A stretch of DNA of 64,000 bases, taken from assembly GCF_000971175.1 (NCBI RefSeq), contig NZ_BBLY01000004.1, positions 1-64,000 on the forward strand, written 5' to 3'. This stretch comes from Demequina pelophila. GTDB taxonomy: Bacteria > Actinomycetota > Actinomycetes > Actinomycetales > Demequinaceae. Below are positions 1 to 64,000 of this stretch, piece after piece. The first letter of the stretch is position 1, and each line of letters begins with the position of its first letter. The position numbers were made by a program, and so were the translations under genes. The notes under the pieces were generated by a model, which saw only the letters and a list, made by a program, of their open reading frames with translations, ran no database searches and had not been told where the DNA came from.

Positions 1-3000
1 TGGCTGCTGTCCCTCAACGGCACCTGGAGCTTCCGCTGGTCCCCCGACGCCCGCACGGCGTCGACCGAGTTCGCGGACCCCGCCGTGAGCGTCGAGGGCT
101 GGGACACCGTCGAGGTGCCTCATCACTGGCAGCTCGACGGGTACGGCGACGAGGAGACCGGGGGCATCGTCTACCTCGACACCGTGTACCCGTGGGACGG
201 CTACGGCGAGGTCGCGCCACCCGCGCTGCCGGACCAGGGCCTCTCGGTGGGCTCGTACCGCCGCGAGGTCGAGGTCCCCGCGACCTGGGGCGGCCGCCGC
301 ACCATCCTCGCCTTCCAAGGAGTGAAGTCGGCGTTCACCGTGTGGGTCAACGGCGAGGAGATCGGCTACAGCGAGGACAGCTTCACGCCCGCCGAGTTCG
401 ACGTCACCCACGCCCTGGTCCCCGGCGCCAACACGATCGCCGTGCACGTCCATCGCTGGTCGGACGGGTCGTGGCTCGAGAACCAGGACATGATCGACCT
501 CAGCGGCATCTTCCGCGACGTCGAGCTGTACTCGGTCCCCATCACGCACCTCGACGACCACACCGTCACGACGGAGCTCGGCGAGGACCTCGCGCGCGCC
601 ACGGTCACGGCCGAGGCGGTGGTCACCAGGGCAGTTGCGACCGACCAACAGGCCGAGGGGACCGCGGCCGACGCCGCGGCCGCCGCCGCGCCCGGCTCCG
701 ACGCGGCGCCGGGCGACACCCTCCGCGCGACCCTCCACTCGCCCGACGGCGAACCGGTCGCGACCGCTCAGGTGGCCCTCGCATCGTCCCCGGACACGCT
801 CACCCCCTCGCTCGAGCTGGACGTCCCCGACCCCCGGCTGTGGTCCGCCGAGGACCCCGCGCTCTACACGCTCGTCTACGAGATCCTCGACGGCGACGAC
901 GTGATCGAGACCGTCGCCGAGCGCATCGGGCTGCGCGAGTTCGGCATCGTCGACGGCCTCATGACGCTCAACGGGATGCCGCTCGACATCAAGGGCGTCA
1001 ACCGCCACGACACCCACCCCGACGTGGGTCAGGCGATGACCGAGGGGCAGCTGCGCGAGGACCTCGAGCTCATGCGCCGGCACAACATCACGGCGGTCCG
1101 CACGGCGCACTATCCGGCCCACCCCGCGCTGTACCGCCTGGCCGACGAACTGGGCATGTACGTCATGTCCGAGGCCAACCTCGAGAGCCACGACCTGCGG
1201 CCGTTCCCGGGCGACGCGCCCGAGTGGACTGCGGCCGTGCTCGACCGCGTCGAGTCGATGTACCAGCGCGACAAGAACCACGCCTCGGTGCTGTGGTGGT
1301 CGCTGGGCAACGAGGTGGGCCCCGGCCCGGTGTTCGCCCAGGCGGCGGACTGGCTGCGCGAGGTCGACCCCGGCCGGCTGGTCCACTTCCAGGAGGACAG
1401 CTCCGTCGCGGACGTCGACGGCGTCTTCTACCCGTATCTCTCCCAGATCGAGGAGCGCGCGGCCGCCGGCGGCGACAAGCCCTGGCTCATGACCGAGTAC
1501 CAGATCGCGATGGGCAACTCGCTCGGCGGGATCGCGGAGTTCTGGGAGGTCATCGACTCGGTGCCGGACCTGCAGGGCGGGTTCGTGTGGGACTGGGCGG
1601 ACCAGTCGATCCGGCTGCCCATCGGGCAGGGCGTCGAGGGACTGCCGCTCGACCCGGCGCTTGCGCCCGAGGACACCTATTTCTCCTATGGCGGGGACTG
1701 GGGCGACTATCCGCACGACGGCGCCTTCGCCACGAACGGCCTGGTCCTGCCCGATCGCACCGTCCAGCCCGAGCTGATCGACCTGGCCGCGGTGTACGCG
1801 CCGGTGGAGCTGGTCGACGCGGACCTGCTCGCCGGCACCGTGACGCTGCGCAACGAGCACCTCTTCACGGACCTGGCCGCGCTCGACGCCTCGTGGGCGC
1901 TCGAGGTGGGCGGGATCGCGGTCGACGGCGGCGTGCTCGACGTCGCGCTTCCCGCCGGAGAGACCGGGGACATCGCCGTGCCGGTCGAACGGCCCGCGGG
2001 CCTCGCCGCGGGCTCGGAGGCCTGGGTGACGGTGTCCTTCGCCCTCGCCGAGGACGCCGCGTGGGCCCCGGCGGGCCATCGGGTGGCCGCGATTCAGGCC
2101 GCCGTCCCGTGGGCCGTCGAGGGCGCGGACGCGGGGGACGATGCCGCGGCCGGGAACGGCGCGGAGGTCGCCGGCGGCGAGGGGACATCCGACGCGGAGG
2201 CGACCACCGGCGCGGAGGCGACCACGGAGGCTGCCATCGCATCGGTCCCGCTCGAGGTGACCGAGACCGCGGCGGCCATCGAGGTGGCCGGCGATGGGTT
2301 CTCGGTCGCGATCGATCGCGCGACGGGGGAGATCTCCTCGTTCGCCGCGCACGGACGCGAGCTCCTCACCGGCGGTCCCGCGCTCGACTTCTGGCGCGCG
2401 CCCACCCAGAACGACCTCTACAACCGCCTCGCCGACGACGCGTCGCGGTGGCGCGAGGCGTCTCCGGAGCCGCTCGCGGTCGAGGTGACCCGCACGGGCG
2501 CGGACGCGGTCACGGTCGAGGTCGACGGCGGGCTCGCGGGCGTGGGCGATCGCGCCTACTCGGTCGCCTACACCGTGACCGCCGCCGGCGACGTCCTGGT
2601 CGAGGCCGCGCTGTCCGACTCGAACCGCGACGGCGAGATCCCGGCGGTGGGCATGCGGATGACACTGCCGGGCGAACTGGACCAGGTCGCATGGTTCGGC
2701 CTCGGTCCGCACGAGACCTGGTCCGACCGGTCCGCGGGCGCCCTCGTGGGCCGCTGGAGCCTCGGCGTCGAGGACATGTTCTTCCCCTACGTGCAGCCGC
2801 AGGCCACGGGCAGCCGGACGGACGTCCGGTGGATGGCGCTCACGGACGAGTCCGGCGCCGGGCTGGTCGTGTCCGCCCTCGAGGACACCTTCGCCGCCAC
2901 GGCGCTGCCCTTCTCCGAGGCGGCGATCGAGGCGGCGCGCCACCCGCACGACCTGGTCGCGGACGGTGAGACGCACCTCACCATCGACGGCGCCCAGCAG

Positions 3001-3144
3001 GGTCTGGGCGTGGGCTGGGGCGAGCGCGCCCTGCCGCAGTACACGGTCGCGGCCGACGCAGCGCAGTCCGTCGGCTTCGTGCTGCGCGCGCTCGAGGCGG
3101 GCGAGGACCCGGCCCAAGTTGCGTGGAGCGGCGAGGGCTCCTGA
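1..3144 (+). CDS. lacZ: beta-galactosidase, glycoside hydrolase family 2 (5' end missing)
   Basis: The reading frame is open from the first base, so the N-terminus lies outside the window; 1047 codons are visible. It opens with a LNGTWSF sequence typical of the GH2 sugar-binding domain, then the jelly-roll, immunoglobulin-like and TIM-barrel domains. The acid/base glutamate is in LGNEVG (codon 1312-1314) and the nucleophile in MTEYQIAMGNSLGG (codon 1495-1497), both as in long LacZ enzymes. It hydrolyses terminal beta-galactosides; no signal peptide can be judged. Two Ala/Gly/Glu-rich low-complexity inserts (about bases 630-720 and 2115-2235) are unusual for the family. An alpha-glucoside-type importer follows downstream. 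Confidence 0.93.
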   Translation, partial: WLLSLNGTWSFRWSPDARTASTEFADPAVSVEGWDTVEVPHHWQLDGYGDEETGGIVYLDTVYPWDGYGEVAPPALPDQGLSVGSYRREVEVPATWGGRRTILAFQGVKSAFTVWVNGEEIGYSEDSFTPAEFDVTHALVPGANTIAVHVHRWSDGSWLENQDMIDLSGIFRDVELYSVPITHLDDHTVTTELGEDLARATVTAEAVVTRAVATDQQAEGTAADAAAAAAPGSDAAPGDTLRATLHSPDGEPVATAQVALASSPDTLTPSLELDVPDPRLWSAEDPALYTLVYEILDGDDVIETVAERIGLREFGIVDGLMTLNGMPLDIKGVNRHDTHPDVGQAMTEGQLREDLELMRRHNITAVRTAHYPAHPALYRLADELGMYVMSEANLESHDLRPFPGDAPEWTAAVLDRVESMYQRDKNHASVLWWSLGNEVGPGPVFAQAADWLREVDPGRLVHFQEDSSVADVDGVFYPYLSQIEERAAAGGDKPWLMTEYQIAMGNSLGGIAEFWEVIDSVPDLQGGFVWDWADQSIRLPIGQGVEGLPLDPALAPEDTYFSYGGDWGDYPHDGAFATNGLVLPDRTVQPELIDLAAVYAPVELVDADLLAGTVTLRNEHLFTDLAALDASWALEVGGIAVDGGVLDVALPAGETGDIAVPVERPAGLAAGSEAWVTVSFALAEDAAWAPAGHRVAAIQAAVPWAVEGADAGDDAAAGNGAEVAGGEGTSDAEATTGAEATTEAAIASVPLEVTETAAAIEVAGDGFSVAIDRATGEISSFAAHGRELLTGGPALDFWRAPTQNDLYNRLADDASRWREASPEPLAVEVTRTGADAVTVEVDGGLAGVGDRAYSVAYTVTAAGDVLVEAALSDSNRDGEIPAVGMRMTLPGELDQVAWFGLGPHETWSDRSAGALVGRWSLGVEDMFFPYVQPQATGSRTDVRWMALTDESGAGLVVSALEDTFAATALPFSEAAIEAARHPHDLVADGETHLTIDGAQQGLGVGWGERALPQYTVAADAAQSVGFVLRALEAGEDPAQVAWSGEGS

Positions 3145-3173
3145 GAGGGGCCCCGGTGTGACAGCCTGAGGTC

Positions 3174-3584
3174 ATGCCGCCCCGCCGACGCATCGACCCC
3201 GCCGCCGGCCGCGCCGCGCTCGCGGCGTGGAAGGCCACCCGCACCCCGACCCTGCACGCGCCCGAGTCCGCCGCCGCCCCGGACTTCGCGCCGGTGCCGG
3301 ACCGCACCATGACCGCCACCGCGGTGCGCTACGCCCTCGAGGAGCTCGCCGCCCGCGCGCCCGGGCGGTCGCTCGAGGTGCGCGTGCCGCCGTTCGGCGC
3401 CACGCAGTGCATCGAGGGCTCCGTCCACCGCCGCGGCACGCCCCCCGCGGTGGTCGAGATGACCGCGGAGGTCTGGCTGGACCTGGTCACCGGGGCCGTC
3501 TCCTGGGCCGATGCGGTGGCCGCCGGCCACGTCGACGCGTCGGGGGAGCGCTCGGACCTGTCGGGCTGGCTGCCGCTCGCGTAG
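3174..3584 (+). CDS. sterol carrier family protein (small SCP-like domain)
   Basis: A 136-residue cytosolic protein without signal peptide or membrane segment. The N-terminus is basic and the rest resembles the short bacterial sterol-carrier-type domain: LEVRVPPFGATQCIEG, then a WLDLVTGAVSWADAVAAGHVDASGERSDLSGWLPL ending, in which a polar ligand-type pocket and the SGERSDLS turn are conserved. In many actinobacteria this gene sits next to purF; here it is about 16 kb away from it. The substrate is unknown. ATG at 3174 is the first plausible start. The family call rests on remembered sequence character, so it is moderate. Confidence 0.65.
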   Translation: MPPRRRIDPAAGRAALAAWKATRTPTLHAPESAAAPDFAPVPDRTMTATAVRYALEELAARAPGRSLEVRVPPFGATQCIEGSVHRRGTPPAVVEMTAEVWLDLVTGAVSWADAVAAGHVDASGERSDLSGWLPLA

Positions 3585-3600
3585 TCGCCTCGCCCCCACG

Positions 3601-3716
3601 TCACCCCTCCACACAAGAGGGCGCGAAAACGCCGCAGAATCGCTCATATCGGCGCGACTCGCCGACGACACGCCGCGGCGTGCGTGGATCAGTGTCGGAA
3701 TCGTGTGGAGGGGTGA
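3601..3716. repeat. 116-bp intergenic element with 14-bp terminal inverted repeats, copy A
   Basis: The ends are perfect inverted repeats, TCACCCCTCCACAC and GTGTGGAGGGGTGA. Positions 3654-3675 contain a core GCGACTCGCCGNCGACACGC that recurs in copy B at 27952-28067, which has the same total length. The second half can form a hairpin with CACGCCG and CGGCGTG arms. It lies between the sterol-carrier-like gene and the sugar-binding lipoprotein gene. It could be a structured RNA, a hairpin-type mobile element or a processing signal; no target duplication is evident. Confidence 0.75.
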
Positions 3717-3785
3717 TCTGGGCGGTGTGCGAGCATCACCCCAGGTCCCGCGCGCATAACGATTCGGTAAGGGCCGGGTCCTAGG

Positions 3786-3831
3786 TTGCGGGCGCCCCCG
3801 CCCTTCCCTAGGCTTGGGTGCAAGCGTTTGC
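3786..3831 (+). promoter_or_regulatory. promoter with overlapping LacI-type operator
   Basis: A -35-like TTGCGG (3786-3791), a 17-bp spacer and a -10-like TAGGCT (3809-3814) are followed at the expected start point by GCAAGCGTTTGC (3820-3831). That sequence is an imperfect palindrome with the central CG typical of LacI-family operators. The arrangement suggests repression of the downstream importer by a LacI regulator in the absence of sugar. The regulator is not identified; two LacI genes lie further along the window. Confidence 0.6.
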
Positions 3832-3937
3832 GTCGATGGTGACGCGTGTTGCCAGCGAGCGAGCGCCCCCGGGTCGAGTCCCCAACCGACGGATGCCCGG
3901 GTATCGCAACTCAACGAAGAGGAAGGCGACAACGCTG

Positions 3938-5332
3938 ATGAAGCGACGCTATTGGGGCCCCATCGCGGGCCTTGCGCTGGGCGGCCTCGTGCTGGCCGGC
4001 TGTTCCAGCAGTGACGACGACACCACCGACGGGTCCACCGCGGACTCGGGCACCGGCGGCGACACCTCCGGCGAGGTGATGGAGGGCTGCGAGGAGTACG
4101 CGGCGTACGGCACCCCGGGCGGCTCGGTCGACCTCGAGGGCACCATCACGGGCATCGAGGCCGAGCAGATGCAGCAGTCGTTCGAGAAGTTCAACGAGTG
4201 CACCGGCATCGACGTCGTCTACACCGGCAACGACCAGTTCGAGACCACCATCCTGGTCGACATCGAGGGCGGCAACCCGCCGGACATCGGCATCTTCCCG
4301 CAGCCCGGCCTGCTCGCCACGGCTGTCGGCTCGGGCCTGGTGAAGCCGGCCCCGCAGGCGGTCTCGGACAACGTCGACGAGTTCTGGGGCGAGGACTGGA
4401 AGGGCTACGGCACCGTCGGCACGACCTTCTACGGCGCGCCGCTGATGGCGTCCGTCAAGGGCTTCGTCTGGTACTCGCCCAGCGAGTTCGCGGACAACGG
4501 CTACGAGGTCCCCACCTCGTGGGACGAGCTCATGGACCTCACCGAGACCATGGCGACCGACATGCCGGGTGAGGGCGCGAACTACAAGCCGTGGTGCATC
4601 GGCTTCGAGTCCGGTGTGGCCACCGGTTGGCCGGGCACGGACTGGATCGAGGACATCGTGCTCCGCCACTTCGGTCCGGAGACCTACGACGAGTGGATCG
4701 CGGGCGACCTCGACTTCACGTCCGACGAGATCAAGGAGGCGTTCGAGCTCTTCGGCGCGATCGCGCTCAACGAGGACTACATCAACGGTGGGCTGGGCGA
4801 CGCCTCGTCGATCGCGGAGACGTCCTTCCAGGAGGCCGGCTTCGGGCTTCTGACGGGCGACTGCTCGCTGCACCACCAGGCGTCGTTCTACGAGGCCCAG
4901 TTCCCGGAGTTCTCGGATGACGTGACGGTCGGTCCCGACGGCGACGTGTGGGCCTTCCTGACCCCGCCGGCCGAGTCGGGCGATCCCGAGGCCGTCACCG
5001 GTGGTGGCGAGTTCGTGGGTGCGTTCAGCGACACCGAGGCGGTCCAGGCGACCCAGGCCTTCATGTCCTCGGACACCTGGGCGAACATCCGCGTGGGCCT
5101 GGGCGGCGTCATCTCCGCCAACAAGGGCCTCGACGCCTCGCTCGCGTCGTCCGAGCTGGGCCAGCTCTCGATCGAGATCCTGCAGGCGCCGGACACGGTG
5201 TTCCGCTTCGACGCCTCGGACCTGATGCCGTCGGCGGTCGGTTCCTCCGCCTTCTGGGTCCAGATCACCGAGTATGTCAACGGCAAGGACCTCGACACGG
5301 TCCTCGCGGACATCGAAGCAGCCTGGCCGTAA
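3938..5332 (+). CDS. sugar ABC transporter substrate-binding lipoprotein (alpha-glucoside type)
   Basis: The protein has 464 residues. I chose ATG 3938 over upstream starts because it gives a clean lipoprotein signal (MKRRYWGPIAG, hydrophobic stretch, lipobox LAGC with Cys near residue 23) and has GAGGAAGG before it. A Ser/Asp/Thr-rich linker follows, then a family-1 binding protein of the AglE type (DIGIFPQPGLLA, WYSPSEFADNGYEVPTSWDEL). It captures an oligosaccharide outside the membrane and delivers it to the two permeases encoded next. No ATPase gene is in the cluster, so a shared MsiK/MalK-like ATPase is probably encoded elsewhere. Confidence 0.9.
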   Translation: MKRRYWGPIAGLALGGLVLAGCSSSDDDTTDGSTADSGTGGDTSGEVMEGCEEYAAYGTPGGSVDLEGTITGIEAEQMQQSFEKFNECTGIDVVYTGNDQFETTILVDIEGGNPPDIGIFPQPGLLATAVGSGLVKPAPQAVSDNVDEFWGEDWKGYGTVGTTFYGAPLMASVKGFVWYSPSEFADNGYEVPTSWDELMDLTETMATDMPGEGANYKPWCIGFESGVATGWPGTDWIEDIVLRHFGPETYDEWIAGDLDFTSDEIKEAFELFGAIALNEDYINGGLGDASSIAETSFQEAGFGLLTGDCSLHHQASFYEAQFPEFSDDVTVGPDGDVWAFLTPPAESGDPEAVTGGGEFVGAFSDTEAVQATQAFMSSDTWANIRVGLGGVISANKGLDASLASSELGQLSIEILQAPDTVFRFDASDLMPSAVGSSAFWVQITEYVNGKDLDTVLADIEAAWP

Positions 5333-5347
5333 GCCGACTGCCTGCCG

Positions 5348-5383
5348 ACCGGCCGGGCGCCGCCACCGCGGAGCCCGGCCGGT
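5348..5383 (+). terminator. intra-operon hairpin between binding protein and permeases
   Basis: A perfect 11-bp stem (ACCGGCCGGGC, 5348-5358; GCCCGGCCGGT, 5373-5383) with a 14-base loop and no T-run after it. In this position it probably stabilises the upstream message or partly attenuates transcription, giving more binding protein than permease. Confidence 0.55.
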
Positions 5384-5419
5384 CCGGCCGTCAGCACCGT
5401 CACTCAAAGGAGAGAGAAG

Positions 5420-6487
5420 ATGTCGACTCTGGCAGTCGGGGGTCCAGGGGTGCTGCCCATGAGGGGCCTTGACTCGCAGTTCTGGTCCACGCAGGGCAGC
5501 AACGTGACGCTTGCGGTGATCGCGATCGTCGCGTTCGTCGCAGTCGTGGCCCTCATCATGTTCGGCGCGGACCTGGTCCGCGGGCGATCCCGCGACAAGG
5601 TGCAGCTGGTCGTGCTCGTCACGCCGGTACTCGCCCTGCTCGCGGTCGGCCTGATCTATCCGGCCTTCGACACCATCTGGATCTCCTTCACCGAGTCCGT
5701 CAGGGAGCCCGACCCGGAGACCGGCATCAACACGGTCACGACCACGTTCGCCGGCCTCTCGAACTACGTGTACGCGTTCACGGACCCGACGATGGCGCGC
5801 ACCATCCTCAACACGCTGCTGTGGATGATCTTCGTGCCGCTGCTGTCGACGGGCATCGGCCTCGCGTATGCGGTGTTCATCGATCGGGCCAAGGGCGAGA
5901 AGGTCTTGAAGTCCCTGGTGTTCATGCCGATGGCGATCTCCATGGTGGGTGCCTCGGTCATCTGGGGCTCGATCATGTACAACTACAACCAGACGGGCGA
6001 CCAGACGGGCATGCTCAACGCCCTGCTCGTGCTCGTCGGGCTCGAGCCGGTCAGCTTCCTCACGGTCCAGCCGTGGAACACGTTCTTCCTCATTCTGATC
6101 CTCGTGTGGAGCCAGACCGGCTTCGCGATGGTCATCATCTCCGCGGCGATCAAGGGCGTGCCGCCGGAGATGAACGAGGCGGCGTCGCTCGACGGCGCCA
6201 ACGCCTGGGAGCGCTTCTGGTCGATCACCATCCCGTCGATCCGCGGCACCCTGGTGGTGGTCGTCACCACCATCACCATCGCGACCCTGAAGGTCTACGA
6301 CATCGTCCGCACGCTCACCCAGGGCCGCAACTCCACGGATGTGGTGGCGAACAAGATGTTCGTCCTGTCCTTCGTCGAGCAGCGCCAGGAGCTGGGTGCC
6401 GCGCTCGCGGTGATCCTGTTCGCGTTCGTCATCCCGGTCGTGATCTACAACGTCCGGTCGCTCAACAAGGTGAAGGAGACCCGCTGA
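5420..6487 (+). CDS. sugar ABC transporter permease, MalF/AglF type
   Basis: A 355-residue integral membrane protein preceded by AAGGAGAG. About seven to eight hydrophobic segments are visible, the first from about residue 30. The cytoplasmic EAA loop reads EMNEAASLDGANAWERFWSITIPSIRG, the contact site for the ATPase. It forms the translocation pore with the next gene product. Its stop overlaps the next start (TGATG), indicating translational coupling. The family is clear; the substrate (alpha-glucosides) is inferred from similarity to AglF-type proteins. Confidence 0.9.
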   Translation: MSTLAVGGPGVLPMRGLDSQFWSTQGSNVTLAVIAIVAFVAVVALIMFGADLVRGRSRDKVQLVVLVTPVLALLAVGLIYPAFDTIWISFTESVREPDPETGINTVTTTFAGLSNYVYAFTDPTMARTILNTLLWMIFVPLLSTGIGLAYAVFIDRAKGEKVLKSLVFMPMAISMVGASVIWGSIMYNYNQTGDQTGMLNALLVLVGLEPVSFLTVQPWNTFFLILILVWSQTGFAMVIISAAIKGVPPEMNEAASLDGANAWERFWSITIPSIRGTLVVVVTTITIATLKVYDIVRTLTQGRNSTDVVANKMFVLSFVEQRQELGAALAVILFAFVIPVVIYNVRSLNKVKETR

Positions 6488-7416
6488 TGACTGCGATCGA
6501 TACCGCCGCGGACACCGGGTCGGACAAGCCCGAGAAGAAGTCGCGAGCCGCGAAGGCCAAGGAGAATCTCACCTCTCCGTGGGCCACCGGCGCCGCGATC
6601 GTCATCGCCGCGCTGTGGACCATCCCCACGATCGGCCTGTTCATGACCTCGCTGGTGCCCGGCACCCGCTACCGGACGGACGCCTGGTGGGAGGTGCTGC
6701 TCGACGGCGAACTCACGTTCGCGAACTACAGCAGCGTGCTGTTCGACTCGTTCGGCGACAGTTCGACGGCGCCCCCGCTGCTGGGGTACGTGATGAACTC
6801 CGTCGTCGTCACGGTGCCGTCGGTGGTCTTCCCGCTGGTGCTGGGCCTCATGGCGGCCTACGCGTTCGCGTGGATCCCGTTCCGCGGCTCGAGCTTCCTG
6901 TTCGTGACCATCTTCGCGCTCCAGGTCGTGCCGCTGCAGCTCGCGCTCATCCCGCTGCTCCGCCTGCTCGGACCCCAGAACCTGGGCCTCGCGGGCCAGT
7001 TCCCGGGCGTGTGGATAGCCCACACGATCTTCGCGATGCCGCTCGCGGTGTTCCTGTTGCACAACTTCATCGCGCAGATCCCCAGCGACATCATCGAGGC
7101 GGCCCGCGTTGACGGCGCGAGCCACACGCAGATCTTCTTCCGCGTGATCATCCCGCTGTCGCTGCCCGCGGTCGCCTCACTGGCAATCTTCCAGTTCCTG
7201 TGGGTGTGGAACGACCTGCTGGTCTCGGCCGTCTTCGGAAGCTCGAAGACCTATCCGCTGACGTACCCGATCTCGAGCCTCGCCGGCTCGTACGGCGCCA
7301 CCGCGTATCTGGTGCCGCCGGCGGCGTTCGTCTCGATGATCATCCCGCTGATCGTGTTCTTCTCGCTCCAGCGCTACTTCGTCCGCGGCCTGCTGGCCGG
7401 CTCGACTAAGGGCTGA
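6487..7416 (+). CDS. sugar ABC transporter permease, MalG/AglG type
   Basis: The 309-residue partner permease starts at ATG 6487, inside the previous stop codon. A charged N-terminal tail (SDKPEKKSRAAKAKENL) precedes six membrane segments. The EAA loop is EAARVDGASHTQIFFRVIIPLSLPA, and the conserved NVWNDLL-like site appears as FLWVWNDLLVSAVF. With the lipoprotein and the MalF-type partner it makes a CUT1-type importer. A strong terminator follows, so the operon ends here. Confidence 0.9.
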   Translation: MTAIDTAADTGSDKPEKKSRAAKAKENLTSPWATGAAIVIAALWTIPTIGLFMTSLVPGTRYRTDAWWEVLLDGELTFANYSSVLFDSFGDSSTAPPLLGYVMNSVVVTVPSVVFPLVLGLMAAYAFAWIPFRGSSFLFVTIFALQVVPLQLALIPLLRLLGPQNLGLAGQFPGVWIAHTIFAMPLAVFLLHNFIAQIPSDIIEAARVDGASHTQIFFRVIIPLSLPAVASLAIFQFLWVWNDLLVSAVFGSSKTYPLTYPISSLAGSYGATAYLVPPAAFVSMIIPLIVFFSLQRYFVRGLLAGSTKG

Positions 7417-7451
7417 GTCGCGCGGGCGTCCGCCCGCTCGACGCCCCCGTT

Positions 7452-7492
7452 CGCGAAACGAGGCCGCTCACGCCGAGCGGCCTCGTTTCGCG
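7452..7492 (+). terminator. intrinsic terminator of the sugar importer operon
   Basis: A perfect 17-bp stem (CGCGAAACGAGGCCGCT, 7452-7468, with its complement at 7476-7492) and a 7-base loop. It lies between the convergent importer operon and the unknown gene ending at 7550, so it may serve both strands. Confidence 0.85.
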
Positions 7493-7549
7493 TGCCCGGG
7501 GACGATGCGGTCGCACGGGCCGATGCAGCGGCGGGGGACGATGCGCCCC

Positions 7550-8500
7550 TCACCCCAGGACGGAGAAGACCTCTTCCCAGGGCACGGTGGTGATGCCCGT
7601 GGAGATGCCGGCTGTCAGGGCCGCGACGGCGCGCTTGACGCCAAGCTTGTCGCTGGGGAAGCGCTCGGAGTAGGCCTCGAGCAGCTCGTCCATCGAGCCG
7701 GCCTCGGAGTCGCGGAGGATCTCGCGGACCCGGCCGCCCACGCGGGGGTCGCCCACCTCCTGGCGGACCATGTCCTCGGCGTCGCGGCGCAGGGCCCGGG
7801 AGACGTAGGCGAGCGGGTCGACGCGGACGAAGGTGCGCGCTTCGAGGCAGCGGTCCAGCAGCGCACCGAGGCGGCCGGGCTTGTCGCCCTCGCCCAGGGT
7901 CATGCGGTTGAGCAGCGTCTCGGTCGCCTGCTCGTCGAAGAGATTCTGGGCGTCGTCGTCGCCGGCGATCGCACGGGAGACGGCGGGCACCGCGCGGCGC
8001 ATCGCCTTCTCTGCGTAGGGCTCGAGCCGCATGTGCGCGGCCCAGCGCGCGCCCTTGCCTGCCTCGACGAGCTCGGCGAGGCGGGCGCCGGCGGCGACCC
8101 GAGCGCGCACGGACGCGCCGATCGACGCGGGGACGCCCAGCGCATCGTCCACTCGCTCGCTCAGGCCCGCGCGCACGGTGGTGGTGCCGGAATCGGTGTA
8201 GCCCAGGCCGGCGAGCCGCCAGCCGACGGTGACCTCCTCGCCGGGTGCGAGGGCGAGGACCGTGGGCCCGTCCCAGTCGATGCGGACGGGGAGGTCGTAG
8301 GTGCCGCCCTGGGGGTCGAGGGCCTTGCGGCCCACGTCGACGCGGGGCTCGAGGAACGTCCAGACGGGGAGGGTGACGATGGCGGCATCGGTCGCGGGCT
8401 CGTCCAGCGCGGCGGCGTCGCGGCCGTGGATCGCGGTCTCGAGGTCGGCGCAGAACGCGTCGAGCCAGGCGTGGCGGCGCGCGGTGGTGGCCATCGTCAT
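7550..8500 (-). CDS. conserved protein of unknown function
   Basis: A 316-residue soluble protein beginning MTMATTARRHAWLDAF. ATG 8500 was chosen over the second ATG because GAAGGAG sits about ten bases upstream. I do not recognise a domain. The first 100 residues look beta-rich and hydrophobic (VTLPVWTFLEPRVDVG); the remainder is helical and strongly charged, with several acidic and arginine-rich amphipathic stretches. No membrane segment or signal peptide is seen. It stands alone between a terminator and a divergent gene, so context does not suggest a role. Confidence 0.7.
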   Translation of the reverse strand: MTMATTARRHAWLDAFCADLETAIHGRDAAALDEPATDAAIVTLPVWTFLEPRVDVGRKALDPQGGTYDLPVRIDWDGPTVLALAPGEEVTVGWRLAGLGYTDSGTTTVRAGLSERVDDALGVPASIGASVRARVAAGARLAELVEAGKGARWAAHMRLEPYAEKAMRRAVPAVSRAIAGDDDAQNLFDEQATETLLNRMTLGEGDKPGRLGALLDRCLEARTFVRVDPLAYVSRALRRDAEDMVRQEVGDPRVGGRVREILRDSEAGSMDELLEAYSERFPSDKLGVKRAVAALTAGISTGITTVPWEEVFSVLG

Positions 8501-8682
8501 GGGGCGGAGTCTCCTTCGCTGCACCGGGGCGCGGCTCCGTCCCCCGGGTGGGGCGAAACCACTTCGCGCGCCCGGAGAAGATGCATTGATTGTGGCAACG
8601 TAACCATTGCATTGCGCGGGACGTGAGTCCCTGGCGGCGGCGAGGGTGCGCGCGCCAAAGTAATCGCGTTCGAGTGCCACTG

Positions 8683-8695
8683 GTTGGCGCATGTT
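8683..8695 (+). promoter_or_regulatory. GTTGGCGCATGTT motif, copy 1
   Basis: An exact copy of a 13-bp sequence that also precedes the pilin, adhesin and sortase genes downstream. It ends 51 bases before the start of the unknown gene at 8747. Two GTT triplets are spaced ten bases apart, one helical turn, as in direct-repeat sites of response regulators. Confidence 0.6.
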
Positions 8696-8746
8696 CGATA
8701 GCGAGCCGGTTCGAGCGGCCGACAAACAACAGGGAGAGGGGGCGCC

Positions 8747-9655
8747 ATGGTGGGTGACACCTCGCGTCCGCGCTACTTCAGAGGACCCACCGAGCCCGGC
8801 GATCGACTCGTTCAGCCGGTGGACCTCGCGGCGCAGGAGCGGCGCGCCTCGTTCATCGAGAGTCACACGGGCATGCGTGTGGACCGCGGGGGCGGTCGGC
8901 GGGGCGCCTCACCTCTGTATCTCTCCCCCGTCGTGTCGCTGCCGTTGCCCCAGGCGGGCCGCGGATGGGACGCGTTGCAGCGGACCGGCCGCCGCGTTGC
9001 CTCGACGCTGTGCAGCCCGCTGTACTGGCTGCCCGCGGAGCTCTTCATCGGCGGGGACCCCGAGCGTTGCCGCGACGAGGATGCCTTGCGCGCGGCGCTC
9101 GCCATCCTCCGATCCGACCTCTACGACCCGGTCGACGGTGTGTGGCTCGACGTCCTCGCGCCGCTCGGGATCGATGTCCGTCAGCCCGACGGGCTCGCGC
9201 GCGTGGCGCGCTGGGACGCAGGCGGCCGCGATCTCGCTCTCGACGGGCTGGACCTACGTGCGCACTTCGATGCGATTCCGTGGGCGGCCCAGTCCGCCGC
9301 CGCGCTGCTGCCGCCCATGATCGCCGCGTCGTGGTCGCTCACCGCGCGCGACCTGGGCGGGCGTGTGAGCGCCATGCTGCGCGATGTCGAGGCGCACTCC
9401 ACCGAGTATCTGGTGTCCGCGTGCGAGGCCATCGTGTCCATAGGGCACGAGCGACTGGCCCTGTGCCGCCGCGGCGGACTCGATCGCCACGAATTCTGGA
9501 GGTCCTGCACGCGGCTGCTCGTGGAGATGGGGGACGGCCGGCCGTCACGGTCGCTCGTGGGAGGACTTCTACTATCCCTTGAGGCCGAGCTCGACGAGGT
9601 CGAGCAGACCTACGCGCACGCCATCGTGGACCTCTACGGAGAGATCCCGGCCTGA
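8747..9655 (+). CDS. protein of unknown function, possibly linked to the pilus locus
   Basis: The protein has 302 residues and starts at ATG 8747 behind AGGGAGAGGGG. No domain, signal peptide or clear membrane segment is recognised. Tryptophan-containing helices dominate after residue 60, and the C-terminal third is helical and acidic (SLEAELDEVEQTYAHAIVDLYGE). Its upstream region carries the 13-bp motif shared only with the sortase/pilin genes, so co-regulation is likely. A cytosolic accessory or regulatory role is conceivable but unproven. Confidence 0.65.
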   Translation: MVGDTSRPRYFRGPTEPGDRLVQPVDLAAQERRASFIESHTGMRVDRGGGRRGASPLYLSPVVSLPLPQAGRGWDALQRTGRRVASTLCSPLYWLPAELFIGGDPERCRDEDALRAALAILRSDLYDPVDGVWLDVLAPLGIDVRQPDGLARVARWDAGGRDLALDGLDLRAHFDAIPWAAQSAAALLPPMIAASWSLTARDLGGRVSAMLRDVEAHSTEYLVSACEAIVSIGHERLALCRRGGLDRHEFWRSCTRLLVEMGDGRPSRSLVGGLLLSLEAELDEVEQTYAHAIVDLYGEIPA

Positions 9656-9759
9656 CGTTGTCCGCCCGGGCCCTTCGCTGAGCCCATGTCAGACGGGGCG
9701 GCTCTGGCCGGGCCCGACTGGGCCAGGGCGGCTCGGGCGGTACTCCCGACCAGGCCCTG

Positions 9760-10689
9760 TCAGGCCGCGTCGGCCTCGTCGTCGCAACGGCGGCGCCACC
9801 GCACGTAGAAGATCAGCCCGCCCCACAGGATCACGACCGTCAGCACGCCCCACCAGGGCAGTGACGCCACGGCCTGGGAGGTCAGCGCCACGGTGGACTC
9901 GGCGGCGGGGGCCACGTCCTCCGGGGTGGGCACGCGGTGGCCGGTCACCGCGAGCCGATGCGAGTTGATGCCGATGGGCGTGCACGTGATGAGCGTGAGG
10001 AGGTCCTGGCCCTCCTGCGGGACGATCACGGAGCCGTCGGTGGGCTCCACCACCCGGACGTCGTCGACCTCGTAGGTGAGCGTCTCTCCCAGCACGTCGA
10101 TGAGCATCTGGTCGCCCACGCCGATCGCGTCGAGTCGCGTGAACAGCTGCGCGTCCGGGAGTCCCCGGTGGCCGCTGAGCACCGTGCGGTTGCCCTCGCC
10201 GCCCACGGGCAGGTGGGTGCCGAACAGGTGGCCCACGCCGCGCTGCAGCGAGTCCTCGCCGGTGCCGTGGAAGATCGGCAGGTCCACCTCGATGGCCGGG
10301 ATGCGCAGGCGCGCCATGGTCTGGTCGGTGGCGAGCAGGGACCGGTACTCCGCCATGTCCTCCTGCAGTTCCGCGTCCACCGGGGCAGCCGAGGCGAACG
10401 GGTCCTCGAGCTGCGTGAGCTCCAGGTCCGCGTTGTACTCCCGCGCGCGCTCGAGCTCGGCCGCGCGGTCCACCTCGGGCATGTGCGCGATGGTCTCCGC
10501 GTATCCCTCGACGGCCCCGGCCTCGCGGTGCGCGTTCCACATCGACGCGACCGTGGGGTACGCGAGCGTCGCGACGCCGATGACCGCCAGCATCACCACC
10601 AGCACCTTGCGCCCGCGAGGCCAGCGCGCGCGACGGCGCGCCGCCGCGTCGGCGGTCTCAGGGGACGGGGTGCTCACCTTCAACAACAT
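9760..10689 (-). CDS. class C sortase (pilin polymerase) 1
   Basis: This 309-residue enzyme should covalently join pilin subunits. After a basic N-terminus there is a membrane segment (about residues 25-45, KVLVVMLAVIGVATLAYP). An EDPFASA sequence (Asp-Pro-Phe) matches the lid that covers the active site in class C sortases. The catalytic His is in VLSGHRGLP, the Cys in TLITCTPIGINSHRL, and the Arg follows in the same strand; a C-terminal membrane segment (PWWGVLTVVILWGGLIFYV) is also typical of class C. The ATG at 10689 lies inside a copy of the 13-bp motif; GTG 10677 is an alternative start. It diverges from the class E sortase gene. Confidence 0.88.
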   Translation of the reverse strand: MLLKVSTPSPETADAAARRRARWPRGRKVLVVMLAVIGVATLAYPTVASMWNAHREAGAVEGYAETIAHMPEVDRAAELERAREYNADLELTQLEDPFASAAPVDAELQEDMAEYRSLLATDQTMARLRIPAIEVDLPIFHGTGEDSLQRGVGHLFGTHLPVGGEGNRTVLSGHRGLPDAQLFTRLDAIGVGDQMLIDVLGETLTYEVDDVRVVEPTDGSVIVPQEGQDLLTLITCTPIGINSHRLAVTGHRVPTPEDVAPAAESTVALTSQAVASLPWWGVLTVVILWGGLIFYVRWRRRCDDEADAA

Positions 10690-10697
10690 GCGCCAAC
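10685..10697 (-). promoter_or_regulatory. GTTGGCGCATGTT motif, copy 2
   Basis: An exact copy on the minus strand overlapping the proposed start codon of class C sortase 1, in the 103-bp divergent region with the class E sortase gene. Binding here would directly block initiation at this gene, or the true start lies slightly downstream. Confidence 0.55.
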
Positions 10698-10792
10698 CGG
10701 CCGATGCGCGGGTCCGGCGGGCGCGGCCCGCGCCACCGCGCGGGGCCGGGTTAGCATGCCTGGACCACCCCAGCCCCTCCCCAAGGACGCCC

Positions 10793-11584
10793 ATGACCGC
10801 TCCGGTGCCTCCCGCATCGTCCCCGCGCACGCGGAGGTCGGCGGGCCGAGCCCTCGCGGGACTTGTGGGGGAGCTGCTCATGATCGGTGGGGCGTTCGCC
10901 ATCGGGTTCGTCGTGTGGCAGATGTGGTGGACCGACTTCCAGGGCGAGCGCGATCAGCTCGAGGCGCTCGCGGACCTGCGCGGGGGCGCCATCGCGGCCG
11001 CCGCGGCGCCCGACGCCGTCGCTCCGCCCCAGGACGGCGCCGCGCCCACGGACGACTTCGCCGGCGACTTCGCGCAGGGCGACCCGATCGCGGTCCTGCA
11101 CGTCCCGGTCTTCGGGCGCGAGGACGGCACGGACTGGCAGCGCGGCGTCTACGAGGGCGTGAGCTGGGCGGACGTGCTCAACACGCTGGGCGTGGGCCAC
11201 TACCCGGACACCCAGATGCCGGGCGAGCCGGGCAACTTCGGGGTCGCCGCGCATCGGACTACGTACGGCAAGCCGTTCGCGAACATCGACTGGCTGGTCG
11301 AGGGCGACCCGATCGTCGTCGAGTCCGAGAGGTACTGGTACGTCTACGAGGTGTCGGACGTCCAGATCCTGCTCCCGTGGGAGACGGAGGCGCTCGCGCC
11401 CGTCCCCGGGGACCGGACGTGGCAGGAGAAGCCGAGCGCGAGCATCGTCACCCTGACCTCGTGCCACCCCAAGACGTTCTCGACGCACCGCTACGTGGTC
11501 CACGGCGAGCTGCAGTACTGGGCTCTCAAGTCCGAAGGCGTCCCCGCGGAGCTCGCGGGCCTCGCACCCCAGGAGGCGGCATGA
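10793..11584 (+). CDS. class E sortase
   Basis: A 263-residue transpeptidase. A single membrane anchor lies near residues 28-48 (ELLMIGGAFAIGFVVWQMWW), followed by a low-complexity linker and the sortase domain. The catalytic His is in VAAHRTTYG, the Cys in the class E hallmark TLTSCHP, and the Arg in THRYVVHG. Class E enzymes are housekeeping sortases of high-GC actinobacteria that prefer LAxTG-like signals, so the FAMTG pilin encoded nearby is a plausible substrate. It overlaps the following small gene by four bases. The start is ATG 10793 after AAGGACG. Confidence 0.9.
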   Translation: MTAPVPPASSPRTRRSAGRALAGLVGELLMIGGAFAIGFVVWQMWWTDFQGERDQLEALADLRGGAIAAAAAPDAVAPPQDGAAPTDDFAGDFAQGDPIAVLHVPVFGREDGTDWQRGVYEGVSWADVLNTLGVGHYPDTQMPGEPGNFGVAAHRTTYGKPFANIDWLVEGDPIVVESERYWYVYEVSDVQILLPWETEALAPVPGDRTWQEKPSASIVTLTSCHPKTFSTHRYVVHGELQYWALKSEGVPAELAGLAPQEAA

Positions 11585-11754
11585 TCTTCCCGGCCATCTG
11601 GCGCCTGCTGCCCGGACCCCGCTGGGTCAAGGTGCTGCTGGTGCTGCTCCTGATCCTCGCCCTGTTCGCGGCGTGCTTCCGCTGGGTCTACCCGGCGATC
11701 GCCCCGTGGATCGAGGTCATCTCCGGCGACCCGCTGTTCGAGCTCGAGTCCTAG
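11581..11754 (+). CDS. small membrane protein accompanying class E sortase
   Basis: The protein has 57 residues and one membrane segment (VKVLLVLLLILALFAACF). It starts at ATG 11581 inside the sortase stop (ATGA), so it is translationally coupled. Similar short proteins commonly follow class E sortase genes in actinobacteria; the function is unknown. Its stop codon overlaps the stop of the convergent class C sortase 2 (11751-11754). Confidence 0.75.
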   Translation: MIFPAIWRLLPGPRWVKVLLVLLLILALFAACFRWVYPAIAPWIEVISGDPLFELES

Positions 11755-12710
11755 CCCCGGCGGTCGCGGCGCCGGCGGCGCAGCAGCAGGATCAGCATGA
11801 GGAGCATCCACGCGCCCACGAGCGCGCCCACGGCCCACCAGGGGAGCGTGGTCACGGCGTTGTCCACGATGGACGCGGTGGAGGTGGCGGGGGCGGCGTC
11901 CTCGGCGACGGTGGGGATCCGGTGGCCGGTGACGATCAGGCGGTGGGTGTTGATGCCGATCGGCGTGCAGGTGACCAGGCTGAGCAGGTCCTGGCCCTCG
12001 ACGGCGTCGAGCAGCTCGCCGTCCTCGGGCAGCACTGTCTGGGTGCCGTCGACCTCGTAGGTGAAGGTCTCGCCCAGGACGTCGACGTAGATCTTGTCGC
12101 CGGGGACGATGCGGTCCACATGGGTGAAGAGCATCGCGTCCGGCAGGCCGCGGTGGCCGGTGAGGACCGCGCGCGTGCCCTCGCCTCCCACGGGCAGGTG
12201 GGTGCCGAAAAGGTGGCCCACGCCGCGCTGGAGCGCGTCCTCGCCGGAGCCGTGGTAGATGGGCAGGTCGACGCCGATCGAGGGGATGCGGATGCGCGCC
12301 ATGGCGTCGGTGATGGCGAGCACGCCGCGGTACTCGTCCATGCGGGCCTGGGTCTCGGGGTCGGCGGCGGTGCCGACGGAGCTGAAGGGGTCCGCCATCG
12401 TCATCGGCGGCAGGGCGGCGTTGTAGTCGTGGGCGCGCTGGAGCTCGGCGGCGCGCTCGGCGGCGTCGGTGTTCTCGACCGCGTCCGCGTAGCCGGCGAC
12501 GGCCGTGGACTGGCGGTAGGAGTTCCACATCGACGCGATGGTGGGGTACGCAAGGGTGCCGATCCCGACCAGGATCAGGACGGCGACCAGGATGCCGCGG
12601 ACGGGGAGGCGGCGCTTCGCGGGGGACGATGCGGTGGCGGCCCGAGCGGCCGGCGCGCCGGCGTCAGTGGCGGGCGCAGCATCGTTCGTGGGGACGGGGG
12701 TGGGGGCCAT
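11751..12710 (-). CDS. class C sortase (pilin polymerase) 2
   Basis: This 319-residue paralogue of sortase 1 starts at ATG 12710. It has a Pro/Ala-rich N-terminal tail, a membrane segment (GILVAVLILVGIGTLAYP), an Asp-Pro-Phe lid (MADPFSSVG), catalytic His in VLTGHRGLP, Cys in SLVTCTPIGINTHRL, and a C-terminal membrane segment followed by an Arg-rich tail. It lies 82 bases downstream of the LPMTG pilin and is read in the same direction, so this pilin is its likely substrate. A strong hairpin between the two genes probably lowers its expression relative to the pilin. Confidence 0.9.
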   Translation of the reverse strand: MAPTPVPTNDAAPATDAGAPAARAATASSPAKRRLPVRGILVAVLILVGIGTLAYPTIASMWNSYRQSTAVAGYADAVENTDAAERAAELQRAHDYNAALPPMTMADPFSSVGTAADPETQARMDEYRGVLAITDAMARIRIPSIGVDLPIYHGSGEDALQRGVGHLFGTHLPVGGEGTRAVLTGHRGLPDAMLFTHVDRIVPGDKIYVDVLGETFTYEVDGTQTVLPEDGELLDAVEGQDLLSLVTCTPIGINTHRLIVTGHRIPTVAEDAAPATSTASIVDNAVTTLPWWAVGALVGAWMLLMLILLLRRRRRDRRG

Positions 12711-12736
12711 GGGTGGGGACTCAAGCCTTTCTGCGA

Positions 12737-12771
12737 CGAAGGGGCGGCACCGAACCGGTGCCGCCCCTTCG
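12737..12771 (-). terminator. pilin-sortase intercistronic hairpin
   Basis: A perfect 16-bp stem with a 3-base loop (arms 12737-12752 and 12756-12771) between the pilin stop and the sortase 2 start. It acts as a terminator or attenuator that would make pilin message far more abundant than sortase message, as usual in pilus operons. Confidence 0.8.
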
Positions 12772-12792
12772 CGGTGCTGGTGACGCGAGGGC

Positions 12793-14451
12793 TTAGGCCT
12801 GCGCGTCGGCCTTGCGCTTGCGGTCGGCCAGCATGAGGGCGCCGGCCGCGCCGAGCACGCCCACGCCCGCGAGCGAGATGAGCATGGTGCCGGTGCCACC
12901 GGTCATCGGCAGGTCGAAGCCGGCGCGCTGGATCGCGTCGGCGAAGGTGACCTCCGCGTCGGCGTCGATGTCGCTGACGGTGACCTCCTGCGGCGAGTTC
13001 ACGGAGAGCTCGTGGTCCGCGGGGGCCTTGGTCTCGACCACCCAGTAGGACTTGATGTCGTCGCCGGTCGCGGCAGCGTTGTTGGCCCACTCCGAGAAGC
13101 GGAGGCCGTCCACGGAGGCGATGCCGTTCGCGTCGGTCACGAAGGTGGCAGTGGTGCCGTCGAGGGCGTGCAGCGGGTTGGTGCCGTCGAGGGCGTCCTG
13201 CTCGGAGGCGAAGATCTGGAACTCGGCGCCGGCGAGGGCGTCACCCGAGGCGAGGTCGGTCTTCTTGATCTCCAGCGAGCCCCACTTGACCACGGGCACG
13301 TCGGTGTTGAGCGGGGGCTGCTGCGACGTGAACGTGGGAGGGGTGAACGACGGAGTCCGGACTTCCTTGGTGGTGCCGTCGGGCTGCGTGGTCGGGGTCA
13401 GCTCGCCGGGAGTACCAGTCGGTCCGCCCGGGGTGCCGGCCGGCACACCCGGCGTCTTTGCGCCAGCCGGGGTGCGCAGGACATTGACGTCCGTGGCGTT
13501 GGTGTAGACGTTCGCCTGGTTGGGGATGATGGGGTTCGAGGCGTCCATCGAGGTGACGTCGGTGGTGATGACCACGCGCAGCTTGTGCGTCGCGGCGGCG
13601 GCGTCCTCGATGGCCTGGATCGCGGTGGCGTCCTTCTTGGCGGTCGCCACGACGATGTCGCCGGCGGGGGCGGTGCCCTGCGACACCACGAGGTCGAACG
13701 CGGCCGAGGCGTCGCCCTGGTCGGCGCCCGTGCCGTCGACCCAGGTCAGGGTCACGGCGGAGGCGTCGGCCACGTTGAGGCGGGGGTCGAGCTCATCGCG
13801 GAACGCGAAGTCGGTCAGCGTGTTGATGTCCTTCGGGACGTCCACGTCGATGGTCCAGACGGTGTCCTGGTCCGAGTCGGCGGCGGGCGCGTCCACGACG
13901 GTCTTGGTCGCGGTGACCTGGTCATCCTTGACGTCGGCTTCAATGTCGTACACCCACTGGTTGAGACCAGCCGGGTCGGTCATGGGCACCGGGGTGACGA
14001 ACGAGGTGGCGGCGACGTGGCCGGCGGGGACCACGGTCTCGGTCACGGCGTAGATGCCGAGGTCGAGGGCCGCAGCCGAGGCGTCGCCGGACGCGTCGGC
14101 GGTGATCGTGGTCGGAGTGGCGAGGTCGACGTCGCCGCCGTTCTTGCCCGCGAGGAAGGCATCCCAGCCGCCGGCCGCCTTGACGTCCGTCGAGAGATCC
14201 TGCGCGGCCTGCCAGCCGGCGTCGGTGGTGAGGTCGAGGTCCTGGCCGACGTAGGCGGTGACCCGGGTGACCGAGAACTCCGCGTTCTCGGCGCCACCGT
14301 GAATGGTGATCGAGCCGTCGTGCTGGTCGTCGATCAGGGTGGCATCGGCAGCCATGGCGCCGGCGGCGCCGCCAAGGATCAGGCCGCACGAGAGCGCGGC
14401 GGTGGCGGCGAGGCCCGCGAAGCGGACCGCAGGACGCGTAGTCGAGATCAT
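12793..14451 (-). CDS. LPXTG-anchored pilin subunit (isopeptide-forming, LPMTG)
   Basis: A 552-residue secreted pilin. The start at ATG 14451 is preceded by GAAGGAAC and gives a signal peptide ending near AMAADATL. Domains are an N-terminal pilin domain with E-box-like YAVTETVVPAG, a SpaA/D2-like middle domain, a Pro/Thr-rich linker, and a CnaB-type domain (LEIKKTDLASGDALAGAEFQI ... YWVVETKAP) whose Lys and Glu can form an isopeptide bond. LPMTG (residues 514-518), a hydrophobic stretch and RKRKADAQA form the sorting signal. The likely pilin-motif lysine is in WVYDIEADVK. It is probably the shaft subunit polymerised by sortase 2. Confidence 0.9.
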   Translation of the reverse strand: MISTTRPAVRFAGLAATAALSCGLILGGAAGAMAADATLIDDQHDGSITIHGGAENAEFSVTRVTAYVGQDLDLTTDAGWQAAQDLSTDVKAAGGWDAFLAGKNGGDVDLATPTTITADASGDASAAALDLGIYAVTETVVPAGHVAATSFVTPVPMTDPAGLNQWVYDIEADVKDDQVTATKTVVDAPAADSDQDTVWTIDVDVPKDINTLTDFAFRDELDPRLNVADASAVTLTWVDGTGADQGDASAAFDLVVSQGTAPAGDIVVATAKKDATAIQAIEDAAAATHKLRVVITTDVTSMDASNPIIPNQANVYTNATDVNVLRTPAGAKTPGVPAGTPGGPTGTPGELTPTTQPDGTTKEVRTPSFTPPTFTSQQPPLNTDVPVVKWGSLEIKKTDLASGDALAGAEFQIFASEQDALDGTNPLHALDGTTATFVTDANGIASVDGLRFSEWANNAAATGDDIKSYWVVETKAPADHELSVNSPQEVTVSDIDADAEVTFADAIQRAGFDLPMTGGTGTMLISLAGVGVLGAAGALMLADRKRKADAQA

Positions 14452-14535
14452 GAGAGAGGTTCCTTCTCGTGTGTTCCGCGGCCGGGTCTCGGTCCGCACG
14501 TGCATGGACGGCCCGGGGCGGGCCGTGCGGGTTGA

Positions 14536-14548
14536 AACATGCGCCAAC
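14536..14548 (-). promoter_or_regulatory. GTTGGCGCATGTT motif, copy 3
   Basis: An exact minus-strand copy 84 bases upstream of the LPMTG pilin start. Confidence 0.6.
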
Positions 14549-14629
14549 TTTTCTGAGGCCCTCGGAACCGAGTTCCGTGGGCGTCGCGTCCCGCGCGCGG
14601 CGCGGTCATGGGACGCGTGGTTGCGTGGC

Positions 14630-16132
14630 TCAGGCCGGCTGCTGCTCGTCGCGGCGCCGGGAGTAGATGAAGATCAGGGCGCCCACGGTGAGTGCCGCGC
14701 CGCCGCCGAGTGCGAGCGCGATGTTTCCGCCCGTCATGGCGAAGCCGGTCGGGTGAGTCGGGGTCGCGGTGGTGGTCGAGGGCGGGACGGTGCCGTCGGT
14801 CGGCGGAGTCGAGTCGCCCGCGGGAGGGGTGGAACCGGAGGTCGGCGGCACCTCGGCAGGCGGCTCGGGCCAGCTCACGGTCACCGGCGGCGCCGCGGCG
14901 GTCCAGTTGTGCGACAGCACGGCGCTGTGGCCGACGAGCACCAGCGCCTCGTTCGCCACCTCCGTCGACGCGCACTCGTAGGTGCCGCTAGCGGAGAGCC
15001 CCGCCTGGATGGCCTCCGTGCAGTGGCGCGCGTCGGCGGTGATCTCGGAGCTGAGCGTGACCTCGACGCGCGCGCCGGGGTGGTCGGTCACGATCTGCGG
15101 CATCGCCGCGAGCGTCGCAGCCGTCGCCGTCACGGTCAGTGCGTCCGCGTCGAGCGGCACGTCGTCGCCGTCGCGGTCGACGCCCTCGGTGACGTGGGTG
15201 AGGTCGAGCTCGAAGTCGTCGGCGTCCAGCAGCCCGGGGAGGGCGGAGCCGTCCGCTGCCACCACGGTCACGTCGACGGCGTGCTCGAGCACGTCCTCGA
15301 CCGTTGCATCGGCGTCCGCGCTGTCGGCGCTGTGAAGGCCGCTCACGTCCTTGTACGCGACGTGGATGCCGTCCGAGAGGACGTCCTCGACCGTGTACGC
15401 GTCCTGGAGCGCGGACGGGATGTCCGCGTCGATGGTCCACGTGACCACCTCGTGCTCGGCCGCGATCCGGTGCCGGGAGACGTCCTTGGCAATGCTGATC
15501 TCGTCGGGCTTGGGGAACGCGTCGACCGTGTAGCTCCAGCCGGTGCCCGCATCGTCGGTCGCGAGCGAGGGCGAGACGAAGGTCGCGATGGGCGCCCACG
15601 ACGTGGGGGCGACGGTCTCGGAGATGGTGAAGAGGCCCAGGTCCAGGCCGCTGAAGTCCGCGAGGCCGTCCGCGTCGGAGGTCTTCTCGACCGGCGCGCC
15701 CAGGGTGACGTCCGCGGCATGGCCCGCGTAGAAGACGTCCCACGATCCGGCGGCGTTGACCGCGTCGCACAGCGCGGTCGCGGCCCTCCACCCGGCCTCG
15801 GTCGTGAGGTCGAGCGCCTCGCCCAGGTAAGAGGTGATCGGGGTCGCGGCGAGCACCGCGCCCGCGACGGGCCGCAGGTTCGAGGTTCCGGTCGGCTGCA
15901 CCGTGCCCGCGTCGGGCGCGACGGCCGTCACGGTGTGGACCCGGATCTCGCCGGTGCGCTGCGCGTCGAGCGCCCAGAGCGGCGCCGCCTGGACGGTCGC
16001 CGTGGCCTCGGGCGTCGCGGCCGGCGAGGAATCGGCCGCGATCGCCGCGGGGGCGACGGTCGCGAGACCCACCGTGAGTGCGACCGCGAATCCGAGCGGT
16101 CGGAAGCAGGCGCTCAGGCGCGTCGAAGTCAT
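14630..16132 (-). CDS. second pilin-like surface protein (sorting signal FAMTG)
   Basis: The 500-residue protein begins MTSTRLSACFRPLGF, with a signal peptide ending near AIAADSS and AAGGAGAGA before the ATG. Its domain order follows the LPMTG pilin: N-terminal pilin domain with an E-box-like LFTISETVAP, then a middle domain (EHEVVTWTIDADIPSAL) and a Pro/Thr linker. The C-terminal signal is FAMTGG (464-468), a hydrophobic span and SRRRDEQQPA. It lacks the LPxTG leucine-proline pair. FAMTG is closer to the LAxTG class preferred by class E sortases, so it may be a base or minor pilin anchored by the class E enzyme. Confidence 0.85.
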   Translation of the reverse strand: MTSTRLSACFRPLGFAVALTVGLATVAPAAIAADSSPAATPEATATVQAAPLWALDAQRTGEIRVHTVTAVAPDAGTVQPTGTSNLRPVAGAVLAATPITSYLGEALDLTTEAGWRAATALCDAVNAAGSWDVFYAGHAADVTLGAPVEKTSDADGLADFSGLDLGLFTISETVAPTSWAPIATFVSPSLATDDAGTGWSYTVDAFPKPDEISIAKDVSRHRIAAEHEVVTWTIDADIPSALQDAYTVEDVLSDGIHVAYKDVSGLHSADSADADATVEDVLEHAVDVTVVAADGSALPGLLDADDFELDLTHVTEGVDRDGDDVPLDADALTVTATAATLAAMPQIVTDHPGARVEVTLSSEITADARHCTEAIQAGLSASGTYECASTEVANEALVLVGHSAVLSHNWTAAAPPVTVSWPEPPAEVPPTSGSTPPAGDSTPPTDGTVPPSTTTATPTHPTGFAMTGGNIALALGGGAALTVGALIFIYSRRRDEQQPA

Positions 16133-16174
16133 GCGGTCTCTCCTTGCGGGCATGGATGCCGGGGGTCGCGGGAG

Positions 16175-16187
16175 AACATGCGCCAAC
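16175..16187 (-). promoter_or_regulatory. GTTGGCGCATGTT motif, copy 4
   Basis: An exact minus-strand copy 42 bases upstream of the FAMTG pilin start. The identity with copy 5 extends further downstream (CTCC), and copies 4 and 5 face each other in the divergent pilin/adhesin promoter region. Confidence 0.65.
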
Positions 16188-16257
16188 TTCCCCAGAGACG
16201 ATGCGCGGGCCGGGCCGAGAGCGCCCCTCCGGTGGGAAGGTGGGGCCGCCGTCAAGA

Positions 16258-16270
16258 GTTGGCGCATGTT
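16258..16270 (+). promoter_or_regulatory. GTTGGCGCATGTT motif, copy 5
   Basis: An exact plus-strand copy 36 bases upstream of the adhesin start. It forms a divergent pair with copy 4, 70 bases away. Confidence 0.65.
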
Positions 16271-16306
16271 CTCCGCGGAAGGACACCCCGGCTGTTGGAG
16301 GACAAG

Positions 16307-19300
16307 ATGCTTCGAGGCGTGACGACACGCGGACGACGCGACGCACGCGCCGCGCTCGCGGGCGGCATGGTGCTGGTCGCGCTCGTCGGAACGGCGCTGC
16401 CCGCTGCCGCCGACTCCGCAGCCGACGAGCCTGCGCTCAGCTCCTCGCCGGCGTCCCTTGCCGAGCCCTCGGCCGCTCCGTCGGTCTCGCCGTCGCCGGT
16501 TGCCGACGTCCCCGACGAAGGGTCTATCGCGGCCGAGTCGACGAACGTCGATGTCGAGGCGGTGGACGCTTCAGCGGCCGACGCCGGATCGAACCCAACC
16601 CAGCCCGACGCGGACGCGCCGTCGCCCACGGCGTCGCCGACGCCCTCGCCCGAGCCCGCTGCGGCGCTTGCGGACGACGCCGCCGACTTCGACGTCTACA
16701 CGGGCACCGCCGCGCCGGACGGCGCCGACCCGCTGGCCGAGACTCCCGAGGAGTACGACAACCCCGACGGGGTGGTCACCCCCGCGCCGGACGTAGCCTC
16801 CACCGAAATGCGCGGCCGAGGTGCGGCTGATGGGTCGAATGCTGTGGGGTGGACGCCCACCTCGGGCGGCGGATTCAACCCCTTTGATATCAATGGCGGG
16901 TTCACCGTCTACACCACTGGTGACGCGTTCTTCAACGGTGACGAGATCGAGGGGTCGATCGCCGCGGGCGGCACGATCGACTCGATCAAGAAATATGACG
17001 TGATCCATCACAACTCCGGCGATGGGTCGTACGACCTTCCTTCTGTGGATGGTCAGGCGACGCGTGTGCTTGTAAACCGACTTCCCGACGAGAAAGACGC
17101 GCTTGGTGGCTGGTTCGACGTAAGCTCCACGGGCGCCGGCACACCCGGTGCGGCTGGCGTTGGCGTAGTCAAGGTCGTGAATATGCAAATCGGAGACTTC
17201 GCGGTGAACCACGTCGGCGGCGCGACCGAGCAGGCCCAATATCAGTTGGACAGTGGCCAAAGCGACAGCGTGCCGCGGATCGATGCACGTCATCAGATCG
17301 TGTCTGACGCTAGTAGCCACGACGCTTGGGTCTCCAGTTTTCAGTCGGTCAAACGTGCCACGTCGATTCAAGAAGGTGCGCGGGTGGTGGCGCGATACGT
17401 TGAGGCGCAGGCCACCAAGACGTCAGCTGAGATGAGTAGTTGCCTTGCGGCGTTCCGTGACCCCGCGCGCTCGCAGGACGGCCAAGACGTCAGCCGAGTG
17501 ACGCCAATCGCTGGCGACTTTGGTGCGAACGACCCGGACGTGAGGCTGACCGCCGGAGCTGTGAACGTCATCGAATACGCGGACATCGAAGGCAACTTCC
17601 AATACCGCAACGCACTTCACTTCGGGCCAAAAGACAACGCTACTGCGCCGGGGCCCACGACCCCGGTCATTATTCACGTCTCGCCCGAAGACGTCTCGAA
17701 TGGCGCCGTCATCAGGCCGACGCGACTCATGGTGGGCGACCAGGTGCAGCCTGAGGCCGCTCGATACGTCATGTGGGACTTCAGTGACATCCACGGAGAT
17801 GTGATCATGAGCGCCGATGTGGAGATTGACGGTGCGATGTACGCACCATTCGCCCACCTCACCATCGAAGGCAATCACCATCCCGTGAACGGTCAGGTCT
17901 TCGCGCGTGAGTTCACGAGCGCGAAGGACTCCGGCGAGATTCACCACTACGGCTTCGAGGGAACCTTCAAGTGCCCCGCCGAGCACACGTCGAATGTGGA
18001 GAAGCACGTCTACGACGTGGGCGCGCAACCGGTGGATCGCATCACCATCGACGGTGTCAAGACTCGCGGCAACAAGCGCGAATTGGCGGCCGCGCATCTC
18101 TACCGTGTGAAGGGCGCGTTGCCGTCCGACTCGGTTGCTTGGAGCACGATTGGCCTGGGCGACCTTGAGGCAGTGGACTCTCGGAAGGTTCCAGCGGACA
18201 ACCAGCCGCACGACGTCACCTTCGACGCGGTCGACGTACCTGGCCACTATGTGGTGGTCACGGAGTGGAACGGCTCTGCTTCCGTACTCGATGGGTCCTC
18301 GAGCATCGACGACTCGGACGAGCGTTTCACGGTCGTGAAGCCGACCGCGACTCACGCGTCTCAGATCCAGGGCGCGACCGAGGTGGCACCGGGGGACACG
18401 GTCACGGACTCGGTCACGATTGCGAACATTCCGAGCGGGCACGAGGGCACCGCCGACGTCGACGTGTATGGCCCCTACGCGGACCAGCCGTCCGATGCCG
18501 CCGTGCCCGCGGGCGCAAGCGTGGCGATCGACGGGCTCACCGTGACGGCGGACAACTCCGCTCACAAGGTCTCGTTCGATGCGCCTGTCGACGAGGGCTG
18601 GTACGTGGTGGTGACGGGTTTCCCGGGCGACGCCACGGTGAACGGCGTCACATCGGCTTTCAACGACAAGGCCGAGATGTTCCACGTCGTGAAGCCGACC
18701 GCGTCTCACGCGTCTCAGATCCAGGGCGCGGCCGAGGTGGCACCGGGCACCACGGTGACCGACGAGATCACCATCGGCGGGCTGCCTCAGTCGTTTGTCA
18801 GCCAGTACGCCGGCAAGGGTGGCTTCAAGGCTGACGTCGACGTGTATGGCCCCTACGCGGACCAGCCGTCCGATGCCACCGTGCCGTCGGGGGAGTCCGT
18901 CGCGATCGACGGTCTCACCGTGGCGGCGGACAACAGGGCCCACGACGTCGACTTCGAGGCGCCTGTCGATGAGGGCTGGTACGTGGTCGTGACGGATTTC
19001 AAGGGCAACGACTCAGTCAACGGAGTCACGTCGGCGTTCAACGACACGGCAGAGATGTTCAAGGTTGCCGCCCCGAACCCCGTCGCGACGACCGAGGCGC
19101 GATCCAGTTCGTCGGCCGCCCCGGCCTCGCTTTGGGACCAGATCACGGTGACTGATGGCCGCGCGGGCATGACCGTCCACTCGGTGCTCTACTATGCGGA
19201 GTCCGAGAAGGAAATGGACAAGGGCAACCGCCGCGTCGCGTGGGAGTCGCAGGTGGATCACGACCTTGCGGCCGGCGCCACGTTCGAGACGCCCAAGTAT

Positions 19301-19540
19301 GTCGCCACGCTCGGCGGCGTGTACCAGTGGGTCGCCGTCGTACTCGACGCGCAGGGCAACGAGCTGTTCCGCGGTGACATGGACGATGCGAAGGAGCGCA
19401 TCATCCTGTCGGATGCGCAGTTCAACCTTCCGGCCGCCGGCGGCCAGGGCACGATGCGCTGGCTCGGCTGGGGAGGCCTCCTCGCGGTCGCCGCGGCAGG
19501 CGGGCTCTACGTCCTCGCGGATCGCCGCCGCCGCGCCTGA
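16307..19540 (+). CDS. large surface adhesin, choice-of-anchor-A domain, LPAAG signal
   Basis: A 1077-residue secreted protein starting at ATG 16307 behind TTGGAGGAC. A signal peptide ends near PAAADSAADE, followed by a Ser/Pro/Ala-rich stalk (about residues 30-165). A choice-of-anchor-A domain follows (GGFNPFDINGGFTVYTTGDAFFNGDEIEGSIAAGG ... GQVFAREFTSAKDSGEIHHYGFEGTF), a family linked to collagen-like binding. Three related beta-domains come next, the last two nearly identical in places (ADVDVYGPYADQPSDA, HASQIQGA). The tail is LPAAGG (from 1041), a hydrophobic span and ADRRRRA. Codons of the middle region are less GC-rich than neighbours, suggesting acquired domains. It is the probable pilus-tip or wall adhesin. 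Confidence 0.88.
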   Translation: MLRGVTTRGRRDARAALAGGMVLVALVGTALPAAADSAADEPALSSSPASLAEPSAAPSVSPSPVADVPDEGSIAAESTNVDVEAVDASAADAGSNPTQPDADAPSPTASPTPSPEPAAALADDAADFDVYTGTAAPDGADPLAETPEEYDNPDGVVTPAPDVASTEMRGRGAADGSNAVGWTPTSGGGFNPFDINGGFTVYTTGDAFFNGDEIEGSIAAGGTIDSIKKYDVIHHNSGDGSYDLPSVDGQATRVLVNRLPDEKDALGGWFDVSSTGAGTPGAAGVGVVKVVNMQIGDFAVNHVGGATEQAQYQLDSGQSDSVPRIDARHQIVSDASSHDAWVSSFQSVKRATSIQEGARVVARYVEAQATKTSAEMSSCLAAFRDPARSQDGQDVSRVTPIAGDFGANDPDVRLTAGAVNVIEYADIEGNFQYRNALHFGPKDNATAPGPTTPVIIHVSPEDVSNGAVIRPTRLMVGDQVQPEAARYVMWDFSDIHGDVIMSADVEIDGAMYAPFAHLTIEGNHHPVNGQVFAREFTSAKDSGEIHHYGFEGTFKCPAEHTSNVEKHVYDVGAQPVDRITIDGVKTRGNKRELAAAHLYRVKGALPSDSVAWSTIGLGDLEAVDSRKVPADNQPHDVTFDAVDVPGHYVVVTEWNGSASVLDGSSSIDDSDERFTVVKPTATHASQIQGATEVAPGDTVTDSVTIANIPSGHEGTADVDVYGPYADQPSDAAVPAGASVAIDGLTVTADNSAHKVSFDAPVDEGWYVVVTGFPGDATVNGVTSAFNDKAEMFHVVKPTASHASQIQGAAEVAPGTTVTDEITIGGLPQSFVSQYAGKGGFKADVDVYGPYADQPSDATVPSGESVAIDGLTVAADNRAHDVDFEAPVDEGWYVVVTDFKGNDSVNGVTSAFNDTAEMFKVAAPNPVATTEARSSSSAAPASLWDQITVTDGRAGMTVHSVLYYAESEKEMDKGNRRVAWESQVDHDLAAGATFETPKYVATLGGVYQWVAVVLDAQGNELFRGDMDDAKERIILSDAQFNLPAAGGQGTMRWLGWGGLLAVAAAGGLYVLADRRRRA
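18332..19050 (+). repeat. duplicated beta-domain repeats within the adhesin gene
   Basis: Two domain-length repeats are still recognisable at DNA level. Segments from 18332 recur from 18686 (offset 354), and those from 18465 recur from 18843 (offset 378, after a 24-base insertion). Such in-frame duplications can change by recombination and alter stalk length. Confidence 0.75.
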
Positions 19541-19566
19541 CCCGGCGCGCGCAGGCCGCCACAGAC

Positions 19567-19610
19567 CAAGGGACGATGCCCCGCCCACCCGGGCGGTGCA
19601 TCGTCCCTTG
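19567..19610 (+). terminator. adhesin gene terminator
   Basis: A 13-bp perfect outer stem (CAAGGGACGATGC at 19567-19579, complement at 19598-19610) with a further GC-rich inner stem. Both arms are copies of the decamer that recurs through the window. Confidence 0.8.
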
Positions 19611-19669
19611 TCCATTCCCCGCCACCGCCGGCGGGGAGGCCCCTGCCCGCCACGCCCTAGACTGGCCCG

Positions 19670-20005
19670 GTGAGCGACGCCCACGAGCCGCACGAGGCCG
19701 CCGACTTCCCCGAGCCTCCCGCCGTCGAGGACCTCGACCGCCTGTCCGTGCCCGCACACGTGCGCACCGCGCCGCGGTTCTCGCGCATGGTGATGACCGG
19801 CGTGGGGGCGGCGATCGTGCTCGCCGCGATCCTCGCGATCGTGCTGCCCAACTCCACCGGCACGGGGCGCTTCATGGTGTTCGTCGTGCTCGTGCTGGGG
19901 CTGGGGCTGCTCGGCGGGCTGTTCGGCGGGCTGATCGCCATCCGCCTCGATCGACCGGCCGGGCCCCAGGGGTCCGCGCAGGACAGGAGTACCGATGCGC
20001 GGTGA
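19670..20005 (+). CDS. small two-segment membrane protein upstream of purF
   Basis: The protein has 111 residues. The GTG at 19670 has TAGACT six bases upstream, so the transcript is probably leaderless. An acidic, Pro-rich N-terminal 40 residues precede two membrane segments (MVMTGVGAAIVLAAILAIVLP; FMVFVVLVLGLGLLGGLFGGLIAI). It overlaps purF by 11 bases, suggesting co-translation. Proteins of this layout often precede purF in actinobacteria; no function is known to me. Confidence 0.75.
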   Translation: MSDAHEPHEAADFPEPPAVEDLDRLSVPAHVRTAPRFSRMVMTGVGAAIVLAAILAIVLPNSTGTGRFMVFVVLVLGLGLLGGLFGGLIAIRLDRPAGPQGSAQDRSTDAR

Positions 20006-21461
20006 CGGCCGCCTCAACCACGACCTCGACCCGAACGAGAAGGGCCCGCAGGATGCGTGCGGCGTCTTCGGCGTCTTCGGACCCGGCGAGGAGGTCGCGA
20101 AGCTCGCGTACTTCGGGCTCTACGCCCTCCAGCACCGCGGGCAGGAGTCCGCGGGCATCGCCACCTCGAACGGCTCCAACATCCTGGTGTTCAAGGACAT
20201 GGGCCTGGTCTCGCAGGTATTCGACGAGGGCGCGCTCGAGGCGCTCCAGGGCCACATCGCGGTGGGCCACGCGCGCTACTCGACCACCGGCGCCTCGGTG
20301 TGGGCGAACGCGCAGCCCACGCTGGGCCCCACCGAGCACGGCACCATCGCGCTGGGCCACAACGGCAACCTCACCAACACCGCGCAGCTGCTCGACCTGC
20401 TCACCGAGCGCGAGGGGCTGGCCAAGCGCCTCGACCTCACGGGCGGCAAGTGCACCGACACCCAGGTGGTGACGGCGCTGCTGGGCGCGACCGGCTTCGA
20501 CAGCCTCGAGGACGTCGCGGTCGACCTGCTGCCCAGCCTCGAGGGTGCCTTCTCGTTCGTGTGGATGGACGAGACGACGCTGTACGCCGCGCGCGACCCG
20601 CAGGGCATCCGCCCGCTGGTCTACGGCCGCCTGCCCTCCGGCGGCTGGGTGGTCGCCTCCGAGACGGCGGCGCTCGACATCGTGGGCGCCGTGCAGGAGC
20701 GCGAGGTCGAGCCCGGCGAACTGCTGGTCATCGACGCCGACGGGGTGCGCTCGCGCCGCTTCGCGGAGCCCGACCCCAAGGGCTGCATCTTCGAGTACGT
20801 CTACCTCGCCCGCCCCGACACCACGATCGCCGGCCGCAGCGTGCAGATGGCGCGCCTCGAGATGGGCCGGGCGCTGGCCCGCGAGCACCCGGTCGAGGCG
20901 GACATCGTCATCCCCACCCCCGAGTCCGGTACCCCCGCCGCGGTGGGCTACGCGCAGGCCTCGGGCATCCCGTTCGCGCAGGGCCTGGTGAAGAACTCCT
21001 ACGTGGGCCGCACCTTCATCGAGCCCTCGCAGACGCTGCGCAAGCTGGGCATCCGCCTCAAGCTCAACCCGCTGCGCGAGGTCATCGAGGGCCAGCGCCT
21101 GGTGGTGGTGGACGATTCGATCGTGCGTGGCAACACCCAGCGCGCGATCGTCCAGATGCTGCGCGACGCCGGCGCCGCCGAGGTCCACGTCCGCATCTCC
21201 TCGCCGCCCGTCCAGTGGCCGTGCTTCTACGGCATCGACTTCCCCACGCGCAAGGAGCTCGCCGCGGTGGGGCACTCGGTCGAGGAGATCTGCGCGGATC
21301 TGGGCGCGGACTCCCTGGGCTACATCTCCCTCGACGGGATGCTCGCGGCGACGCGGCAGGCCGAGTCGCGCCTGTGCACCGCCTGCTTCACCGGCACCTA
21401 CCCCGTGGAGCCGCCCGTCGCGGCCCGTCACCTGCTTCTCAACCAGCCCGCGGAGGCCTGA
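19995..21461 (+). CDS. purF: amidophosphoribosyltransferase
   Basis: This 488-residue enzyme makes 5-phosphoribosylamine from PRPP and glutamine, the first committed step of purine synthesis. After a short propeptide the class II glutaminase nucleophile is the Cys of DACGVFGVF. FGLYALQHRGQESAGIA and GHARYSTTG mark the glutaminase domain, and VVVDDSIVRGNTQRAIV is the PRPP-binding loop. Late cysteines (RLCTACFTGTYP) fit the iron-sulfur type of PurF. It overlaps the upstream small membrane gene, and purM follows five bases after its stop. Confidence 0.97.
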   Translation: MRGDGRLNHDLDPNEKGPQDACGVFGVFGPGEEVAKLAYFGLYALQHRGQESAGIATSNGSNILVFKDMGLVSQVFDEGALEALQGHIAVGHARYSTTGASVWANAQPTLGPTEHGTIALGHNGNLTNTAQLLDLLTEREGLAKRLDLTGGKCTDTQVVTALLGATGFDSLEDVAVDLLPSLEGAFSFVWMDETTLYAARDPQGIRPLVYGRLPSGGWVVASETAALDIVGAVQEREVEPGELLVIDADGVRSRRFAEPDPKGCIFEYVYLARPDTTIAGRSVQMARLEMGRALAREHPVEADIVIPTPESGTPAAVGYAQASGIPFAQGLVKNSYVGRTFIEPSQTLRKLGIRLKLNPLREVIEGQRLVVVDDSIVRGNTQRAIVQMLRDAGAAEVHVRISSPPVQWPCFYGIDFPTRKELAAVGHSVEEICADLGADSLGYISLDGMLAATRQAESRLCTACFTGTYPVEPPVAARHLLLNQPAEA

Positions 21462-21465
21462 ACCC

Positions 21466-22575
21466 ATGACCGAGACCGACGGCCTCACCTACGCCGCCGC
21501 CGGCGTCGACACGCACGCGGGCGACCGCGCGGTCGAGCTGATGAAGTCCGCCGTGGCCAAGACGCACGGCCCCGAGGTGCTGGGCGGGGTCGGCGCGTTC
21601 GCGGGCCTCTTCGACGCCTCGGCGCTGCTGTCCTACAAGCGGCCCCTGCTCGCCTCCTCGACGGACGGCGTGGGCACCAAGATCGTCATCGCGCGGGCGC
21701 TGGGCGTGCACGACACGATCGGCCAGGACCTGGTCGCGATGGTCGTGGACGACATCGTGGTCTGCGGCGCGAAGCCCCTGGTCATGACCGACTACATCGC
21801 GTGCGGCCGGGTGGTGCCGGAGCGCATCGCGGACATCGTGCGCGGCATCGCCGAGGGCTGCTCGATGGCGGGCGTCGCCCTGGTGGGCGGCGAGACGGCC
21901 GAGCACCCCGGGGTCATGGAGCCGGACGACTACGACGTCGCGGGCGCCGCGATCGGCGTGGTGGAGGCCGATGCGGTGCTGGGCGCCGAGCGCGTCCGTC
22001 CCGGAGACGTCGTGGTCGCCATGGCGTCCTCCGGCCTGCACTCGAACGGATACTCGCTGGTGCGCTCGGTGGTCAAGCACGCGGGCTGGGAGCTGGACCG
22101 CCACGTCGACGAGCTGGGCCGCACCGTGGGCGAGGAGCTGCTCGAGCCCACGCGCATCTACTCGGAGCTGTGCGTCTCCCTGGCCGCGTCCGTGCCCGGC
22201 CTCCACGCCTTCTCGCACGTCACCGGCGGCGGGCTCGCCGCCAACGTGGCGCGCATCATCCCCGCGGGGTTGGCGGCCTCCGTGGCCCGCGACGCGTGGG
22301 ACCTGCCGGCGGTGTTCGCCCTGGTGCAGGCCGCGGGCAAGGTGCCGTGGCACGACCTGGAGGCGACCCTCAACATGGGCGTGGGCATGGTCGCGATCGT
22401 CGCGCCCGAGGACGCGGACGCGCTCATGGCGGCCAGCGCATCGGCCGGGGTGCCGGCCTGGGTGCTCGGCGAGGTGACCGAGGACGACGGCCGCGCCACG
22501 GGACAGGACACCGTCCGCGGCGCCAAGGGCGTCGACGGGGGAGCGGTCAACCTGACCGGGGCGTACCGGGCGTAA
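21466..22575 (+). CDS. purM: phosphoribosylformylglycinamidine cyclo-ligase
   Basis: This 369-residue AIR synthetase converts FGAM to aminoimidazole ribotide with ATP in purine synthesis. The N-terminal YAAAGVDTHAGDRAVELMK, the ATP-binding SSTDGVGTKIVIA, DLVAMVVDDIVVCGA, GGETAEHPGVM and ASSGLHSNGYSLVR are all characteristic of PurM. ATG 21466 is close behind the purF stop, so the two genes form an operon. It ends convergently with the DUF3073 gene. Confidence 0.97.
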   Translation: MTETDGLTYAAAGVDTHAGDRAVELMKSAVAKTHGPEVLGGVGAFAGLFDASALLSYKRPLLASSTDGVGTKIVIARALGVHDTIGQDLVAMVVDDIVVCGAKPLVMTDYIACGRVVPERIADIVRGIAEGCSMAGVALVGGETAEHPGVMEPDDYDVAGAAIGVVEADAVLGAERVRPGDVVVAMASSGLHSNGYSLVRSVVKHAGWELDRHVDELGRTVGEELLEPTRIYSELCVSLAASVPGLHAFSHVTGGGLAANVARIIPAGLAASVARDAWDLPAVFALVQAAGKVPWHDLEATLNMGVGMVAIVAPEDADALMAASASAGVPAWVLGEVTEDDGRATGQDTVRGAKGVDGGAVNLTGAYRA

Positions 22576-22590
22576 CCGCCCGGGCGAGGA

Positions 22591-22770
22591 TCAGTCCTCG
22601 TCGTCCGCCCAGCGGTCGTAGTACTGGTCCGAGTCGTCGGAGGACGACTCGGCAGGCTCGGTGTGCGAGGTCAGCTCGCGCTCAAGCTGACGGAGGTCCG
22701 TCCCGTGGTTGGTGTACTTCAGCTGGCGCGCAATCTTCGCGTCCTTAGCCTTCTGACGGCCTCGCCCCAT
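22591..22770 (-). CDS. DUF3073 protein
   Basis: A 59-residue, highly charged protein: MGRGRQKAKDAKIARQLKYT at the start and an Asp/Ser/Tyr-rich acidic end (SDDSDQYYDRW). This is the small actinobacterial DUF3073 family, usually found next to purM and bldC, as here. Function is unknown; the basic head suggests nucleic-acid contact. A minus-strand -10-like TAAACT occurs at 22840-22845. Confidence 0.9.
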   Translation of the reverse strand: MGRGRQKAKDAKIARQLKYTNHGTDLRQLERELTSHTEPAESSSDDSDQYYDRWADDED

Positions 22771-22839
22771 GGTTGCCGCCCCTTCCGCGTCTCGCGCGCC
22801 TCGCTTGTTGGGCGTCGCGTCGTGTCATTCCTGCCCGAC

Positions 22840-23014
22840 AGTTTACCGTGTCAGCCCCGCTGGCCGCGACCTCCGGGCCCGATCCGGGCCCGCGGGCGCG
22901 ATCAAACCGGGACGAAGGTCCCGATTGGGGTCGCAAGTGTGACGAACGGCGCACCGCTGGGGGATGCGACACTCCGGCGCGTGTCTATGACGATGTTTCC
23001 GGTACCGCTAGTAT
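22840..23014. promoter_or_regulatory. divergent DUF3073 / bldC promoter region
   Basis: The 379-bp gap (22771-23149) is clearly less GC-rich than its neighbours. It holds a minus-strand TAAACT (22840-22845) for the DUF3073 gene and a plus-strand TAGTAT (23009-23014) that could serve bldC with a leader of about 130 bases. No further structure is obvious. Confidence 0.4.
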
Positions 23015-23149
23015 CGGCCTTGCTGGGGCAAATTGGATATTTCAGAAATGCAAGGATTTCCGTCGTCATAGGCGCGGCGGAGAGCCTTCTCATGTGTCAC
23101 AGGCGACGCTCCCCCACGTCGGCTGCGGACCTACTGAGGGAAAATGATG

Positions 23150-23347
23150 ATGACTGAGTCTGTGACCGAGCCGGAGAAGCTCCTCACACCGTCCGAGGTC
23201 GCCGCGATCTTCCGCGTCGACCCCAAGACCGTGACCCGTTGGGCCAAGGTGGGCAAGCTGTCCTCGATCCGCACGCTGGGCGGCCACCGCCGCTTCCGTG
23301 AGGCCGAGGTGCACGCGCTGCTCGCCGCCGCCCAGGAGGGCCGCTAA
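23150..23347 (+). CDS. bldC: BldC, MerR-like developmental DNA-binding protein
   Basis: This 65-residue single winged-helix domain carries the BldC signature LLTPSEVAAIFRVDPKTVTRWAKVGKLSSIRTLGGHRRFREAEVHALL. It binds DNA as head-to-tail oligomers in Streptomyces and affects differentiation; its role in non-sporulating relatives is less clear. Three ATGs occur in a row (23144, 23147, 23150); the last has the best spacing to TGAGGG. A strong terminator follows immediately. Confidence 0.95.
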   Translation: MTESVTEPEKLLTPSEVAAIFRVDPKTVTRWAKVGKLSSIRTLGGHRRFREAEVHALLAAAQEGR

Positions 23348-23367
23348 CCACCCCTTCGGGGGCGCCG

Positions 23368-23405
23368 GGGTACGCCGGTGCGCGCTGTGGCGCACCGGCG
23401 TACCC
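23368..23405 (+). terminator. bldC terminator, abutting the ogt start
   Basis: A perfect 16-bp stem (23368-23383 and 23390-23405) with a 6-base loop. It ends seven bases before the ATG of the next gene. Confidence 0.85.
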
Positions 23406-23412
23406 TGACGGC

Positions 23413-24018
23413 ATGATCGCGACCCCGCTCGTCAGCGCCCGCTACGAGACACCCTTCGGGGACCTCCACGTCCTCACCACGCCCGACGACGGGGTGGTGC
23501 GCGCCTCGGGTTTCCAGGCGCTTCGCGACTGCGTCGCCGCGCTCGCGCCGGAGTTCGCCGCGCGCGGCCACGCGCCCGGGGAGCAGCCCACGGTGGCCGA
23601 TGCGGTGGCCGCCTGGCTTGCCGGCGACGGTGACGCCTTGGCGCGCGTTCCCGTCGAGCAGTCTGGCGGGCCCTTCCTGCAGGAGGTGTGGGAGCGCCTG
23701 CGCGCGGTGCCGGGAGGGACGACCGTCTCCTATGCGGAGCTGGCCGAGATGGCCGGGCGTCCGCGCGCGATGCGCGCCGTCGGGACGGCGTGCGCGCGCA
23801 ACGGCGTCGCGCCCTTCGTGCCCTGCCACCGGGTGGTCCGCACCGGTGGCGCCCTGGGGGCGTACGGCTACGGCGGCACCGCGGTGAAGGCCGCGATGCT
23901 CGAGCTCGAGGGCTCCACGGTGTCCGGGGCAGGCTCCGCGCCCGTGGAAGGTGTCCACGAGGCGGCCCGCGTCGTGGATCGCGCGGACGGGCGCGAGCCC
24001 GTCCCGGCCGCGAGGTGA
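23413..24018 (+). CDS. ogt: methylated-DNA--[protein]-cysteine S-methyltransferase
   Basis: A 201-residue suicide repair protein that removes O6-alkyl groups from guanine. The alkyl acceptor is Cys138 in VPCHRVV. The helix-turn-helix region TTVSYAELAEMAGRPRAMRAVGTACARN and the GYGG loop are conserved. A variable N-terminal domain occupies residues 1-85. TACCCT lies six bases before the ATG and no ribosome-binding site is present, so the message is probably leaderless. This -10 sequence sits within the bldC terminator stem. Confidence 0.93.
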   Translation: MIATPLVSARYETPFGDLHVLTTPDDGVVRASGFQALRDCVAALAPEFAARGHAPGEQPTVADAVAAWLAGDGDALARVPVEQSGGPFLQEVWERLRAVPGGTTVSYAELAEMAGRPRAMRAVGTACARNGVAPFVPCHRVVRTGGALGAYGYGGTAVKAAMLELEGSTVSGAGSAPVEGVHEAARVVDRADGREPVPAAR

Positions 24019-24034
24019 CTCCCCGGGGCCGACG

Positions 24035-25135
24035 GTGACGCCCGCGCCCCTGCGTGCGTGGCTGCCCGCCTTCCTCGTCTGCGCGCTCGCCTGGGGCTCC
24101 AGCTTCCTGTTCATCTCGCTTGCGCTGCGCGGCCTCGCGCCGGCCCAGGTGGGCTTCGGGCGCGTCGCCGTGGGAGCCGTGGTGCTGTGGCTGCTCGTGG
24201 CCGTGACGCGTCAGTGGCCGCGGCTGGGCCTGCGCGACGTGGGCGCGATCGCGGTCGTGGCGCTGGGGCTGTCCACGGTGCCGTTCGTGCTCATCCCGCT
24301 CGCCCAGCAGCACATCACGTCCATCCTCGCGAGCCTGCTCAACGCGACCACGCCGCTGTGGACCGCGTTTTTCGTCGCGCTGCTCATCCCGCACGAGCGG
24401 GCCTCGCGCGCGCAGCTGGGCGGGCTGGTGCTGGGCGCTGCGGGAATCGCGGTGCTCGTGGGCGCCTGGGACATCGACGGGGTGCCGCTGGCCGGCACGC
24501 TTCTCATGCTGGGCGCGACCGCCTGCTACGGCATCGGCTCCACCATGTCGAGGCGGCTGCTCGCGCGCGTCGACGCGGGGCCGGCGCCGCTGTCCGCGGT
24601 GCAGATCTCGCTGTCCGTCGTGATCCTCGCTCCGCTCGCACTGGTGGCGCCCGCCCCCGCGCCCGGCGCCCTGGAGCTCGGCTCGGAGGCGCTGTGGGGG
24701 CTGCTGGGGCTCGGCGTCGTGGGGACGTCGATCACCTACGTGCTGTTCTGGCGCGTGGTGAGGGTGGCCGGCGCCACGACCGCGGCGTCCGTCACCTACG
24801 TGGTGCCCGTCGTCGCCACCATCCTGGGCGTCGTGGTGCTGCGCGAGGAGCTGCTCTGGTACGAGCCCGTGGGCGCCGCGATCGTCCTCGTGGGAGTGTG
24901 GCTCGCCCAGCGGCGGCCACGGGCGGCGAGGGCATCGGCGGCGGCCGCGCCGACCGCGACCGGCGCATTGGCCGCGCCCGGCGCATTGGCCGCGCCCGAC
25001 GCGACAACCGCGCCCCCTTCGCACGCGACCGGGGGAGCGGGCATCGACGCCGCCGTGGCCGATGGAACCGCCGGCGGGGGACCGGCCGCGACGCGCGGCC
25101 CGGCACCCGCCATCCAGGAGGAGCGGCTCGACTAG
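24035..25135 (+). CDS. EamA/DMT-family transporter
   Basis: The 366-residue membrane protein has ten predicted segments in two EamA halves (LVCALAWGSSFLFISLALRG; later ACYGIGSTMSRRLLARVDAGPAPLS). Such proteins export amino acids or other metabolites; the substrate cannot be told. I used GTG 24035, which gives VTPAPLRAWLPAFLVCALAWG; no better start is seen. The last 60 residues are an Ala/Pro/Thr-rich tail with tandem ALAAPG/ALAAPD units, not typical of the family. The tail is convergent with the next gene. Confidence 0.85.
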   Translation: MTPAPLRAWLPAFLVCALAWGSSFLFISLALRGLAPAQVGFGRVAVGAVVLWLLVAVTRQWPRLGLRDVGAIAVVALGLSTVPFVLIPLAQQHITSILASLLNATTPLWTAFFVALLIPHERASRAQLGGLVLGAAGIAVLVGAWDIDGVPLAGTLLMLGATACYGIGSTMSRRLLARVDAGPAPLSAVQISLSVVILAPLALVAPAPAPGALELGSEALWGLLGLGVVGTSITYVLFWRVVRVAGATTAASVTYVVPVVATILGVVVLREELLWYEPVGAAIVLVGVWLAQRRPRAARASAAAAPTATGALAAPGALAAPDATTAPPSHATGGAGIDAAVADGTAGGGPAATRGPAPAIQEERLD

Positions 25136-25147
25136 CGAGCCGCCTCG

Positions 25148-25525
25148 CTAGATGTTGGCGAGGTTCTTGAGGTTGTCGATCGACTGCTGCGGCTTGAGGT
25201 CCTTGTTCTTCTTGATGATGCTCGCGCCCACGCCGCCCAGGATCAGGATCAGCAGGAGCATCGCGCCGGCGACCGTGAGCGCGGCCAGCCAGGCGGGCCA
25301 CACCGTGGAGAGGCCCAGGATCGCGGCCGCGATGAGCACGCCGACGAGGAAGAAGCCGATGCCGGCCGCGGCGGCGAGCAGGCCCACGCCGATGCCGATG
25401 TTCTTGAGCTTCTCGGAGATCTCCGCCTTGGCGTTCTCGAGCTCGGTCTTGACGACCGACGAGAGGCGGCCGAGCAGTCCCGCGACGATCGCGTTGACGA
25501 AGTACTTGCCGAAGTTGTCAGGCAT
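25148..25525 (-). CDS. phage-holin-like (Act-Hol type) membrane protein
   Basis: The protein has 125 residues: an amphipathic N-terminal half (LLGRLSSVVKTELENAKAEISEKLKNIG) and two membrane segments (VGLLAAAAGIGFFLVGVLIAAAILG; ALTVAGAMLLLILILGG), then a Lys-rich tail. This matches the actinobacterial holin superfamily III-like proteins that are chromosomal and usually not part of a prophage. The role is unknown, possibly in envelope physiology. ATG 25525 follows a GGAGGT site on the minus strand. Confidence 0.75.
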   Translation of the reverse strand: MPDNFGKYFVNAIVAGLLGRLSSVVKTELENAKAEISEKLKNIGIGVGLLAAAAGIGFFLVGVLIAAAILGLSTVWPAWLAALTVAGAMLLLILILGGVGASIIKKNKDLKPQQSIDNLKNLANI

Positions 25526-25615
25526 GAGAGACCTCCCAGGTTTCTGGGCCTAGTCAAGCGCGTACCGGCGGCATGGCGCAAATACTGGGCCCGCGCATCG
25601 GCCCTGGATACGCGA

Positions 25616-25641
25616 AAGGCCCCCGGGAATCCGGGGGCCTT
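25616..25641 (-). terminator. tRNA-Phe terminator
   Basis: An 11-bp perfect stem (AAGGCCCCCGG / CCGGGGGCCTT) with a 4-base loop just after the tRNA-Phe 3' end. Confidence 0.8.
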
Positions 25642-25649
25642 CTCGATGG

Positions 25650-25722
25650 TGGCTCCGACGGGCGTCGATCCCGTGACCTCACGATTTTCAGTCGTGCGCT
25701 CTACCAACTGAGCTACAGAGCC
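25650..25722 (-). tRNA. tRNA-Phe (GAA)
   Basis: A 73-nt cloverleaf on the minus strand. The acceptor GGCTCTG pairs with CGGAGCC (one G-T), the discriminator is A, the D-loop contains AGTTGGTAGA, the anticodon loop is TGAAAAT with anticodon GAA, and the T-arm contains GATCGACG. CCA is not encoded. Confidence 0.96.
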
Positions 25723-25750
25723 GAACGGGGCGAACCCCGTAGAGACGAAA

Positions 25751-25769
25751 GCCCCTTCATCGAAGGGGC
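25751..25769 (-). terminator. tRNA-Asp terminator
   Basis: An 8-bp perfect stem (GCCCCTTC / GAAGGGGC) with a 3-base loop, followed on the minus strand by TTTCG. Confidence 0.7.
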
Positions 25770-25780
25770 AATCGCTTCCG

Positions 25781-25854
25781 CGACCCTGACGGGACTTGAA
25801 CCCGCGACCTCCGCCGTGACAGGGCGGCGCGCTAACCAACTGCGCTACAGGGCC
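25781..25854 (-). tRNA. tRNA-Asp (GTC)
   Basis: A 74-nt cloverleaf on the minus strand with acceptor GGCCCTG / CAGGGTC, discriminator G, D-loop AGTTGGTTAG, anticodon loop CTGTCAC (anticodon GTC) and T-loop TTCAAGT. Confidence 0.96.
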
Positions 25855-25912
25855 TAGATCTCGCTGACTGCGAGCAGGCTATTCAGTTTAGACCATCCTG
25901 AGACCGTCCGAG

Positions 25913-25985
25913 TACCCCCAACGGGATTCGAACCCGTGCTACCGCCGTGAAAGGGCGGCGTCCTAGGCCGCTAGACGATGAGGGC
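25913..25985 (-). tRNA. tRNA-Glu (TTC)
   Basis: A 73-nt cloverleaf on the minus strand with acceptor GCCCTCA / TGGGGGT, discriminator A, anticodon loop CTTTCAC (anticodon TTC) and T-loop TTCGAAT. It is the first gene of a three-tRNA cluster. Confidence 0.95.
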
Positions 25986-26163
25986 TCTGACCCGCTCGGT
26001 GTGACCCTCGCGTTCAAGACCTAGAAGAGGATAGCGGCTCGCCGGGGTTTCTCCAAATCGGCGTTGTGCCTGGGGATGGGGGCCGATGCGCGGCGCCCAC
26101 CGGCGCCGATGCGCGGCCCGCGTCCGCGCCGAGGCACCGCCCCCGTCGTGCCACCATGGCGCC

Positions 26164-26514
26164 ATGGTGGACATGACCCGCGAGGACTTCGAGGCGGCGG
26201 TGGACGACGCGCTCGATTCCATTCCGGACCGGCTGCTCGACATGATCGACAACGTGGTGATCCTGGTCGAGGAGGAGCCCGAGGGGGACGACCCCGACCT
26301 GCTGGGCCTGTACGACGGCGTCGCGTTGACGGACCGCGGCGACATGTGGGGCGGCGAGCTGCCCGACCGCATCCTCATCTACCGGGGGCCGCTGAGCCGG
26401 ATGTGCGGCTCCGTCGACGAGCTCCGCGACGAGATTGCGATCACCGTGGTCCACGAGATCGCGCACCACTTCGGGATCGAGGACGAGCGGCTGCACGAGC
26501 TCGGCTGGGGGTAG
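26164..26514 (+). CDS. minimal zincin metallopeptidase-like protein (DUF1025 family)
   Basis: A 116-residue protein with HEIAHHFGIED (His97, Glu98, His101 and Asp107), the metal-binding motif of the short zincin family found widely in actinobacteria. The N-terminal half is acidic (EAAVDDALDSIPDRLLDMIDNVVILVEEEP). There is no signal peptide, so it acts in the cytoplasm, and the substrate is unknown. ATG 26164 was chosen because the sequence upstream is non-coding in character and MVDMTREDFE is the family-like start. Confidence 0.88.
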   Translation: MVDMTREDFEAAVDDALDSIPDRLLDMIDNVVILVEEEPEGDDPDLLGLYDGVALTDRGDMWGGELPDRILIYRGPLSRMCGSVDELRDEIAITVVHEIAHHFGIEDERLHELGWG

Positions 26515-26530
26515 CCGCGCCGCCCAGACG

Positions 26531-26568
26531 CGAGACGAGGCCACCCCCGCGGGAGTGGCCTCGTCTCG
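26531..26568. terminator. bidirectional terminator between zincin and uracil permease genes
   Basis: A perfect 14-bp stem (CGAGACGAGGCCAC at 26531-26544, complement at 26555-26568) with a 10-base loop between convergent genes. Confidence 0.85.
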
Positions 26569-26591
26569 GGAACGGGGTCGTGGGGCGGCGG

Positions 26592-27890
26592 TTACCGGTC
26601 GCCCTCGACGTACGCGGGCGACGCCACCGGGTTGTCGGCCCGGCGCCACCGGGTGATGCCGGCCATGACGTGGTAGGTCACGAGCGCGGCGGCGGTGCCC
26701 AGGGCGATGCCCTCGAAGTGCATGTCGCCGGCGACCAGCGTGAAGTTCGCGGCGCCCACGATGAGCGGGATGCCCGCGGACATGAGGTTGACCGGGTTGG
26801 CGAAGTCCACCTTGCCCTGGCCCCAAATGCGCGCACCGAGCACCGCGATCATGCCGAACAGCACGGTCGCGAGGCCGCCCAGCACGCCCGTGGGCGTCGC
26901 GGCGATGAGGGCGCCGAACTTGGGGGAGAGGCTCAGCAGCAGCGCGAAGCCGGCGGCCACCCAGTAGGCGGCGGTCGAGTAGACGCGGGTCGCGGCCATG
27001 ACGCCGATGTTCTCCGCGTACGTCGTGGTGCCCGAGCCGCCACCCATGCCGGCGACGGTGGTGGCGAGGCCGTCCGCGAGCAGGGCGCGGCCGGTGACGG
27101 GGTCGAGGTCGTCGCCGGTCATGGCGGCGACGGACTTCACGTGGCCGATGTTCTCCGCGACCAGCACGAGCACCACCGGGACGAACATCGCGAGCACCGC
27201 GAAGTCGAACTGCGGCGTGTGGAACTGCGGCAGGCCGAACCATGCGGCCTCCGAGACGCCGGACAGGTCCCACTCGCCGCGGAAGGCCGCGACGATGCCG
27301 CCGGCGACGGCGCCCAGGAGGATGGACAGGCGGCCCAGCATGCCCCGGAACAGGACGGTGATGATGACGACGGCGGCGGCGGAGATGAGCGCGGTGCCCA
27401 GCGAGGCCTCGACCATGCCCCACGCGGCGGGCGCGAGGTTGAGGCCGATCAGCATGACGATCGCGCCGGTGACCACCGGCGGCATGGTGATCTCGATCCA
27501 GCGGGTGCCGGCCACGTGGACCACGGCGCCCACGAGCGCGAGCAGCACGCCCGCCATGACGATGCCGCCCATCGCGACCTCCATGCCGCCCGCGGCGGTC
27601 GCGGCGGTGATGGGGGCGATGAACGCGAAGCTCGAGCCCAGGTAGGAGGGCAGGCGGTTGCCGGTGAGCAGCAGGAACAGCACGGTGCCCACCGCGGAGA
27701 AGAACAGGGTGGTGCTGGGCGGGAAGCCGGTCAGCACCGGCACCAGGAAGGTCGCGCCGAACATCGCGAGCACGTGCTGCGCTCCGATCCCGATGGTGCG
27801 CGGCCAGCTGAGCCGCTCCCGCGGCGCCACGGCCGCTCCATCGCGGACGGCGCGGCCGTCTCCATGCTGGGTCCAGGTCATCAGGCTCAT
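26592..27890 (-). CDS. uracil-xanthine permease (NCS2 family)
   Basis: A 432-residue transporter with about 12-14 membrane segments. NCS2 marks are visible: QHVLAMFGATFLVPVLTGF near residue 40, the substrate-site region around YAENIGVMAATRVYST, and GNRLPSYLGSSFAFIAP. It probably imports uracil with protons. ATG 27890 follows AAGGAGCG. A gene of its type is often placed next to pyrimidine salvage genes, but none is here. Confidence 0.9.
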   Translation of the reverse strand: MSLMTWTQHGDGRAVRDGAAVAPRERLSWPRTIGIGAQHVLAMFGATFLVPVLTGFPPSTTLFFSAVGTVLFLLLTGNRLPSYLGSSFAFIAPITAATAAGGMEVAMGGIVMAGVLLALVGAVVHVAGTRWIEITMPPVVTGAIVMLIGLNLAPAAWGMVEASLGTALISAAAVVIITVLFRGMLGRLSILLGAVAGGIVAAFRGEWDLSGVSEAAWFGLPQFHTPQFDFAVLAMFVPVVLVLVAENIGHVKSVAAMTGDDLDPVTGRALLADGLATTVAGMGGGSGTTTYAENIGVMAATRVYSTAAYWVAAGFALLLSLSPKFGALIAATPTGVLGGLATVLFGMIAVLGARIWGQGKVDFANPVNLMSAGIPLIVGAANFTLVAGDMHFEGIALGTAAALVTYHVMAGITRWRRADNPVASPAYVEGDR

Positions 27891-27951
27891 CGGCGCTCCT
27901 TCGCAGGGGTGGGTCCGGAGGAAACCTACCCCCTGGCGCGCCCCCCTCCTG

Positions 27952-28067
27952 TCACTCCTCCACACAGCGACGGCCGCATCGTGCCCGGAAAGGGACGATG
28001 CGGCCGCGACTCGCCGTCGACACGCCGGTGGGCGTGTGGAGCAGTGATTTCTGGTGTGGAGGGGTGA
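27952..28067. repeat. 116-bp intergenic element, copy B
   Basis: The length equals that of copy A (3601-3716). Ends are TCACTCCTCCACAC and GTGTGGAGGGGTGA (one mismatch between arms). The core GCGACTCGCCGNCGACACGC is at 28006-28027, followed by an ACACGCC / GGCGTGT hairpin. The variable left part forms its own hairpin (GCATCGT / ACGATGC arms). It lies between the uracil permease start and the end of galE. Pairing is kept although the bases differ from copy A, which favours selection on structure. Confidence 0.75.
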
Positions 28068-28103
28068 CGCGCGCGGGTCGAGTGCCGGCGCGCGCCCGGC
28101 GGC

Positions 28104-29078
28104 TCAGCCCTTGGGGTGCGAGGCCCAGGCGCTGTCGACCATGTCCTGGACCGTGTGGCGCATGGCCCAGTCGAGGTCGCGGGCGGCGAGGGTGCCGTCG
28201 GCGACGATCTTGGCGGGGTCGCCGGGGCGGCGCGGACCCTCGACGGGCTCCTGCGCGCAGCCGGTGGCCGCGACCATCGCGTCGACGATCTCCCGCACGG
28301 AGGTGCCGTCACCCGAACCCAGGTTGTAGACCGGCTCGACGGGCAGGCCCGCCTCGAGCCGCTGGGCCGCGACCACGTGGGCGGCGGCCAGGTCGCTCAC
28401 GTGGACGTAGTCGCGCACGCACGTGCCGTCGGGGGTCGGGTAGTCGGTGCCGTTGACCTGGGGCGCCTTGCCCGCCTGGATGGCGAACAGCACCTTGGGG
28501 AACAGGTTGTGCGGCGAGGCGTCCCACACGTCGGCGTGGCCGGAGCCGCACACGTTGAAGTAGCGCAGGCTGGTCGCGGCGAGCGGTGCGCCGGCCATCT
28601 CCGTGGCGATGCGCTGGTCGCGGATGAGCCACTCGCCGATCAGCTTGGACTCGCCATAGGGCGACTCCGGGGTGGTGGGGGTGGACTCGGTGACGAACTC
28701 GACGCCCGAGTTGCCGTAGACGCCCGCCGAGGAGGAGAACACCAGGCGCCGCACGTCCGCCCGCTGCATGGCCTCGAGCAGCGATCGGGTGCCCTCGACG
28801 TTGATGCTGTAGTTGAGCAGCGGGAACTTCACCGACTCGCCGGCGTACTTGTAGCCGGCGCAGTGGATCACGCCGGTCACGTCGTGCTCGCGCAGGGTCG
28901 TCTCGACCGCGTCCGTGTCGAGGATGGAGGCCTTGACGAAGGGCACGTCGGCGGGCACGAAGGACTCGACGCCGCTGAAGAGGTCGTCGATGACGACGGG
29001 CGCGATCCCCGCGTCCGCGAGCGCGCGCACCACGTGCGCGCCGATGTAGCCGGCTCCGCCGGTGACAAGCCAGGACAT
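28104..29078 (-). CDS. galE: UDP-glucose 4-epimerase
   Basis: A 324-residue NAD-dependent epimerase of the Leloir pathway that interconverts UDP-galactose and UDP-glucose. It has the Rossmann motif GGAGYIG (residues 7-13), catalytic Tyr141 and Lys145 in PYGESK, with Ser of FSSSAGVYG, and family signatures GDGTSVREIV and RRPGDPAKIVAD. ATG 29078 follows AAGGAG. It lies 92 bases downstream of galK in the same direction, so the two are probably co-transcribed. Confidence 0.95.
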   Translation of the reverse strand: MSWLVTGGAGYIGAHVVRALADAGIAPVVIDDLFSGVESFVPADVPFVKASILDTDAVETTLREHDVTGVIHCAGYKYAGESVKFPLLNYSINVEGTRSLLEAMQRADVRRLVFSSSAGVYGNSGVEFVTESTPTTPESPYGESKLIGEWLIRDQRIATEMAGAPLAATSLRYFNVCGSGHADVWDASPHNLFPKVLFAIQAGKAPQVNGTDYPTPDGTCVRDYVHVSDLAAAHVVAAQRLEAGLPVEPVYNLGSGDGTSVREIVDAMVAATGCAQEPVEGPRRPGDPAKIVADGTLAARDLDWAMRHTVQDMVDSAWASHPKG

Positions 29079-29170
29079 GTCGCTCCTTGAGGGACGTTCT
29101 CGGTGAGTGGGGTGGGTGAGAGGAGTGCGGGGTGGTGGATCGGGCGCGGGGCGGTGGACGGTGCCGCCGC

Positions 29171-30337
<1,167 letters not shown>

Positions 30338-30464
30338 TGTTCCTCCACTGGTGCGGTGCGGGGAGCCGCCCCCATCGTCGCACGGTGGGGAGGGTGCCTC
30401 GCGGGTCCTTCGGGCGGCATCCCCCGGGCCGATGCGGTGGCCGGGCGGGTGCCTCCACCCGCCA

Positions 30465-30480
30465 ATGTTAACGTCACCAT
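30465..30480. promoter_or_regulatory. candidate operator ATGTTAACGTCACCAT between galK and LacI gene
   Basis: A near-palindromic site centred on TTAACGT in the divergent promoter region. A related TGTTAACGTGCA recurs at 35919-35930 before the monosaccharide importer ATPase gene. The shared sequence suggests one sugar-responsive regulator, possibly the adjacent LacI protein. Confidence 0.45.
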
Positions 30481-30570
30481 TACGGTTCGGGCGACCAAGA
30501 CGTCGGCGGGGCCGCGCCCGCCGCGTGAGCGTGCGCGCCGTGTCGCGGGCCCGACTACGCTGAGAACCCG

Positions 30571-31614
30571 ATGGGGGGAACGACCGAGGCGGGAGGGCGC
30601 GTGGGCAAGGTGGGCCGGGGGCCGAGCATGCACGACGTCGCGGCGGTGGCCGGGGTGTCGCACCAGACGGTGTCGCGCGTGCTCAACGGCTACGTGGGCA
30701 TCCGCCCCGAGACGCGAGCCCGAGTCGTCGCCGCGATCGAGGAGCTGGGCTACCGGCGCAACATGGCGGCGCGGCAGCTCGCGACGGGACGGTCGGACGT
30801 CATCGGCGTCGTGATGCCGGAGACGCACCACTTCGGGCCCATGAGCACGCTCTACGCGATCGAGGCGGCCGCCAAGCGCGCGGGCCTCAAGCCGCTCATC
30901 ACCACGGCGACCCCGGAGGAGGGGACGGTCGGGGACGCGCTCGACTTCCTGCTGGGGCGCTCCGTCGACGCCCTCGTGGTGATGGCCCAGCAGCCGGAGA
31001 TGCTCGACGCGGTCAAGTCCGTGCTCGACAGGCTTCCCGTCCTGTTCGTGCTGACGGGCGACGCGCACGGGCCGCGGTCGGTCGCGGTGGACCAGCGTCG
31101 CGGCGTGCGGCTCGTGGTCGAGCACCTGGTGTCGCTGGGCCATCGCCGCATCCAGCACATCGCCGGCCCCGGCGACTACCTCGAGGCGCGACTGCGCCGT
31201 GCGGCGCTGCGAGAGGTGCTCGCCGAGCACGGGCTCGAGGAGCTCCCGATCCTCAGCGGTGACTGGAGCGCGGACTCCGGCTACCGCGCGGGGCTCGAGG
31301 TGGATCCGTCGGCGACGGCGGTGTTCGCGGCGAACGACCCGATGGCGCTGGGCGCCATGCACGCGCTCGAGGAGGGCGGGCGCTCGGTGCCCGGCGACGT
31401 GTCGCTCGTGGGCTTCGACGACGTGCCCGAGTCCGCGCACGCCCGACCCGGCCTCACGACCGTCCACCAGGACTTCACCGAGGTGGGCCTGCGCGCGGTC
31501 CAGGTGCTCATGGACCGCCTCAACGGCGTGCCCGAGAGCCACATCGAGCCCATCGAGCCGTGGCTCATCGCGCGCGAGTCGTCCGGGCCCGTGCCCCTCG
31601 TCGCAGACGCCTGA
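30571..31614 (+). CDS. LacI-family transcriptional regulator (gal/ara cluster)
   Basis: The protein has 347 residues: an N-terminal helix-turn-helix (MHDVAAVAGVSHQTVSRVLNGYVGIRPETRARVVAAIEEL) with the LacI hinge helix (MAARQLATGRS), then a periplasmic-binding-like effector domain (VAVDQRRGVRLVVEHLVSLGHRRI, VFAANDPMALGAMHAL, VGFDDVPES). It stands between galK and araDA, so galactose or arabinose is the likely effector. A -10-like TACGCT is nine bases before the ATG, so the leader is absent or very short. GTG 30601 is a possible alternative start. Confidence 0.9.
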   Translation: MGGTTEAGGRVGKVGRGPSMHDVAAVAGVSHQTVSRVLNGYVGIRPETRARVVAAIEELGYRRNMAARQLATGRSDVIGVVMPETHHFGPMSTLYAIEAAAKRAGLKPLITTATPEEGTVGDALDFLLGRSVDALVVMAQQPEMLDAVKSVLDRLPVLFVLTGDAHGPRSVAVDQRRGVRLVVEHLVSLGHRRIQHIAGPGDYLEARLRRAALREVLAEHGLEELPILSGDWSADSGYRAGLEVDPSATAVFAANDPMALGAMHALEEGGRSVPGDVSLVGFDDVPESAHARPGLTTVHQDFTEVGLRAVQVLMDRLNGVPESHIEPIEPWLIARESSGPVPLVADA

Positions 31615-31797
31615 GCCGGCGTCCGGGTCCGGCGCCGGCCCGCCGGCTTCCGTGCGGCGGCGCGACCCCGTCGGCGCGGCTGCTCCCGCGTTTCCGCGTG
31701 GCGACCCGATCGCCTCCTGACGGGTAGCGTGGGAGGCGACGCGTGCATCGTCCCCCGATGCCGGGCCCCTCGGGCCCTGCGCGCGCACGGGGGCGAT

Positions 31798-31818
31798 GTG
31801 AGCGTTAAACTCGCTCAC
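31798..31818. promoter_or_regulatory. LacI-type operator upstream of araDA
   Basis: Inverted repeats GTGAGCG (31798-31804) and CGCTCAC (31812-31818) surround TTAAACT, a classic symmetric LacI-family operator. It lies 166 bases before araD in the 370-bp gap after the LacI gene. The gap also holds one copy of the GCATCGTCCC word (31745-31754). Confidence 0.6.
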
Positions 31819-31984
31819 GTGAGGAAGGCAATGGGGCCCATGAATGTCGCAGCACCGTCGTCCGCCGAGGACGACGCCCCGCGCACCCTTCCCATGGCGC
31901 GGCCGGCGGCTGCCGGCGCAGATCAGTTCTCCCGCCCGGGCGACGCGCGTGTCGCCGGCGGCACCCTATGAGGAAGGAACACCA

Positions 31985-32695
31985 GTGGTCAGCTTCACTA
32001 CCGAGCAGGTGCATGCGATCCGTCGCAGCCGGGAGAGGGTCGCCCGTCTGCACGCCGAGCTCACCCGCAACAACCTCGTCGCGTGGACGGCGGGCAACGT
32101 GTCCGAGCGCGTCCCGGGCACCACGCACTTCGTGATCAAGCCCTCGGGCGTCGACTACGACGACCTCACGCCGGACAACATGGTCCTGTGCGACCTCGAC
32201 GGCAACGTGGTCGAGGGCTCGATGGGCTCGGACCGCAGCCCCTCGTCCGACACGGCCGCGGCCGCGTACGTCTACCGCGCGATGCCGCACGTGGGCGGCG
32301 TGGTCCACACCCACTCGACCTACGCGACCGCGTGGGCGGCCCGCCAGGAGCCCATCCCGTGCGTGATCACGGCGATGGCCGACGAGTTCGGCGGCGAGAT
32401 CCCCGTGGGCCCGTTCGCGATCATCGGCGACGACTCGATCGGCCGCGGCATTGTCGAGACCCTCGACGGCCACCGCTCGCGTGCGGTGCTCATGGCCAAC
32501 CACGGCGTCTTCACCATCGGCAAGGACGCGCGTGACGCGGTCAAGGCCGCCGTCATGTGCGAGGACGTCGCCCGCACCGTCCACATCGCCCGCCAGGGCG
32601 GCGAGCTGGTCCCGATCGACCCCAAGGACATCGACTCGCTCTTCGACCGCTACCAGAACGTCTACGGACAGAAGCCGCAGGGAGGCATGGCGTGA
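31985..32695 (+). CDS. araD: L-ribulose-5-phosphate 4-epimerase
   Basis: A 236-residue class II aldolase-fold enzyme that makes D-xylulose 5-phosphate, the last step of the arabinose pathway. It has the substrate-binding [10 protein letters not shown] and the zinc ligands in [13 protein letters not shown], plus [20 protein letters not shown] 31985 is chosen because GAGGAAGGAA precedes it and it gives [14 protein letters not shown], the normal start for the family. It overlaps araA by four bases (GTGA). Confidence 0.93.
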
Positions 32696-34206
32696 CCAGC
32701 ATCGTTCCCCACCTCGCCGACTACGAGGTCTGGTTCCTCACCGGCAGCCAGACCCTCTACGGACCCGAGGTCCTCCAGCAGGTCGCCGACCAGTCGACCG
32801 AGGTCGTCGAGACCCTCAAGGCGTCGGGCGACGTGCCCGCCACCATCGTGTGGAAGCCCGTGGTCAAGAGCCGCGACGAGATCCTCGAGACCATCATGGC
32901 CGCGAACGCGGACCCGAAGGTCATCGGTGTCATCACCTGGATGCACACCTTCTCGCCCGCGAAGATGTGGATCGCCGGCCTCAACGCGCTCCAGAAGCCG
33001 CTGCTCCACCTCGCCACCCAGGCGAACCTCGAGCTGCCGTGGTCGACCATCGACTTCGACTTCATGAACCTCAACCAGGCCGCGCACGGCGACCGTGAGT
33101 ACGCGTACATCGAGTCGCGCATGAACGTCGCCCGCACCACCGTGGTGGGCCACCCGTCGACGCCGGCCGTGTCCGAGCGCATCGGTGTGTGGTCGCGTGC
33201 CGCCGCCGGCCGCGCCGCCGCGAAGAACATCAAGGTCGCCCGCTTCGGCGACAACATGCGCTACGTGGCCGTCACCGAGGGCGACAAGACCGAGGCCGAG
33301 GTCAAGCTGGGCGCCCAGATCAACACCTGGGGCGTCAACGAGTTGGTCGAGCGGGTGGACGCGGTGTCCGACGCCGAGGTCGACGCGCTCATCGAGACCT
33401 ACCTCGCCGAGTACGAGGTCGCCCCCGAACTGCTGCCCGGTGGCGAGCGCCACCAGTCGCTGCGCGACGCGGCGGCCATCGAGGCGGGCCTGCGCGCGTT
33501 CCTCGTCGAGGGCGGCTTCCACGCCTTCACCGACACGTTCGAGGACCTGGGCGGACTCAAGCAGCTGCCCGGCCTGGCCGTGCAGCGCCTCATGGCCGAC
33601 GGCTACGGCTTCGGCGCCGAGGGCGACTGGAAGACCGCGATCCTGGTGCATCTGTGCGCGGTGATGGGCTCCGGGCTGCCCGGCGGCTCCTCGCTCATGG
33701 AGGACTACACCTACCACCTGGTGCCCGGCGAGGAGCTCTCGCTCGGTGCGCACATGCTCGAGGTGAACCCGGCGCTGTCGTCCAAGAAGGCGCGCCTCGA
33801 GGTGCACCCGCTGGGTATCGGCGGCAAGGAGGACCCGGTGCGCCTGGTCTTCACCGCGGACGCCGGCGAGGCCGTGGTCGTGGCGCTGTCCGACATGCGC
33901 GACCGCTTCCGCCTCGTGGCCAACGTGGTGGACAACGTCGACCTGCCCGAGCCCATGCCCAAGCTCCCCGTGGGCCACGCGGTGTGGAAGCCCCGTCCCG
34001 ACTTCACCACGGCGGTCGCGTCGTGGCTGCAGACCGGCGGCGCGCACCACACGGCCATGTCCAACCAGATCGGCATCGACGTGGTGAAGGACTTCGCGAA
34101 GATGGTGGGCATCGAGCTGCTGGTCATCGACGAGTCCACGACCTACGAGGGCTTCGAGCAGCAGATCCGGTGGAACAACGCGTACTACGCCATGGGCGGC
34201 AAGTAG
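32692..34206 (+). CDS. araA: L-arabinose isomerase
   Basis: This 504-residue enzyme converts L-arabinose to L-ribulose. It starts [24 protein letters not shown], typical of AraA. Catalytic glutamates fall in [14 protein letters not shown] and [15 protein letters not shown], and the histidine is in YHLVPG. The GTG start overlaps the araD stop. The kinase araB, needed between these two steps, is not in the window and must lie elsewhere. A terminator-like hairpin follows. Confidence 0.96.
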
Positions 34207-34247
34207 GCGGTTGACTGACTTGGTCGCGTGAGGCGGCCGGTCGTATG

Positions 34248-34292
34248 ACACGAGGCGGGCGGCATCCCTGAGGGGGTGCCGCCCGTTCGTGT
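34248..34292 (+). terminator. araDA terminator
   Basis: A stem with CGGGCGGCA (34256-34264) paired to TGCCGCCCG (34277-34285), extended outward by ACACGA and TCGTGT, and a GC-rich loop. Confidence 0.7.
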
Positions 34293-34559
34293 GTGCGGTG
34301 GGATCGCCGCGGGCCCCGCGGGCCGCGCGGGACGTCTGGGACGACTCGGATGAATGGCCGCCGCGCGCGACGGCACATGGCCGCGTGGGCGTCCGCCGAC
34401 TCGCGCCGGAGAGGTCAAGCGGGGGTCAAGGAGGGGGCCGAGCGCCGTCAAGGCCGGGCATGGGTCGCGAAATGCTTCGTGGCTCGCATGCGCCGCGAAA
34501 TCGCCAAACCGGGACCAAGGGCCTAGGCGCCTCCGGCCATCGTGCCTGGTAGATGATTT

Positions 34560-34576
34560 GATTCACAAGGTGAGTC
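34560..34576. promoter_or_regulatory. imperfect palindrome upstream of the monosaccharide importer
   Basis: GATTCAC-AAG-GTGAGTC (one mismatch between arms) lies 114 bases before the binding-protein gene, in the 484-bp gap 34207-34690. The remaining gap carries only the araA terminator and no convincing gene. Confidence 0.35.
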
Positions 34577-34690
34577 GGTCGTGACCTTCCCGTGACCGCC
34601 GCCTATTGCGCCAAGGTGTGAACGAGAACATCATGGTGGGGCACGCCTCGCACGGAAGTGGGGCGATAGCCGATATCTCAAGGAGGAGAT

Positions 34691-35863
34691 ATGAAGTTCA
34701 GCAAGTTCCTTGCGGCGGGTGCCGCGACGGCGATGGCCCTCACCCTGGCCGCGTGCGGCGGCGGCGGCGCTGGCGACGACTCCGGCTCGGACTCGACGGC
34801 CGGCACCGGCGGCGACGGCGCGATGACCGAGGGTGGCCTCATCGGTGTGGCGATGCCCACCGAGACGTCCGAGCGCTGGATCGCCGACGGTGACGCGGTG
34901 AAGTCGGGTCTCGAGGCGGAGGGCTTCGAGGTCGACCTGCAGTTCGCTGCGGACGACATCCCGACCCAGCAGCAGCAGATCGACAACATGATCACCAACG
35001 GCGTCGACGCGCTCATCGTCGCGTCGATCGACGGCACCACGCTGTCCGGTCAGCTGCAGGCCGCGGCCGAGGCGGGCATCCCGATCATCGCCTACGACCG
35101 CCTCATCAACGAGACCGAGAACGTCGACTTCTACGTGTCGTTCGACAACTTCCAGGTGGGCGTGCAGCAGGGCACGTCGCTCCTCGTGGGCCTGGGCCTC
35201 CTCAACGAGGACGGCACCGAGACCGGCGACGAGGGCCCGTACAACATCGAGCTGTTCGCGGGCTCGCCCGACGACAACAACGCCGGATTCTTCTTCAACG
35301 GCGCCATGTCCGTGATCCAGCCCTTCATCGACGAGGGTGTGCTCACGGTTCCGTCGGGTCAGACCGACTTCGACACGGTCGCCACGCTGCGCTGGCTCCA
35401 GGAGACGGCGCAGAAGCGCATGGAGGACATCCTGACCGCCAACTATGTGGGCACCGGCACGGAGCTCCACGGCGTCCTGTCGCCCTACGACGGTCTGTCG
35501 CGAGGCATCCTCAACGCCCTCGAGTTCACGGGTGGCTACCCCGGCACCATTGCCGAGGGCATGCCGATCGTGACCGGCCAGGACGCGGAGATCGCCTCCG
35601 TCAAGCTGATCGCTGACGACGTCCAGTTCGCGACCATCTTCAAGGACACGCGCAAGCTTGCGGACCAGGCCGTGGTCGCGGCGACCTCGTACCTGAACGG
35701 CGAGGAGCCCGAGGCGAACAACACGACCGACTACGACAACGGCGTGAAGGTCGTCCCGTCCTACCTGCTCGAGTCGGACATTGTCTACGCTGGCAACATC
35801 CAGGAGCTGCTGGTCGACTCCGGCTACTGGACCGAGGAGCAGATCGAGTCGGGCGTCGCCTGA
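34691..35863 (+). CDS. chvE: multiple-monosaccharide ABC transporter binding lipoprotein (ChvE type)
   Basis: The protein has 390 residues, preceded by a near-perfect AAGGAGGA. A lipoprotein signal (MKFSKFLAAGAATAMALTLAAC) is followed by an Asp/Ser/Gly-rich linker and a type I periplasmic-binding fold (GLIGVAMPTETSERWIADGDAVKSGLE, QQQQIDNMITNGVDALIVASIDG, IIAYDRLI). This is the ChvE/XylF-like group that binds arabinose, galactose, glucose or xylose. It begins the chvE-mmsA-mmsB operon, and its position next to araDA suggests L-arabinose uptake. Confidence 0.92.
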   Translation: MKFSKFLAAGAATAMALTLAACGGGGAGDDSGSDSTAGTGGDGAMTEGGLIGVAMPTETSERWIADGDAVKSGLEAEGFEVDLQFAADDIPTQQQQIDNMITNGVDALIVASIDGTTLSGQLQAAAEAGIPIIAYDRLINETENVDFYVSFDNFQVGVQQGTSLLVGLGLLNEDGTETGDEGPYNIELFAGSPDDNNAGFFFNGAMSVIQPFIDEGVLTVPSGQTDFDTVATLRWLQETAQKRMEDILTANYVGTGTELHGVLSPYDGLSRGILNALEFTGGYPGTIAEGMPIVTGQDAEIASVKLIADDVQFATIFKDTRKLADQAVVAATSYLNGEEPEANNTTDYDNGVKVVPSYLLESDIVYAGNIQELLVDSGYWTEEQIESGVA

Positions 35864-35918
35864 TCGATCGGTGGTGCCGGTCTGGCCTGCGGGCCGGGCC
35901 GGCACCACCCCCGGTTCC

Positions 35919-35930
35919 TGTTAACGTGCA
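35919..35930. promoter_or_regulatory. TGTTAACGTGCA site between chvE and mmsA
   Basis: It shares TGTTAACGT with the galK/LacI intergenic site at 30465-30480. It lies 29 bases before the ATPase gene, so it could be an internal operator. Confidence 0.35.
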
Positions 35931-35958
35931 CATCCATCATCACCAACGGAGGTGAGAC

Positions 35959-37503
35959 ATGCCGAAGCACATCCTTGAGATGAGGAAGATCACCAAGACC
36001 TTCCCCGGCGTCAAGGCGCTGTCGGACGTGGAGCTCGAGGTCGAGGAAGGCGAGATCCACGGCATCTGCGGCGAGAACGGCGCCGGCAAGTCGACGCTCA
36101 TGAAGGTGCTGTCGGGTGTCTACCCGTTCGGCACCTACGACGGCGACATCGTCTACGACGGCGAGGTCCAGAAGTTCCACTCGATTCCCGACTCCGAGGC
36201 CAAGGGAATTGTCATCATCCACCAGGAGCTCGCGCTCATCCCGTACCTCTCGGTGGCGGAGAACATCTTCCTGGGCAACGAGCGGCGCGGCCGCGGCGGC
36301 GCCATCGACTGGAACGTCACCAACCACGAGGCCATGAAGCTCCTCGAGCGCGTGGGCCTCCAGGAGAATCCCACGACGCCCGTCAACCAGCTGGGAGTCG
36401 GCAAGCAGCAGCTCATCGAGATCGCGAAGGCGCTGTCCAAAGAGGTGCGGCTGCTCATCCTCGACGAGCCCACCTCCGCGCTCAACGACGACGACTCGGA
36501 GCACCTGCTCGGCCTTCTCCGCACCCTCAAGGAGGAGCAGGGCATCACGTCGATCATGATCTCGCACAAGCTCAACGAGATCGCCGAGATCTGCGACCGC
36601 ACCACGATCATCCGTGACGGCCACACAATCGAGACGTTCCCCGTGAGCGGCGAGGAGGGCATCCAGGACCGCATCATCCGCGGCATGGTGGGCCGCGACC
36701 TCACCAACCGCTATCCCTCGCGCGACCACGTCGTCGGCGACGAGGTCCTGCGGGTGGAGAACTGGAACGTCTTCCACCCGACCCAGCCCGGCCGCATCGT
36801 CGTCGAGGACGCCTCGTTCAACGTGCGCAAGGGCGAGGTCGTGGGCATCGCCGGCGTCATGGGCGCGGGGCGCACCGAGCTGGCGATGAGCCTGTTCGGG
36901 CGCAGCTACGGCCGCGACATCACCGGCAAGGTGTTCATGCACGGCGAGGAGATCCAGATCTCGGATGTCTCGTCCGCGATCAAGCACGGGCTCGCCTACG
37001 CCACCGAGGACCGCAAGCGGTACGGGCTCAACCTCATCGACGACGTGCGTCGCAACATCTCCGCGGCCGCCCTGTTCAAGCTCTCGAAGCGGGGATGGGT
37101 CAACGGCAACAAGGAGATCAAGGTCGCGGAGGAGTACCGCGGCTCGATGAACATCAAGACCCCGACCGTGATGCAGACGGTGGGCAACCTCTCCGGCGGC
37201 AACCAGCAGAAGGTGGTGCTGTCGAAGTGGATCTACTCGGACGCCGAGGTGCTCATCCTCGACGAGCCGACCCGCGGCATCGACGTGGGTGCCAAGTACG
37301 AGATTTACACGATCATCAACCGCCTGGTGGCGGCCGGCAAGGCCGTCATCATCATCTCGTCGGAGCTGCCCGAGCTGCTGGGCACCTGTGACCGGATCTA
37401 CACCCTCGCGTTCGGGCGCGTCACCGGAGAGGTGCCCGTCGCCGAGGCGACCCAGGAGAAGCTCATGACCCTCATGACCCAGGAGAAGGAGGTCCGGGCA
37501 TGA
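35959..37503 (+). CDS. mmsA: multiple-monosaccharide ABC transporter ATPase (double ABC)
   Basis: The 514-residue protein has two ABC cassettes. The first has Walker [15 protein letters not shown] (near residue 36) and Walker [12 protein letters not shown]. The second has a degenerate A site ([16 protein letters not shown]), [16 protein letters not shown] and [13 protein letters not shown], as in the CUT2 importers (XylG/GguA). It energises uptake of the sugar bound by the ChvE-type lipoprotein. GGAGGTGAG precedes the ATG. It overlaps mmsB by four bases. Confidence 0.94.
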
Positions 37504-38681
37504 CCGGCACCACGACAGGGATCAAGGACCTGTTCACAAGGAACATCAGAACGAGCGGCATCTACATCGCCTTCGTGGCGATCGTCGGGCTGTTCGCGAT
37601 CCTCACGGGCGGCACGTCGCTCAGCCCCATGAACGTCACCAACCTGGTGCTGCAGTACTCGTACATCCTGATCCTCGCGATCGGCATGGTGATGGTCATC
37701 ATCGCCGGCCACATCGACCTGTCCGTCGGATCGGTCGTCGCGGTGACGGGCGCCGTGTCCGCGGTGCTGGTCATCAGGAACGACATGCCGTGGTGGGTGG
37801 GCGTGCTCGCCGCGCTCGCGTGCGGTGTGGTGATCGGTGCCTGGCAGGGATTCTGGGTCGCGTTCGTGGGCATCCCGGCGTTCATCACCACCCTCGCGGG
37901 CATGCTCATGTTCCGCGGACTCACGCTGCTGGTGCTGAACAACACCTCGCTCTCGCCGTTCCCGCAGCCCTACCGTGACATCGCGGCAGGCTTCCAGAAC
38001 GGCATCCTGGGCGGTCCGGGGTACGACGTCTTCACCCTGGTGATCTTCGGCATCGCCGTCGCGGGCTACGTGTTCTCCGCGTGGCGCACCCGCCGCTCGC
38101 GCATCGCGTACGAGCAGCCGGTGGTCGCGTTCCCGCTGTTCATCGTGCAGCTGGTCGCGGTGGGCGCGGTGGTCATGTGGTTCGCCTGGCAGCTCGCCAA
38201 CGCGCGCGGCCTGCCGAACGTGCTCATCCTGCTCGCCGTGCTGATCATCGCGTACTCGCTGGTCACCACCCGCACGGTGTTCGGTCGTCACGTGTACGCG
38301 ATCGGCGGCAACCTGTCGGCGGCCATGCTGTCCGGCGTCAAGGTCCGCTGGGTCAACTTCGGCGTCATGCTCAACATGGGCATCCTCGCCTCGGTGGCCG
38401 GCGTCGTGTTCTCGGCCCGATCCAACGCGGCGCAGCCCGCGGCCGGAAACATGTTCGAGCTCGACGCGATCGCGGCGTGCTTCATCGGTGGCGCCGCCGT
38501 CACCGGTGGTGTGGGCCGCGTGACCGGCGCGATCGTCGGTGGTCTGATCATGGCGGTCATGTCCAACGGCATGCAGCTGATGGGTGTGCCGCAGTCGGTC
38601 CAGTCCGTGGTCAAGGGCCTGGTGCTCCTCCTCGCGGTCGCGTTCGACGTCTACAACAAGCGCCGCGCCGGCGCTCGCTGA
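37500..38681 (+). CDS. mmsB: multiple-monosaccharide ABC transporter permease
   Basis: A 393-residue integral membrane protein of the GguB/XylH type with about ten segments. Recognisable are [20 protein letters not shown] near residue 62 and [24 protein letters not shown], the coupling region. It is the only permease of the operon and should homodimerise. ATG 37500 lies within the ATPase stop. A strong terminator follows. Confidence 0.93.
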
Positions 38682-38691
38682 CAGACACCTT

Positions 38692-38726
38692 CGAGGCGCC
38701 TCGACCCGGTGGGTCGGGGCGCCTCG
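38692..38726 (+). terminator. chvE-mmsAB terminator
   Basis: A 16-bp stem (38692-38707 and 38711-38726, one mismatch) with a 3-base loop. Confidence 0.8.
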
Positions 38727-38892
38727 TCGCGTGTCGGGGCGGAAAGGCCCGTGGACGATGCGGCGGCCCGGTCGGGCGTCGAGGCGGACCGGTGCGGTAG
38801 AGCCTGGGGCGCGTCGCCCGACACGGTGGCAGGCCCCGTGAAGGACCGCGCGGGAGACGCGGTGGGAGAAGTGCTGTGCGGGGAAGGGCTGG

Positions 38893-40056
38893 TCAGCGCG
38901 GCGGGGCCGTCGAGCCCCGCACCACGAGCTCGCATCGCACCAGCGAGGGGGACTGGGGCGCACCGTCGAACCCGGCCAGCGCATCGTCCCCGGGCGCCTC
39001 GCCGCCCGAGACCGCGCCGCCCGCAACCGCGCCGCCCGAGACCGCGCCGCCCGCAACCTCGTCGCCCGCAGCCTCGCCGCCCGCAACCGCGCCGCCCGCA
39101 GCCTCGTCGCCGGACCCCGGGCCCCCGGCGAACAGCCGCTCCACGAGCGCGGCGCCCACCTCCGCGAACGGCTGGTGCACCGTCGTGAGCGGCGGCGCCA
39201 GGTAGCGCGCGAGCGGGATGTCGTCGAAGCCCACGACGGAGACGTCGCCGGGCACGTCGCGGCCGGCCTCGCGCAGGGCGAGCAGGAGGCCCGCGGCGAT
39301 CTCGTCGGAGGCGCAGAACACGGCCGTCACGTCCTCCCGCGCGGCCAGGTCCGCGCCGGCGGCGTGGCCCGACTCGGCGGTCCAGCCGCATCGGACGGGG
39401 TCCGGCACCTCGCGCCCGGCGGCCTCGAGCGTCTCGCGCCAGGCACTGAGGCGGGCGCGGGCGGGAATCGAGTTCTCGGGTCCGGCCAGGTGGTGGACGG
39501 TCCGGTGGCCCAGGGAGAGCAGGTGCTCGACGGCGGCGCGCGCGCCACCGGCGTGGTCGGCGCCCACCATGGCCATGCGGCCGCCGAAGGAGGCGTCCAT
39601 GATGACCGCGGGCAGGTGGGGCGGCAGTTCGAGGAGTTCGACGTCCTCGACCTCGGCGCGCAGGATGATGAGCCCGTCGATCGACTGGAGCGAGAGCTGG
39701 CTGGCGGCGGCCTCGACGTCCTCGTGCGCGGTGGACTCCACGTCGAGCAGGGTCACGGAGCGGCCGGTCGCGCGCGCGGCGCGCGAGATGGACTCGACCA
39801 CGCGTGACTCGCCGGTGCGCGCGAGCTGATGCGAGATCACGCCGATGGTGCCGTACGACCCGCTGCGCAGGGCGCGGGCGGCCGTGTTCGGCATGTAGCC
39901 CAGCTGCGCCATCGCCTCGCGCACGCGCCGGCGGGTGTCGGGGCGCACCTTGGGCGACCCGTTCGCGACGCGGGAGACGGTCTGTCCCGAGACCCCGGCG
40001 AGGGTGGCGACGTCGCGCAGCGACGGGCGGCCGGCAGGCCGGGAGGGGAGGGGCAT
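38893..40056 (-). CDS. LacI-family transcriptional regulator with repeat insertion
   Basis: The 387-residue protein begins with the helix-turn-helix RPSLRDVATLAGVSGQTVSRVANGSPKVRPDTRRRVREAM and the hinge AARALRSGSYGTIGVI. The effector domain ends VGFDDIPLARYLAPPLTTVHQPFAEVGAALVERLFAGG. A segment of about 50 Gly/Ala/Ser-rich residues then interrupts the fold before the usual end (CELVVRGSTAPP). That segment is encoded by a 15-bp tandem repeat. It is monocistronic and located after the importer operon, so it may repress that operon or the alpha-glucoside importer. Confidence 0.88.
   Translation of the reverse strand: MPLPSRPAGRPSLRDVATLAGVSGQTVSRVANGSPKVRPDTRRRVREAMAQLGYMPNTAARALRSGSYGTIGVISHQLARTGESRVVESISRAARATGRSVTLLDVESTAHEDVEAAASQLSLQSIDGLIILRAEVEDVELLELPPHLPAVIMDASFGGRMAMVGADHAGGARAAVEHLLSLGHRTVHHLAGPENSIPARARLSAWRETLEAAGREVPDPVRCGWTAESGHAAGADLAAREDVTAVFCASDEIAAGLLLALREAGRDVPGDVSVVGFDDIPLARYLAPPLTTVHQPFAEVGAALVERLFAGGPGSGDEAAGGAVAGGEAAGDEVAGGAVSGGAVAGGAVSGGEAPGDDALAGFDGAPQSPSLVRCELVVRGSTAPPR
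39002..39106. repeat. 15-bp minisatellite inside the LacI gene
   Basis: Seven tandem 15-bp units with the consensus CCGCCCGCAACCGCG and minor variants (GAGACC, GCCTCG). Being 15 bp, gains or losses keep the frame; each unit adds five residues (AGGAV-like) to a loop near the C-terminus. Confidence 0.85.
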
Positions 40057-40065
40057 ACGACAATT

Positions 40066-40833
40066 CTAATGATGCAAGGATTCGCCGGTGACAGCGGCGA
40101 GGCGGTCCATGAGCGCCGCGCGCAGCGCGAGGTCGGAGGCCTCGAGGGGCGCCGCCTCGGTCGCGCGACGATGCACATACTGGCCCCCGCGGCGCGTCAC
40201 CGGGGTGTCGGCGGTCGCCATCCACACGGCGGTGTCGGCGCCGTCGGCCAGGGGAAGCGCGGCGCGGGGCCCTCCCATGCGGGTGCGCACCCAGCCGGGG
40301 TGCACCACGTTGACGGGCTTGTCCGTGTGCCGGGCGGCCAGCTCGAAGGCGAGCAGGGTGACCAACAGCTTCGCGTCCGCGTAGGCCTGGTGGCCGTCCC
40401 AGGGCTCGGGTGGCGCGAGGTCCACGGCGGGGCGGCCCATGCGGGCGGCGTCGGAGCCCAGGATGATCGTGCGGCGCGGCATGGGCAGCAGCGCCGCGAG
40501 CAGGTACGGCGCGACCACATTGACCTGCAGGATCCGCTCGAGGCCGTCGTCCGTCATCACGGGCCGGTCCTGATCGGGGCCCAGGCCCGCGTTGTGGATG
40601 ACGACGTCGAAGGGGCCCCGGCGCCGTGCATCGTCCGCCATGAGGCGCGTCGAGGCGAGGGAGTCGAGCCGGCCGGTCACCGCGCCGCGCGCGCCGCGGG
40701 CGCCCGTGAGGGCGACCTCCGCGCGGGCGGCGTCGCGGCCGTGCACGATCACCTCGTGGCCGGCCGCCACCAGCTGGCGCGCGATCTCCACCCCGATGCC
40801 CTGCGCGGCTCCGGTGACGAGGATGCGCGACAT
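40066..40833 (-). CDS. short-chain dehydrogenase/reductase
   Basis: This 255-residue NAD(P)-dependent oxidoreductase has the cofactor motif TGAAQGIG (residues 7-14), NAG in VIHNAG, catalytic Ser in IILGSDAA and the YxxxK pair in QAYADAK. WVRTRMGG and the later loop fit the retinol-dehydrogenase/WW-oxidoreductase-like branch. The substrate is unknown. It lies nine bases upstream of the LacI gene in the same direction, so the two are probably co-transcribed. Confidence 0.88.
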   Translation of the reverse strand: MSRILVTGAAQGIGVEIARQLVAAGHEVIVHGRDAARAEVALTGARGARGAVTGRLDSLASTRLMADDARRRGPFDVVIHNAGLGPDQDRPVMTDDGLERILQVNVVAPYLLAALLPMPRRTIILGSDAARMGRPAVDLAPPEPWDGHQAYADAKLLVTLLAFELAARHTDKPVNVVHPGWVRTRMGGPRAALPLADGADTAVWMATADTPVTRRGGQYVHRRATEAAPLEASDLALRAALMDRLAAVTGESLHH

Positions 40834-40965
40834 GCCCCCATTGTGGTGGGTGAGAGCGACCCTGACCAGGGGCGGGGCGTGGACCCGGCCCGTGCATCGT
40901 CCCTGGCCTAGGCTGTCCCCGGGCGCGGGGACGCGCCCTGCCGCCTACCCCGGGGAGGACCGCAC

Positions 40966-41454
40966 ATGGGCATCGCCGACGAGCTCGTCGAGCACAACCG
41001 CGCGTACGCGGAGGCGTACACGCCCGACCGCCCGCTCCCGCCGCGGCGGAGGCTGGCCGTGGTGGCGTGCATGGACTCGCGCCTGGACACCTTCGCGATG
41101 CTGGGGCTCGACGTGGGTGACGCCCACGTGATGCGGAACGCGGGCGGGGTCATCACGGACGACATGATCCGGTCGCTGGTGATCTCGCAGCGCAAGCTGG
41201 GCACGCGGGAGATCATCCTCATCCACCACACCGACTGCGGCGCGCTCACCTTCACGGACGACGAACTGCGCAACGAGCTGCTCGACGAGACGGGACTCAA
41301 GCCCTCGTGGAGCCCCGAGTCCTTCCGCGACCTCGACGCGGACCTGCGCCAGTCGATGGAGCGCCTGCGGCGGTCGCCGTTCCTGGTGGACACCTCGCAG
41401 GTGCGCGGCTTCGTGTTCGACGTGCACTCGGGGCTGCTGCGCGAGGTGCGCTGA
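40966..41454 (+). CDS. beta-class carbonic anhydrase
   Basis: A 162-residue zinc enzyme that hydrates CO2. Ligands are Cys35 (ACMDSRLD), with the Asp37-Arg39 dyad, and His88 and Cys91 (HHTDCG). It lacks the long C-terminal part of plant enzymes, as usual for the actinobacterial short form. GGGGAGGA precedes the ATG, and TAGGCT at 40909-40914 is a likely -10. Confidence 0.93.
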   Translation: MGIADELVEHNRAYAEAYTPDRPLPPRRRLAVVACMDSRLDTFAMLGLDVGDAHVMRNAGGVITDDMIRSLVISQRKLGTREIILIHHTDCGALTFTDDELRNELLDETGLKPSWSPESFRDLDADLRQSMERLRRSPFLVDTSQVRGFVFDVHSGLLREVR

Positions 41455-41523
41455 GCCGCCTCGTCGGCTCTTCTCAGGAGGTGCCCCCTCCCGGTCCCGG
41501 GGCGCCGCGCGCATACTGGGGTC

Positions 41524-41766
41524 ATGTGGTTCCGCTTCCTCAAGGCCATCAAGAACGGTGAGCACCGCCTCGCGCCCATGACGTGGGTGGCGGCGGCGGG
41601 CGCGCTCATCTACACGATCAGCCCGATCGACCTGATCCCCGAGCTGTTCCTCGGTCCGCTGGGCTTCACGGACGATGCGGGCCTGTGGGCGTTCATCATC
41701 GTGCTCGTGACGCGCGAGAAGCAGCGGTGGGAGGCCTCCCTCAAGGAGGGCGCGATCGACGTCTGA
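41524..41766 (+). CDS. YkvA-like DUF1232 membrane protein
   Basis: The protein has 80 residues with one or two membrane segments. The family mark ALIYTISPIDLIPELFLGPLGFTDDAGLW is clear (ISPIDLIPE). The function of YkvA proteins is unknown. CATACT stands six bases before the ATG, consistent with a leaderless transcript. Confidence 0.88.
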   Translation: MWFRFLKAIKNGEHRLAPMTWVAAAGALIYTISPIDLIPELFLGPLGFTDDAGLWAFIIVLVTREKQRWEASLKEGAIDV

Positions 41767-41782
41767 TTGCTACGGTCGAGAG

Positions 41783-42505
41783 ATGGAGATACCCGACTTC
41801 TCCGATCTCACGGCCGTCGCCATCAACTGCACGCTCAAGCCCTCGCCGGCGCTGTCGCACACGCAGGGGCTCATGGACGTGTCCCTCGTCCTGCTCGAGG
41901 CGCACGGGGTCGCGGTCGACCGGATCCGCGCCGCCGACCACGACATCCCGCCGGGCGTCTACCCCGACATGCGCGAGGACGTCCCCGGCGGCGGGGTCGC
42001 CATCGACGACTGGCCGGCGCTCGCCGCGCGCGTGCTCGCCGCCGACATCCTGATCCTGGGCACCCCCGTGTGGCTCGGGGACAAGTCCTCGGTGGCCTCG
42101 CGCGTGATCGAGCGGCTCTACGGGCTCTCGGGCGAGCTCAACGACCGCGGCCAGTTCCGCTTCTACGGCCGCACCGCCGGCGTGGTGGTCACCGGCAACG
42201 AGGACGGCGCCAAGCACGTCGCCATGAACGTGCTCTACTCGCTCCAGCACCTGGGCTACACGATCCCGCCGGCCGCGGACGCGGCGTGGCTGGGCTCCGT
42301 GGGGCCGGGCCCGTCCTACCTCGACGAGGGATCGGGCGGACCCGAGGCCGAGTTCACGCAGCGCAACGTCACCTTCATGACCTACAACCTCATGCATGTG
42401 GCACGCTGGCTCAAGGACGCCGGAGGCTTTCCGCTGGGGGGCAACTCGGCCGCGGACTGGGCCGCGGGCGCGCGGTTCGGCCACCCGACCCTGGAGGAGC
42501 GATGA
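41783..42505 (+). CDS. flavodoxin-like NAD(P)H-dependent reductase
   Basis: A 240-residue flavodoxin-fold protein. The phosphate-binding turn (NCTLKPSPALSHTQ) and the flavin-contact LILGTPVWLGDKSSVASRVIERL are visible, together with GRTAGVVVTGNEDGAKHVAMNVLYSLQHLG. It probably reduces quinones or nitro compounds with FMN. TACGGT lies six bases before the ATG (leaderless). The stop overlaps the start of the next gene. Confidence 0.85.
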   Translation: MEIPDFSDLTAVAINCTLKPSPALSHTQGLMDVSLVLLEAHGVAVDRIRAADHDIPPGVYPDMREDVPGGGVAIDDWPALAARVLAADILILGTPVWLGDKSSVASRVIERLYGLSGELNDRGQFRFYGRTAGVVVTGNEDGAKHVAMNVLYSLQHLGYTIPPAADAAWLGSVGPGPSYLDEGSGGPEAEFTQRNVTFMTYNLMHVARWLKDAGGFPLGGNSAADWAAGARFGHPTLEER

Positions 42506-42999
42506 GCATCGTCCGCGAGTACCGCGTCGAGCACCTGGGCCGCCGCACCTACGTGGGCGTCCCGCTCGAATTCACCATGGCGACGCTCGAGATGGTCGTG
42601 AGCGAGGCCTTCGAGTCGGTGGCCGATGCGATGGCCGAGCACGGTCTGGTGGGCGGCGAGGGCGTGATCCGGTACCGGCGCATGGCGCCGGAGGGGACCT
42701 TCGCGGTCGAGGTGGGCTACGTCGTGCGCGGGGACGTCGAGCCGCCGCCGGGACTGGGCCGATGGGCGCTGCCGGCAGGCACCTACGCGATCGCTGCGCA
42801 CGAGGGGCCGTACGCGGACCTCAGCGCCGAGACGGGCTCGTTCCTGGTGTGGGCCGACGAGGCCGGGCACCGGCCCTCGATGGAGGTCACGGGAGCCGGC
42901 TCGGGCTACGCCTGCTACTACGAGGCCTATCTCGAGACGCCCCGCGAGGGGCCGAAGGGACCCGAGGGGTCCGCCGAGATCCGCATGCTGCTCGGGTAG
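42502..42999 (+). CDS. GyrI-like / AraC effector-binding domain protein
   Basis: A 165-residue single-domain protein (REYRVEHLGRRTYVGVPLEF ... WALPAGTYAIAAHEGPYADL ... YYEAYLETP) resembling the stand-alone small-molecule binding domain of AraC/MerR regulators and gyrase inhibitor GyrI. It has no DNA-binding part. It is translationally coupled to the flavodoxin-like gene (ATGA overlap), so a joint role in handling a xenobiotic is plausible. Confidence 0.8.
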   Translation: MSIVREYRVEHLGRRTYVGVPLEFTMATLEMVVSEAFESVADAMAEHGLVGGEGVIRYRRMAPEGTFAVEVGYVVRGDVEPPPGLGRWALPAGTYAIAAHEGPYADLSAETGSFLVWADEAGHRPSMEVTGAGSGYACYYEAYLETPREGPKGPEGSAEIRMLLG

Positions 43000-43041
43000 G
43001 CAGCAGTGTGCCCGGGGACCCCGCGCGACTACTTTTGACCC

Positions 43042-43824
43042 ATGATCGACCTCAACGCGGACCTGGGCGAGGGCTTCGGCCGGTGGAGCCTCACGGACGA
43101 CGATGCGCTGCTCGACGTGATCACGAGCGCCAACATTGCGTGCGGCTTCCACGCGGGCGACCCGTCGACGATGCGCCGCGTGTGCGAGCTCGCGGTCGAG
43201 CGCGGGGTCGCGATCGGCGCGCAGGTGTCGTACCGCGACCTGGCCGGATTCGGCCGCCGCGCCATGGACGTGCCCTTCGAGGAGCTCGCGGCGGAGGTCG
43301 CGTATCAGATTGGGGCGCTCGACATCTTCGCGCGTGCGGCCGGAGGCCGGGTCGCCTACGTCAAGCCCCACGGCGCGCTGTACAACCGGTGCGTGGCGGA
43401 CGCCGAGCAGGCCGCGGCCGTGGTCGAGGGGGTGCGGCTCGCGAGCGCGGCAGGTGGGGCGCGCTCGACCGGCGCTGCCATGCTTCCGATCCTGGGCCTG
43501 CCCGGCTCGCGGCTGCTCGAGGCGGCCCTCGCGGCCGGCCACGCGGCCGTGACGGAGGCGTTCGCGGACCGCGCGTACACGCCGCACGGCACCCTGGTGC
43601 CCCGCACCGAACACGGCGCGGTGGTCCACGACCCGGAGCTGGTGGTCTCGCGCGCGGTCGCGATGGCCACGGGCGAGGCGGTGGTGTCGATCGAGGGCGG
43701 CGCGCTCGCGATCTCGGCGCGCTCCCTGTGCGTCCACGGCGACACCCCGGGAGCCGCGGCGCTCGCGGCCCGCGTCCGCGCCGAGCTGGCGGCGGCGGGG
43801 GTGGAGATCGGTCCCTTCGCGTGA
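43042..43824 (+). CDS. pxpA: 5-oxoprolinase subunit A (LamB/YcsF family)
   Basis: This 260-residue subunit of the ATP-dependent 5-oxoprolinase PxpABC recycles pyroglutamate to glutamate. It has the signatures MIDLNADLGEGFG, ITSANIACGFHAGDPSTM, AYVKPHGALYN, and EAFADRAYTPHGTLVPR. TACTTT stands six bases before the ATG, indicating a leaderless message. It overlaps pxpB by four bases (GTGA). Confidence 0.95.
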   Translation: MIDLNADLGEGFGRWSLTDDDALLDVITSANIACGFHAGDPSTMRRVCELAVERGVAIGAQVSYRDLAGFGRRAMDVPFEELAAEVAYQIGALDIFARAAGGRVAYVKPHGALYNRCVADAEQAAAVVEGVRLASAAGGARSTGAAMLPILGLPGSRLLEAALAAGHAAVTEAFADRAYTPHGTLVPRTEHGAVVHDPELVVSRAVAMATGEAVVSIEGGALAISARSLCVHGDTPGAAALAARVRAELAAAGVEIGPFA

Positions 43825-44555
43825 GCGCGCACCTGGACCCCGGCTCCCTCGCGATCCACCCGATGGGGCCGCACTCGCTGCTGGTCGAGCTGCCCGACCT
43901 CGACGCGGTCGCCGCGTTCCGGGCGGAGTGCGAGCGGCGCCGGGCGGCGGGCGAGCTCCGGGCCCGGGAGATCGTGCCCGCGGCCCGCACGGTGCTGATC
44001 GAAGGCCTCGGGGGGAGCGGGAGTGGGAACGGGAGCGGGAACGGGAACGGGAACGGGAACGGGAGCGGGAGCGGGAACGGGAGCGGGCGCGGGAGCGAGG
44101 CGATCGGCGGAATCGACGTGGCGGCCGTCGCCGCCGCGATCCGGACCTGGCGCGTGCCCGTCACCGGGACCGTCGAGGGTGTGCTCGTCGAGATCCCGGT
44201 CCGCTTCGACGGCGCCGACCTCGAGGCGGTCGCGATCCACTGGGGCGTCGACGCCGGTGAGGCGGTCGCGCTGCTGGTGCGCGCCGAGTTCCGCGTGGCC
44301 TTCAGCGGGTTCGCGCCCGGCTTCGCGTACATGAGCGGCCTGCCGCGGCCCGTGCCTCGGCGCGAGTCCCCGCGCACGGCCGTGCCGGCGGGCTCGGTGG
44401 CGCTCGCGGGCGAGTACGCGGGCGTCTACCCGCGCACCTCGCCCGGGGGCTGGCAGCTGGTGGGCACCACGAACGCCGCGATGTTCGACCACCGCCGCGA
44501 CCCCGCTGCGCTGCTGAGCCCCGGCGACCGGGTGCGGTTCGTGGAGGTGCGATGA
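43821..44555 (+). CDS. pxpB: 5-oxoprolinase subunit B (KipI family) with Gly-Ser/Gly-Asn insert
   Basis: The protein has 244 residues. The start is GTG 43821 inside the pxpA stop. Family marks are IHPMGPHSLLVELPD at the N-terminus and FSGFAPGFAYMSGLP, PRTAVPAGSVALAGEYAGVYPRTSPGGWQLVG in the catalytic half. Residues 65-92 are an almost pure Gly-Ser/Gly-Asn linker encoded by a hexanucleotide repeat, not normal in KipI proteins. It lies between the N-terminal ferredoxin-like and C-terminal domains, so function may survive. It overlaps pxpC by four bases. Confidence 0.93.
   Translation: MSAHLDPGSLAIHPMGPHSLLVELPDLDAVAAFRAECERRRAAGELRAREIVPAARTVLIEGLGGSGSGNGSGNGNGNGNGSGSGNGSGRGSEAIGGIDVAAVAAAIRTWRVPVTGTVEGVLVEIPVRFDGADLEAVAIHWGVDAGEAVALLVRAEFRVAFSGFAPGFAYMSGLPRPVPRRESPRTAVPAGSVALAGEYAGVYPRTSPGGWQLVGTTNAAMFDHRRDPAALLSPGDRVRFVEVR
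44013..44096 (+). repeat. hexanucleotide repeat within pxpB
   Basis: Fourteen in-frame units of GGGAGC or GGGAAC (one GGGAGT, one GGGCGC), each encoding Gly-Ser or Gly-Asn (one Gly-Arg). Length changes in whole units never shift the frame. Confidence 0.9.
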
Positions 44556-45490
44556 GCCTCGAACTGCTGCGCGCGGGTGCCCTCACCACGGTCCAGGACC
44601 TGGGCCGGCCCGGCTTCGCCCATCAGGGGGTCCCGCGCTCGGGAGCGCTCGATCTCGAGGCGCACGGACGTGCCAACGCCCTGGTGGGCAACACCCGCGA
44701 GGCCGCGACGCTCGAGACCACCGCGCTCGGCTGCACCCTGCGCGTGCGGAGCCCGCGCGTCGTCGCCGTGACCGGCGCGCGGTGTGACGTGTTCGTCGGG
44801 GGAGTGCGCGCCCCGTGGGGCGCGCCGGTGCGCCTGGCCCCGGGACAGGTGCTCGAGGTGGGCCCCGCGGTGGCGGGCCTGCGCTCCTACGTGGCCGTGA
44901 GCGGCGGCATCGCGGTCGAGCCGGTGCTCGGCAGCCGGTCCACGGACCTGCTCACCGGACTGGGGCCCGCGCCCCTGCGCGACGGTGACACGGTGCCGCT
45001 CGGGCCGTCCGGCCCGGTGGACGATGCGCTGTTCGGCCGGGCGCGTGGCGGCGCGGACGGCGGCGCGGGTGGCGGCGCGGACGGCGGCGACGGAGAGGTC
45101 CCGGGCACGCGCTCCGGCGCCGGGTCGGACGCGCATGCCGATCCGCTGGTCCTCCCGCTCCATCCGGGGCCGCGCGCGGACTGGATCACCGCATCGTCCC
45201 TGGGCACTCTGGTGGAGGCCGTCTGGACCGTGTCCGGGGACTCGAACCGGGTGGGGGTGCGGCTCGAGGGCGCCGCGCTCGAGCGGGCCCGCGACCATGA
45301 GCTCGCCAGTGAGGGCATGGTGTGGGGTGCGGTGCAGGTGCCGCCGTCGGGGCGGCCGGTGGTGTTCCTCGCGGATCACCCCACCACGGGTGGCTACCCG
45401 GTGGTGGGCGTGGTCGACCCGGCCGCGCGCTCCGCTCTCGCGCAGGCGCGGCCGGGGGACCGCGTCAGGTTCGAGGCTCGTCCTCGGTAG
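44552..45490 (+). CDS. pxpC: 5-oxoprolinase subunit C (KipA family)
   Basis: The protein has 312 residues. It begins SLELLRAGALTTVQDLGRPGFAHQGVPRSGALD, the KipA signature, and later has VAVSGGIAVEPVLGSRSTDLL and SDRVGVRLEG-like DSNRVGVRLEG. A Gly/Ala/Asp-rich insert (about residues 165-195) echoes that in PxpB. PxpB and PxpC form the ATP-hydrolysing partner of PxpA. Its last 26 bases overlap the convergent BCCT gene. Confidence 0.93.
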   Translation: MSLELLRAGALTTVQDLGRPGFAHQGVPRSGALDLEAHGRANALVGNTREAATLETTALGCTLRVRSPRVVAVTGARCDVFVGGVRAPWGAPVRLAPGQVLEVGPAVAGLRSYVAVSGGIAVEPVLGSRSTDLLTGLGPAPLRDGDTVPLGPSGPVDDALFGRARGGADGGAGGGADGGDGEVPGTRSGAGSDAHADPLVLPLHPGPRADWITASSLGTLVEAVWTVSGDSNRVGVRLEGAALERARDHELASEGMVWGAVQVPPSGRPVVFLADHPTTGGYPVVGVVDPAARSALAQARPGDRVRFEARPR

Positions 45491-47390
45491 GCGGCGCCTC
45501 GGGGGCGTTCGCCTGGTCGTACTCCGTCACGGCCGTGTGGGCGGCGACGATCTCCTCGGTGTGGAGCGACTCGTAGGCCGGGCCGCCGTCAGTGGGCTCG
45601 TCGGAGATGATCGTCGCGGCGACCTGATCCTCCGCGACGACGGGCTCCCCGATGGCGGGCGTCGGGGGAGCGGCGACCGTGGCGGTCCCCGCCGTCCCTC
45701 GCCTGCCCGCCTGCGCGTCCGGCTTGCGCTTGCGACGCCACTTGATGAGCGTCTTGGGACCCTCGAACTCGACGGTCGACGGCTCGAGCCCGTAGTGGTC
45801 GCCCACGTGGTCGGAGACGTGCTCGACGAACTCCTGGCGCGTGGCCCGCAGGTAGGCGTGATGCTCCTTCGAGAAGGCCTCGAACGTCGAGATGATCATC
45901 ATGATCATGACCACCGAGAACGGCAGCGCGGTGATGATGGCCGCGGTCTGGAGCGCCCCCAGGCCGCCCGCGAGGAGCAGCGCGATCGCGACGGCCGCGG
46001 TGGTGCAGGCCCAGAAGACGCGCAGCCACTTGGCGGGCGTGGGGTCGCCGCCCGAGGTGAGCATGGACAGTACGAACGACCCGGAGTCGGACGAGGTGAC
46101 GAAGAAGATGCCCACCAGGAGGATCGCCCCGAAGGTCACCACCGATCCGGCCGGCAGCGCCTCGAGCATCTGGAACAGGGAGCCCTGGTAGTCGATCGAT
46201 CCGTCGGCGGCGACGAGGCCGCCCTCGCCGAAGACCTCGCGGTACAGCGCGGAGCCACCCATGACGCCGAACCAGAGGAACGTCACGGCCGCGGGAACCA
46301 GCAGAACGCCCCAGACGAACTCGCGCACCGTGCGGCCCTTGGACACGCGCGCGATGAAGATGCCCACGAAGGGCGCCCAGGAGATCCACCAGCCCCAGTA
46401 GAAGGTGGTCCAGCTCGCCTGCCATGCGGCGCCGATGTCGCCCTGGAAGGCGGTGACGTTGAAGCTGAGGCCCACGAAGCTCTGGATGTAGTAGCCGATC
46501 GACTGCACGAACTCGCGCAGCAGGAACAGCGTGGGGCCGGAGAACAGGACGTAGAGCAGGATCAGGCCGGCCAGCGCCAGGTTGATGTTCGACAGCCACT
46601 TCATGCCGCGCGCGAGGCCGGTGAGCAGCGAGAAGAGCGTGATGATCGTGATGACCACGATCAGGATGACCTGCGTGGTCGTGTCGGGGTCGGCGATGCC
46701 GGCCGAGTGGAGCCCGGACGAGATCTGCAGCACGCCCAGGCCCAGCGACGTGGCGATGCCGAACAGGGTGCCGACCACGGCCGTGATGTCGATGACGTTG
46801 CCCCAGCGGCCGTGGACGTGCTTGCCCAGGAGGGGCTCGACGGCATAGCGGATGGAGACGGGGCGACCGCGACGATGCACGGCGTACGCGATCGCGAGCC
46901 CGACGATGATGTAGATGGACCAGGCGTGGACGCCCCAGTGGAGGAAGGTCTGCGCCATGGCGGACTGCGCGAGCTGCTCGGACGTGCCCGTGACGCCGGG
47001 GCGAGGCGACGAGAAGTGGGCGAGCGGCTCGGAGACGCCGTAGAAGACGAGGCCGATGCCCATGCCGGCCGCGAACAGCAGCGCGAACCAGGAGAAGCGG
47101 CTGAACTGCGGCTCCTCGCCGTCCTTGCCCAGCGTGATGCTGCCGTAGCGGCTGAAGCCGAAGTACAGCGCCACGGCGACGAACAGCGCCGCGAGCAGCA
47201 CGTAGTACCAGCCGAAGACGTCGATGATGTCGCGCTGGATCGTGGAGAAGAGGTCGGACGCCACGCCTGGCGCGACGATCGCGAAGGCCGCGAACCCGAG
47301 GATGATGACGGCTGATGGATAGAAGACCCACCGCGAGAAGGCCGCGCGGGTCATGGGTTCCTTGCGCTGTGTCGTGTCGGAAGTGGTCAT
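45465..47390 (-). CDS. BCCT-family betaine/carnitine/choline transporter
   Basis: The 641-residue protein has 12 membrane segments. BCCT hallmarks include GMGIGLVFYGVSEPLAHF and the Trp-rich substrate box (HWGVHAWSIYIIVGLAIAY; WTTFYWGWWISWAPFVGIFIARVSKGRTVREF). A long hydrophilic C-terminal tail after KWRRKRKPDAQ resembles the osmosensing tails of BetP-like proteins. It probably imports glycine betaine or choline with Na+ under osmotic stress. A direct repeat GTATCGGT lies just upstream. Confidence 0.92.
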   Translation of the reverse strand: MTTSDTTQRKEPMTRAAFSRWVFYPSAVIILGFAAFAIVAPGVASDLFSTIQRDIIDVFGWYYVLLAALFVAVALYFGFSRYGSITLGKDGEEPQFSRFSWFALLFAAGMGIGLVFYGVSEPLAHFSSPRPGVTGTSEQLAQSAMAQTFLHWGVHAWSIYIIVGLAIAYAVHRRGRPVSIRYAVEPLLGKHVHGRWGNVIDITAVVGTLFGIATSLGLGVLQISSGLHSAGIADPDTTTQVILIVVITIITLFSLLTGLARGMKWLSNINLALAGLILLYVLFSGPTLFLLREFVQSIGYYIQSFVGLSFNVTAFQGDIGAAWQASWTTFYWGWWISWAPFVGIFIARVSKGRTVREFVWGVLLVPAAVTFLWFGVMGGSALYREVFGEGGLVAADGSIDYQGSLFQMLEALPAGSVVTFGAILLVGIFFVTSSDSGSFVLSMLTSGGDPTPAKWLRVFWACTTAAVAIALLLAGGLGALQTAAIITALPFSVVMIMMIISTFEAFSKEHHAYLRATRQEFVEHVSDHVGDHYGLEPSTVEFEGPKTLIKWRRKRKPDAQAGRRGTAGTATVAAPPTPAIGEPVVAEDQVAATIISDEPTDGGPAYESLHTEEIVAAHTAVTEYDQANAPEAPPTEDEPRT

Positions 47391-47392
47391 CA

Positions 47393-47430
47393 GTATCGGT
47401 CTCTAGCTCTCGTAAAAGTCAGGTATCGGT
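47393..47430. promoter_or_regulatory. direct repeat GTATCGGT upstream of the BCCT gene
   Basis: GTATCGGT occurs at 47393-47400 and 47423-47430, 30 bases apart, immediately before the BCCT start. These could be sites of an osmoregulator, or half of them the -10 (GATAC on the minus strand). Confidence 0.35.
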
Positions 47431-47630
47431 TGCGTCTCGGTCTGGTCCTGGCATCCAATCTAACGGGTCAATATCGCTGGTTCCGGGACGGTTGCCCGCC
47501 CAGGGCGGGTGATGACGGCGTCATGCGCTCCTGGGTCCACTGTAGGTTGCGGGGTGCGGCGCGTCGCGGCGAGTGGAGGTGGCGCGGCCCGGAAAGCGGG
47601 GGCGTGCCAGGGGTCTTGGTGCTGTCGAGG

Positions 47631-49205
47631 TCACGCCGCGGGCGGCGGGAAGAAGCGCGCGCGGCCTCCTCGTCGACGCCGTCGCTGGGGGTCGACGCTC
47701 GCGGGTGGGATGAACCACACCTCGGTGGGTCCGGCGTCGATCTCCCACCCGGCACGGTGGATCTCGTGGTGGCAATGGCTGCACAGGAGGACCCCGTTGC
47801 GGAGGTCCGTCGCGCCCCGGTCCCTGCCCCACCATCTGATGTGATGGGCCTCCGTCCAGCCCGGCGGCGCCCCGCATTTGGCGCAGCCGCCGTCCCGTTC
47901 GACGAGCGCGCACCGCTGCGCGTTGGAGAACAGGCGCTGGCGGCGGCCCAGATTGAGCAGCTCGCCCTTACTTCCCAGGACGGCCGGGATCACGTCCGCG
48001 GAGGCGGCCAGGCGGCGCGCCGTATCGATGTCGACGGGCTCCGTGGAGCCGTCGAGCTCCGCCTGCCCGTTCCCGCGCCGCAGGTCCTCGAGGGTCATCC
48101 GCACGACCACCGTGGTGGTCGACAGGGGCAGGGTGCTGGCGTCGCAGCCGATCGCGTGCCGGCACAGGGCCGCGAGCGCGTCCGCGCGCATCTGGCCCGT
48201 GGTGCGAGTGTCCTCGCCCAGGGCGTCGCGGCTGCGCCGCATCGCGTCGCCGACCAGGGCCTCCAGCGCCGCGCGCACCGCCGCGGCCGTCTCCGGGTCG
48301 AGCCTGCCGCTGATGTCGACCATGCCGTCGCGGGACTCGCGGAGGGTGAGTGTGCGCTGCTCCCTCAGCCGCTCGAGGCGGCGCTGGTGGGCCTGGGCAT
48401 CCAGCGAGGCGCGGAACCTGCGCACGATGCGCTGGAGCTGGTCGAGCGTCAGGCCCGCGGCGCGCTCGACAAGGTCGCGTTCGGCCGCCTCGATGCGGTC
48501 GGCGCCCACGTGGTCGGGGTCCAGTGCCTCGAGCATCGTGGTGATCGCGGTGGCGAACTCCACCGAGAGGCGGCCCGACTCCAGTGCCGCCGCGACGTGG
48601 GGGAAGGCGGGCGGCTCGGGCTCCTCGGGCGGGGGCGGGTCGTCAGGGTCGGGTCGGTTGTCCGGGTCGGGAGGGTCCTCGTCCGCGTCGTCGGGGTCGC
48701 CCGGGCCGCCGCCCTCGGCCCGCCGCCGCGCCTCCTCCTCGAGGCGCCGACGCTCCTCCTCCGCACGTCGGGCCTCCTCCTCGAGGCGCCGCTCCTGCTC
48801 CTGCCGCCGCCACTCGGCGCGCCGCCGCGCGTCCACGACGGTCTGGCCCGCCTCGATCAGCCGATGCGCCTCCGCGCGTGACCCCCGCATGCTTGCCGCG
48901 ATGAGGTCCGCCGAGTCGCGGTGCCCCCGCGCCTTCGCGAGCCCGCCCGCCGGCCGGCCGATCGAGCGCTGGTGGACCTGGACGCTCAGGTGCGCCAGCG
49001 CGAGTTCAAGATCCCGCACCCCGGCGGCGAGGTCCCCGAGCGAGGCGAGCAGGGCGTCGTCGTCGATGACCTCGCACGCCTCGCTCGACACGGAGTCACG
49101 CACCGAGGCGGCCTCCTCGAGCACCCTCCGTCGCGCCGCGCGCCACTCGTCCTCGAGGGCCGCGGAGCCCCCGGGCGACGAGTCGAACAGCGACGGGATG
49201 TCCAT
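47631..49205 (-). CDS. DUF222 / 13E12-type HNH endonuclease family protein
   Basis: A 524-residue protein: an N-terminal helical DUF222 domain, a very long charged coiled-coil-like stretch (EWRRQEQERRLEEEARRAEEERRRLEEEA region, about residues 130-170), a Pro/Asp-rich linker, and a C-terminal HNH domain (CAKCGAPPGWTEAHHIRWWGRDRGATDLRNGVLLCSHCHHEIHRAGW). Such proteins are multi-copy in actinobacteria (13E12 repeat family in mycobacteria); the biological role is unclear. ATG 49205 gives MDIPSLFDSS. Confidence 0.88.
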   Translation of the reverse strand: MDIPSLFDSSPGGSAALEDEWRAARRRVLEEAASVRDSVSSEACEVIDDDALLASLGDLAAGVRDLELALAHLSVQVHQRSIGRPAGGLAKARGHRDSADLIAASMRGSRAEAHRLIEAGQTVVDARRRAEWRRQEQERRLEEEARRAEEERRRLEEEARRRAEGGGPGDPDDADEDPPDPDNRPDPDDPPPPEEPEPPAFPHVAAALESGRLSVEFATAITTMLEALDPDHVGADRIEAAERDLVERAAGLTLDQLQRIVRRFRASLDAQAHQRRLERLREQRTLTLRESRDGMVDISGRLDPETAAAVRAALEALVGDAMRRSRDALGEDTRTTGQMRADALAALCRHAIGCDASTLPLSTTTVVVRMTLEDLRRGNGQAELDGSTEPVDIDTARRLAASADVIPAVLGSKGELLNLGRRQRLFSNAQRCALVERDGGCAKCGAPPGWTEAHHIRWWGRDRGATDLRNGVLLCSHCHHEIHRAGWEIDAGPTEVWFIPPASVDPQRRRRRGGRARFFPPPAA

Positions 49206-49293
49206 GTCTCCATCCCATCACCACCCTCTGACATTCAGGACAAATCGGGCGCGACTGTGGAGAAAATGCGCCTCTCAACAGGGGCGATGCGCC

Positions 49294-49353
49294 GGTCGAG
49301 GTCGAGGTCGAGGTCGAGGTCGAGGTCGAGGTCGAGGCCGAGGTCCAGGCCGA
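49294..49353. repeat. GGTCGA hexanucleotide repeat
   Basis: Seven perfect GGTCGA units (49294-49335) and three decayed ones lie in the 188-bp gap between the HNH gene start and the end of the aldo/keto reductase gene. No gene is seen in this gap. Confidence 0.9.
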
Positions 49354-49393
49354 GGCGGGCGCGGGGCTGTCGCCGGGGCGATACGCCGCCCCG

Positions 49394-50245
49394 CTACATC
49401 TCCTCGTGCGTCTCGGGATCCCCGCCGAACAGCCGCCCGTCCGGGCGGGCGAGCGCGGAGATCGCCCGCATTTCCTCTTCGTCGAGCGAGAACGACCCCA
49501 GGGCCAGGTTCGCGACCTGCCGCTCCGGCGTCGCCGACTTGGGCAGCGGCACCGAGCCCAGCTGCACGTGCCACCGGAGAATCACCTGGGCGGGGGAGAC
49601 GCCGCACCTGGCCGCCGCATCGGCCACCGCCGGCGCCTCGAAGGGCGCCTGCCGCTTCCCCAGCGGGCTCCACGCCTGCGTCACTATTCCGAGGTCAGCG
49701 TGCGCGGCGCGCAGCTCCTCCTGCGGGAACAGCGGGTGCATCTCCACCTGATTGACGGCGGGCGTGACGCCCGTGTCCGCGATGATCTCCCGCAGCAGCC
49801 GCGCCGGGAAGTTCGAGACGCCGATGCTCCGCGCCACCCCCCGTTCGCGCAGCTCCACCAGCGCCCGCCACGCCTCGAGGTACAGCCCGCGGCTCGGATT
49901 GGGCCAGTGGATGAGCAACACGTCGATGCGGTCGAGCCCCAGCCGCGCGAGCGACTCGTACCCCGACGCGATCGCGCGCTCGTAGTCGTGGTGGCGCCCG
50001 GGCAGCTTGGTCTGCACGGTCACCTCGGACCGGTCCAACCCCGACGCGGCCAGGAACTCGCGCACGCCCCTGCCCACGACGCCCTCGTTCTCGTAGTTCA
50101 CCGCCGAGTCGACCAGCCGGTACCCCGCCTCGAGCGCGGACCGCACCGCGGCGGTGCCCTGCTCTCCTACGAGGGGGTACGTGCCGAATCCGACGGAAGG
50201 CAGCGAGTGGTCGTCGTTGAGGACATGCGTGGGGAGGGCTTCCAT
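49394..50245 (-). CDS. aldo/keto reductase
   Basis: A 283-residue NADPH-dependent oxidoreductase with the AKR catalytic tetrad Asp46, Tyr51 (DSAVNYENEG), Lys80 (VQTKLPG) and His113 (LLIHWP). SIGVSNF and LPKSATPERQVANL are family signatures. The AKR5-like group reduces small aldehydes and ketones such as 2,5-diketogluconate; the substrate is not determined. ATG 50245 is the first start. Confidence 0.93.
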   Translation of the reverse strand: MEALPTHVLNDDHSLPSVGFGTYPLVGEQGTAAVRSALEAGYRLVDSAVNYENEGVVGRGVREFLAASGLDRSEVTVQTKLPGRHHDYERAIASGYESLARLGLDRIDVLLIHWPNPSRGLYLEAWRALVELRERGVARSIGVSNFPARLLREIIADTGVTPAVNQVEMHPLFPQEELRAAHADLGIVTQAWSPLGKRQAPFEAPAVADAAARCGVSPAQVILRWHVQLGSVPLPKSATPERQVANLALGSFSLDEEEMRAISALARPDGRLFGGDPETHEEM

Positions 50246-50293
50246 GACCCCACCCTAGGTCCGGGGCGTACGGTGGGTCGCGGAGGACGATGC

Positions 50294-50866
50294 ATGGGTC
50301 GCCTGATCTTCGCGATGAACGCCTCGCTGGACGGGTACGTCTGCGACGAGCGCGGCGGCTTCGCGTGGTCGGAGCCGTCCGAGGAGGTCCACACCTACTT
50401 CAACGGCCTCACCGCGCGCACCGGGACGCTCCTGTACGGCCGGCGCATCTACGAGGTGATGGCCGTGTGGGAGACGCTGGGCGACGAGCCCGACGCCCCG
50501 CCCGTGGTCCGCGAGTTCGCCGACGCCTGGCGCCGCGCCGACAAGATCGTCTACTCGACCACGCTCACCGCGCCCGCGGCGGCGAACACGTGGCTGGCGC
50601 GCGCCTTCGACCCCGAGCAGATCCGCGAGCTCAAGGACTTCGGCGAGCACGACATCGGCATCGCCGGGCCCACTCTCGCGGCCCACGCGCTGCGCGCGGG
50701 GCTGGTCGACGAGGTCCAGGTGATGACCCTTCCCGTGCTCGTCGGCGGCGGGACGCGCATGTTCCCCGACAGGCTCCGTCTCGACCTGGACCTCCTCGAG
50801 ACGCGGGTGTTCGACACGGGCGCCATGCTGGTCCGCTACCAGGTGAAAGGCGGCCGCGAGGGGTGA
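50294..50866 (+). CDS. dihydrofolate reductase family protein (RibD C-terminal type)
   Basis: A 190-residue NADPH-binding protein (RLIFAMNASLDGYVCDERGGFAWSEP; LYGRRIYEVM; AGPTLAAHALRAGLVDEVQVMTLPVLVGGGTRMFP) of the DHFR-like family related to the RibD reductase domain, not true FolA. The substrate is unknown. Its stop overlaps a GTG that could start the next gene (GTGA). Confidence 0.88.
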   Translation: MGRLIFAMNASLDGYVCDERGGFAWSEPSEEVHTYFNGLTARTGTLLYGRRIYEVMAVWETLGDEPDAPPVVREFADAWRRADKIVYSTTLTAPAAANTWLARAFDPEQIRELKDFGEHDIGIAGPTLAAHALRAGLVDEVQVMTLPVLVGGGTRMFPDRLRLDLDLLETRVFDTGAMLVRYQVKGGREG

Positions 50867-50898
50867 CAGCGCCCCCGCCGGCGCGGAAGACTGCGCGC

Positions 50899-53013
50899 AT
50901 GTCCCGCTCCGCCGCCCGCCTGCGCTGGCGGCGTCGCGCGCGCCGCGCGCGGAGCATCGTCGACCTGGTCGCCGACCCCTCGCGCTCGCCCGGCCCGGTG
51001 AGCCCCCTGCTCATCGGCGCCTTCCTCGAGGACATCAACCACGCGATTGACGGCGCCCTGGGCGCCAACGCCGTCGCGAACCACAGCTTCGAGGGCGACT
51101 ACGTGCGCCGCACCCTCCACACCAACACCATCGCCGCACTCACCCACCGCCGGCCGCGCCGCCGCCGCGACGGCACCCGCCACTGGGACATTCGGGGCGG
51201 GACGCTCGCGATCTCAACCGACCGGCCGCTGGTGCCGCACGGGCACCACGCCCGCGTCACCTCGGGCGGCCGTGCCGTGCTGCGCAACGAGGGCCACGGC
51301 ATCGGCGGCCCCGCGATCGGCGCGCGCGTGGGCGTTGCCTTCACCCTCACCCTCGCCGTGCGGGTGGACGGTGCGCCGGTTCGCCTGGCGGCCCGCCTCG
51401 CCGATCGCCGGGGCCGGGTCCTCGCGGCCTCGCCGCTCCAGGTCGAGGGAAGGCGCGACGATGGCTGGGCCCTCGCATCGTGCACTCTCACGCCGGACCG
51501 GACGGCGCTCGTGCGCCTCGAGATCGGGATCGACGGCGAGGGCGTGGTCGACCTCGACGAGGTCGCACTCATCCCCGGCGACCACTGGGGCGCGGGCGAT
51601 CCTCGCTGGAGCCAGGGGGTGCTGCGCCGCGACGTGGTCGAGGCGCTGCGCGACATGCGGCCGCGGTTCCTGCGCTTCCCCGGCGGGTGCATCGTCGAGG
51701 GGCTCGACGCGACCAACGCGTACCGGTGGAAGGACACGGTGGGGCCGCTCGCGGGCCGCCGGCCCGAGTACAACCTGTGGGCGGTCGCGACCCGCGGCGG
51801 CGACTACTCGCAGTCCTTCCAGGTGGGCTACTACGAGTACTTCCTGCTGTGCGAGGACATCGGCGCGGCCCCCCTGCCGGTGGTGGACGTGGGGATCGCG
51901 TGCCAGCTGAGGTCGGGCGACGTGTGCGCGCCGGCCCGCTTCGAGGAGCTGGTGCAGGACGCGCTCGACCTCATCGACTGGGCGACCGGCGATCCCGCGA
52001 CTAGTCAGTGGGCTCGCTTGCGCGCCGAGGCGGGGCACCCGGAGCCGTTCCCGCTCGAGATGATCGGGATCGGGAACGAGGCCGGCGGCCCGGACTACCT
52101 CGACCGCTTCGCGCGGATGCGCGCGGCCATCGCGCGGCACCACCCCGGCATTACTGCGGTGATGAGCGCCGGCGCCCTCACCTGGGGCACGGAGTTCGCC
52201 CAGGCGTGGGAGGCGGCGCGCGCGGCGCCGGACCCCGGCGGGCTCGTGGTCGACGAGCACTTCTACAAGAGCCCCAGCTGGACCGCCGCGGCCGCGCGGC
52301 GCTACGACGACTACCCGCGCGACGTGCGCGTGGCGGTGCTCGAATACGCCGCGAACCTGCCCTCCGCTCTCACCCCCAAGCCCTTCCGCGCGGCGCCCAA
52401 CACCATGCGCAGCGCGCTCGCGGAGGCGGCCTTCCTCACCGGCTGCATCCGCAACTCGGACGTGGTCGCGATGACCGCGTTCGCGCCCCTGCTCAACGTG
52501 GTGGGGCGGGGGCAGTGGGAGCACAACCTCATCGACGTCAATGCCCTGCGTGTCATGCCCACCGCGAACTACCACGTGCAACGGCTGCTCGCGCGGACGC
52601 TGGGGGAGCGGCGGGTGCCGCTCGAGGGTGGGGCTGGTGGCGCGGGGGGTGCGGCCGGTCGGGGCGGCGCTGTGCGCAGCCCGGCCCTGCCGCCGGGCGT
52701 CGAGGGCGTGGCGACCGCCACGGACCGCGCCGTGACCGTGGTGCTCGTCAATCCGACCGCGCGGCGGGTGCCGGTCCGGCTGCGCGTGCCCGGGGCGGAG
52801 GCCGGCGCGAGCGCGGACGTCACCCGCATCGCCGCGCCCGAGGGGGCCCGCAACCTGCTCCCGGTCAGCGGCCGTGGCACGCACGCGGTGCGCCCGCGCT
52901 CCTCGCACCGCGTGGTCGCGGGAGAGAGCGTGCGCGTGGCTCTGCCCGGGCACTCGCTGGTGACCATCACGGTGCCGCTCGCGGCGGCCGGGGGTGGGAC
53001 TCCCGGCCGATGA
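50899..53013 (+). CDS. alpha-L-arabinofuranosidase, glycoside hydrolase family 51
   Basis: A 704-residue enzyme releasing arabinofuranosyl groups from arabinan or arabinoxylan fragments. The GH51 core shows LIGAFLEDINHAIDG, RFLRFPGGCIVEGL and the acid/base Glu in GIGNEAGG; the nucleophile is probably the Glu in VLEYAAN. There is no signal peptide, so it should act on imported oligosaccharides, which fits the arabinose genes. A Gly-rich insert interrupts the C-terminal beta-domain (VPLEGG onward). GTG 50863, overlapping the previous stop, is a possible earlier start. Confidence 0.9.
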   Translation: MSRSAARLRWRRRARRARSIVDLVADPSRSPGPVSPLLIGAFLEDINHAIDGALGANAVANHSFEGDYVRRTLHTNTIAALTHRRPRRRRDGTRHWDIRGGTLAISTDRPLVPHGHHARVTSGGRAVLRNEGHGIGGPAIGARVGVAFTLTLAVRVDGAPVRLAARLADRRGRVLAASPLQVEGRRDDGWALASCTLTPDRTALVRLEIGIDGEGVVDLDEVALIPGDHWGAGDPRWSQGVLRRDVVEALRDMRPRFLRFPGGCIVEGLDATNAYRWKDTVGPLAGRRPEYNLWAVATRGGDYSQSFQVGYYEYFLLCEDIGAAPLPVVDVGIACQLRSGDVCAPARFEELVQDALDLIDWATGDPATSQWARLRAEAGHPEPFPLEMIGIGNEAGGPDYLDRFARMRAAIARHHPGITAVMSAGALTWGTEFAQAWEAARAAPDPGGLVVDEHFYKSPSWTAAAARRYDDYPRDVRVAVLEYAANLPSALTPKPFRAAPNTMRSALAEAAFLTGCIRNSDVVAMTAFAPLLNVVGRGQWEHNLIDVNALRVMPTANYHVQRLLARTLGERRVPLEGGAGGAGGAAGRGGAVRSPALPPGVEGVATATDRAVTVVLVNPTARRVPVRLRVPGAEAGASADVTRIAAPEGARNLLPVSGRGTHAVRPRSSHRVVAGESVRVALPGHSLVTITVPLAAAGGGTPGR

Positions 53014-53057
53014 TCGGCCGCCTCGCGCGGGAGACAATAGGCGGCTGGAGGTGCGAG

Positions 53058-53306
53058 ATGCGAGTGCGCTGGGGATGGGTCGCGGTGGCGGTCGCGTGCG
53101 CCCTGCTGGGGGTGCTCGTGCTGGTGCTCGCGTCCGGCGAGACCTGCGCCTCGGTGTCCGGTGGAGTCGGGGCCTCGGGGGCCTGCAGCGCCGACATCGT
53201 CGACCGGGTTCAGGCCGGCCTCATCGTGGTCGTGACGCTGCTGGGCATCGGCGCCTCGCTGCGGATCGCTCTGCGGAAGGCTCCGGAGGCGCAGCCCGCG
53301 GAGTGA
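53058..53306 (+). CDS. small membrane protein of unknown function
   Basis: An 82-residue protein with two membrane segments (WVAVAVACALLGVLVLVLA; AGLIVVVTLLGIGASLRIAL) and a loop with two cysteines (GETCASVS, GACSAD) that would lie outside and could form a disulfide. GGAGG precedes the ATG. No family is recognised. Confidence 0.65.
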   Translation: MRVRWGWVAVAVACALLGVLVLVLASGETCASVSGGVGASGACSADIVDRVQAGLIVVVTLLGIGASLRIALRKAPEAQPAE

Positions 53307-53502
53307 CGCGGGGGCTCCTCGGCGCGAGGCCGTCGCGTGGGGAGGGACGCCGAAGGGCTGGAGCCAGGCTGAATGAGAAGTGGGAAGCGCGCACAACTCG
53401 ACTACCAGGGGTATCAAAGGGCCTGGTAGGCCTCCAGTCCATGGAATGCGGTGCGCCAGTCCGGGGTGCGGTGTCGGCGCTCGGGCTGCGGGCTGGAGCG
53501 CG

Positions 53503-53709
53503 TCAGTCGAGGCCGTTGACCTGCGCGAGCTCGCTCTTCTCAGTCCAGCCTTCATCGACACGATCCTGGCGGCGCCAGCGGTGGATCGCCTGCTGGCTGA
53601 CCTCTAGATCGTGCGCGACTCTCGCGACGCTCTTGCCTGGTTCGAGCAGGTCGAGTGCTCGACGTCGGACCACAGTCCGAAGTGCACACCACCCCCGCCC
53701 GCACGGCAC
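53503..53709 (-). pseudogene. transposase OrfA remnant (IS3-like)
   Basis: A 68-codon frame containing a transposase-type helix-turn-helix (RRRALDLLEPGKSVARVAHDLEVSQQAIHRWRRQDRVDEG), then a stop where IS3 OrfA proteins normally continue into a leucine zipper. No terminal repeats or second frame adjoin it. It lies in a 610-bp gene-poor stretch (53307-53919) with lower GC than the preceding genes. Confidence 0.6.
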
Positions 53710-53871
53710 ACCTGATCAGGTAGCCAAATCGTGGGTCGGGTCAAGATGTCAACCAAAGCCGGGGCAGTCCCGACGGTTGACTTTGCCCCAGCGATCAACC
53801 CCTGCTCTCGGTCGCAGCACTGCTGCGACCTGCTGTTGATCTGTTGTTCGCACCAATGCGCGCCAGTTTGT

Positions 53872-53888
53872 TGTGAAGAATCTTCACA
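53872..53888. promoter_or_regulatory. perfect palindrome in the toxin-antitoxin promoter
   Basis: TGTGAAGA-A-TCTTCACA is a perfect 17-bp palindrome. It is placed just before a -10-like TAGGCT (53908-53913), which stands six bases from the antitoxin ATG. This is the expected position for autoregulation by the antitoxin. Confidence 0.65.
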
Positions 53889-53919
53889 CTCTCCTGAGGA
53901 AGATTGGTAGGCTCGTCCC

Positions 53920-54153
53920 ATGGCAATCGTTCGAGTGAGCACGACCCTTCCCGAAGAGGACTTCCGGTGGATGCAGCACTACGCCGCTACCCATGGCCGC
54001 AAGTCCACCGTGGTCTTCCACGAGGCTGTCGCGGATTACCGCAGGAAGCAGGAGGAGGCGGAGCTCGTCGAGCAGCTCGCCGAGGCGCATCGCGAGTGGC
54101 GCGAGGACGGCGAGCAGGAGGCCTGGGAAGCCTCCGAAGGTGACGGAGCGTGA
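53920..54153 (+). CDS. antitoxin of a MazEF-like pair
   Basis: A 77-residue protein: the N-terminal strand-helix pattern IVRVSTTLPEEDFRWMQHYAATHGRKSTVVFHEAVADYRRK is ribbon-helix-helix-like, and the acidic tail (EWREDGEQEAWEASEGDGA) should wrap the toxin. The transcript is probably leaderless. It overlaps the toxin gene by four bases. Confidence 0.75.
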   Translation: MAIVRVSTTLPEEDFRWMQHYAATHGRKSTVVFHEAVADYRRKQEEAELVEQLAEAHREWREDGEQEAWEASEGDGA

Positions 54154-54497
54154 GCCGCGGCTCCATCTGGCGCGCCGATCTTGACCCGGTCGTCGGCCAT
54201 GAAGCCAACAAGGCGCGCCTGGTCATGGTGGTCGGCAGAGACGCAGCCGCACGGCAGGCGATCGCGAACGACGGCATGGTGACAGTGGTGCCGCTGACGT
54301 CGAAACGGCTTGACCGACTGTACGGCTTCCACGTCCTGGTGCCGGCTTCGGATGCAGGCATCCCTGTCGACTCGAAGGCGCAGGCCGAGCAAGTACGCAC
54401 CGTCTCGGTACGACGCCTGATCACACAGGTCGGTCAAGCTCCGGCCCACGTCACGGAGGCCGTCGACAATGCTCTGAGGTTCTACCTCGGGCTCTGA
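54150..54497 (+). CDS. MazF/PemK-like endoribonuclease toxin
   Basis: A 115-residue protein with the PemK/MazF fold marks: RGSIWRADLDPVVGHEANKARLVMVVGRD at the N-terminus, MVTVVPLTSK, and VRTVSVRRLITQVG, where the conserved Thr/Ser contacts RNA. It cleaves mRNA and is neutralised by the preceding gene product. The GTG start overlaps the antitoxin stop. It sits between two transposase remnants just outside the integrated element. Confidence 0.88.
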   Translation: MSRGSIWRADLDPVVGHEANKARLVMVVGRDAAARQAIANDGMVTVVPLTSKRLDRLYGFHVLVPASDAGIPVDSKAQAEQVRTVSVRRLITQVGQAPAHVTEAVDNALRFYLGL

Positions 54498-54591
54498 AGC
54501 CCTCGCAGGATTCGGTCCCGGAGCCGCACTGGAGTCCTTCGCGATGAGGGCTGGGGAGCCCCCGTAGACAGCTACGGGGTAGCCCTCACAG

Positions 54592-54699
54592 TGGATCGAA
54601 CGGACCTACCACTGCCGACGCCGACAGGCCGCCCTGGGCAAGGTGGCGCCCATCGAGTACGAGACCATCATGACCACCAAAGTGGCCCTCGCCGCGTGA
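54592..54699 (+). pseudogene. C-terminal fragment of an IS3-family transposase
   Basis: Thirty-five codons and a stop reading WIERTYHCRRRQAALG then KVAPIEYE, the typical end of an IS3 OrfB integrase core (RRRxxALGxxxPxEYE). No start or catalytic DDE residues are present. The rest of the gap 54498-54859 shows nothing recognisable. Confidence 0.8.
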
Positions 54700-54859
54700 C
54701 CAACCCCTGTCACCTATCGGTGCAGCAGGCCCGGTTGAGGCTGCGCCGGATCACTCGCAGATCCTCGAGGGGCTCGCTTTCAAAGCGTTGAGAAAGCGTT
54801 GCGTGAAGACCTGAGAACTTCTCAGGTCTTCGAGAATCTAGCGGTTTACCTCGCCGTTC

Positions 54860-54895
54860 GTGGGCCCCGTGGGGCTCGAACCCACGACCTACGGA
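54860..54895. repeat. attL, displaced 3' fragment of tRNA-Lys
   Basis: Thirty-six bases identical to 63254-63289, from the anticodon-stem 3' strand to one base past the discriminator. The 5' half of a tRNA is missing here, so this is not a functional tRNA. Confidence 0.92.
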
Positions 54896-54921
54896 CTCTA
54901 AACCGGTGTTGATCCTGAGTA

Positions 54922-55056
54922 TACGTCGAGCGCGCGGATCGCGACTATTTCGCCTCGTACTAGGCGTGTTGACCTTTCGTCGCTTTACTCTCGTCGACTA
55001 GGTTTCGCGGCCAAAACGTCGAGTAAACGTCGAGTAGGTCGACGTTTTCGTCGAGT
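54922..55056. promoter_or_regulatory. integrase arm-type sites, left end
   Basis: ACGTCGAG-based repeats: 54922-54930, AAAACGTCGAGT (55013-55024), AAACGTCGAGT (55025-55035), an inverted copy GTCGACGTTTT (55038-55048) and CGTCGAGT (55049-55056). The same word occurs at the right end. The stretch 54896-55283 holds no gene that I can support. Confidence 0.7.
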
Positions 55057-55283
55057 GCTCGCCGGCGGCCGGCCGGCTGATCGTGGTGGCCCTCGAGGCC
55101 GATGCGTCGTCATGGCGCGAGGTTGGCACGCCAACCTGACGCGATCGGGCCTCGAGTGGCCGGCGAGCAGTGGGGCGGCGCGCGTTTGTGCGGCGATCGC
55201 GGCCTGCGCAAGCTTGGCAGGGCGGGCCGGCGGGGACTACGTCGAGTCTGCGCACGTTCTCGAGCAGCACGAGGGTCGGCGCG

Positions 55284-55440
55284 CTAGTCGTCGTCACGGT
55301 CGGCGGCATCGAGCAGTCGGGCGCGCCAACCTCGAGGCGGCGGCCACGGCACGCCCCACGCCTCGAGGGTCGCCCTCGTGTACCCGCCGGCGGGAGTGCG
55401 CGCCGTCGATCTCGTCGCGGGTCGGTATGCCTCGAGCCTA
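55284..55440 (-). pseudogene. phage-type ORF fragment with GVPWPPPRGW end
   Basis: The frame ends GGYTRATLEAWGVPWPPP then RGWRARLLDAADRDDD. A WGVPWPPPxGW C-terminus is common in small proteins of actinobacteriophages and their relatives. The sequence upstream in this frame has no start codon after the hairpin at 55524-55568, so the gene looks truncated, or starts at a rare codon. Confidence 0.35.
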
Positions 55441-55523
55441 GGCAGCGGCGGCCGGCGGCGAGCGCGCGACGCCCGAGCCGGCCGATCCCGGCGAGCGGCC
55501 GCCGGCGAGCGCCTGAGCGCACG

Positions 55524-55568
55524 AACGGCGCGCCCTCGACCTCGTCTCAGGGGCGCGCCGTTCGTCGT
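55524..55568 (-). terminator. terminator of the left element operon
   Basis: A 15-bp perfect stem (ACGAACGGCGCGCCC and GGGCGCGCCGTTCGT) with a 15-base loop, just after the last gene of the leftward operon. The arm coordinates are accurate to a few bases. Confidence 0.75.
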
Positions 55569-55623
55569 CTCAGCGGGCGGCCTGCGCGCTCCCGCGACAC
55601 GCGCAGGGGCGGCGGTCGCGGCC

Positions 55624-56025
55624 TCACGTGGCGGCCCATGCGTACGCGTCGGCCTTGTGCGTCGCGCGCCACCTATCGGCGGCCGCGCCGTGCGTCTCAT
55701 GCCAGGCGATCGCGGCGGCGGCGTGCGCCTCGTGCCAGGCGAGGCCGTCGGCGATTGCACGAGGCGAGGCGAGCGTCGCGCCGCCGGCGAGCCTCGAGGC
55801 GCGCGAGCCGGCGAGCACGAGTGCTGGCATGAAACCGCTCATGGGCGTCGGGTGCTGCTCGAGGTCGATCGCTTGCACGTGCCACGTGTCGCCGCCGGCG
55901 TAGCCGACGAGCACGTCGCCGGCGCTCGAGCCGGTGCAGACGCGCAGCAGGGGCCGGCCGGCGAGGCCGGCGACGGCGCTCACGCCGGGCGAGTGCTCGG
56001 CGACGCGCGGGCAGCGATCAGGCAC
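55624..56025 (-). CDS. element protein of unknown function, 133 residues
   Basis: The frame starts with GTG (MPDRCPRVAEHSPGV...). A hydrophobic first half (VSAVAGLAGRPLLRVCTGSSAGDVLVGY) is followed by an Ala/His/Trp-rich part with repeated WHEAH/WHETH/WRATH units. No family is recognised. It overlaps the preceding frame by eight bases and is followed by a terminator, so it is probably the last gene of a coupled operon. Confidence 0.5.
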   Translation of the reverse strand: MPDRCPRVAEHSPGVSAVAGLAGRPLLRVCTGSSAGDVLVGYAGGDTWHVQAIDLEQHPTPMSGFMPALVLAGSRASRLAGGATLASPRAIADGLAWHEAHAAAAIAWHETHGAAADRWRATHKADAYAWAAT

Positions 56026-56299
56026 GGCGCGGCCTCGTGAGCGCCCGCCGACGAGGCGTGCCGCAAGTCACGGCCCGCCGGCGGGGCGATTGAGAGCGAT
56101 CCAGCGAGGCCGACGCGAGGCCGGCGATCGCGGTCGCGATCGGGTCGAATCGGGCGGCATGGAGCGCGAGAGACTCCACGCGACGATCGCGGATTTCTTC
56201 CGCAGAAGAGAGCGGGTGAGAGAAGATGGAAAGCGGGAGGGGTCTTCCTTGGTCTCCCGAGAAAACGCGGGCGGGGGCGTCGCGCCGGCTAGCCGACAT
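56018..56299 (-). CDS. possible small element protein, 93 residues
   Basis: It is supported mainly by gene overlap: it starts 11 bases inside the end of the 305-residue gene and ends eight bases inside the next. The composition (Arg/Ala/Ser-rich, VESLALHAARFDPIATAIAG in the middle) is not decisive. A later GTG start near 56180 is possible. No homology is recognised. Confidence 0.35.
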   Translation of the reverse strand: MSASRRDAPARVFSGDQGRPLPLSIFSHPLSSAEEIRDRRVESLALHAARFDPIATAIAGLASASLDRSQSPRRRAVTCGTPRRRALTRPRRA

Positions 56300-57206
56300 G
56301 GTCGAACCGTCCGAACGTACGAACGTACGAGCTCGACGTCGAGCCGGCTCGACGCTCGTCGCGCTGCTGCTGCTCGCGCTGCTTCGCCCGCCATGCTTCG
56401 ACCTCGGCCTCGCGCTCGGCGGGGCGACGCTCACGCGTGGCACGGGTCGCAGCGCCGTACGCGCATGTCTCGAGCGGCGCTAGTGATACCTCGAGCACAG
56501 GTGCAGCGCCGGCCCGGTAGATCGACCCGGTAGGGCCGGCGTCGGCCGATCGCTCGCCGATCGTGGTGATGCTCGAGCCGATCGCGCCGACGTCGATCGC
56601 GCGCAGCAGCGCGCGCAGCCTCGGCCCAACGATCGTGAGGTTGATCCAGGTGCGCAAGTGACCTGGCTCGACGTCGAACACTGTCACGTGCCCGATTGGC
56701 TGCCGGCGATCGTGTCGCCAGTAGGCCGGCAGGTCGTGCAGCGCGTTGACGAGCGGGGTGCCCTTGTGCGTCACCATGCGCGGGCCGGGGTCGATCCCGG
56801 TGCGCACGGCCTCGGCGGCGCGGTGCGCGATCGGCTCAGGCTCGAACACGTGACGCGGGACCGGCGTGCACCTGACCGTGGTCGAGTCGTGCGACCAGCG
56901 GGTGTGACCGGGCCAGCCGAGCAGCCTCAGGCGATCGTGCAAGCGCTGCGCAGCGTAGTGCTCGACGTCGCCGCGCAGCTCGAGTGCCTCACGCTGCCAG
57001 GCCGGCGCGGTCGGGTCGATCGACCAGGCGGCGACGAGCATGTCGACGGCCTCAGCCGGCTCGAGGCCGGCCGGCAACAGTGCGGCCGTGCGCTCGATCG
57101 CGTACAGCGCGCGCAGCGTGCCGCCGTCGAGGCCGGCGCATACCGTGGCGCGGCTCGTCTCGTCGAGGCGGTGCCAGGCGTCGCCGGCGGCCTCGATCGC
57201 ACTCAT
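56289..57206 (-). CDS. element protein of unknown function, 305 residues
   Basis: A soluble protein beginning MSAIEAAGDAWHRLDETSRATV. It has a helical first 100 residues, a beta-rich middle (HVTVFDVEPGHLRTWINLTIVGPRLRALL) and a Glu/Gln/Arg-rich C-terminal helix (EAEVEAWRAKQREQQQRDERR). No catalytic motif is recognised. It overlaps the preceding gene by four bases (ATGA). It is the largest cargo candidate of the element. Confidence 0.65.
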   Translation of the reverse strand: MSAIEAAGDAWHRLDETSRATVCAGLDGGTLRALYAIERTAALLPAGLEPAEAVDMLVAAWSIDPTAPAWQREALELRGDVEHYAAQRLHDRLRLLGWPGHTRWSHDSTTVRCTPVPRHVFEPEPIAHRAAEAVRTGIDPGPRMVTHKGTPLVNALHDLPAYWRHDRRQPIGHVTVFDVEPGHLRTWINLTIVGPRLRALLRAIDVGAIGSSITTIGERSADAGPTGSIYRAGAAPVLEVSLAPLETCAYGAATRATRERRPAEREAEVEAWRAKQREQQQRDERRAGSTSSSYVRTFGRFDHVG

Positions 57207-57508
57207 GCGCCGGCCTCGTCGAGCTCGAGGACAACGCGCAGCCGGTCGAGCCGGCCGCGCCGCTCGACGGCCGTGCGCAGCGCGAGGCGCACGAGCGCAC
57301 GGGACGGCAGGCCGCCACGCCGGGCCGCGCTGCGCGCCTCGTGCGCGGCGGCCTCGATCGCTGCCAGGTGAGCGCGCAGCGTCGCGCGGCTCGTCGGCTC
57401 AGGGACGGCGAGCAGCCGGTCGACGTCCGACACGAGTGCGACGAGCGCCTCGAGCGCCCGGTCGTCTCGAGCGCCGGCCTCGGCGGGATGGATCGCGGTA
57501 CGCGGCAT
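57203..57508 (-). CDS. small helical element protein, 101 residues
   Basis: The frame starts MPRTAIHPAEAGARDDRALEAL. It is almost entirely predicted helix with many Arg and Ala (ATLRAHLAAIEAAAHEARSAARRGG), suggesting a coiled-coil or DNA-binding accessory protein. It is the first gene of the leftward operon next to the candidate origin and is coupled to the 305-residue gene. Confidence 0.55.
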   Translation of the reverse strand: MPRTAIHPAEAGARDDRALEALVALVSDVDRLLAVPEPTSRATLRAHLAAIEAAAHEARSAARRGGLPSRALVRLALRTAVERRGRLDRLRVVLELDEAGA

Positions 57509-57510
57509 GA

Positions 57511-58012
57511 CGGCGGCCTCTCTCGGATCGCGTGCAGTGACGACGATGCGGGGGCGCGCTAGCGGTCGCGGCGGGGGCACCTATGCCGCCCACGGTACGT
57601 CGCCATGGTCTCCCGCGCCAGAGGCAAGCCGGCTACGCCGACGAGCACGACGCCGGGCTGCCCGACTGCTCGCCTGCTCAGGCGACCACAGACTGCGGGA
57701 GCAGGCTCAGCAACTCGAGCAGTACGGCGGTCGTCGCCTACCAAGGCGACCCGACGCGCGACCGTTCCACGGTCGCCGTGGTCGACGTAGGAGACCACAA
57801 ACAAAATAGGAGTAGTGGGCGGTGGGCTATCCCCTTAAGGGGTCCGCCCGCCAGCCTGCCTGCCCGCCCATCCGCCCACTGCGCTATATCCCCTGCTAAA
57901 TGTCGTGTAGCGGTCGCCCGCCCATCCGCCCATCTTAAAGGTAATGGGCAGGTAAAATCGGGGCCGTTTTCTGTTGCGTAAATACCCTTTCGGCCCGTCG
58001 CCGCCGGGCATG
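57511..58012. other. candidate replication origin of the element
   Basis: A gene-free 0.5-kb stretch between two leftward operons. It has a 17-bp direct repeat GCCCGCCCATCCGCCCA (57862-57878 and 57916-57932), inverted related words (GTGGGCGGTGGGC near 57816, TGGGCAGG near 57945), a 12-bp palindrome CCCCTTAAGGGG (57831-57842), and unusually AT-rich patches (57930-57990). Iterons plus AT-rich DNA beside primase and RepA-like genes are typical of origins. Confidence 0.55.
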
Positions 58013-58050
58013 GATCGACCCCCGTGACGGCTCGGTCACGGGGGTCGATC
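58013..58050 (-). terminator. terminator of the Prim-Pol operon
   Basis: A perfect 16-bp stem (58013-58028 and 58035-58050) with a 6-base loop, 90 bases after the last gene of the operon. Confidence 0.8.
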
Positions 58051-58140
58051 GCGGGGTCGGTCAGGCTGCTCGGCTCGGCCAATCGGGGTGCAGGATTGCG
58101 GCCCCTGCGATGTCCTCGGCGCGCTCGTGCCGTGCGCGGT

Positions 58141-58653
58141 TCATGGCCGGTACTCGCATCCGTGGGCGACGTCGTGCACGTCGGTGAGGCGGTCGAGCAC
58201 GTGGTGCGCGTATGCGAGGGCGCGGGCGAGCGGCTGCGTTGCGTCGCCGGCGTCGCGCAGGCCGTCGACGACGAGCCTGATGAGGGCGAGCGCGTGGTCG
58301 ACGTTCGCCGGCGTCGCGTCGAATCCGTCGATCAGTCGTGCCCGCTGCTGCGCGAGGTCGAAGAATGCGACCGGGTCGGCGTCGTGACGGAGCTGCTCGG
58401 CCTCGAGCCATTCAAGGCCGGTACGGGTGATCCTGTGGCGTGTGACGCCGGCGACGTCGAGGCGGTCGACGAGGTTGAGGTCGAGCAGCGTGTGCAGTTC
58501 GTCGTCGATGCCTGTGAGGTCGTCGCCGAGCGTGGCCTCGAGGCACGCCCAGGTGCACGGGTCGCCGGCCGCAGTCGGGCCGTCTCCGTGGTCGGCGTGT
58601 GACAGGTGGTCGGCGAGCGTTCTGAGCATGGTGCGCGGTACGGGTCGAATCAT
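58141..58653 (-). CDS. element protein with winged-helix-like features
   Basis: A 170-residue protein starting MIRPVPRTMLRTLADHL behind GAGGAAC. The middle (DELHTLLDLNLVDRLDVAGVTRHRITRTGLEWLEAEQL) has the helix-wing look of a winged-helix DNA-binding domain; the C-terminal part is helical (ARALAYAHHVLDRLTDVHDV). It follows the RepA-like gene by 23 bases, so it is in the replication operon and may regulate it. Confidence 0.6.
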   Translation of the reverse strand: MIRPVPRTMLRTLADHLSHADHGDGPTAAGDPCTWACLEATLGDDLTGIDDELHTLLDLNLVDRLDVAGVTRHRITRTGLEWLEAEQLRHDADPVAFFDLAQQRARLIDGFDATPANVDHALALIRLVVDGLRDAGDATQPLARALAYAHHVLDRLTDVHDVAHGCEYRP

Positions 58654-58676
58654 GGTGAGGTTCCTCTCGTGGTGGG

Positions 58677-60065
58677 TCAGTCCTCGCCGGCGTCGTGGGC
58701 GGCGAGGCGTGCCCGGCCGAGGCTCGTGAGCGCATACAACTTGGTACGGCCGGCGCGGCGGCCCTCGTCGTCGACGAGGCGCGCGTCGACCGCGTCGCGG
58801 CGCGCTGCCAGGTACGCCGCGCCGACGTCGCCGTTCGGCTCGACGTTGAGCGAACGCCGGGCGAGTTCCTTGTTCGTGAGCGGGCCGACGGCGTCGGCGA
58901 GCGTGCGCAGGATCTTGTCGACATTGCCCTCGAGGCCGGCGTCGGGCAGCGGTGCGGACGCGGGCCGCGAGTCGACGTCGTGCCATGTGGCGCGGTGCAC
59001 GGCAAGCGACGTGACGGGCCGGTCAAGGTAGTCGCGCAGTTCCGTCTCGACGACGGCAAACTCGACGTCGATCGTCCAACGATCGCCCTGCGGGTGATCC
59101 CGAAACTTCTCGGCCTTGATCGTCACGCGCCGAGCGTCGCCGTCGCGCGTGACCTCGAGCAGCGCGTCGGGCGTGTCGCGAATCGCCGTCGACCCGCGAA
59201 ACGTGCCGTTGCGGTTCGCGTGGTGCACGGTCCACGCGGCGCGACGTGCGGCCTTGAACCGCTCGAGGGTCGCGAGAACGGTCGTCATCTGACTCGAGTT
59301 CTCGTCGGCTGCGCCGCGCACGCGGGCGAGCGTATCGACGACGACGAGGCCGACGTCGTGCTCGTCGGCGACCTCGAGCAGCGCGTCGACGTCGGGACCG
59401 TCCGCGTAGAAGTCCGGCGCGATCGTCTCGACGAGCAGGTACCCGTCGAGCAGCTCGGCCGTCACCGAGTTCGCCGTGCACCATGCGAGCACGCGCGCGA
59501 GCAGACTGCGCGAGCCTTCGGTCGTCACGTACAGCACGGGCCGCCGCTCAGGTACGTCGAACAGGCCGAGCGCTTTCCGGCCGGTCGCGAGGGCGAGCAT
59601 CACGGCGAGCACAATGAACGACTTGAACGACCCGCCGGCACCTGCCACGACGGCCGTCTGATCGGGATACACGAGCCGGTCGACGACCGGCGTCACGGGC
59701 GTCGCGAACCGCTCGCGCAACGTGGCGAAGTCGAACAGGCCGTCGGCCATGCGCTCGGCCTGCACGCCGCCGGCCTGCACCCGCTCGAGCGCCTCGGCGA
59801 CCTGTTGCGCGGCCGACTTGACGAGCGCGGCCGTCACAGGGTCGGCGTTGAACTGTGCGCCGGGCGTGTTGAGCCAATGACGTACCTCGGTCGGTATGCC
59901 GAGCCGGTCGATCGCGAGCCGGCGCGCGGCCGCGTGTGGCGACTCGAGGTCGTCGTCGCCGGGATCAGGCTCACGCTCCTCGAGGGCCGCCGCGACCTCG
60001 TCGGGGGTCGCCGGCGGGTGAATCTGCTCGAGGCCGGCGTCGCCGTCGTTGTTGTTGCTGGTCAT
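58677..60065 (-). CDS. RepA-like hexameric ATPase / helicase (AAA_25 type)
   Basis: A 462-residue RecA-fold ATPase. Walker A is GAGGSFKS (142-149), Walker B VVVD (241-244), and the TTEGSRSLLARV and VHHANRNGTFRGSTAIRDTPDALLEV segments match RepA/DnaB-like replicative helicases of plasmids and islands. A C-terminal winged-helix part (KILRTLADAVGPLTNKELARRSLNV) probably binds the origin. The start ATG overlaps the Prim-Pol stop. It should unwind the element origin. Confidence 0.85.
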   Translation of the reverse strand: MTSNNNDGDAGLEQIHPPATPDEVAAALEEREPDPGDDDLESPHAAARRLAIDRLGIPTEVRHWLNTPGAQFNADPVTAALVKSAAQQVAEALERVQAGGVQAERMADGLFDFATLRERFATPVTPVVDRLVYPDQTAVVAGAGGSFKSFIVLAVMLALATGRKALGLFDVPERRPVLYVTTEGSRSLLARVLAWCTANSVTAELLDGYLLVETIAPDFYADGPDVDALLEVADEHDVGLVVVDTLARVRGAADENSSQMTTVLATLERFKAARRAAWTVHHANRNGTFRGSTAIRDTPDALLEVTRDGDARRVTIKAEKFRDHPQGDRWTIDVEFAVVETELRDYLDRPVTSLAVHRATWHDVDSRPASAPLPDAGLEGNVDKILRTLADAVGPLTNKELARRSLNVEPNGDVGAAYLAARRDAVDARLVDDEGRRAGRTKLYALTSLGRARLAAHDAGED

Positions 60066-60877
60066 GCTGCGCGTCCTCCTGTGGTGCGTCGTGCTGAGGC
60101 GAGCGTCGTGTCGACCTCGCGCTGCTCGAGGCCGGCGGCGAGGCCGGCGCTCGTGAGTCGTGCGACCTCGCCGGCGGTGGGGTACATGGGCCATAGGCGG
60201 CACGCGGCCCAGTACAGCGCCGCGTTCCGGTTGCCTTCGACGGCCCGGGCGACATGCCGGCACAGGCCGTCGACCTTGCGGTCGCGTGCGTTGCCGTCGA
60301 GCCTCGTCGGCAGTTCGCGGGGCTGCGCCGGCGGCGGCTGCTCGAGCCGACGCTCAGCTCGTCGAGGTAGCGCGACGACGGGCTGCGCCGGGTCGAGCCA
60401 CCTGTACGGGTCGCCCGTGAGCGGGTGAGGCGACGGCGGCGCGATCACGTACCCGTGAACCTTCACGTCGACGCCGGGCACGCCGAGCGACTTCTCGAGC
60501 CTCGTGCCCGTGAGTGGCTGCCACGGCTCAGGCGGCCGCATGTACCAGGCGTGCATGCCGCCGTCGCCTCGGCCTGACAGGCTCGCCCACGTGCGCGGCA
60601 GGCTGCCGAGCGCCTGACTCAACGCCGCGAACGTGCCGCCGTTGCGCGGGTCGACGTCGAGCACGACGTGCGTCGGCGGGATCACGAGGCCGACGAGCGC
60701 CGCCGGCCAACGCTGCCACCATTCCGCGATCGTCGCGAGGTCGGTCGTCGCATCCTTGTGCCCGTGGCGAAGGTACGGCGCTTTCGCGTCGTCGCCGGCC
60801 TCGCGGCACGGGTGCACGAGCCAGCCGGCAGCGGCGTATTCGAACGCGGCGTCGAGCAGGTCGGACGGGCGCGTCAT
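60062..60877 (-). CDS. bifunctional DNA primase/polymerase (Prim-Pol, AEP type)
   Basis: This 271-residue archaeo-eukaryotic-type primase begins MTRPSDLLDAAFEYAAAGWLVHP. The metal-binding DVDPRNGG (74-81) and SGRGDGGMHAWY (101-112) are the Prim-Pol hallmarks. The C-terminal GNRNAALYWAACRLWPM is a primase-associated helical motif. Together with the RepA-like ATPase it provides element replication. It is coupled to that gene by a four-base overlap. Confidence 0.9.
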   Translation of the reverse strand: MTRPSDLLDAAFEYAAAGWLVHPCREAGDDAKAPYLRHGHKDATTDLATIAEWWQRWPAALVGLVIPPTHVVLDVDPRNGGTFAALSQALGSLPRTWASLSGRGDGGMHAWYMRPPEPWQPLTGTRLEKSLGVPGVDVKVHGYVIAPPSPHPLTGDPYRWLDPAQPVVALPRRAERRLEQPPPAQPRELPTRLDGNARDRKVDGLCRHVARAVEGNRNAALYWAACRLWPMYPTAGEVARLTSAGLAAGLEQREVDTTLASARRTTGGRAA

Positions 60878-61037
60878 GACGGGCGACCGTGGTGATCGGG
60901 TACCGTACCGAGTGCAGCGACCGCGTACAGGCTGTTCGACTGCCGTCCTACGGGATTCGACTCGACGATCGGCGTCCAAACCTCTCGAGTCTCGCCCCTG
61001 CCGGCCTCGCCCGGCGGGGGCGTTCCTGTGTCCGGCC

Positions 61038-61379
61038 TCATGCGACGGCCACGCCGTGACGCTCGAGCACGGCGATCGCGGCCGAGTTGCCTGCGCGCGC
61101 GGCGTCGATCGTCTTGTACGACACGACCGCGACCTGCTCGTCGATCCACGCGGCGACGTCGTCACGGCGGTATCGAACGTTGCGCCCGATGCGCAGCGAC
61201 GCCGGGCCGTTCTCGCGGGTGCTGCGCCACTTGTAGAGGGTCGGCACGGCGATACCCGTCTCGACCGCGACCTGTTCGATCGTCATGAGTTCCGGCCACG
61301 CGTGGCGCGGCGTGCCAAGCGCCGGCTCGGGCCTAGGGTCGAGTTCGACGTCGGCGACTGCCGTAGGTGAGAGGGTCAT
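61038..61379 (-). CDS. AlpA/excisionase-like helix-turn-helix protein
   Basis: A 113-residue protein with a MerR/AlpA-type domain (MTIEQVAVETGIAVPTLYKWRSTRENGPASLRIGRNVRYRRDDVAAWIDEQ, about residues 32-85). It is the first leftward gene, diverging from the XRE repressor across a 113-bp switch region. In satellites such proteins activate excision or the replication operon. The gap 60878-61037 to Prim-Pol shows no gene. Confidence 0.85.
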   Translation of the reverse strand: MTLSPTAVADVELDPRPEPALGTPRHAWPELMTIEQVAVETGIAVPTLYKWRSTRENGPASLRIGRNVRYRRDDVAAWIDEQVAVVSYKTIDAARAGNSAAIAVLERHGVAVA

Positions 61380-61383
61380 TGGC

Positions 61384-61461
61384 CTAGTCCGTTCTGCCTG
61401 ATCGACAGTCGCGATCAGGCGAGTCGGACTATACGCCTAGTGGGCGGCGGTGTGCTAGTCC
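61384..61461. promoter_or_regulatory. genetic-switch region between alpA-like and XRE genes
   Basis: Three copies of CTAGTCC or its reverse: 61384-61390, GGACTA at 61426-61431, and 61455-61461. An inverted repeat CCTGATCG/CGATCAGG lies between the first two. Likely operators for the XRE protein. TACCGT (61481-61486) stands six bases before the XRE GTG start (leaderless). Confidence 0.6.
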
Positions 61462-61492
61462 TTTTCGCCTGCGTGTCGGATACCGTGGCGGG

Positions 61493-62026
61493 GTGACTGA
61501 GGCGACGGGCGAGCAGTGGGGGCGGCGATTCGAGGCAGGCGTCGGTGCGCGCATTCGTGCGCTGCGCGAGGCGCGCGGCCTCTCGACGACCGCGCTCGCC
61601 GACGGCATGACGCGCCTCGGCGTGCCTGTGAATCAGTCGACGATGTCGAAGTACGAACGCGGCGTCATCGGGATCGGCCTCGCGCAGCTCACGGCGGCGG
61701 CCGTGGTGCTCGAAACGTCGCCGGCGGTGCTGCTCGTCGACCTCGAGGCCGACGAGGTCGAAGTCGCGCCGGGCCGGTTCGCCGGCGTGGTCGACGCGGT
61801 CGAATGGTGGGCGGGCCGGCAGACGTTGCCGGCGGCCGCGTACTCGCTCGAGCATGCCGTCGGGCCGCTCGTGCTGCTGCGTCAACGTGCCGAACTGCTC
61901 GCGGTCGCGGTGCGTCTCGCCGGCGTCAACGACGAGGTTGCGGACGCGGCTCAGGCGCACGTGCCCAAGGTCGACGCACAACTCGCGGCGCACAGGTGGC
62001 AGCCGGCGGTCGGCGACGATGCCTAG
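61493..62026 (+). CDS. XRE-family repressor (element master regulator)
   Basis: A 177-residue protein with an N-terminal helix-turn-helix (GARIRALREARGLSTTALADGMTRLGVPVNQSTMSKYERGVIGIGLAQLTAAA) and an all-helical C-terminal part for dimerisation. It is transcribed away from the alpA-pri-rep operon and overlaps integrase by eight bases, as Stl-like repressors do in phage-inducible islands. No peptidase signature is seen, so induction would require a partner protein rather than RecA self-cleavage. Confidence 0.85.
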   Translation: MTEATGEQWGRRFEAGVGARIRALREARGLSTTALADGMTRLGVPVNQSTMSKYERGVIGIGLAQLTAAAVVLETSPAVLLVDLEADEVEVAPGRFAGVVDAVEWWAGRQTLPAAAYSLEHAVGPLVLLRQRAELLAVAVRLAGVNDEVADAAQAHVPKVDAQLAAHRWQPAVGDDA

Positions 62027-63170
62027 GCCGCCGCTGCCGGTCGGTGGTTGGGGTCGGATCACGACGACGAGCGACGCCGGCGAGCATGTCGCGGTGGCCC
62101 GGTTCCGCGACCACGACGGGCGTACGCGGGTCGTGACGGCGTCGGGCCGGTCGCGATCGGCTGCCGAGGCCGAGCTGCTGCGCCGGCTGCGCGAGCGGTC
62201 GCGCGCCGGCGGGCGCGACGTGTCCTCGAGCACGAGGGTCGACGAACTCGCGCGCGTGTGGCTCGCCGAGGTCGACGAGTCCGATCGCGCGCACTCGACG
62301 ATCGTGAGGTACCGGCTCGCGGTGCGCCGGCACGTCGTGCCCAGGCTCGGCGGCCTGCGCGTGTCGGAGGTCACGACAGCGCGCGTCGACCGGGCGCTGC
62401 GCGACATTGCCGACGACGTCGGGCCGGCGACGGCGCGCCTCGCGCGCACGTGCCTGTCGAACATGTTCGGACTCGCGGCCCGGCACGACGCGATCGTCGC
62501 GAACCCGGTACGCGAGGCGAGGACGATCGCGCCGACGCGGGCCGAGCCTCGAGCACTCGACGCCGACGAGGTCCGTGAGCTGCGCGCAGCGGTGCGCGCC
62601 GACGACTACGCGGTCGCCTGCGACCTGCCGCTGCTCGTCGATCTGCTGCTCGCGACGGGCTGCCGGGTCGGCGAGGTGCTCGCGCTGCGCTGGTCCGACG
62701 TCGACCTCGAGGTCGGGCACGTGACGATCGACGGGACGGTCGTGCGAACTGCCGGCGGCCTCGTGCGGCAGGAGCGCACCAAAGGCGGCCGCGCGCGCGT
62801 CCTCGTGCTGCCGCCGCGCATCGTCGCGACGCTGCTCGAGCGCCGGGTCGACGGGCTGCCTTCGCCCGTGATCCTGCCGGCCGTGACGATGGGGTACCGC
62901 GAAGTCACGACGGTCAACAAGCAATGGCGATCGTTCCGTCGACGCGACGCCGAGCGCGAGGTGGCCGCCGGCAGGCCGGCGCGGTTCGACGACCTCAAGT
63001 TGCACACGCTGCGCAAGACGGTCGCGACGCGCCTCGAGCGCGACGGCGGCCTCGAGGCCGCTGCCGAGCAGTTGGGGCACGCCGGCGTCGCGGTCACGGC
63101 GAGGCACTACGTCGAGCGCGCGGTGCTCGCGGCCGATCAGTCGGCCGTGCTCGACACGCTGCTCGAGTAG
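62019..63170 (+). CDS. int: tyrosine integrase
   Basis: This 383-residue site-specific recombinase has an N-terminal arm-binding part, a SAM-like core-binding domain (about residues 72-165) and a catalytic domain with Arg216 (ATGCRVGEVL), Lys255 (ERTKGGR), His329-x-x-Arg332 (LHTLRKT), His354 (LGHAG) and Tyr364 (ARHYVER), all present. It ends 83 bases before the att core in tRNA-Lys. ATG 62019 gives MPRPPLPVGGWG. It integrates and, with the AlpA-like factor, probably excises the element. Confidence 0.95.
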   Translation: MPRPPLPVGGWGRITTTSDAGEHVAVARFRDHDGRTRVVTASGRSRSAAEAELLRRLRERSRAGGRDVSSSTRVDELARVWLAEVDESDRAHSTIVRYRLAVRRHVVPRLGGLRVSEVTTARVDRALRDIADDVGPATARLARTCLSNMFGLAARHDAIVANPVREARTIAPTRAEPRALDADEVRELRAAVRADDYAVACDLPLLVDLLLATGCRVGEVLALRWSDVDLEVGHVTIDGTVVRTAGGLVRQERTKGGRARVLVLPPRIVATLLERRVDGLPSPVILPAVTMGYREVTTVNKQWRSFRRRDAEREVAAGRPARFDDLKLHTLRKTVATRLERDGGLEAAAEQLGHAGVAVTARHYVERAVLAADQSAVLDTLLE

Positions 63171-63173
63171 GCG

Positions 63174-63196
63174 AAAACGTCGAGTTTCCGTCGAGT
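63174..63196. promoter_or_regulatory. integrase arm-type sites, right end
   Basis: AAAACGTCGAGT (63174-63185) and CCGTCGAGT (63188-63196) between the integrase stop and the att core, matching the repeats near the left end. Confidence 0.7.
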
Positions 63197-63253
63197 TCGA
63201 CCTCGCGAACCTCAAGGCGCTTCGAACCAACCGCCTATTTACCAGGGGTGATA

Positions 63254-63289
63254 GTGGGCCCCGTGGGGCTCGAACCCACGACCTACGGA
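63254..63289. repeat. attR core within tRNA-Lys
   Basis: A 36-bp core identical to 54860-54895. It covers the tRNA from the anticodon stem to one base beyond the 3' end, so integration restores a complete tRNA. Confidence 0.92.
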
Positions 63290-63327
63290 TTAAAAGTCCG
63301 CTGCTCTACCAACTGAGCTAGAGGCCC
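63255..63327 (-). tRNA. tRNA-Lys (TTT), element target
   Basis: A 73-nt cloverleaf on the minus strand with acceptor GGGCCTC / GGGGCCC, discriminator A, D-loop AGTTGGTAGA, anticodon loop CTTTTAA (anticodon TTT) and T-loop TTCGAGC. The 3' half is the att core of the adjoining element. The 5' half overlaps the end of the VanZ-like frame. Confidence 0.96.
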
Positions 63328-63892
63328 GCCGACCATGGTAGTTGCGCCGCGCACGTGCCCGGCCCCGCCGCGCCAGTTCCACGCCGCCCACCAGCACCGC
63401 CACGACGAGCCCGCCCAGCAGCGCGCCGGCCGAGTTGAGCAGCACGTCATCGATGTCCGCCACGCGCCCCAGCGTGTACTGCGCCATCTCGATCCCCACG
63501 GACAGCACCACCCCGGCGAACAGCGCCGACAGCACGCGCAGCCAGAATCCGCGCCGTATCAGCGCCGCGATCACCGCGCCCAGCGGCATGAACATCGCCA
63601 CGTTGCCGATGAGGTTGAGCCACACGCGCTGGCTCTGGGAGTTGAGCGCCCGGTCGATCTCCTGGAAGGGCGTGAGGTTCACGCTCGCGGCCCCGGTGTG
63701 GCTCGATGCGAGCGTGTCGCCGATGGTCAGCCACCCGATGACCGCGAGGCAGGCGACCAGCGCCGCCCAGAGGGCGGCACGCGCCCCTCGCCCGCGCATC
63801 GTCCCCAGGACCGCCGCCAGGAGGGTGAGCCCGAGCCCCACGGCCGCGTACGGCACCGAGGACTCGGCTCCGTACGGCACGGCGAACTGCAT
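63290..63892 (-). CDS. VanZ-like membrane protein ending inside tRNA-Lys
   Basis: The 200-residue protein has five membrane segments (YAAVGLGLTLLAAVLGTM; ALWAALVACLAVIGWLTIG; LNLIGNVAMFMPLGAVIAALI; VLSALFAGVVLSVGIEMAQYTL; DDVLLNSAGALLGGLVVAVLVGG). NLIGNVAMFMPLG and DIDDVLLNSAGALLG are VanZ-family marks. VanZ-like proteins modify glycopeptide or lipopeptide susceptibility in some bacteria; the cellular role is often unknown. The last 15 codons are read from the tRNA-Lys gene, and TAA lies in its anticodon loop. GGAGGAGCC precedes the ATG. Confidence 0.85.
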   Translation of the reverse strand: MQFAVPYGAESSVPYAAVGLGLTLLAAVLGTMRGRGARAALWAALVACLAVIGWLTIGDTLASSHTGAASVNLTPFQEIDRALNSQSQRVWLNLIGNVAMFMPLGAVIAALIRRGFWLRVLSALFAGVVLSVGIEMAQYTLGRVADIDDVLLNSAGALLGGLVVAVLVGGVELARRGRARARRNYHGRRASSSVGRAADF

Positions 63893-63955
63893 GGCTCCTC
63901 CTGGAAAGTGTCCATCCAGGATCTCACCTTCGTCCCGGGACGATGTACGGCGCGC

Positions 63956-64000
63956 CTAAGCGAGCAGGCCCAGCTCCCCGAAGCCTCGCCACGCCATGGC
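63956..64000 (-). CDS. C-terminal end of an unidentified gene (partial)
   Basis: Only 14 codons and a TAG stop are visible (ending AMAWRGFGELGLLA). The rest lies beyond the window, so the product cannot be named. Confidence 0.45.
   Translation of the reverse strand, partial: AMAWRGFGELGLLA

Follow-up and report, generated by a model that had tools for sequence, protein, structure and literature searches.

An exact 13-bp motif marks the promoter-bearing gaps of a sortase-pilus island in Demequina pelophila and is probably the site of one regulator

The 13-mer GTTGGCGCATGTT occurs in five exact copies across a sortase-pilus island of Demequina pelophila, each copy beside the start of a gene and facing it (Table 1), and once more upstream of pstS. 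It is probably the recognition site of one transcription factor that co-regulates the units of the pilus island and, probably, the pst operon. A sequence-specific factor, either an activator or a repressor, would bind this asymmetric site as a monomer or a head-to-tail dimer at, or directly beside, the core promoter; the promoter-bearing transcription units of the acquired island would be controlled together, with co-expression of the tagged genes, and the core pst operon (phosphate uptake) would probably share this control. Apart from a few species, little seems known about the triggers of sortase pili in actinobacteria; with a 13-base word in each promoter-bearing gap of a single pilus island, an exact bait is available here, and the case illustrates an acquired island arriving with, or gaining, what would be a uniform control tag.

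In the window (the whole analysed stretch of 64 kb), five exact copies were found versus 0.0011 expected under a third-order Markov model, P(≥5) = 1e-17, and GTTGGCGCATGTT is its most over-represented 13-mer, with log10 P of −17.0 compared to −11.3 for the runner-up and −7.9 for the best 13-mer among 40 simulated windows. There are no copies with one or two mismatches in the window, and the 10 matches with three mismatches are at the chance level (15 matches with at most three mismatches in total versus 12.1 ± 3.5 in shuffles). Thus, the initial annotation, which had listed these five copies, seen no others in the window, and considered them too many for chance, was right in all three respects. 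Genome-wide, six exact copies were observed in 2.68 Mb versus 0.044 expected, hence there are not many unrelated copies, and none with one mismatch; copies with two mismatches are at the background level (28 versus 32 for the reversed control pattern), and 21 out of the 24 of these 28 that had loci fall inside genes according to a crude first-start caller.

The distances between the motif and the gene starts depend on start codons picked by ribosome-binding site and frame. With these starts, all five island copies lie 0–84 bases from a start codon and face the gene, in agreement with the earlier claim; random placement in the island is equally close and equally oriented with a 2.9% chance, which yields 2e-8 for five out of five. 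The motif is present in all four island gaps required to hold promoters of the island genes versus none out of six other junctions, and is absent from the 82-base gap between the LPMTG pilin and sortase C2 genes. The divergent gap between the FAMTG pilin and the adhesin contains two copies, each pointing to one gene. Copy 2 overlaps the start of sortase C1 and leaves no space for a conventional activator site upstream of this gene, a point against the initial interpretation; an alternative in-frame GTG lies at 10677, 7 bases beyond the copy, and no ribosome-binding site was found upstream of either the ATG at 10689 or this GTG.

Table 1. Motif copies and genes of the pilus island (positions in the window; start distances in bases).
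Feature	Position	Strand	Details
13-mer copy 1	8683..8695	+	exact match; gene 8747 starts 51 bases on
13-mer copy 2	10685..10697	-	exact match; contains sortase C1 ATG (10689), first in-frame start
13-mer copy 3	14536..14548	-	exact match; LPMTG (SpaH/EbpB-type) pilin starts 84 bases on
13-mer copy 4	16175..16187	-	exact match; FAMTG pilin starts 42 bases on
13-mer copy 5	16258..16270	+	exact match; adhesin starts 36 bases on
18-bp perfect inverted repeat	16171-16188 / 16257-16274		spacer 68; copies 4 and 5 plus shared neighbours
Pilus island, 12.25 kb	7417..19669		flanked by an ABC permease gene (last base 7416) and gene 19670-purF
Protein of no assigned family	7550..8500	-	no Pfam/NCBIfam/PHROGs match
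Gene 8747 protein, 302 aa	8747..9655	+	no Pfam/NCBIfam/PHROGs match
Class C sortase 1	9760..10689	-	NF033745 2.5e-74
Class E sortase	10793..11584	+	NF033747 2.1e-60
Small membrane-like protein, 57 aa	11581..11754	+	overlaps class E sortase gene
Class C sortase 2	11751..12710	-	NF033745 1.7e-74; downstream of LPMTG pilin
SpaH/EbpB-family major pilin (LPMTG)	12793..14451	-	NF033902 1.2e-69
Second pilin-like surface protein (FAMTG)	14630..16132	-	NF033902 9.1e-29
Choice-of-anchor A / pAdhesive_15 adhesin	16307..19540	+	PF20597 4.2e-27; TIGR04215 8e-12

The identity of the copies ends with the 13 bases, and their surroundings are unrelated: on the alignment of six copies, 10 columns outside the motif are conserved in at least five out of six, versus 9.5 expected. 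Since the flanks are not conserved, the copies are not duplicated DNA. The corrected information content of the motif is 21.3 bits versus 19.8 bits required to mark six sites in this genome, which matches the expectation for a small dedicated regulon. Zero variation over six sites is unusual for a transcription factor and speaks against this reading, the small sample softening the point. Of the regulon motif proposed initially, the non-random, promoter-proximal and oriented placement, confined to the pilus locus and one other place, holds, and a regulon remains its probable meaning; the direct-repeat binding factor suggested from GTT triplets ten bases apart was rejected, as the similarity is a 3-bp coincidence (1 in 64) and the flanks continue no repeat. 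As had been stated, no described regulator with this site was found; in the literature searched, the 13-mer appears in no paper, on either strand.

Outside the window, at C8:200482, the sixth copy, also exact, precedes the pstS start by 242 bases and an apparent PHO box by about 100. Relatives do not have this stretch, and hence the copy may be passive there. It neighbours a PhoB/RegX3-like regulator gene and adjoins two tandem GGGACGATGC-type repeats.

An unlikely reading is that an alternative sigma factor uses the motif as an extended −10, the core promoter element itself, so that transcripts begin about 8 bases beyond it. Sortase C1 would in this case be translated without a leader from GTG 10677, the motif ending 7 bases earlier, at approximately the −10 place, and the leaders implied for the other genes (about 28–77 bases) are reasonable; no sigma-70-like promoter was found by the consensus scan in 8300–20000, but such a scan is weak in GC-rich DNA. 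Moreover, no second conserved block, in particular no −35 block, was observed at any fixed spacing up to 100 bases from the motif, although a single strict element would still be compatible with this, and no sigma consensus is known to match the 13-mer. It is quite improbable that the motif acts at the RNA level, as a 5′ leader element targeted by a small RNA or an RNA-binding protein: the leaders could contain all five copies, and the sixth one, on the opposite strand of the gap between the regulator gene and pstS, would give rise to an RNA complementary to each of them, but the distance to the ribosome-binding site varies and the five leaders are predicted to fold no more stably than shuffles. 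The distance to the start codon also varies (0–84 and 242), which speaks against a translation signal, and a translation or RNA-structure element was rejected on these grounds.

Strict identity and the occurrence of copies in both orientations would suit a site-specific recombination site, where inversion flips or swaps promoters and causes phase variation of the pilus genes; indeed, copies 4 and 5, forming a perfect inverted repeat around 68 bases, have the geometry of an invertible promoter. Still, this is very improbable, given that 13 bp without inverted arms are short for a recombinase site, the promoters of copies 1–3 are not flanked by a partner copy, the scan of eight out of nine island proteins gave no recombinase match, and the stretches upstream of the copies are unrelated, which frequent exchange would not leave. 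We assign hardly any probability to a short dispersed repeat with no regulatory role that spread with the GGGACGATGC-type repeats. CGCATCG is found 12–37 bases upstream of three out of six copies (10685, 16175, and that at pstS, which stands beside the tandem repeats), yet the GGGACGATGC-type repeat is scattered across the whole window, whereas the 13-mer occurs only at start-proximal places, with an orientation and a presence in all promoter gaps unexpected for a passive repeat. Finally, it is possible, though doubtful, that the exact 13-base word is read by an alternative sigma factor with a single strict element or by a regulator whose class has yet to be described, pstS having already been recruited; if so, phosphate uptake and fibre assembly would switch together, and one copy of the word per promoter would mark a freshly acquired island.

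The site of one transcription factor, as preferred here, would belong to a horizontally acquired island. The genes flanking the island are adjacent in nine out of 11 relatives whose locus was read, and GGGACGATGC-type repeats are found at both island ends. Among the sampled genomes of the genus, this bacterium alone carries the island: no ortholog of the pilus locus was found in 43 other genomes, where the best matches are partial and 28–38% identical (compared to 56% for this genome's own sortase C2), and none of these genomes yields a pilin match. The genus thus offers no orthologous promoters to compare; that none shows the motif conserved counts against the transcription factor, yet this outcome of the initial check does not amount to a refutation. 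The protein encoded at 7550..8500 has 31–36% identity to eight plasmid records, its family residing on large actinobacterial plasmids, and distant relatives of gene 8747 are found on plasmids, where they have no annotation, and in other mobile-type neighbourhoods, with none among viral contigs. No match to a DNA-binding family was found in the eight island proteins scanned (all but the 57-aa one), and thus none of these eight has a recognisable DNA-binding domain, an observation against the transcription factor; for gene 8747 as a regulator candidate, AlphaFold2 without an alignment was uninformative (pLDDT 39).

No other genome searched has more than two exact copies of the 13-mer, and none was observed in 100 pilus loci from other taxa, of which 80 were named class C sortase loci and 20 were stretches from the order. 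These 20 stretches (322,020 bases) contain no copies with at most one mismatch, and six copies with two mismatches, one each in six stretches. In other genomes of the order, 12 out of 14 exact copies fall inside genes called by the crude first-start caller; as the same caller places three out of six copies of this genome inside 5′-extended ORFs, this contrast is weaker than it appears. When 101 loci, including this one, were scored by k-mers for strict motifs of their own, 20 passed the score of −2 and five scored better than this locus, but no second clear case was found. Candidates were rejected due to MITE-like pairs (L172), sites being the ends of a transposase-like gene (L157), or inverted pairs distant from the pilin starts (L096); L179 and L148 apparently have in-gene repeats, judged by regular spacing. 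With weaker scores, L108 has repeats that are not start-proximal, and sites of L215 lie within called genes or at their margins, so both were also rejected.

The control layout appears to resemble that of pilus islet 1 of Streptococcus pneumoniae, a horizontally variable islet with sites of one regulator, RlrA, at several promoters; here, the putative regulator's site occupies four out of four promoter-bearing gaps. Unlike RlrA, whose gene lies inside its islet, no regulator is recognisable in this island, which has two proteins of unassigned family, and, unlike the AT-rich sites of RlrA, the motif is a fixed 13-mer with G or C at seven out of 13 positions. In PHO boxes of the PhoP/RegX3 type, a GTTCA-type unit recurs as an 11-bp direct repeat. 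Similarly, the motif opens with GTT, GTT recurs, and the sixth copy lies near pstS and the PhoB/RegX3-like gene; however, the spacing between GTTs is 10, nothing else repeats, the flanks are not conserved, and the PHO box in the pstS promoter is separate from the 13-mer. Sites of AdpA are degenerate and numerous, in contrast to the exact 13-mer with its six copies, while both are asymmetric and actinobacterial. The AdpA (AraC/XylS family, Streptomyces) consensus, TGGCSNGWWY, is matched by TGGCGCATGT within the motif at eight out of 10 positions, with two mismatches at specified positions. The genome has three HTH_18 genes (the AraC family at large), on contigs C3, C5, and C11, and none on C8. 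Finally, bifidobacterial sortase pili are also actinobacterial and subject to locus-wide control, but they are reported to switch ON/OFF by replication slippage (PMC9187656), whereas in this island a dispersed site is shared by the genes.

Five exact copies of the 13-mer GTTGGCGCATGTT are found in the window at the positions reported in the initial annotation, and no other site in the whole window matches it with fewer than three mismatches. The third-order Markov model predicts 0.0011 copies, and GTTGGCGCATGTT tops all window 13-mers in over-representation, far above 40 simulated windows, in agreement with the claim of an excess beyond chance. The claimed proximity to start codons holds as well: the 3' ends of four copies lie 36–84 bases ahead of a start codon having a ribosome-binding site, and the fifth copy overlaps the start of sortase C1, for which no ribosome-binding site is seen upstream of ATG (10689) or the in-frame GTG (10677). 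The suggested genome-wide count yielded just six exact copies in 2,682,991 bases (11 contigs), five of them inside the sortase-pilus island. Given zero one-mismatch copies in the whole genome and 28 two-mismatch copies vs. 32 for the reversed control pattern, no halo of near-sites surrounds the motif.

Within the island, the motif is present in all four gaps required to hold promoters of island genes and in none of the six other junctions (Table); one gap holds two copies, one per gene.

Motif copies, island features and repeats
Feature	Location	Remarks
13-mer copies 1–5	8683+, 10685-, 14536-, 16175-, 16258+	Toward gene 8747, sortase C1, LPMTG pilin, FAMTG pilin, adhesin
Sixth 13-mer copy	C8:200482-200494	Outside the window; faces pstS, whose start is 242 bases away
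Promoter gaps with motif	8501-8746, 10690-10792, 14452-14629, 16133-16306	Two copies in the last
Island genes	7550-19540	Two unknown proteins (7550-8500, 8747-9655), two class C sortases, class E sortase, SpaH/EbpB major pilin, second pilin-like protein, choice-of-anchor A adhesin
GGGGACGATGCG 12-mer	780, 7498, 7534, 10813, 12102, 12622, 38980, 63795	Core of dispersed repeat; eight exact copies in window
TGTGGAGGGGTGA	3601, 3703, 28054	Three copies
CGCGACGATCGCG	5521, 22392, 25481, 47271, 56179, 60725, 62489	Seven copies in window
Widened regulator–pstS gap	G000:C8:200239-200829 (L110)	This genome; two tandem ~60-base repeats
Inverted-repeat elements	L172:12490-12637, 15442-15589	Near-identical, ~150 bases, MITE-like; beside Bacillota MAG pilus locus
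22-bp tandem repeats	L092:4270-4370, L093:9780-9850, L094:13640-13710	Core CCTCG or GAGG; intergenic, close to pilus loci in other genera

Eleven relatives' loci were read, out of 43 other genomes of the genus having the downstream gene. In nine, gene 19670 and purF come ~100–180 bases after the permease (which ends at 7416 here); in L246 and L253, the remaining two, no permease end could be located. Since these genes are nearly adjacent in relatives, region 7417-19669 is an insertion. Elsewhere in the genus, neither sortase C1 nor the pilin has an ortholog; both unknown proteins belong to protein families found on large plasmids of actinobacteria, and relatives of gene 8747 adjoin an FtsK/SpoIIIE-type gene. 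Repeats of the GGGACGATGC type occur at both island junctions and in the matching gap of several relatives. The dispersed repeat with core GGGGACGATGCG is present at both junctions, and as GGACGATGC in the corresponding gap of several relatives; it may be a REP-like element that guided island insertion.

The 13-mer is not palindromic, nor is the direct repeat suggested initially convincing. Flanks of the six copies are unalike (10 columns conserved in at least five of six copies, 9.5 expected), except that copies 4 and 5 have five further bases in common, thus forming an 18-bp inverted repeat. The motif carries 21.3 bits (small-sample corrected), and six sites in this genome require 19.8, a picture that would fit a regulator dedicated to a regulon of six sites. 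On balance, we favor the 13-mer as a candidate asymmetric site which one transcription factor would bind. If sortase C1 starts at ATG 10689 or GTG 10677, its motif falls in the core promoter or leader, a place that would not be upstream, unlike that of an ordinary activator; alternatively, the copy may belong to the divergently oriented class E sortase gene, which lies 95 bases off. The nearest rival, an alternative-sigma element, seems rather improbable, and an RNA-level control element, a recombination site or a passive repeat is less likely still.

The sixth copy stands with a response regulator gene of PhoB/RegX3 type on one side and an apparent PHO box on the other; it could point to a connection with phosphate, but may be passive. 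The regulator–pstS gap is shorter in relatives and lacks the 13-mer; the closest relative (G059) misses ~215 bases, which here hold the 13-mer and two tandem copies of a dispersed repeat. The ~60-base repeat unit includes the GACGATGC core (read as the reverse complement, GCATCGTC).

Exact copies elsewhere are rare: 12 further genomes of the order set (396 genomes including this one) have 14 copies, at most two per genome, and 12 further genomes of the overlapping class set (296 genomes) have one each. Twelve of the 14 order-set copies lie inside crudely called genes, the same caller also placing three of the six own-genome copies in 5'-extended ORFs. The exact 13-mer is absent from all 100 pilus loci examined in other taxa; thus, as far as sampled, the tag is private to this genome.

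The nearest worked-out system is the pneumococcal pilus islet, in which RlrA acts on its own islet's four promoters (PMC8465756). Similarly, the island promoters share a predicted control site; unlike in the RlrA islet, no regulator gene is recognized in the island, and the 13-mer is not AT-rich. Across 5.39 million papers, neither strand of the 13-mer turned up. As a candidate operator or promoter tag common to the pilus island, it is of a kind already known, unusual in its strictness and in marking all promoter gaps. Outside the island, two of the three TGTGGAGGGGTGA copies precede the sugar ABC binding-protein gene (3818), and the sequence may be another operator.

Follow-up and report, generated by a model that had tools for sequence, protein, structure and literature searches.

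A stretch of actinobacterial DNA of 64,000 nucleotides (the window) carries an insert of 8,394 bp at the 3′ end of a tRNA-Lys(TTT) gene. Most probably, this element represents a small satellite of phages or something closely analogous. This assignment draws on phage-derived control and integration genes, replication genes of its own, the lack of particle genes, and a sister element with anti-phage cargo. The working model, of the satellite type and credited with somewhat better than even confidence, is that of an intact minimal island, in which the lysogeny module of a temperate actinophage is combined with its own Prim-Pol/RepA genes and accessory ORFs.

Anatomy of the element

The borders are exact 36-bp direct repeats (54860–54895 and 63254–63289) spaced 8,394 bp apart, bearing out the clean att repeats in tRNA-Lys of the original prediction; from the base composition of this DNA, we estimate the chance of such a repeat at about 1e-10. 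The full tRNA is found at the right copy only, the left copy being a bare 3′ fragment of tRNA-Lys, and an Rfam scan returned the tRNA as its sole match. Position 63289 marks the end of the att repeat and not of tRNA-Lys, which runs on to 63327. The element is organized as follows (coordinates, strand, feature):

54860–54895, no strand: attL, 36 bp duplicating the 3′ end of tRNA-Lys (repeat search)
55013–55056, plus: putative arm-type repeats of the integrase, left end, AAAACGTCGAGTAAACGTCGAGT and TTTTCGTCGAGT, 11-bp step (repeat search)
55520–55567, no strand: long inverted repeat, located where convincing genes are lacking (repeat search)
55624–56025, minus: ORF, 133 aa, without significant hits in Pfam, PHROGs, NCBIfam, and PADLOC
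56289–57206, minus: orphan ORF, 305 aa, no significant match in the same four databases
57203–57508, minus: ORF, about 101 aa, no significant match in the same four databases
57790–58050, no strand: candidate replication origin (local GC minimum, repeats, hairpin)
58141–58653, minus: ORF, 170 aa, no match in the same four databases
58677–60065, minus: RepA-like AAA_25 ATPase/helicase, 462 aa (AAA_25 1.9e-28)
60062–60877, minus: Prim-Pol (AEP) primase-polymerase, 271 aa (PF09250 1.1e-30)
61038–61379, minus: AlpA-like HTH_17 regulator/excisionase, 113 aa (HTH_17 1.8e-10; phrog_66 excisionase/regulator 3.7e-10)
61385–61431, no strand: operator-like inverted repeat, 47 bp, between AlpA and XRE (16/20 paired; 0/1000 shuffles)
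61493–62026, plus: XRE repressor-like protein, 177 aa (HTH_31 2e-8; Pfam/PHROGs)
62019–63170, plus: tyrosine integrase, 383 aa (PF00589 7.6e-19; phrog_1 3.5e-56)
63174–63196, plus: putative right integrase arm-type repeats, AAAACGTCGAGTTTCCGTCGAGT (repeat search)
63254–63289, no strand: attR, 36 bp in common with attL, inside the intact tRNA-Lys (repeat and tRNA search)
63254–63327, minus: tRNA-Lys(TTT), integration target (tRNA search, Rfam)

The predicted arrangement of XRE and integrase genes opposite those for AlpA, Prim-Pol, and the RepA-like protein was recovered with Pfam/PHROGs profiles, the first two lying on the plus strand and the other three on the minus strand. Likewise in line with the prediction, none of the ORFs matched a structural, terminase, relaxase, or FtsK family. 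The core ORFs are uninterrupted, and no damage is apparent in the genes for integration and replication. Several features go beyond what had been predicted, namely an overlap of two genes, repeats at the element ends, an operator-like palindrome, and an AT-rich origin candidate. The overlap is that of the XRE stop by the integrase start, exactly 8 nt long (ATGCCTAG). The position of the palindrome, in the gap separating the divergently oriented AlpA and XRE genes, is that expected of an operator. At either end of the element, direct repeats are paired at a step of 11 bp (AAAACGTCGAGTAAACGTCGAGT at 55013–55035 and AAAACGTCGAGTTTCCGTCGAGT at 63174–63196). Their exact core AACGTCGAGT has three occurrences in the 64 kb, each of them within the end repeats; these pairs probably represent arm-type sites of the integrase. 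The left 2.5 kb of the element are partly devoid of convincing genes.

The putative origin encompasses a local GC minimum (0.52, near 57.88–58.0 kb), two exact copies of CCGCCCATCCGCCCA 54 bp apart, and a hairpin with 16-bp arms at about 58013–58050. Its repeat pattern is weakly above chance in number, with three found against 0.74 expected and three reached in 6 of 100 shuffles.

Profile searches of the genes left without function, proposed earlier as a check, ended without significant hits in Pfam, PHROGs, NCBIfam, and PADLOC. The label of a winged-helix protein for the 170-aa ORF is unverified, since this ORF matches no family in the four databases. For the 305-aa protein, zero relatives were detected in 396 genomes of the order, in genome contigs, and in viral contigs; an AF2 model of this orphan reached a pLDDT of 42 and was discarded as unusable.

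Relatives of the element and of its lysogeny module

The tRNA-Lys gene was located in 47 genomes of the family, and inserts were recognized by their att repeats. In this survey, which bears on the PICI trait of att sites that prophages do not occupy and is not exhaustive, the inserts revealed by repeats are small, and among the TerL matches listed for the family genomes (phrog_2 only) none lies near tRNA-Lys. Three other congeners (G028, G038, and G034) harbor att-bounded inserts at this site:

L062 (G028): 7,123 bp, tRNA-Lys, 38-bp att, Drt3a (5e-79) and Drt3b (4e-137)
L060 (G038): 7,355 bp, tRNA-Lys, Fic/SocA pair
L061 (G034): 3,795 bp, tRNA-Lys, ThsB-type TIR protein and PIN_8 protein

A second relative in G038, L160, resides in tRNA-Thr. 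L062 shares the layout of the window element, with Int 57%, XRE 38%, and AlpA 41% identical, and is, judged by sequence, its true sister. The ends of L062, as well as those of L089 (see below), show a like repeat pattern, built on CGGTGGGT. The non-core space of L062 encodes the DRT3 pair Drt3a/Drt3b. The original prediction had placed packaging and interference functions in the unknown genes of the window element; none is recognizable there, and this proposal is unsupported because sister islands devote their non-core space to defence cargo.

A scan of genome contigs with both integrases as queries yielded 44 actinobacterial loci. The exact 8-nt XRE-Int overlap is present, besides the window element, in 13 related loci (L062, L160, L077, L078, L079, L081, L082, L083, L084, L088, L089, L090, and L121) and in the Arthrobacter phage Andrew; other overlap lengths are 11 nt (L086) and 1 nt (L110 and L218). 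L082, with TerL, and L083, with a tape measure gene, look like prophages. By sequence comparison, the XRE-Int/AlpA module recurs both in prophages of actinobacteria and in islands of compact size. Related loci bounded by att repeats are the following, of which L218 was found in a wider search of the order:

L079: 8,863 bp, tRNA-Arg, att repeats, same module, Type ISP restriction enzyme
L089: 9,973 bp, tRNA-Arg, att repeats, same module, TerS (phrog_1496 1.4e-18)
L096: 9,648 bp, tRNA-Met, att repeats, two GmrSD genes, AlpA co-directional, no XRE seen
L218: 9,995 bp, tRNA-Lys(TTT), 41-bp att

L218 encodes Int, XRE, AlpA, a replication initiation protein, HNH, TerL (5e-97), portal (8e-112), and major head (5e-43) proteins, together with weak matches to scaffold, protease, and head-tail proteins, and no tail gene was found within its 9,995 bp. 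Its anatomy is cf-PICI-like, and owing to its 1-nt XRE-Int overlap it is regarded as a looser relative.

In the integrase tree, the window element groups with L062 (100/99), joined by L160 and L077 (97/85) and by L078 and L079 (93/87). Andrew, L121, and L122 fall outside this clade; the midpoint root serves for drawing only. Integrase kinship was rejected as proof of satellite status and proves nothing on transfer, because prophages and AICE-like elements use the same superfamily.

Comparison with known elements and competing explanations

With PICIs (SaPI and Gram-negative types), the window element shares an integrase, a divergent master regulator, AlpA, a primase/rep block, a specific att site, and the absence of structural genes. 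PICIs are recognized by a conserved organization of integrase, master regulator, and replication genes (PMC6092414). The window element shows this organization, and no structural or lytic phage genes were detected in Pfam/PHROGs scans of its called ORFs. Still, the claim that the order int-stl/xis-pri-rep defines PICIs is too strong, since the temperate phage Andrew (Andrewvirus; L165) has the same XRE-Int/HTH layout: its repressor (7637–8002) and Int (7995–9188) overlap by 8 nt and face opposite HTH genes, Int being about 40% identical to that of the window element. Moreover, PICIs measure about 12–15 kb versus 8.4 kb here, and their exclusive TerS, cpm, and ppi were not recognized in the window element (Pfam, PHROGs, NCBIfam, and PADLOC). 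TerS is also absent from some bona fide PICIs (PMC6092414).

The PICMI satellites of Vibrionaceae come close in having a minimal int/alpA/prim core, a gene overlapping int, and a defence hotspot, with neither TerS nor capsid remodelling (PMC10803314). For these elements, int, alpA, primase, and defence cargo suffice, provided that a helper phage is there to package their concatemers (PMC10803314). The window element has such a core and likewise lacks TerS and capsid remodelling genes. PICMIs, however, adjoin fis, whereas the window element lies in tRNA-Lys of a member of the Actinomycetota and encodes an XRE repressor and a RepA ATPase. P4-like satellites resemble it in size (about 10 kb), integrase, alpA, and primase-helicase functions, but its Prim-Pol and RepA genes are separate, and psu, sid, and delta, which define P4-like satellites (PMC8628076), have no match in it (Pfam/PHROGs). 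The cf-PICIs, approached by L218 with its related module, 10-kb capsid-coding anatomy, and lack of a recognized tail gene at tRNA-Lys(TTT), differ by capsid, portal, and terminase genes that are absent from the window element (Pfam/PHROGs). Terminase, portal, capsid, tail, and lysis genes, as expected of an intact prophage, had no match between its att sites (Pfam/PHROGs). AICEs (pSAM2-like) occupy tRNA genes of actinobacteria and likewise encode Int, an excisionase, and Rep/Prim-Pol; they differ from the window element in module layout, which is opposite, and in their FtsK/TraB gene, which it lacks (Pfam, PHROGs, and NCBIfam). As the tests of size, TerS/interference, psu/sid, capsid, and FtsK failed, the labels PICI, P4-like, cf-PICI, and AICE are not assignable, and the window element cannot be filed in any of these families or as a PICMI. 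Despite lying outside the named families, it may function like a satellite.

The replication genes bear on a rather unlikely explanation, namely that the island is plasmid-like, integrative, and autonomous, or derives from an AICE. It would then have lost its transfer genes or never possessed any, and would depend for its spread on generalized transduction or on conjugation in trans rather than act as a dedicated satellite. Prim-Pol plus RepA ATPase are found on integrative plasmids too. The RepA-like protein has weak relatives on plasmids. Beyond the lysogeny module, the element contains zero phage-specific genes, and related integrases occur in AICE-like elements. In those relatives (L211, L213, L220, and L221), however, AlpA precedes Int on one strand behind large conserved and membrane proteins, read by eye and not by profile as Rep and FtsK-type translocase, whereas the 8-nt XRE-Int overlap with divergent AlpA is a module of the phage type; relaxase, FtsK, and other conjugation genes were not found (Pfam, PHROGs, and NCBIfam).

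Homology of the lysogeny module to that of temperate Arthrobacter phages, along with the gene-poor stretch within the left 2.5 kb, would also be consistent with a decayed prophage that kept its lysogeny and replication ends and became stranded in the chromosome. This is considered improbable: the core ORFs, att, and arm sites are intact, independent att-bounded relatives of similar size carry different cargo in different tRNAs, and the integrase clade of the window element, L062, L160, and L077–L079 stands apart from phage integrases (93/87). In Andrew, a phage of 38.8 kb that possesses genes for tail, lysis, and RecET, the position of Prim-Pol/RepA is taken by RecE/RecT and other genes. A domesticated island with relic recombination genes, selected for its anti-phage cargo as the DRT3, TIR, and Fic/SocA islands at tRNA-Lys of the congeners might suggest, is very improbable given intact-looking integration and replication genes and cargo without a PADLOC match.

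The original prediction is partly supported. The minimal 8.4-kb satellite of the original prediction stands as a compact tRNA-borne element with divergent modules, no structural or conjugation genes, and att-bounded relatives of 7–10 kb, some with packaging or capsid genes (L089 and L218); the PICI-defining order and the assignment of packaging and interference to the unknown genes do not. Against a satellite speaks that no packaging, capsid-remodelling, or interference gene is recognizable in the element, and that no resident prophage was seen with two TerL profiles. Among viral contigs, the RepA-like and 305-aa proteins have no relative and the AlpA-like protein has a single weak one; in phage records, the replication proteins have relatives of no more than about 25–36% identity.

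Proposed life cycle and possible wider lineage

The anatomy, att repeats, arm-site pattern, operator-like palindrome, gene families, and relatives are read from the DNA itself; from these, we infer repression, excision, and replication as follows. XRE, translationally coupled to the tRNA-targeting integrase and opposed by the AlpA regulator/excisionase, would bind the palindrome between divergent promoters and silence the element. Derepression would follow a trigger, most probably phage infection, whereupon AlpA and Int would excise an 8.39-kb circle by att recombination via the paired arm sites, and Prim-Pol/RepA would amplify it, starting in the AT-rich repeats. Packaging of the DNA would fall to a helper phage, by which the element is probably mobilized, and re-integration into tRNA-Lys of a new host would follow. 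Phage induction and packaging are the least supported of these steps. Since two TerL profiles, phrog_2 (marginal matches only; large ORFs) and phrog_9, reveal no resident prophage, the helper would probably come from outside. The accessory genes would be advantageous, the probable benefit being protection from other phages, which DRT3 would afford in L062.

In a 2023 survey of actinobacterial prophages, many small elements were presumed to be satellites, with the remark that validation lags behind (PMC10023795). It is tentatively suggested, as a possibility of rather low probability, that the window element belongs to an undescribed lineage of actinobacterial minimal satellites. These would have in common with temperate actinophages the XRE-Int/AlpA module with its 8-nt overlap, while replication cassettes and the contents of an anti-phage cargo slot could be exchanged; the 305-, 133-, and 101-aa orphans would form a new system of defence or helper exploitation. 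A single regulatory and integration module connects the islands that carry defence genes with temperate phages and with satellite-like elements that form capsids. The locus and its relatives provide a concrete, PCR-testable set, recognizable by an XRE/Int overlap of the ATGNCTAG type, AlpA in divergent orientation, att in a tRNA, and swapped cargo.

Inserts at the tRNA-Lys site and cargo of relatives

Three congeners carry inserts in the same tRNA gene as the island:

L062 (G028:C4:1206000-1219000), 3144-10304, sister island in tRNA-Lys with a DRT3 pair as cargo
L062, 3487-4968, Drt3a of this pair
L062, 4943-6991, Drt3b of this pair
L061 (G034), 3013-6874, small insert, ThsB-type TIR and PIN_8 protein
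L060 (G038), 4366-11765, small insert, Fic/SocA pair

With ThsB-type TIR/PIN_8 and Fic/SocA genes in the two small inserts, tRNA-Lys appears to be a hotspot for defence genes within the genus. Other cargo is found in further relatives: a Type ISP restriction enzyme in L079 and GmrSD-type genes in L096 and, identified by eye, in L214. In a second G038 relative, L160, located in tRNA-Thr (G038:C10:8000-27000, about 6.7-8.5 kb), the gene following AlpA resembles, by eye, a broken AEP primase.

Relatives with packaging, capsid or possible packaging genes

L218 (G163:C10:97000-115500), about 1797-11832, 10-kb tRNA-Lys(TTT) element, Int/XRE/AlpA, HNH, TerL, portal, major head
L089 (Arthrobacter cheniae), 1830-11842, att-bounded 10-kb island in tRNA-Arg, module as in the window plus TerS
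L081, 5443-6033, zinc-finger-like 'HGG' protein (phrog_3678, 1.4e-48, function unknown)
L088, 6046-6642, zinc-finger-like 'HGG' protein

With TerL, portal, and major head genes and no tail gene found in the element, the actinobacterial L218 resembles cf-PICIs, satellites encoding their own capsid, portal, and terminase. No capsid gene was found in the L089 island. The 'HGG' protein, present in two Arthrobacter-type relatives, is possibly a packaging protein.

Left end of the island

55520-55567, GC-rich inverted repeat, CGAACGGCGCGCCC / GGGCGCGCCGTTCG

This repeat lies in the gene-poor left end and could represent a regulatory element or a packaging signal. Immediately outside attL, a MazE-like/MazF gene pair (PemK, 8e-24) is located at 53920-54497.
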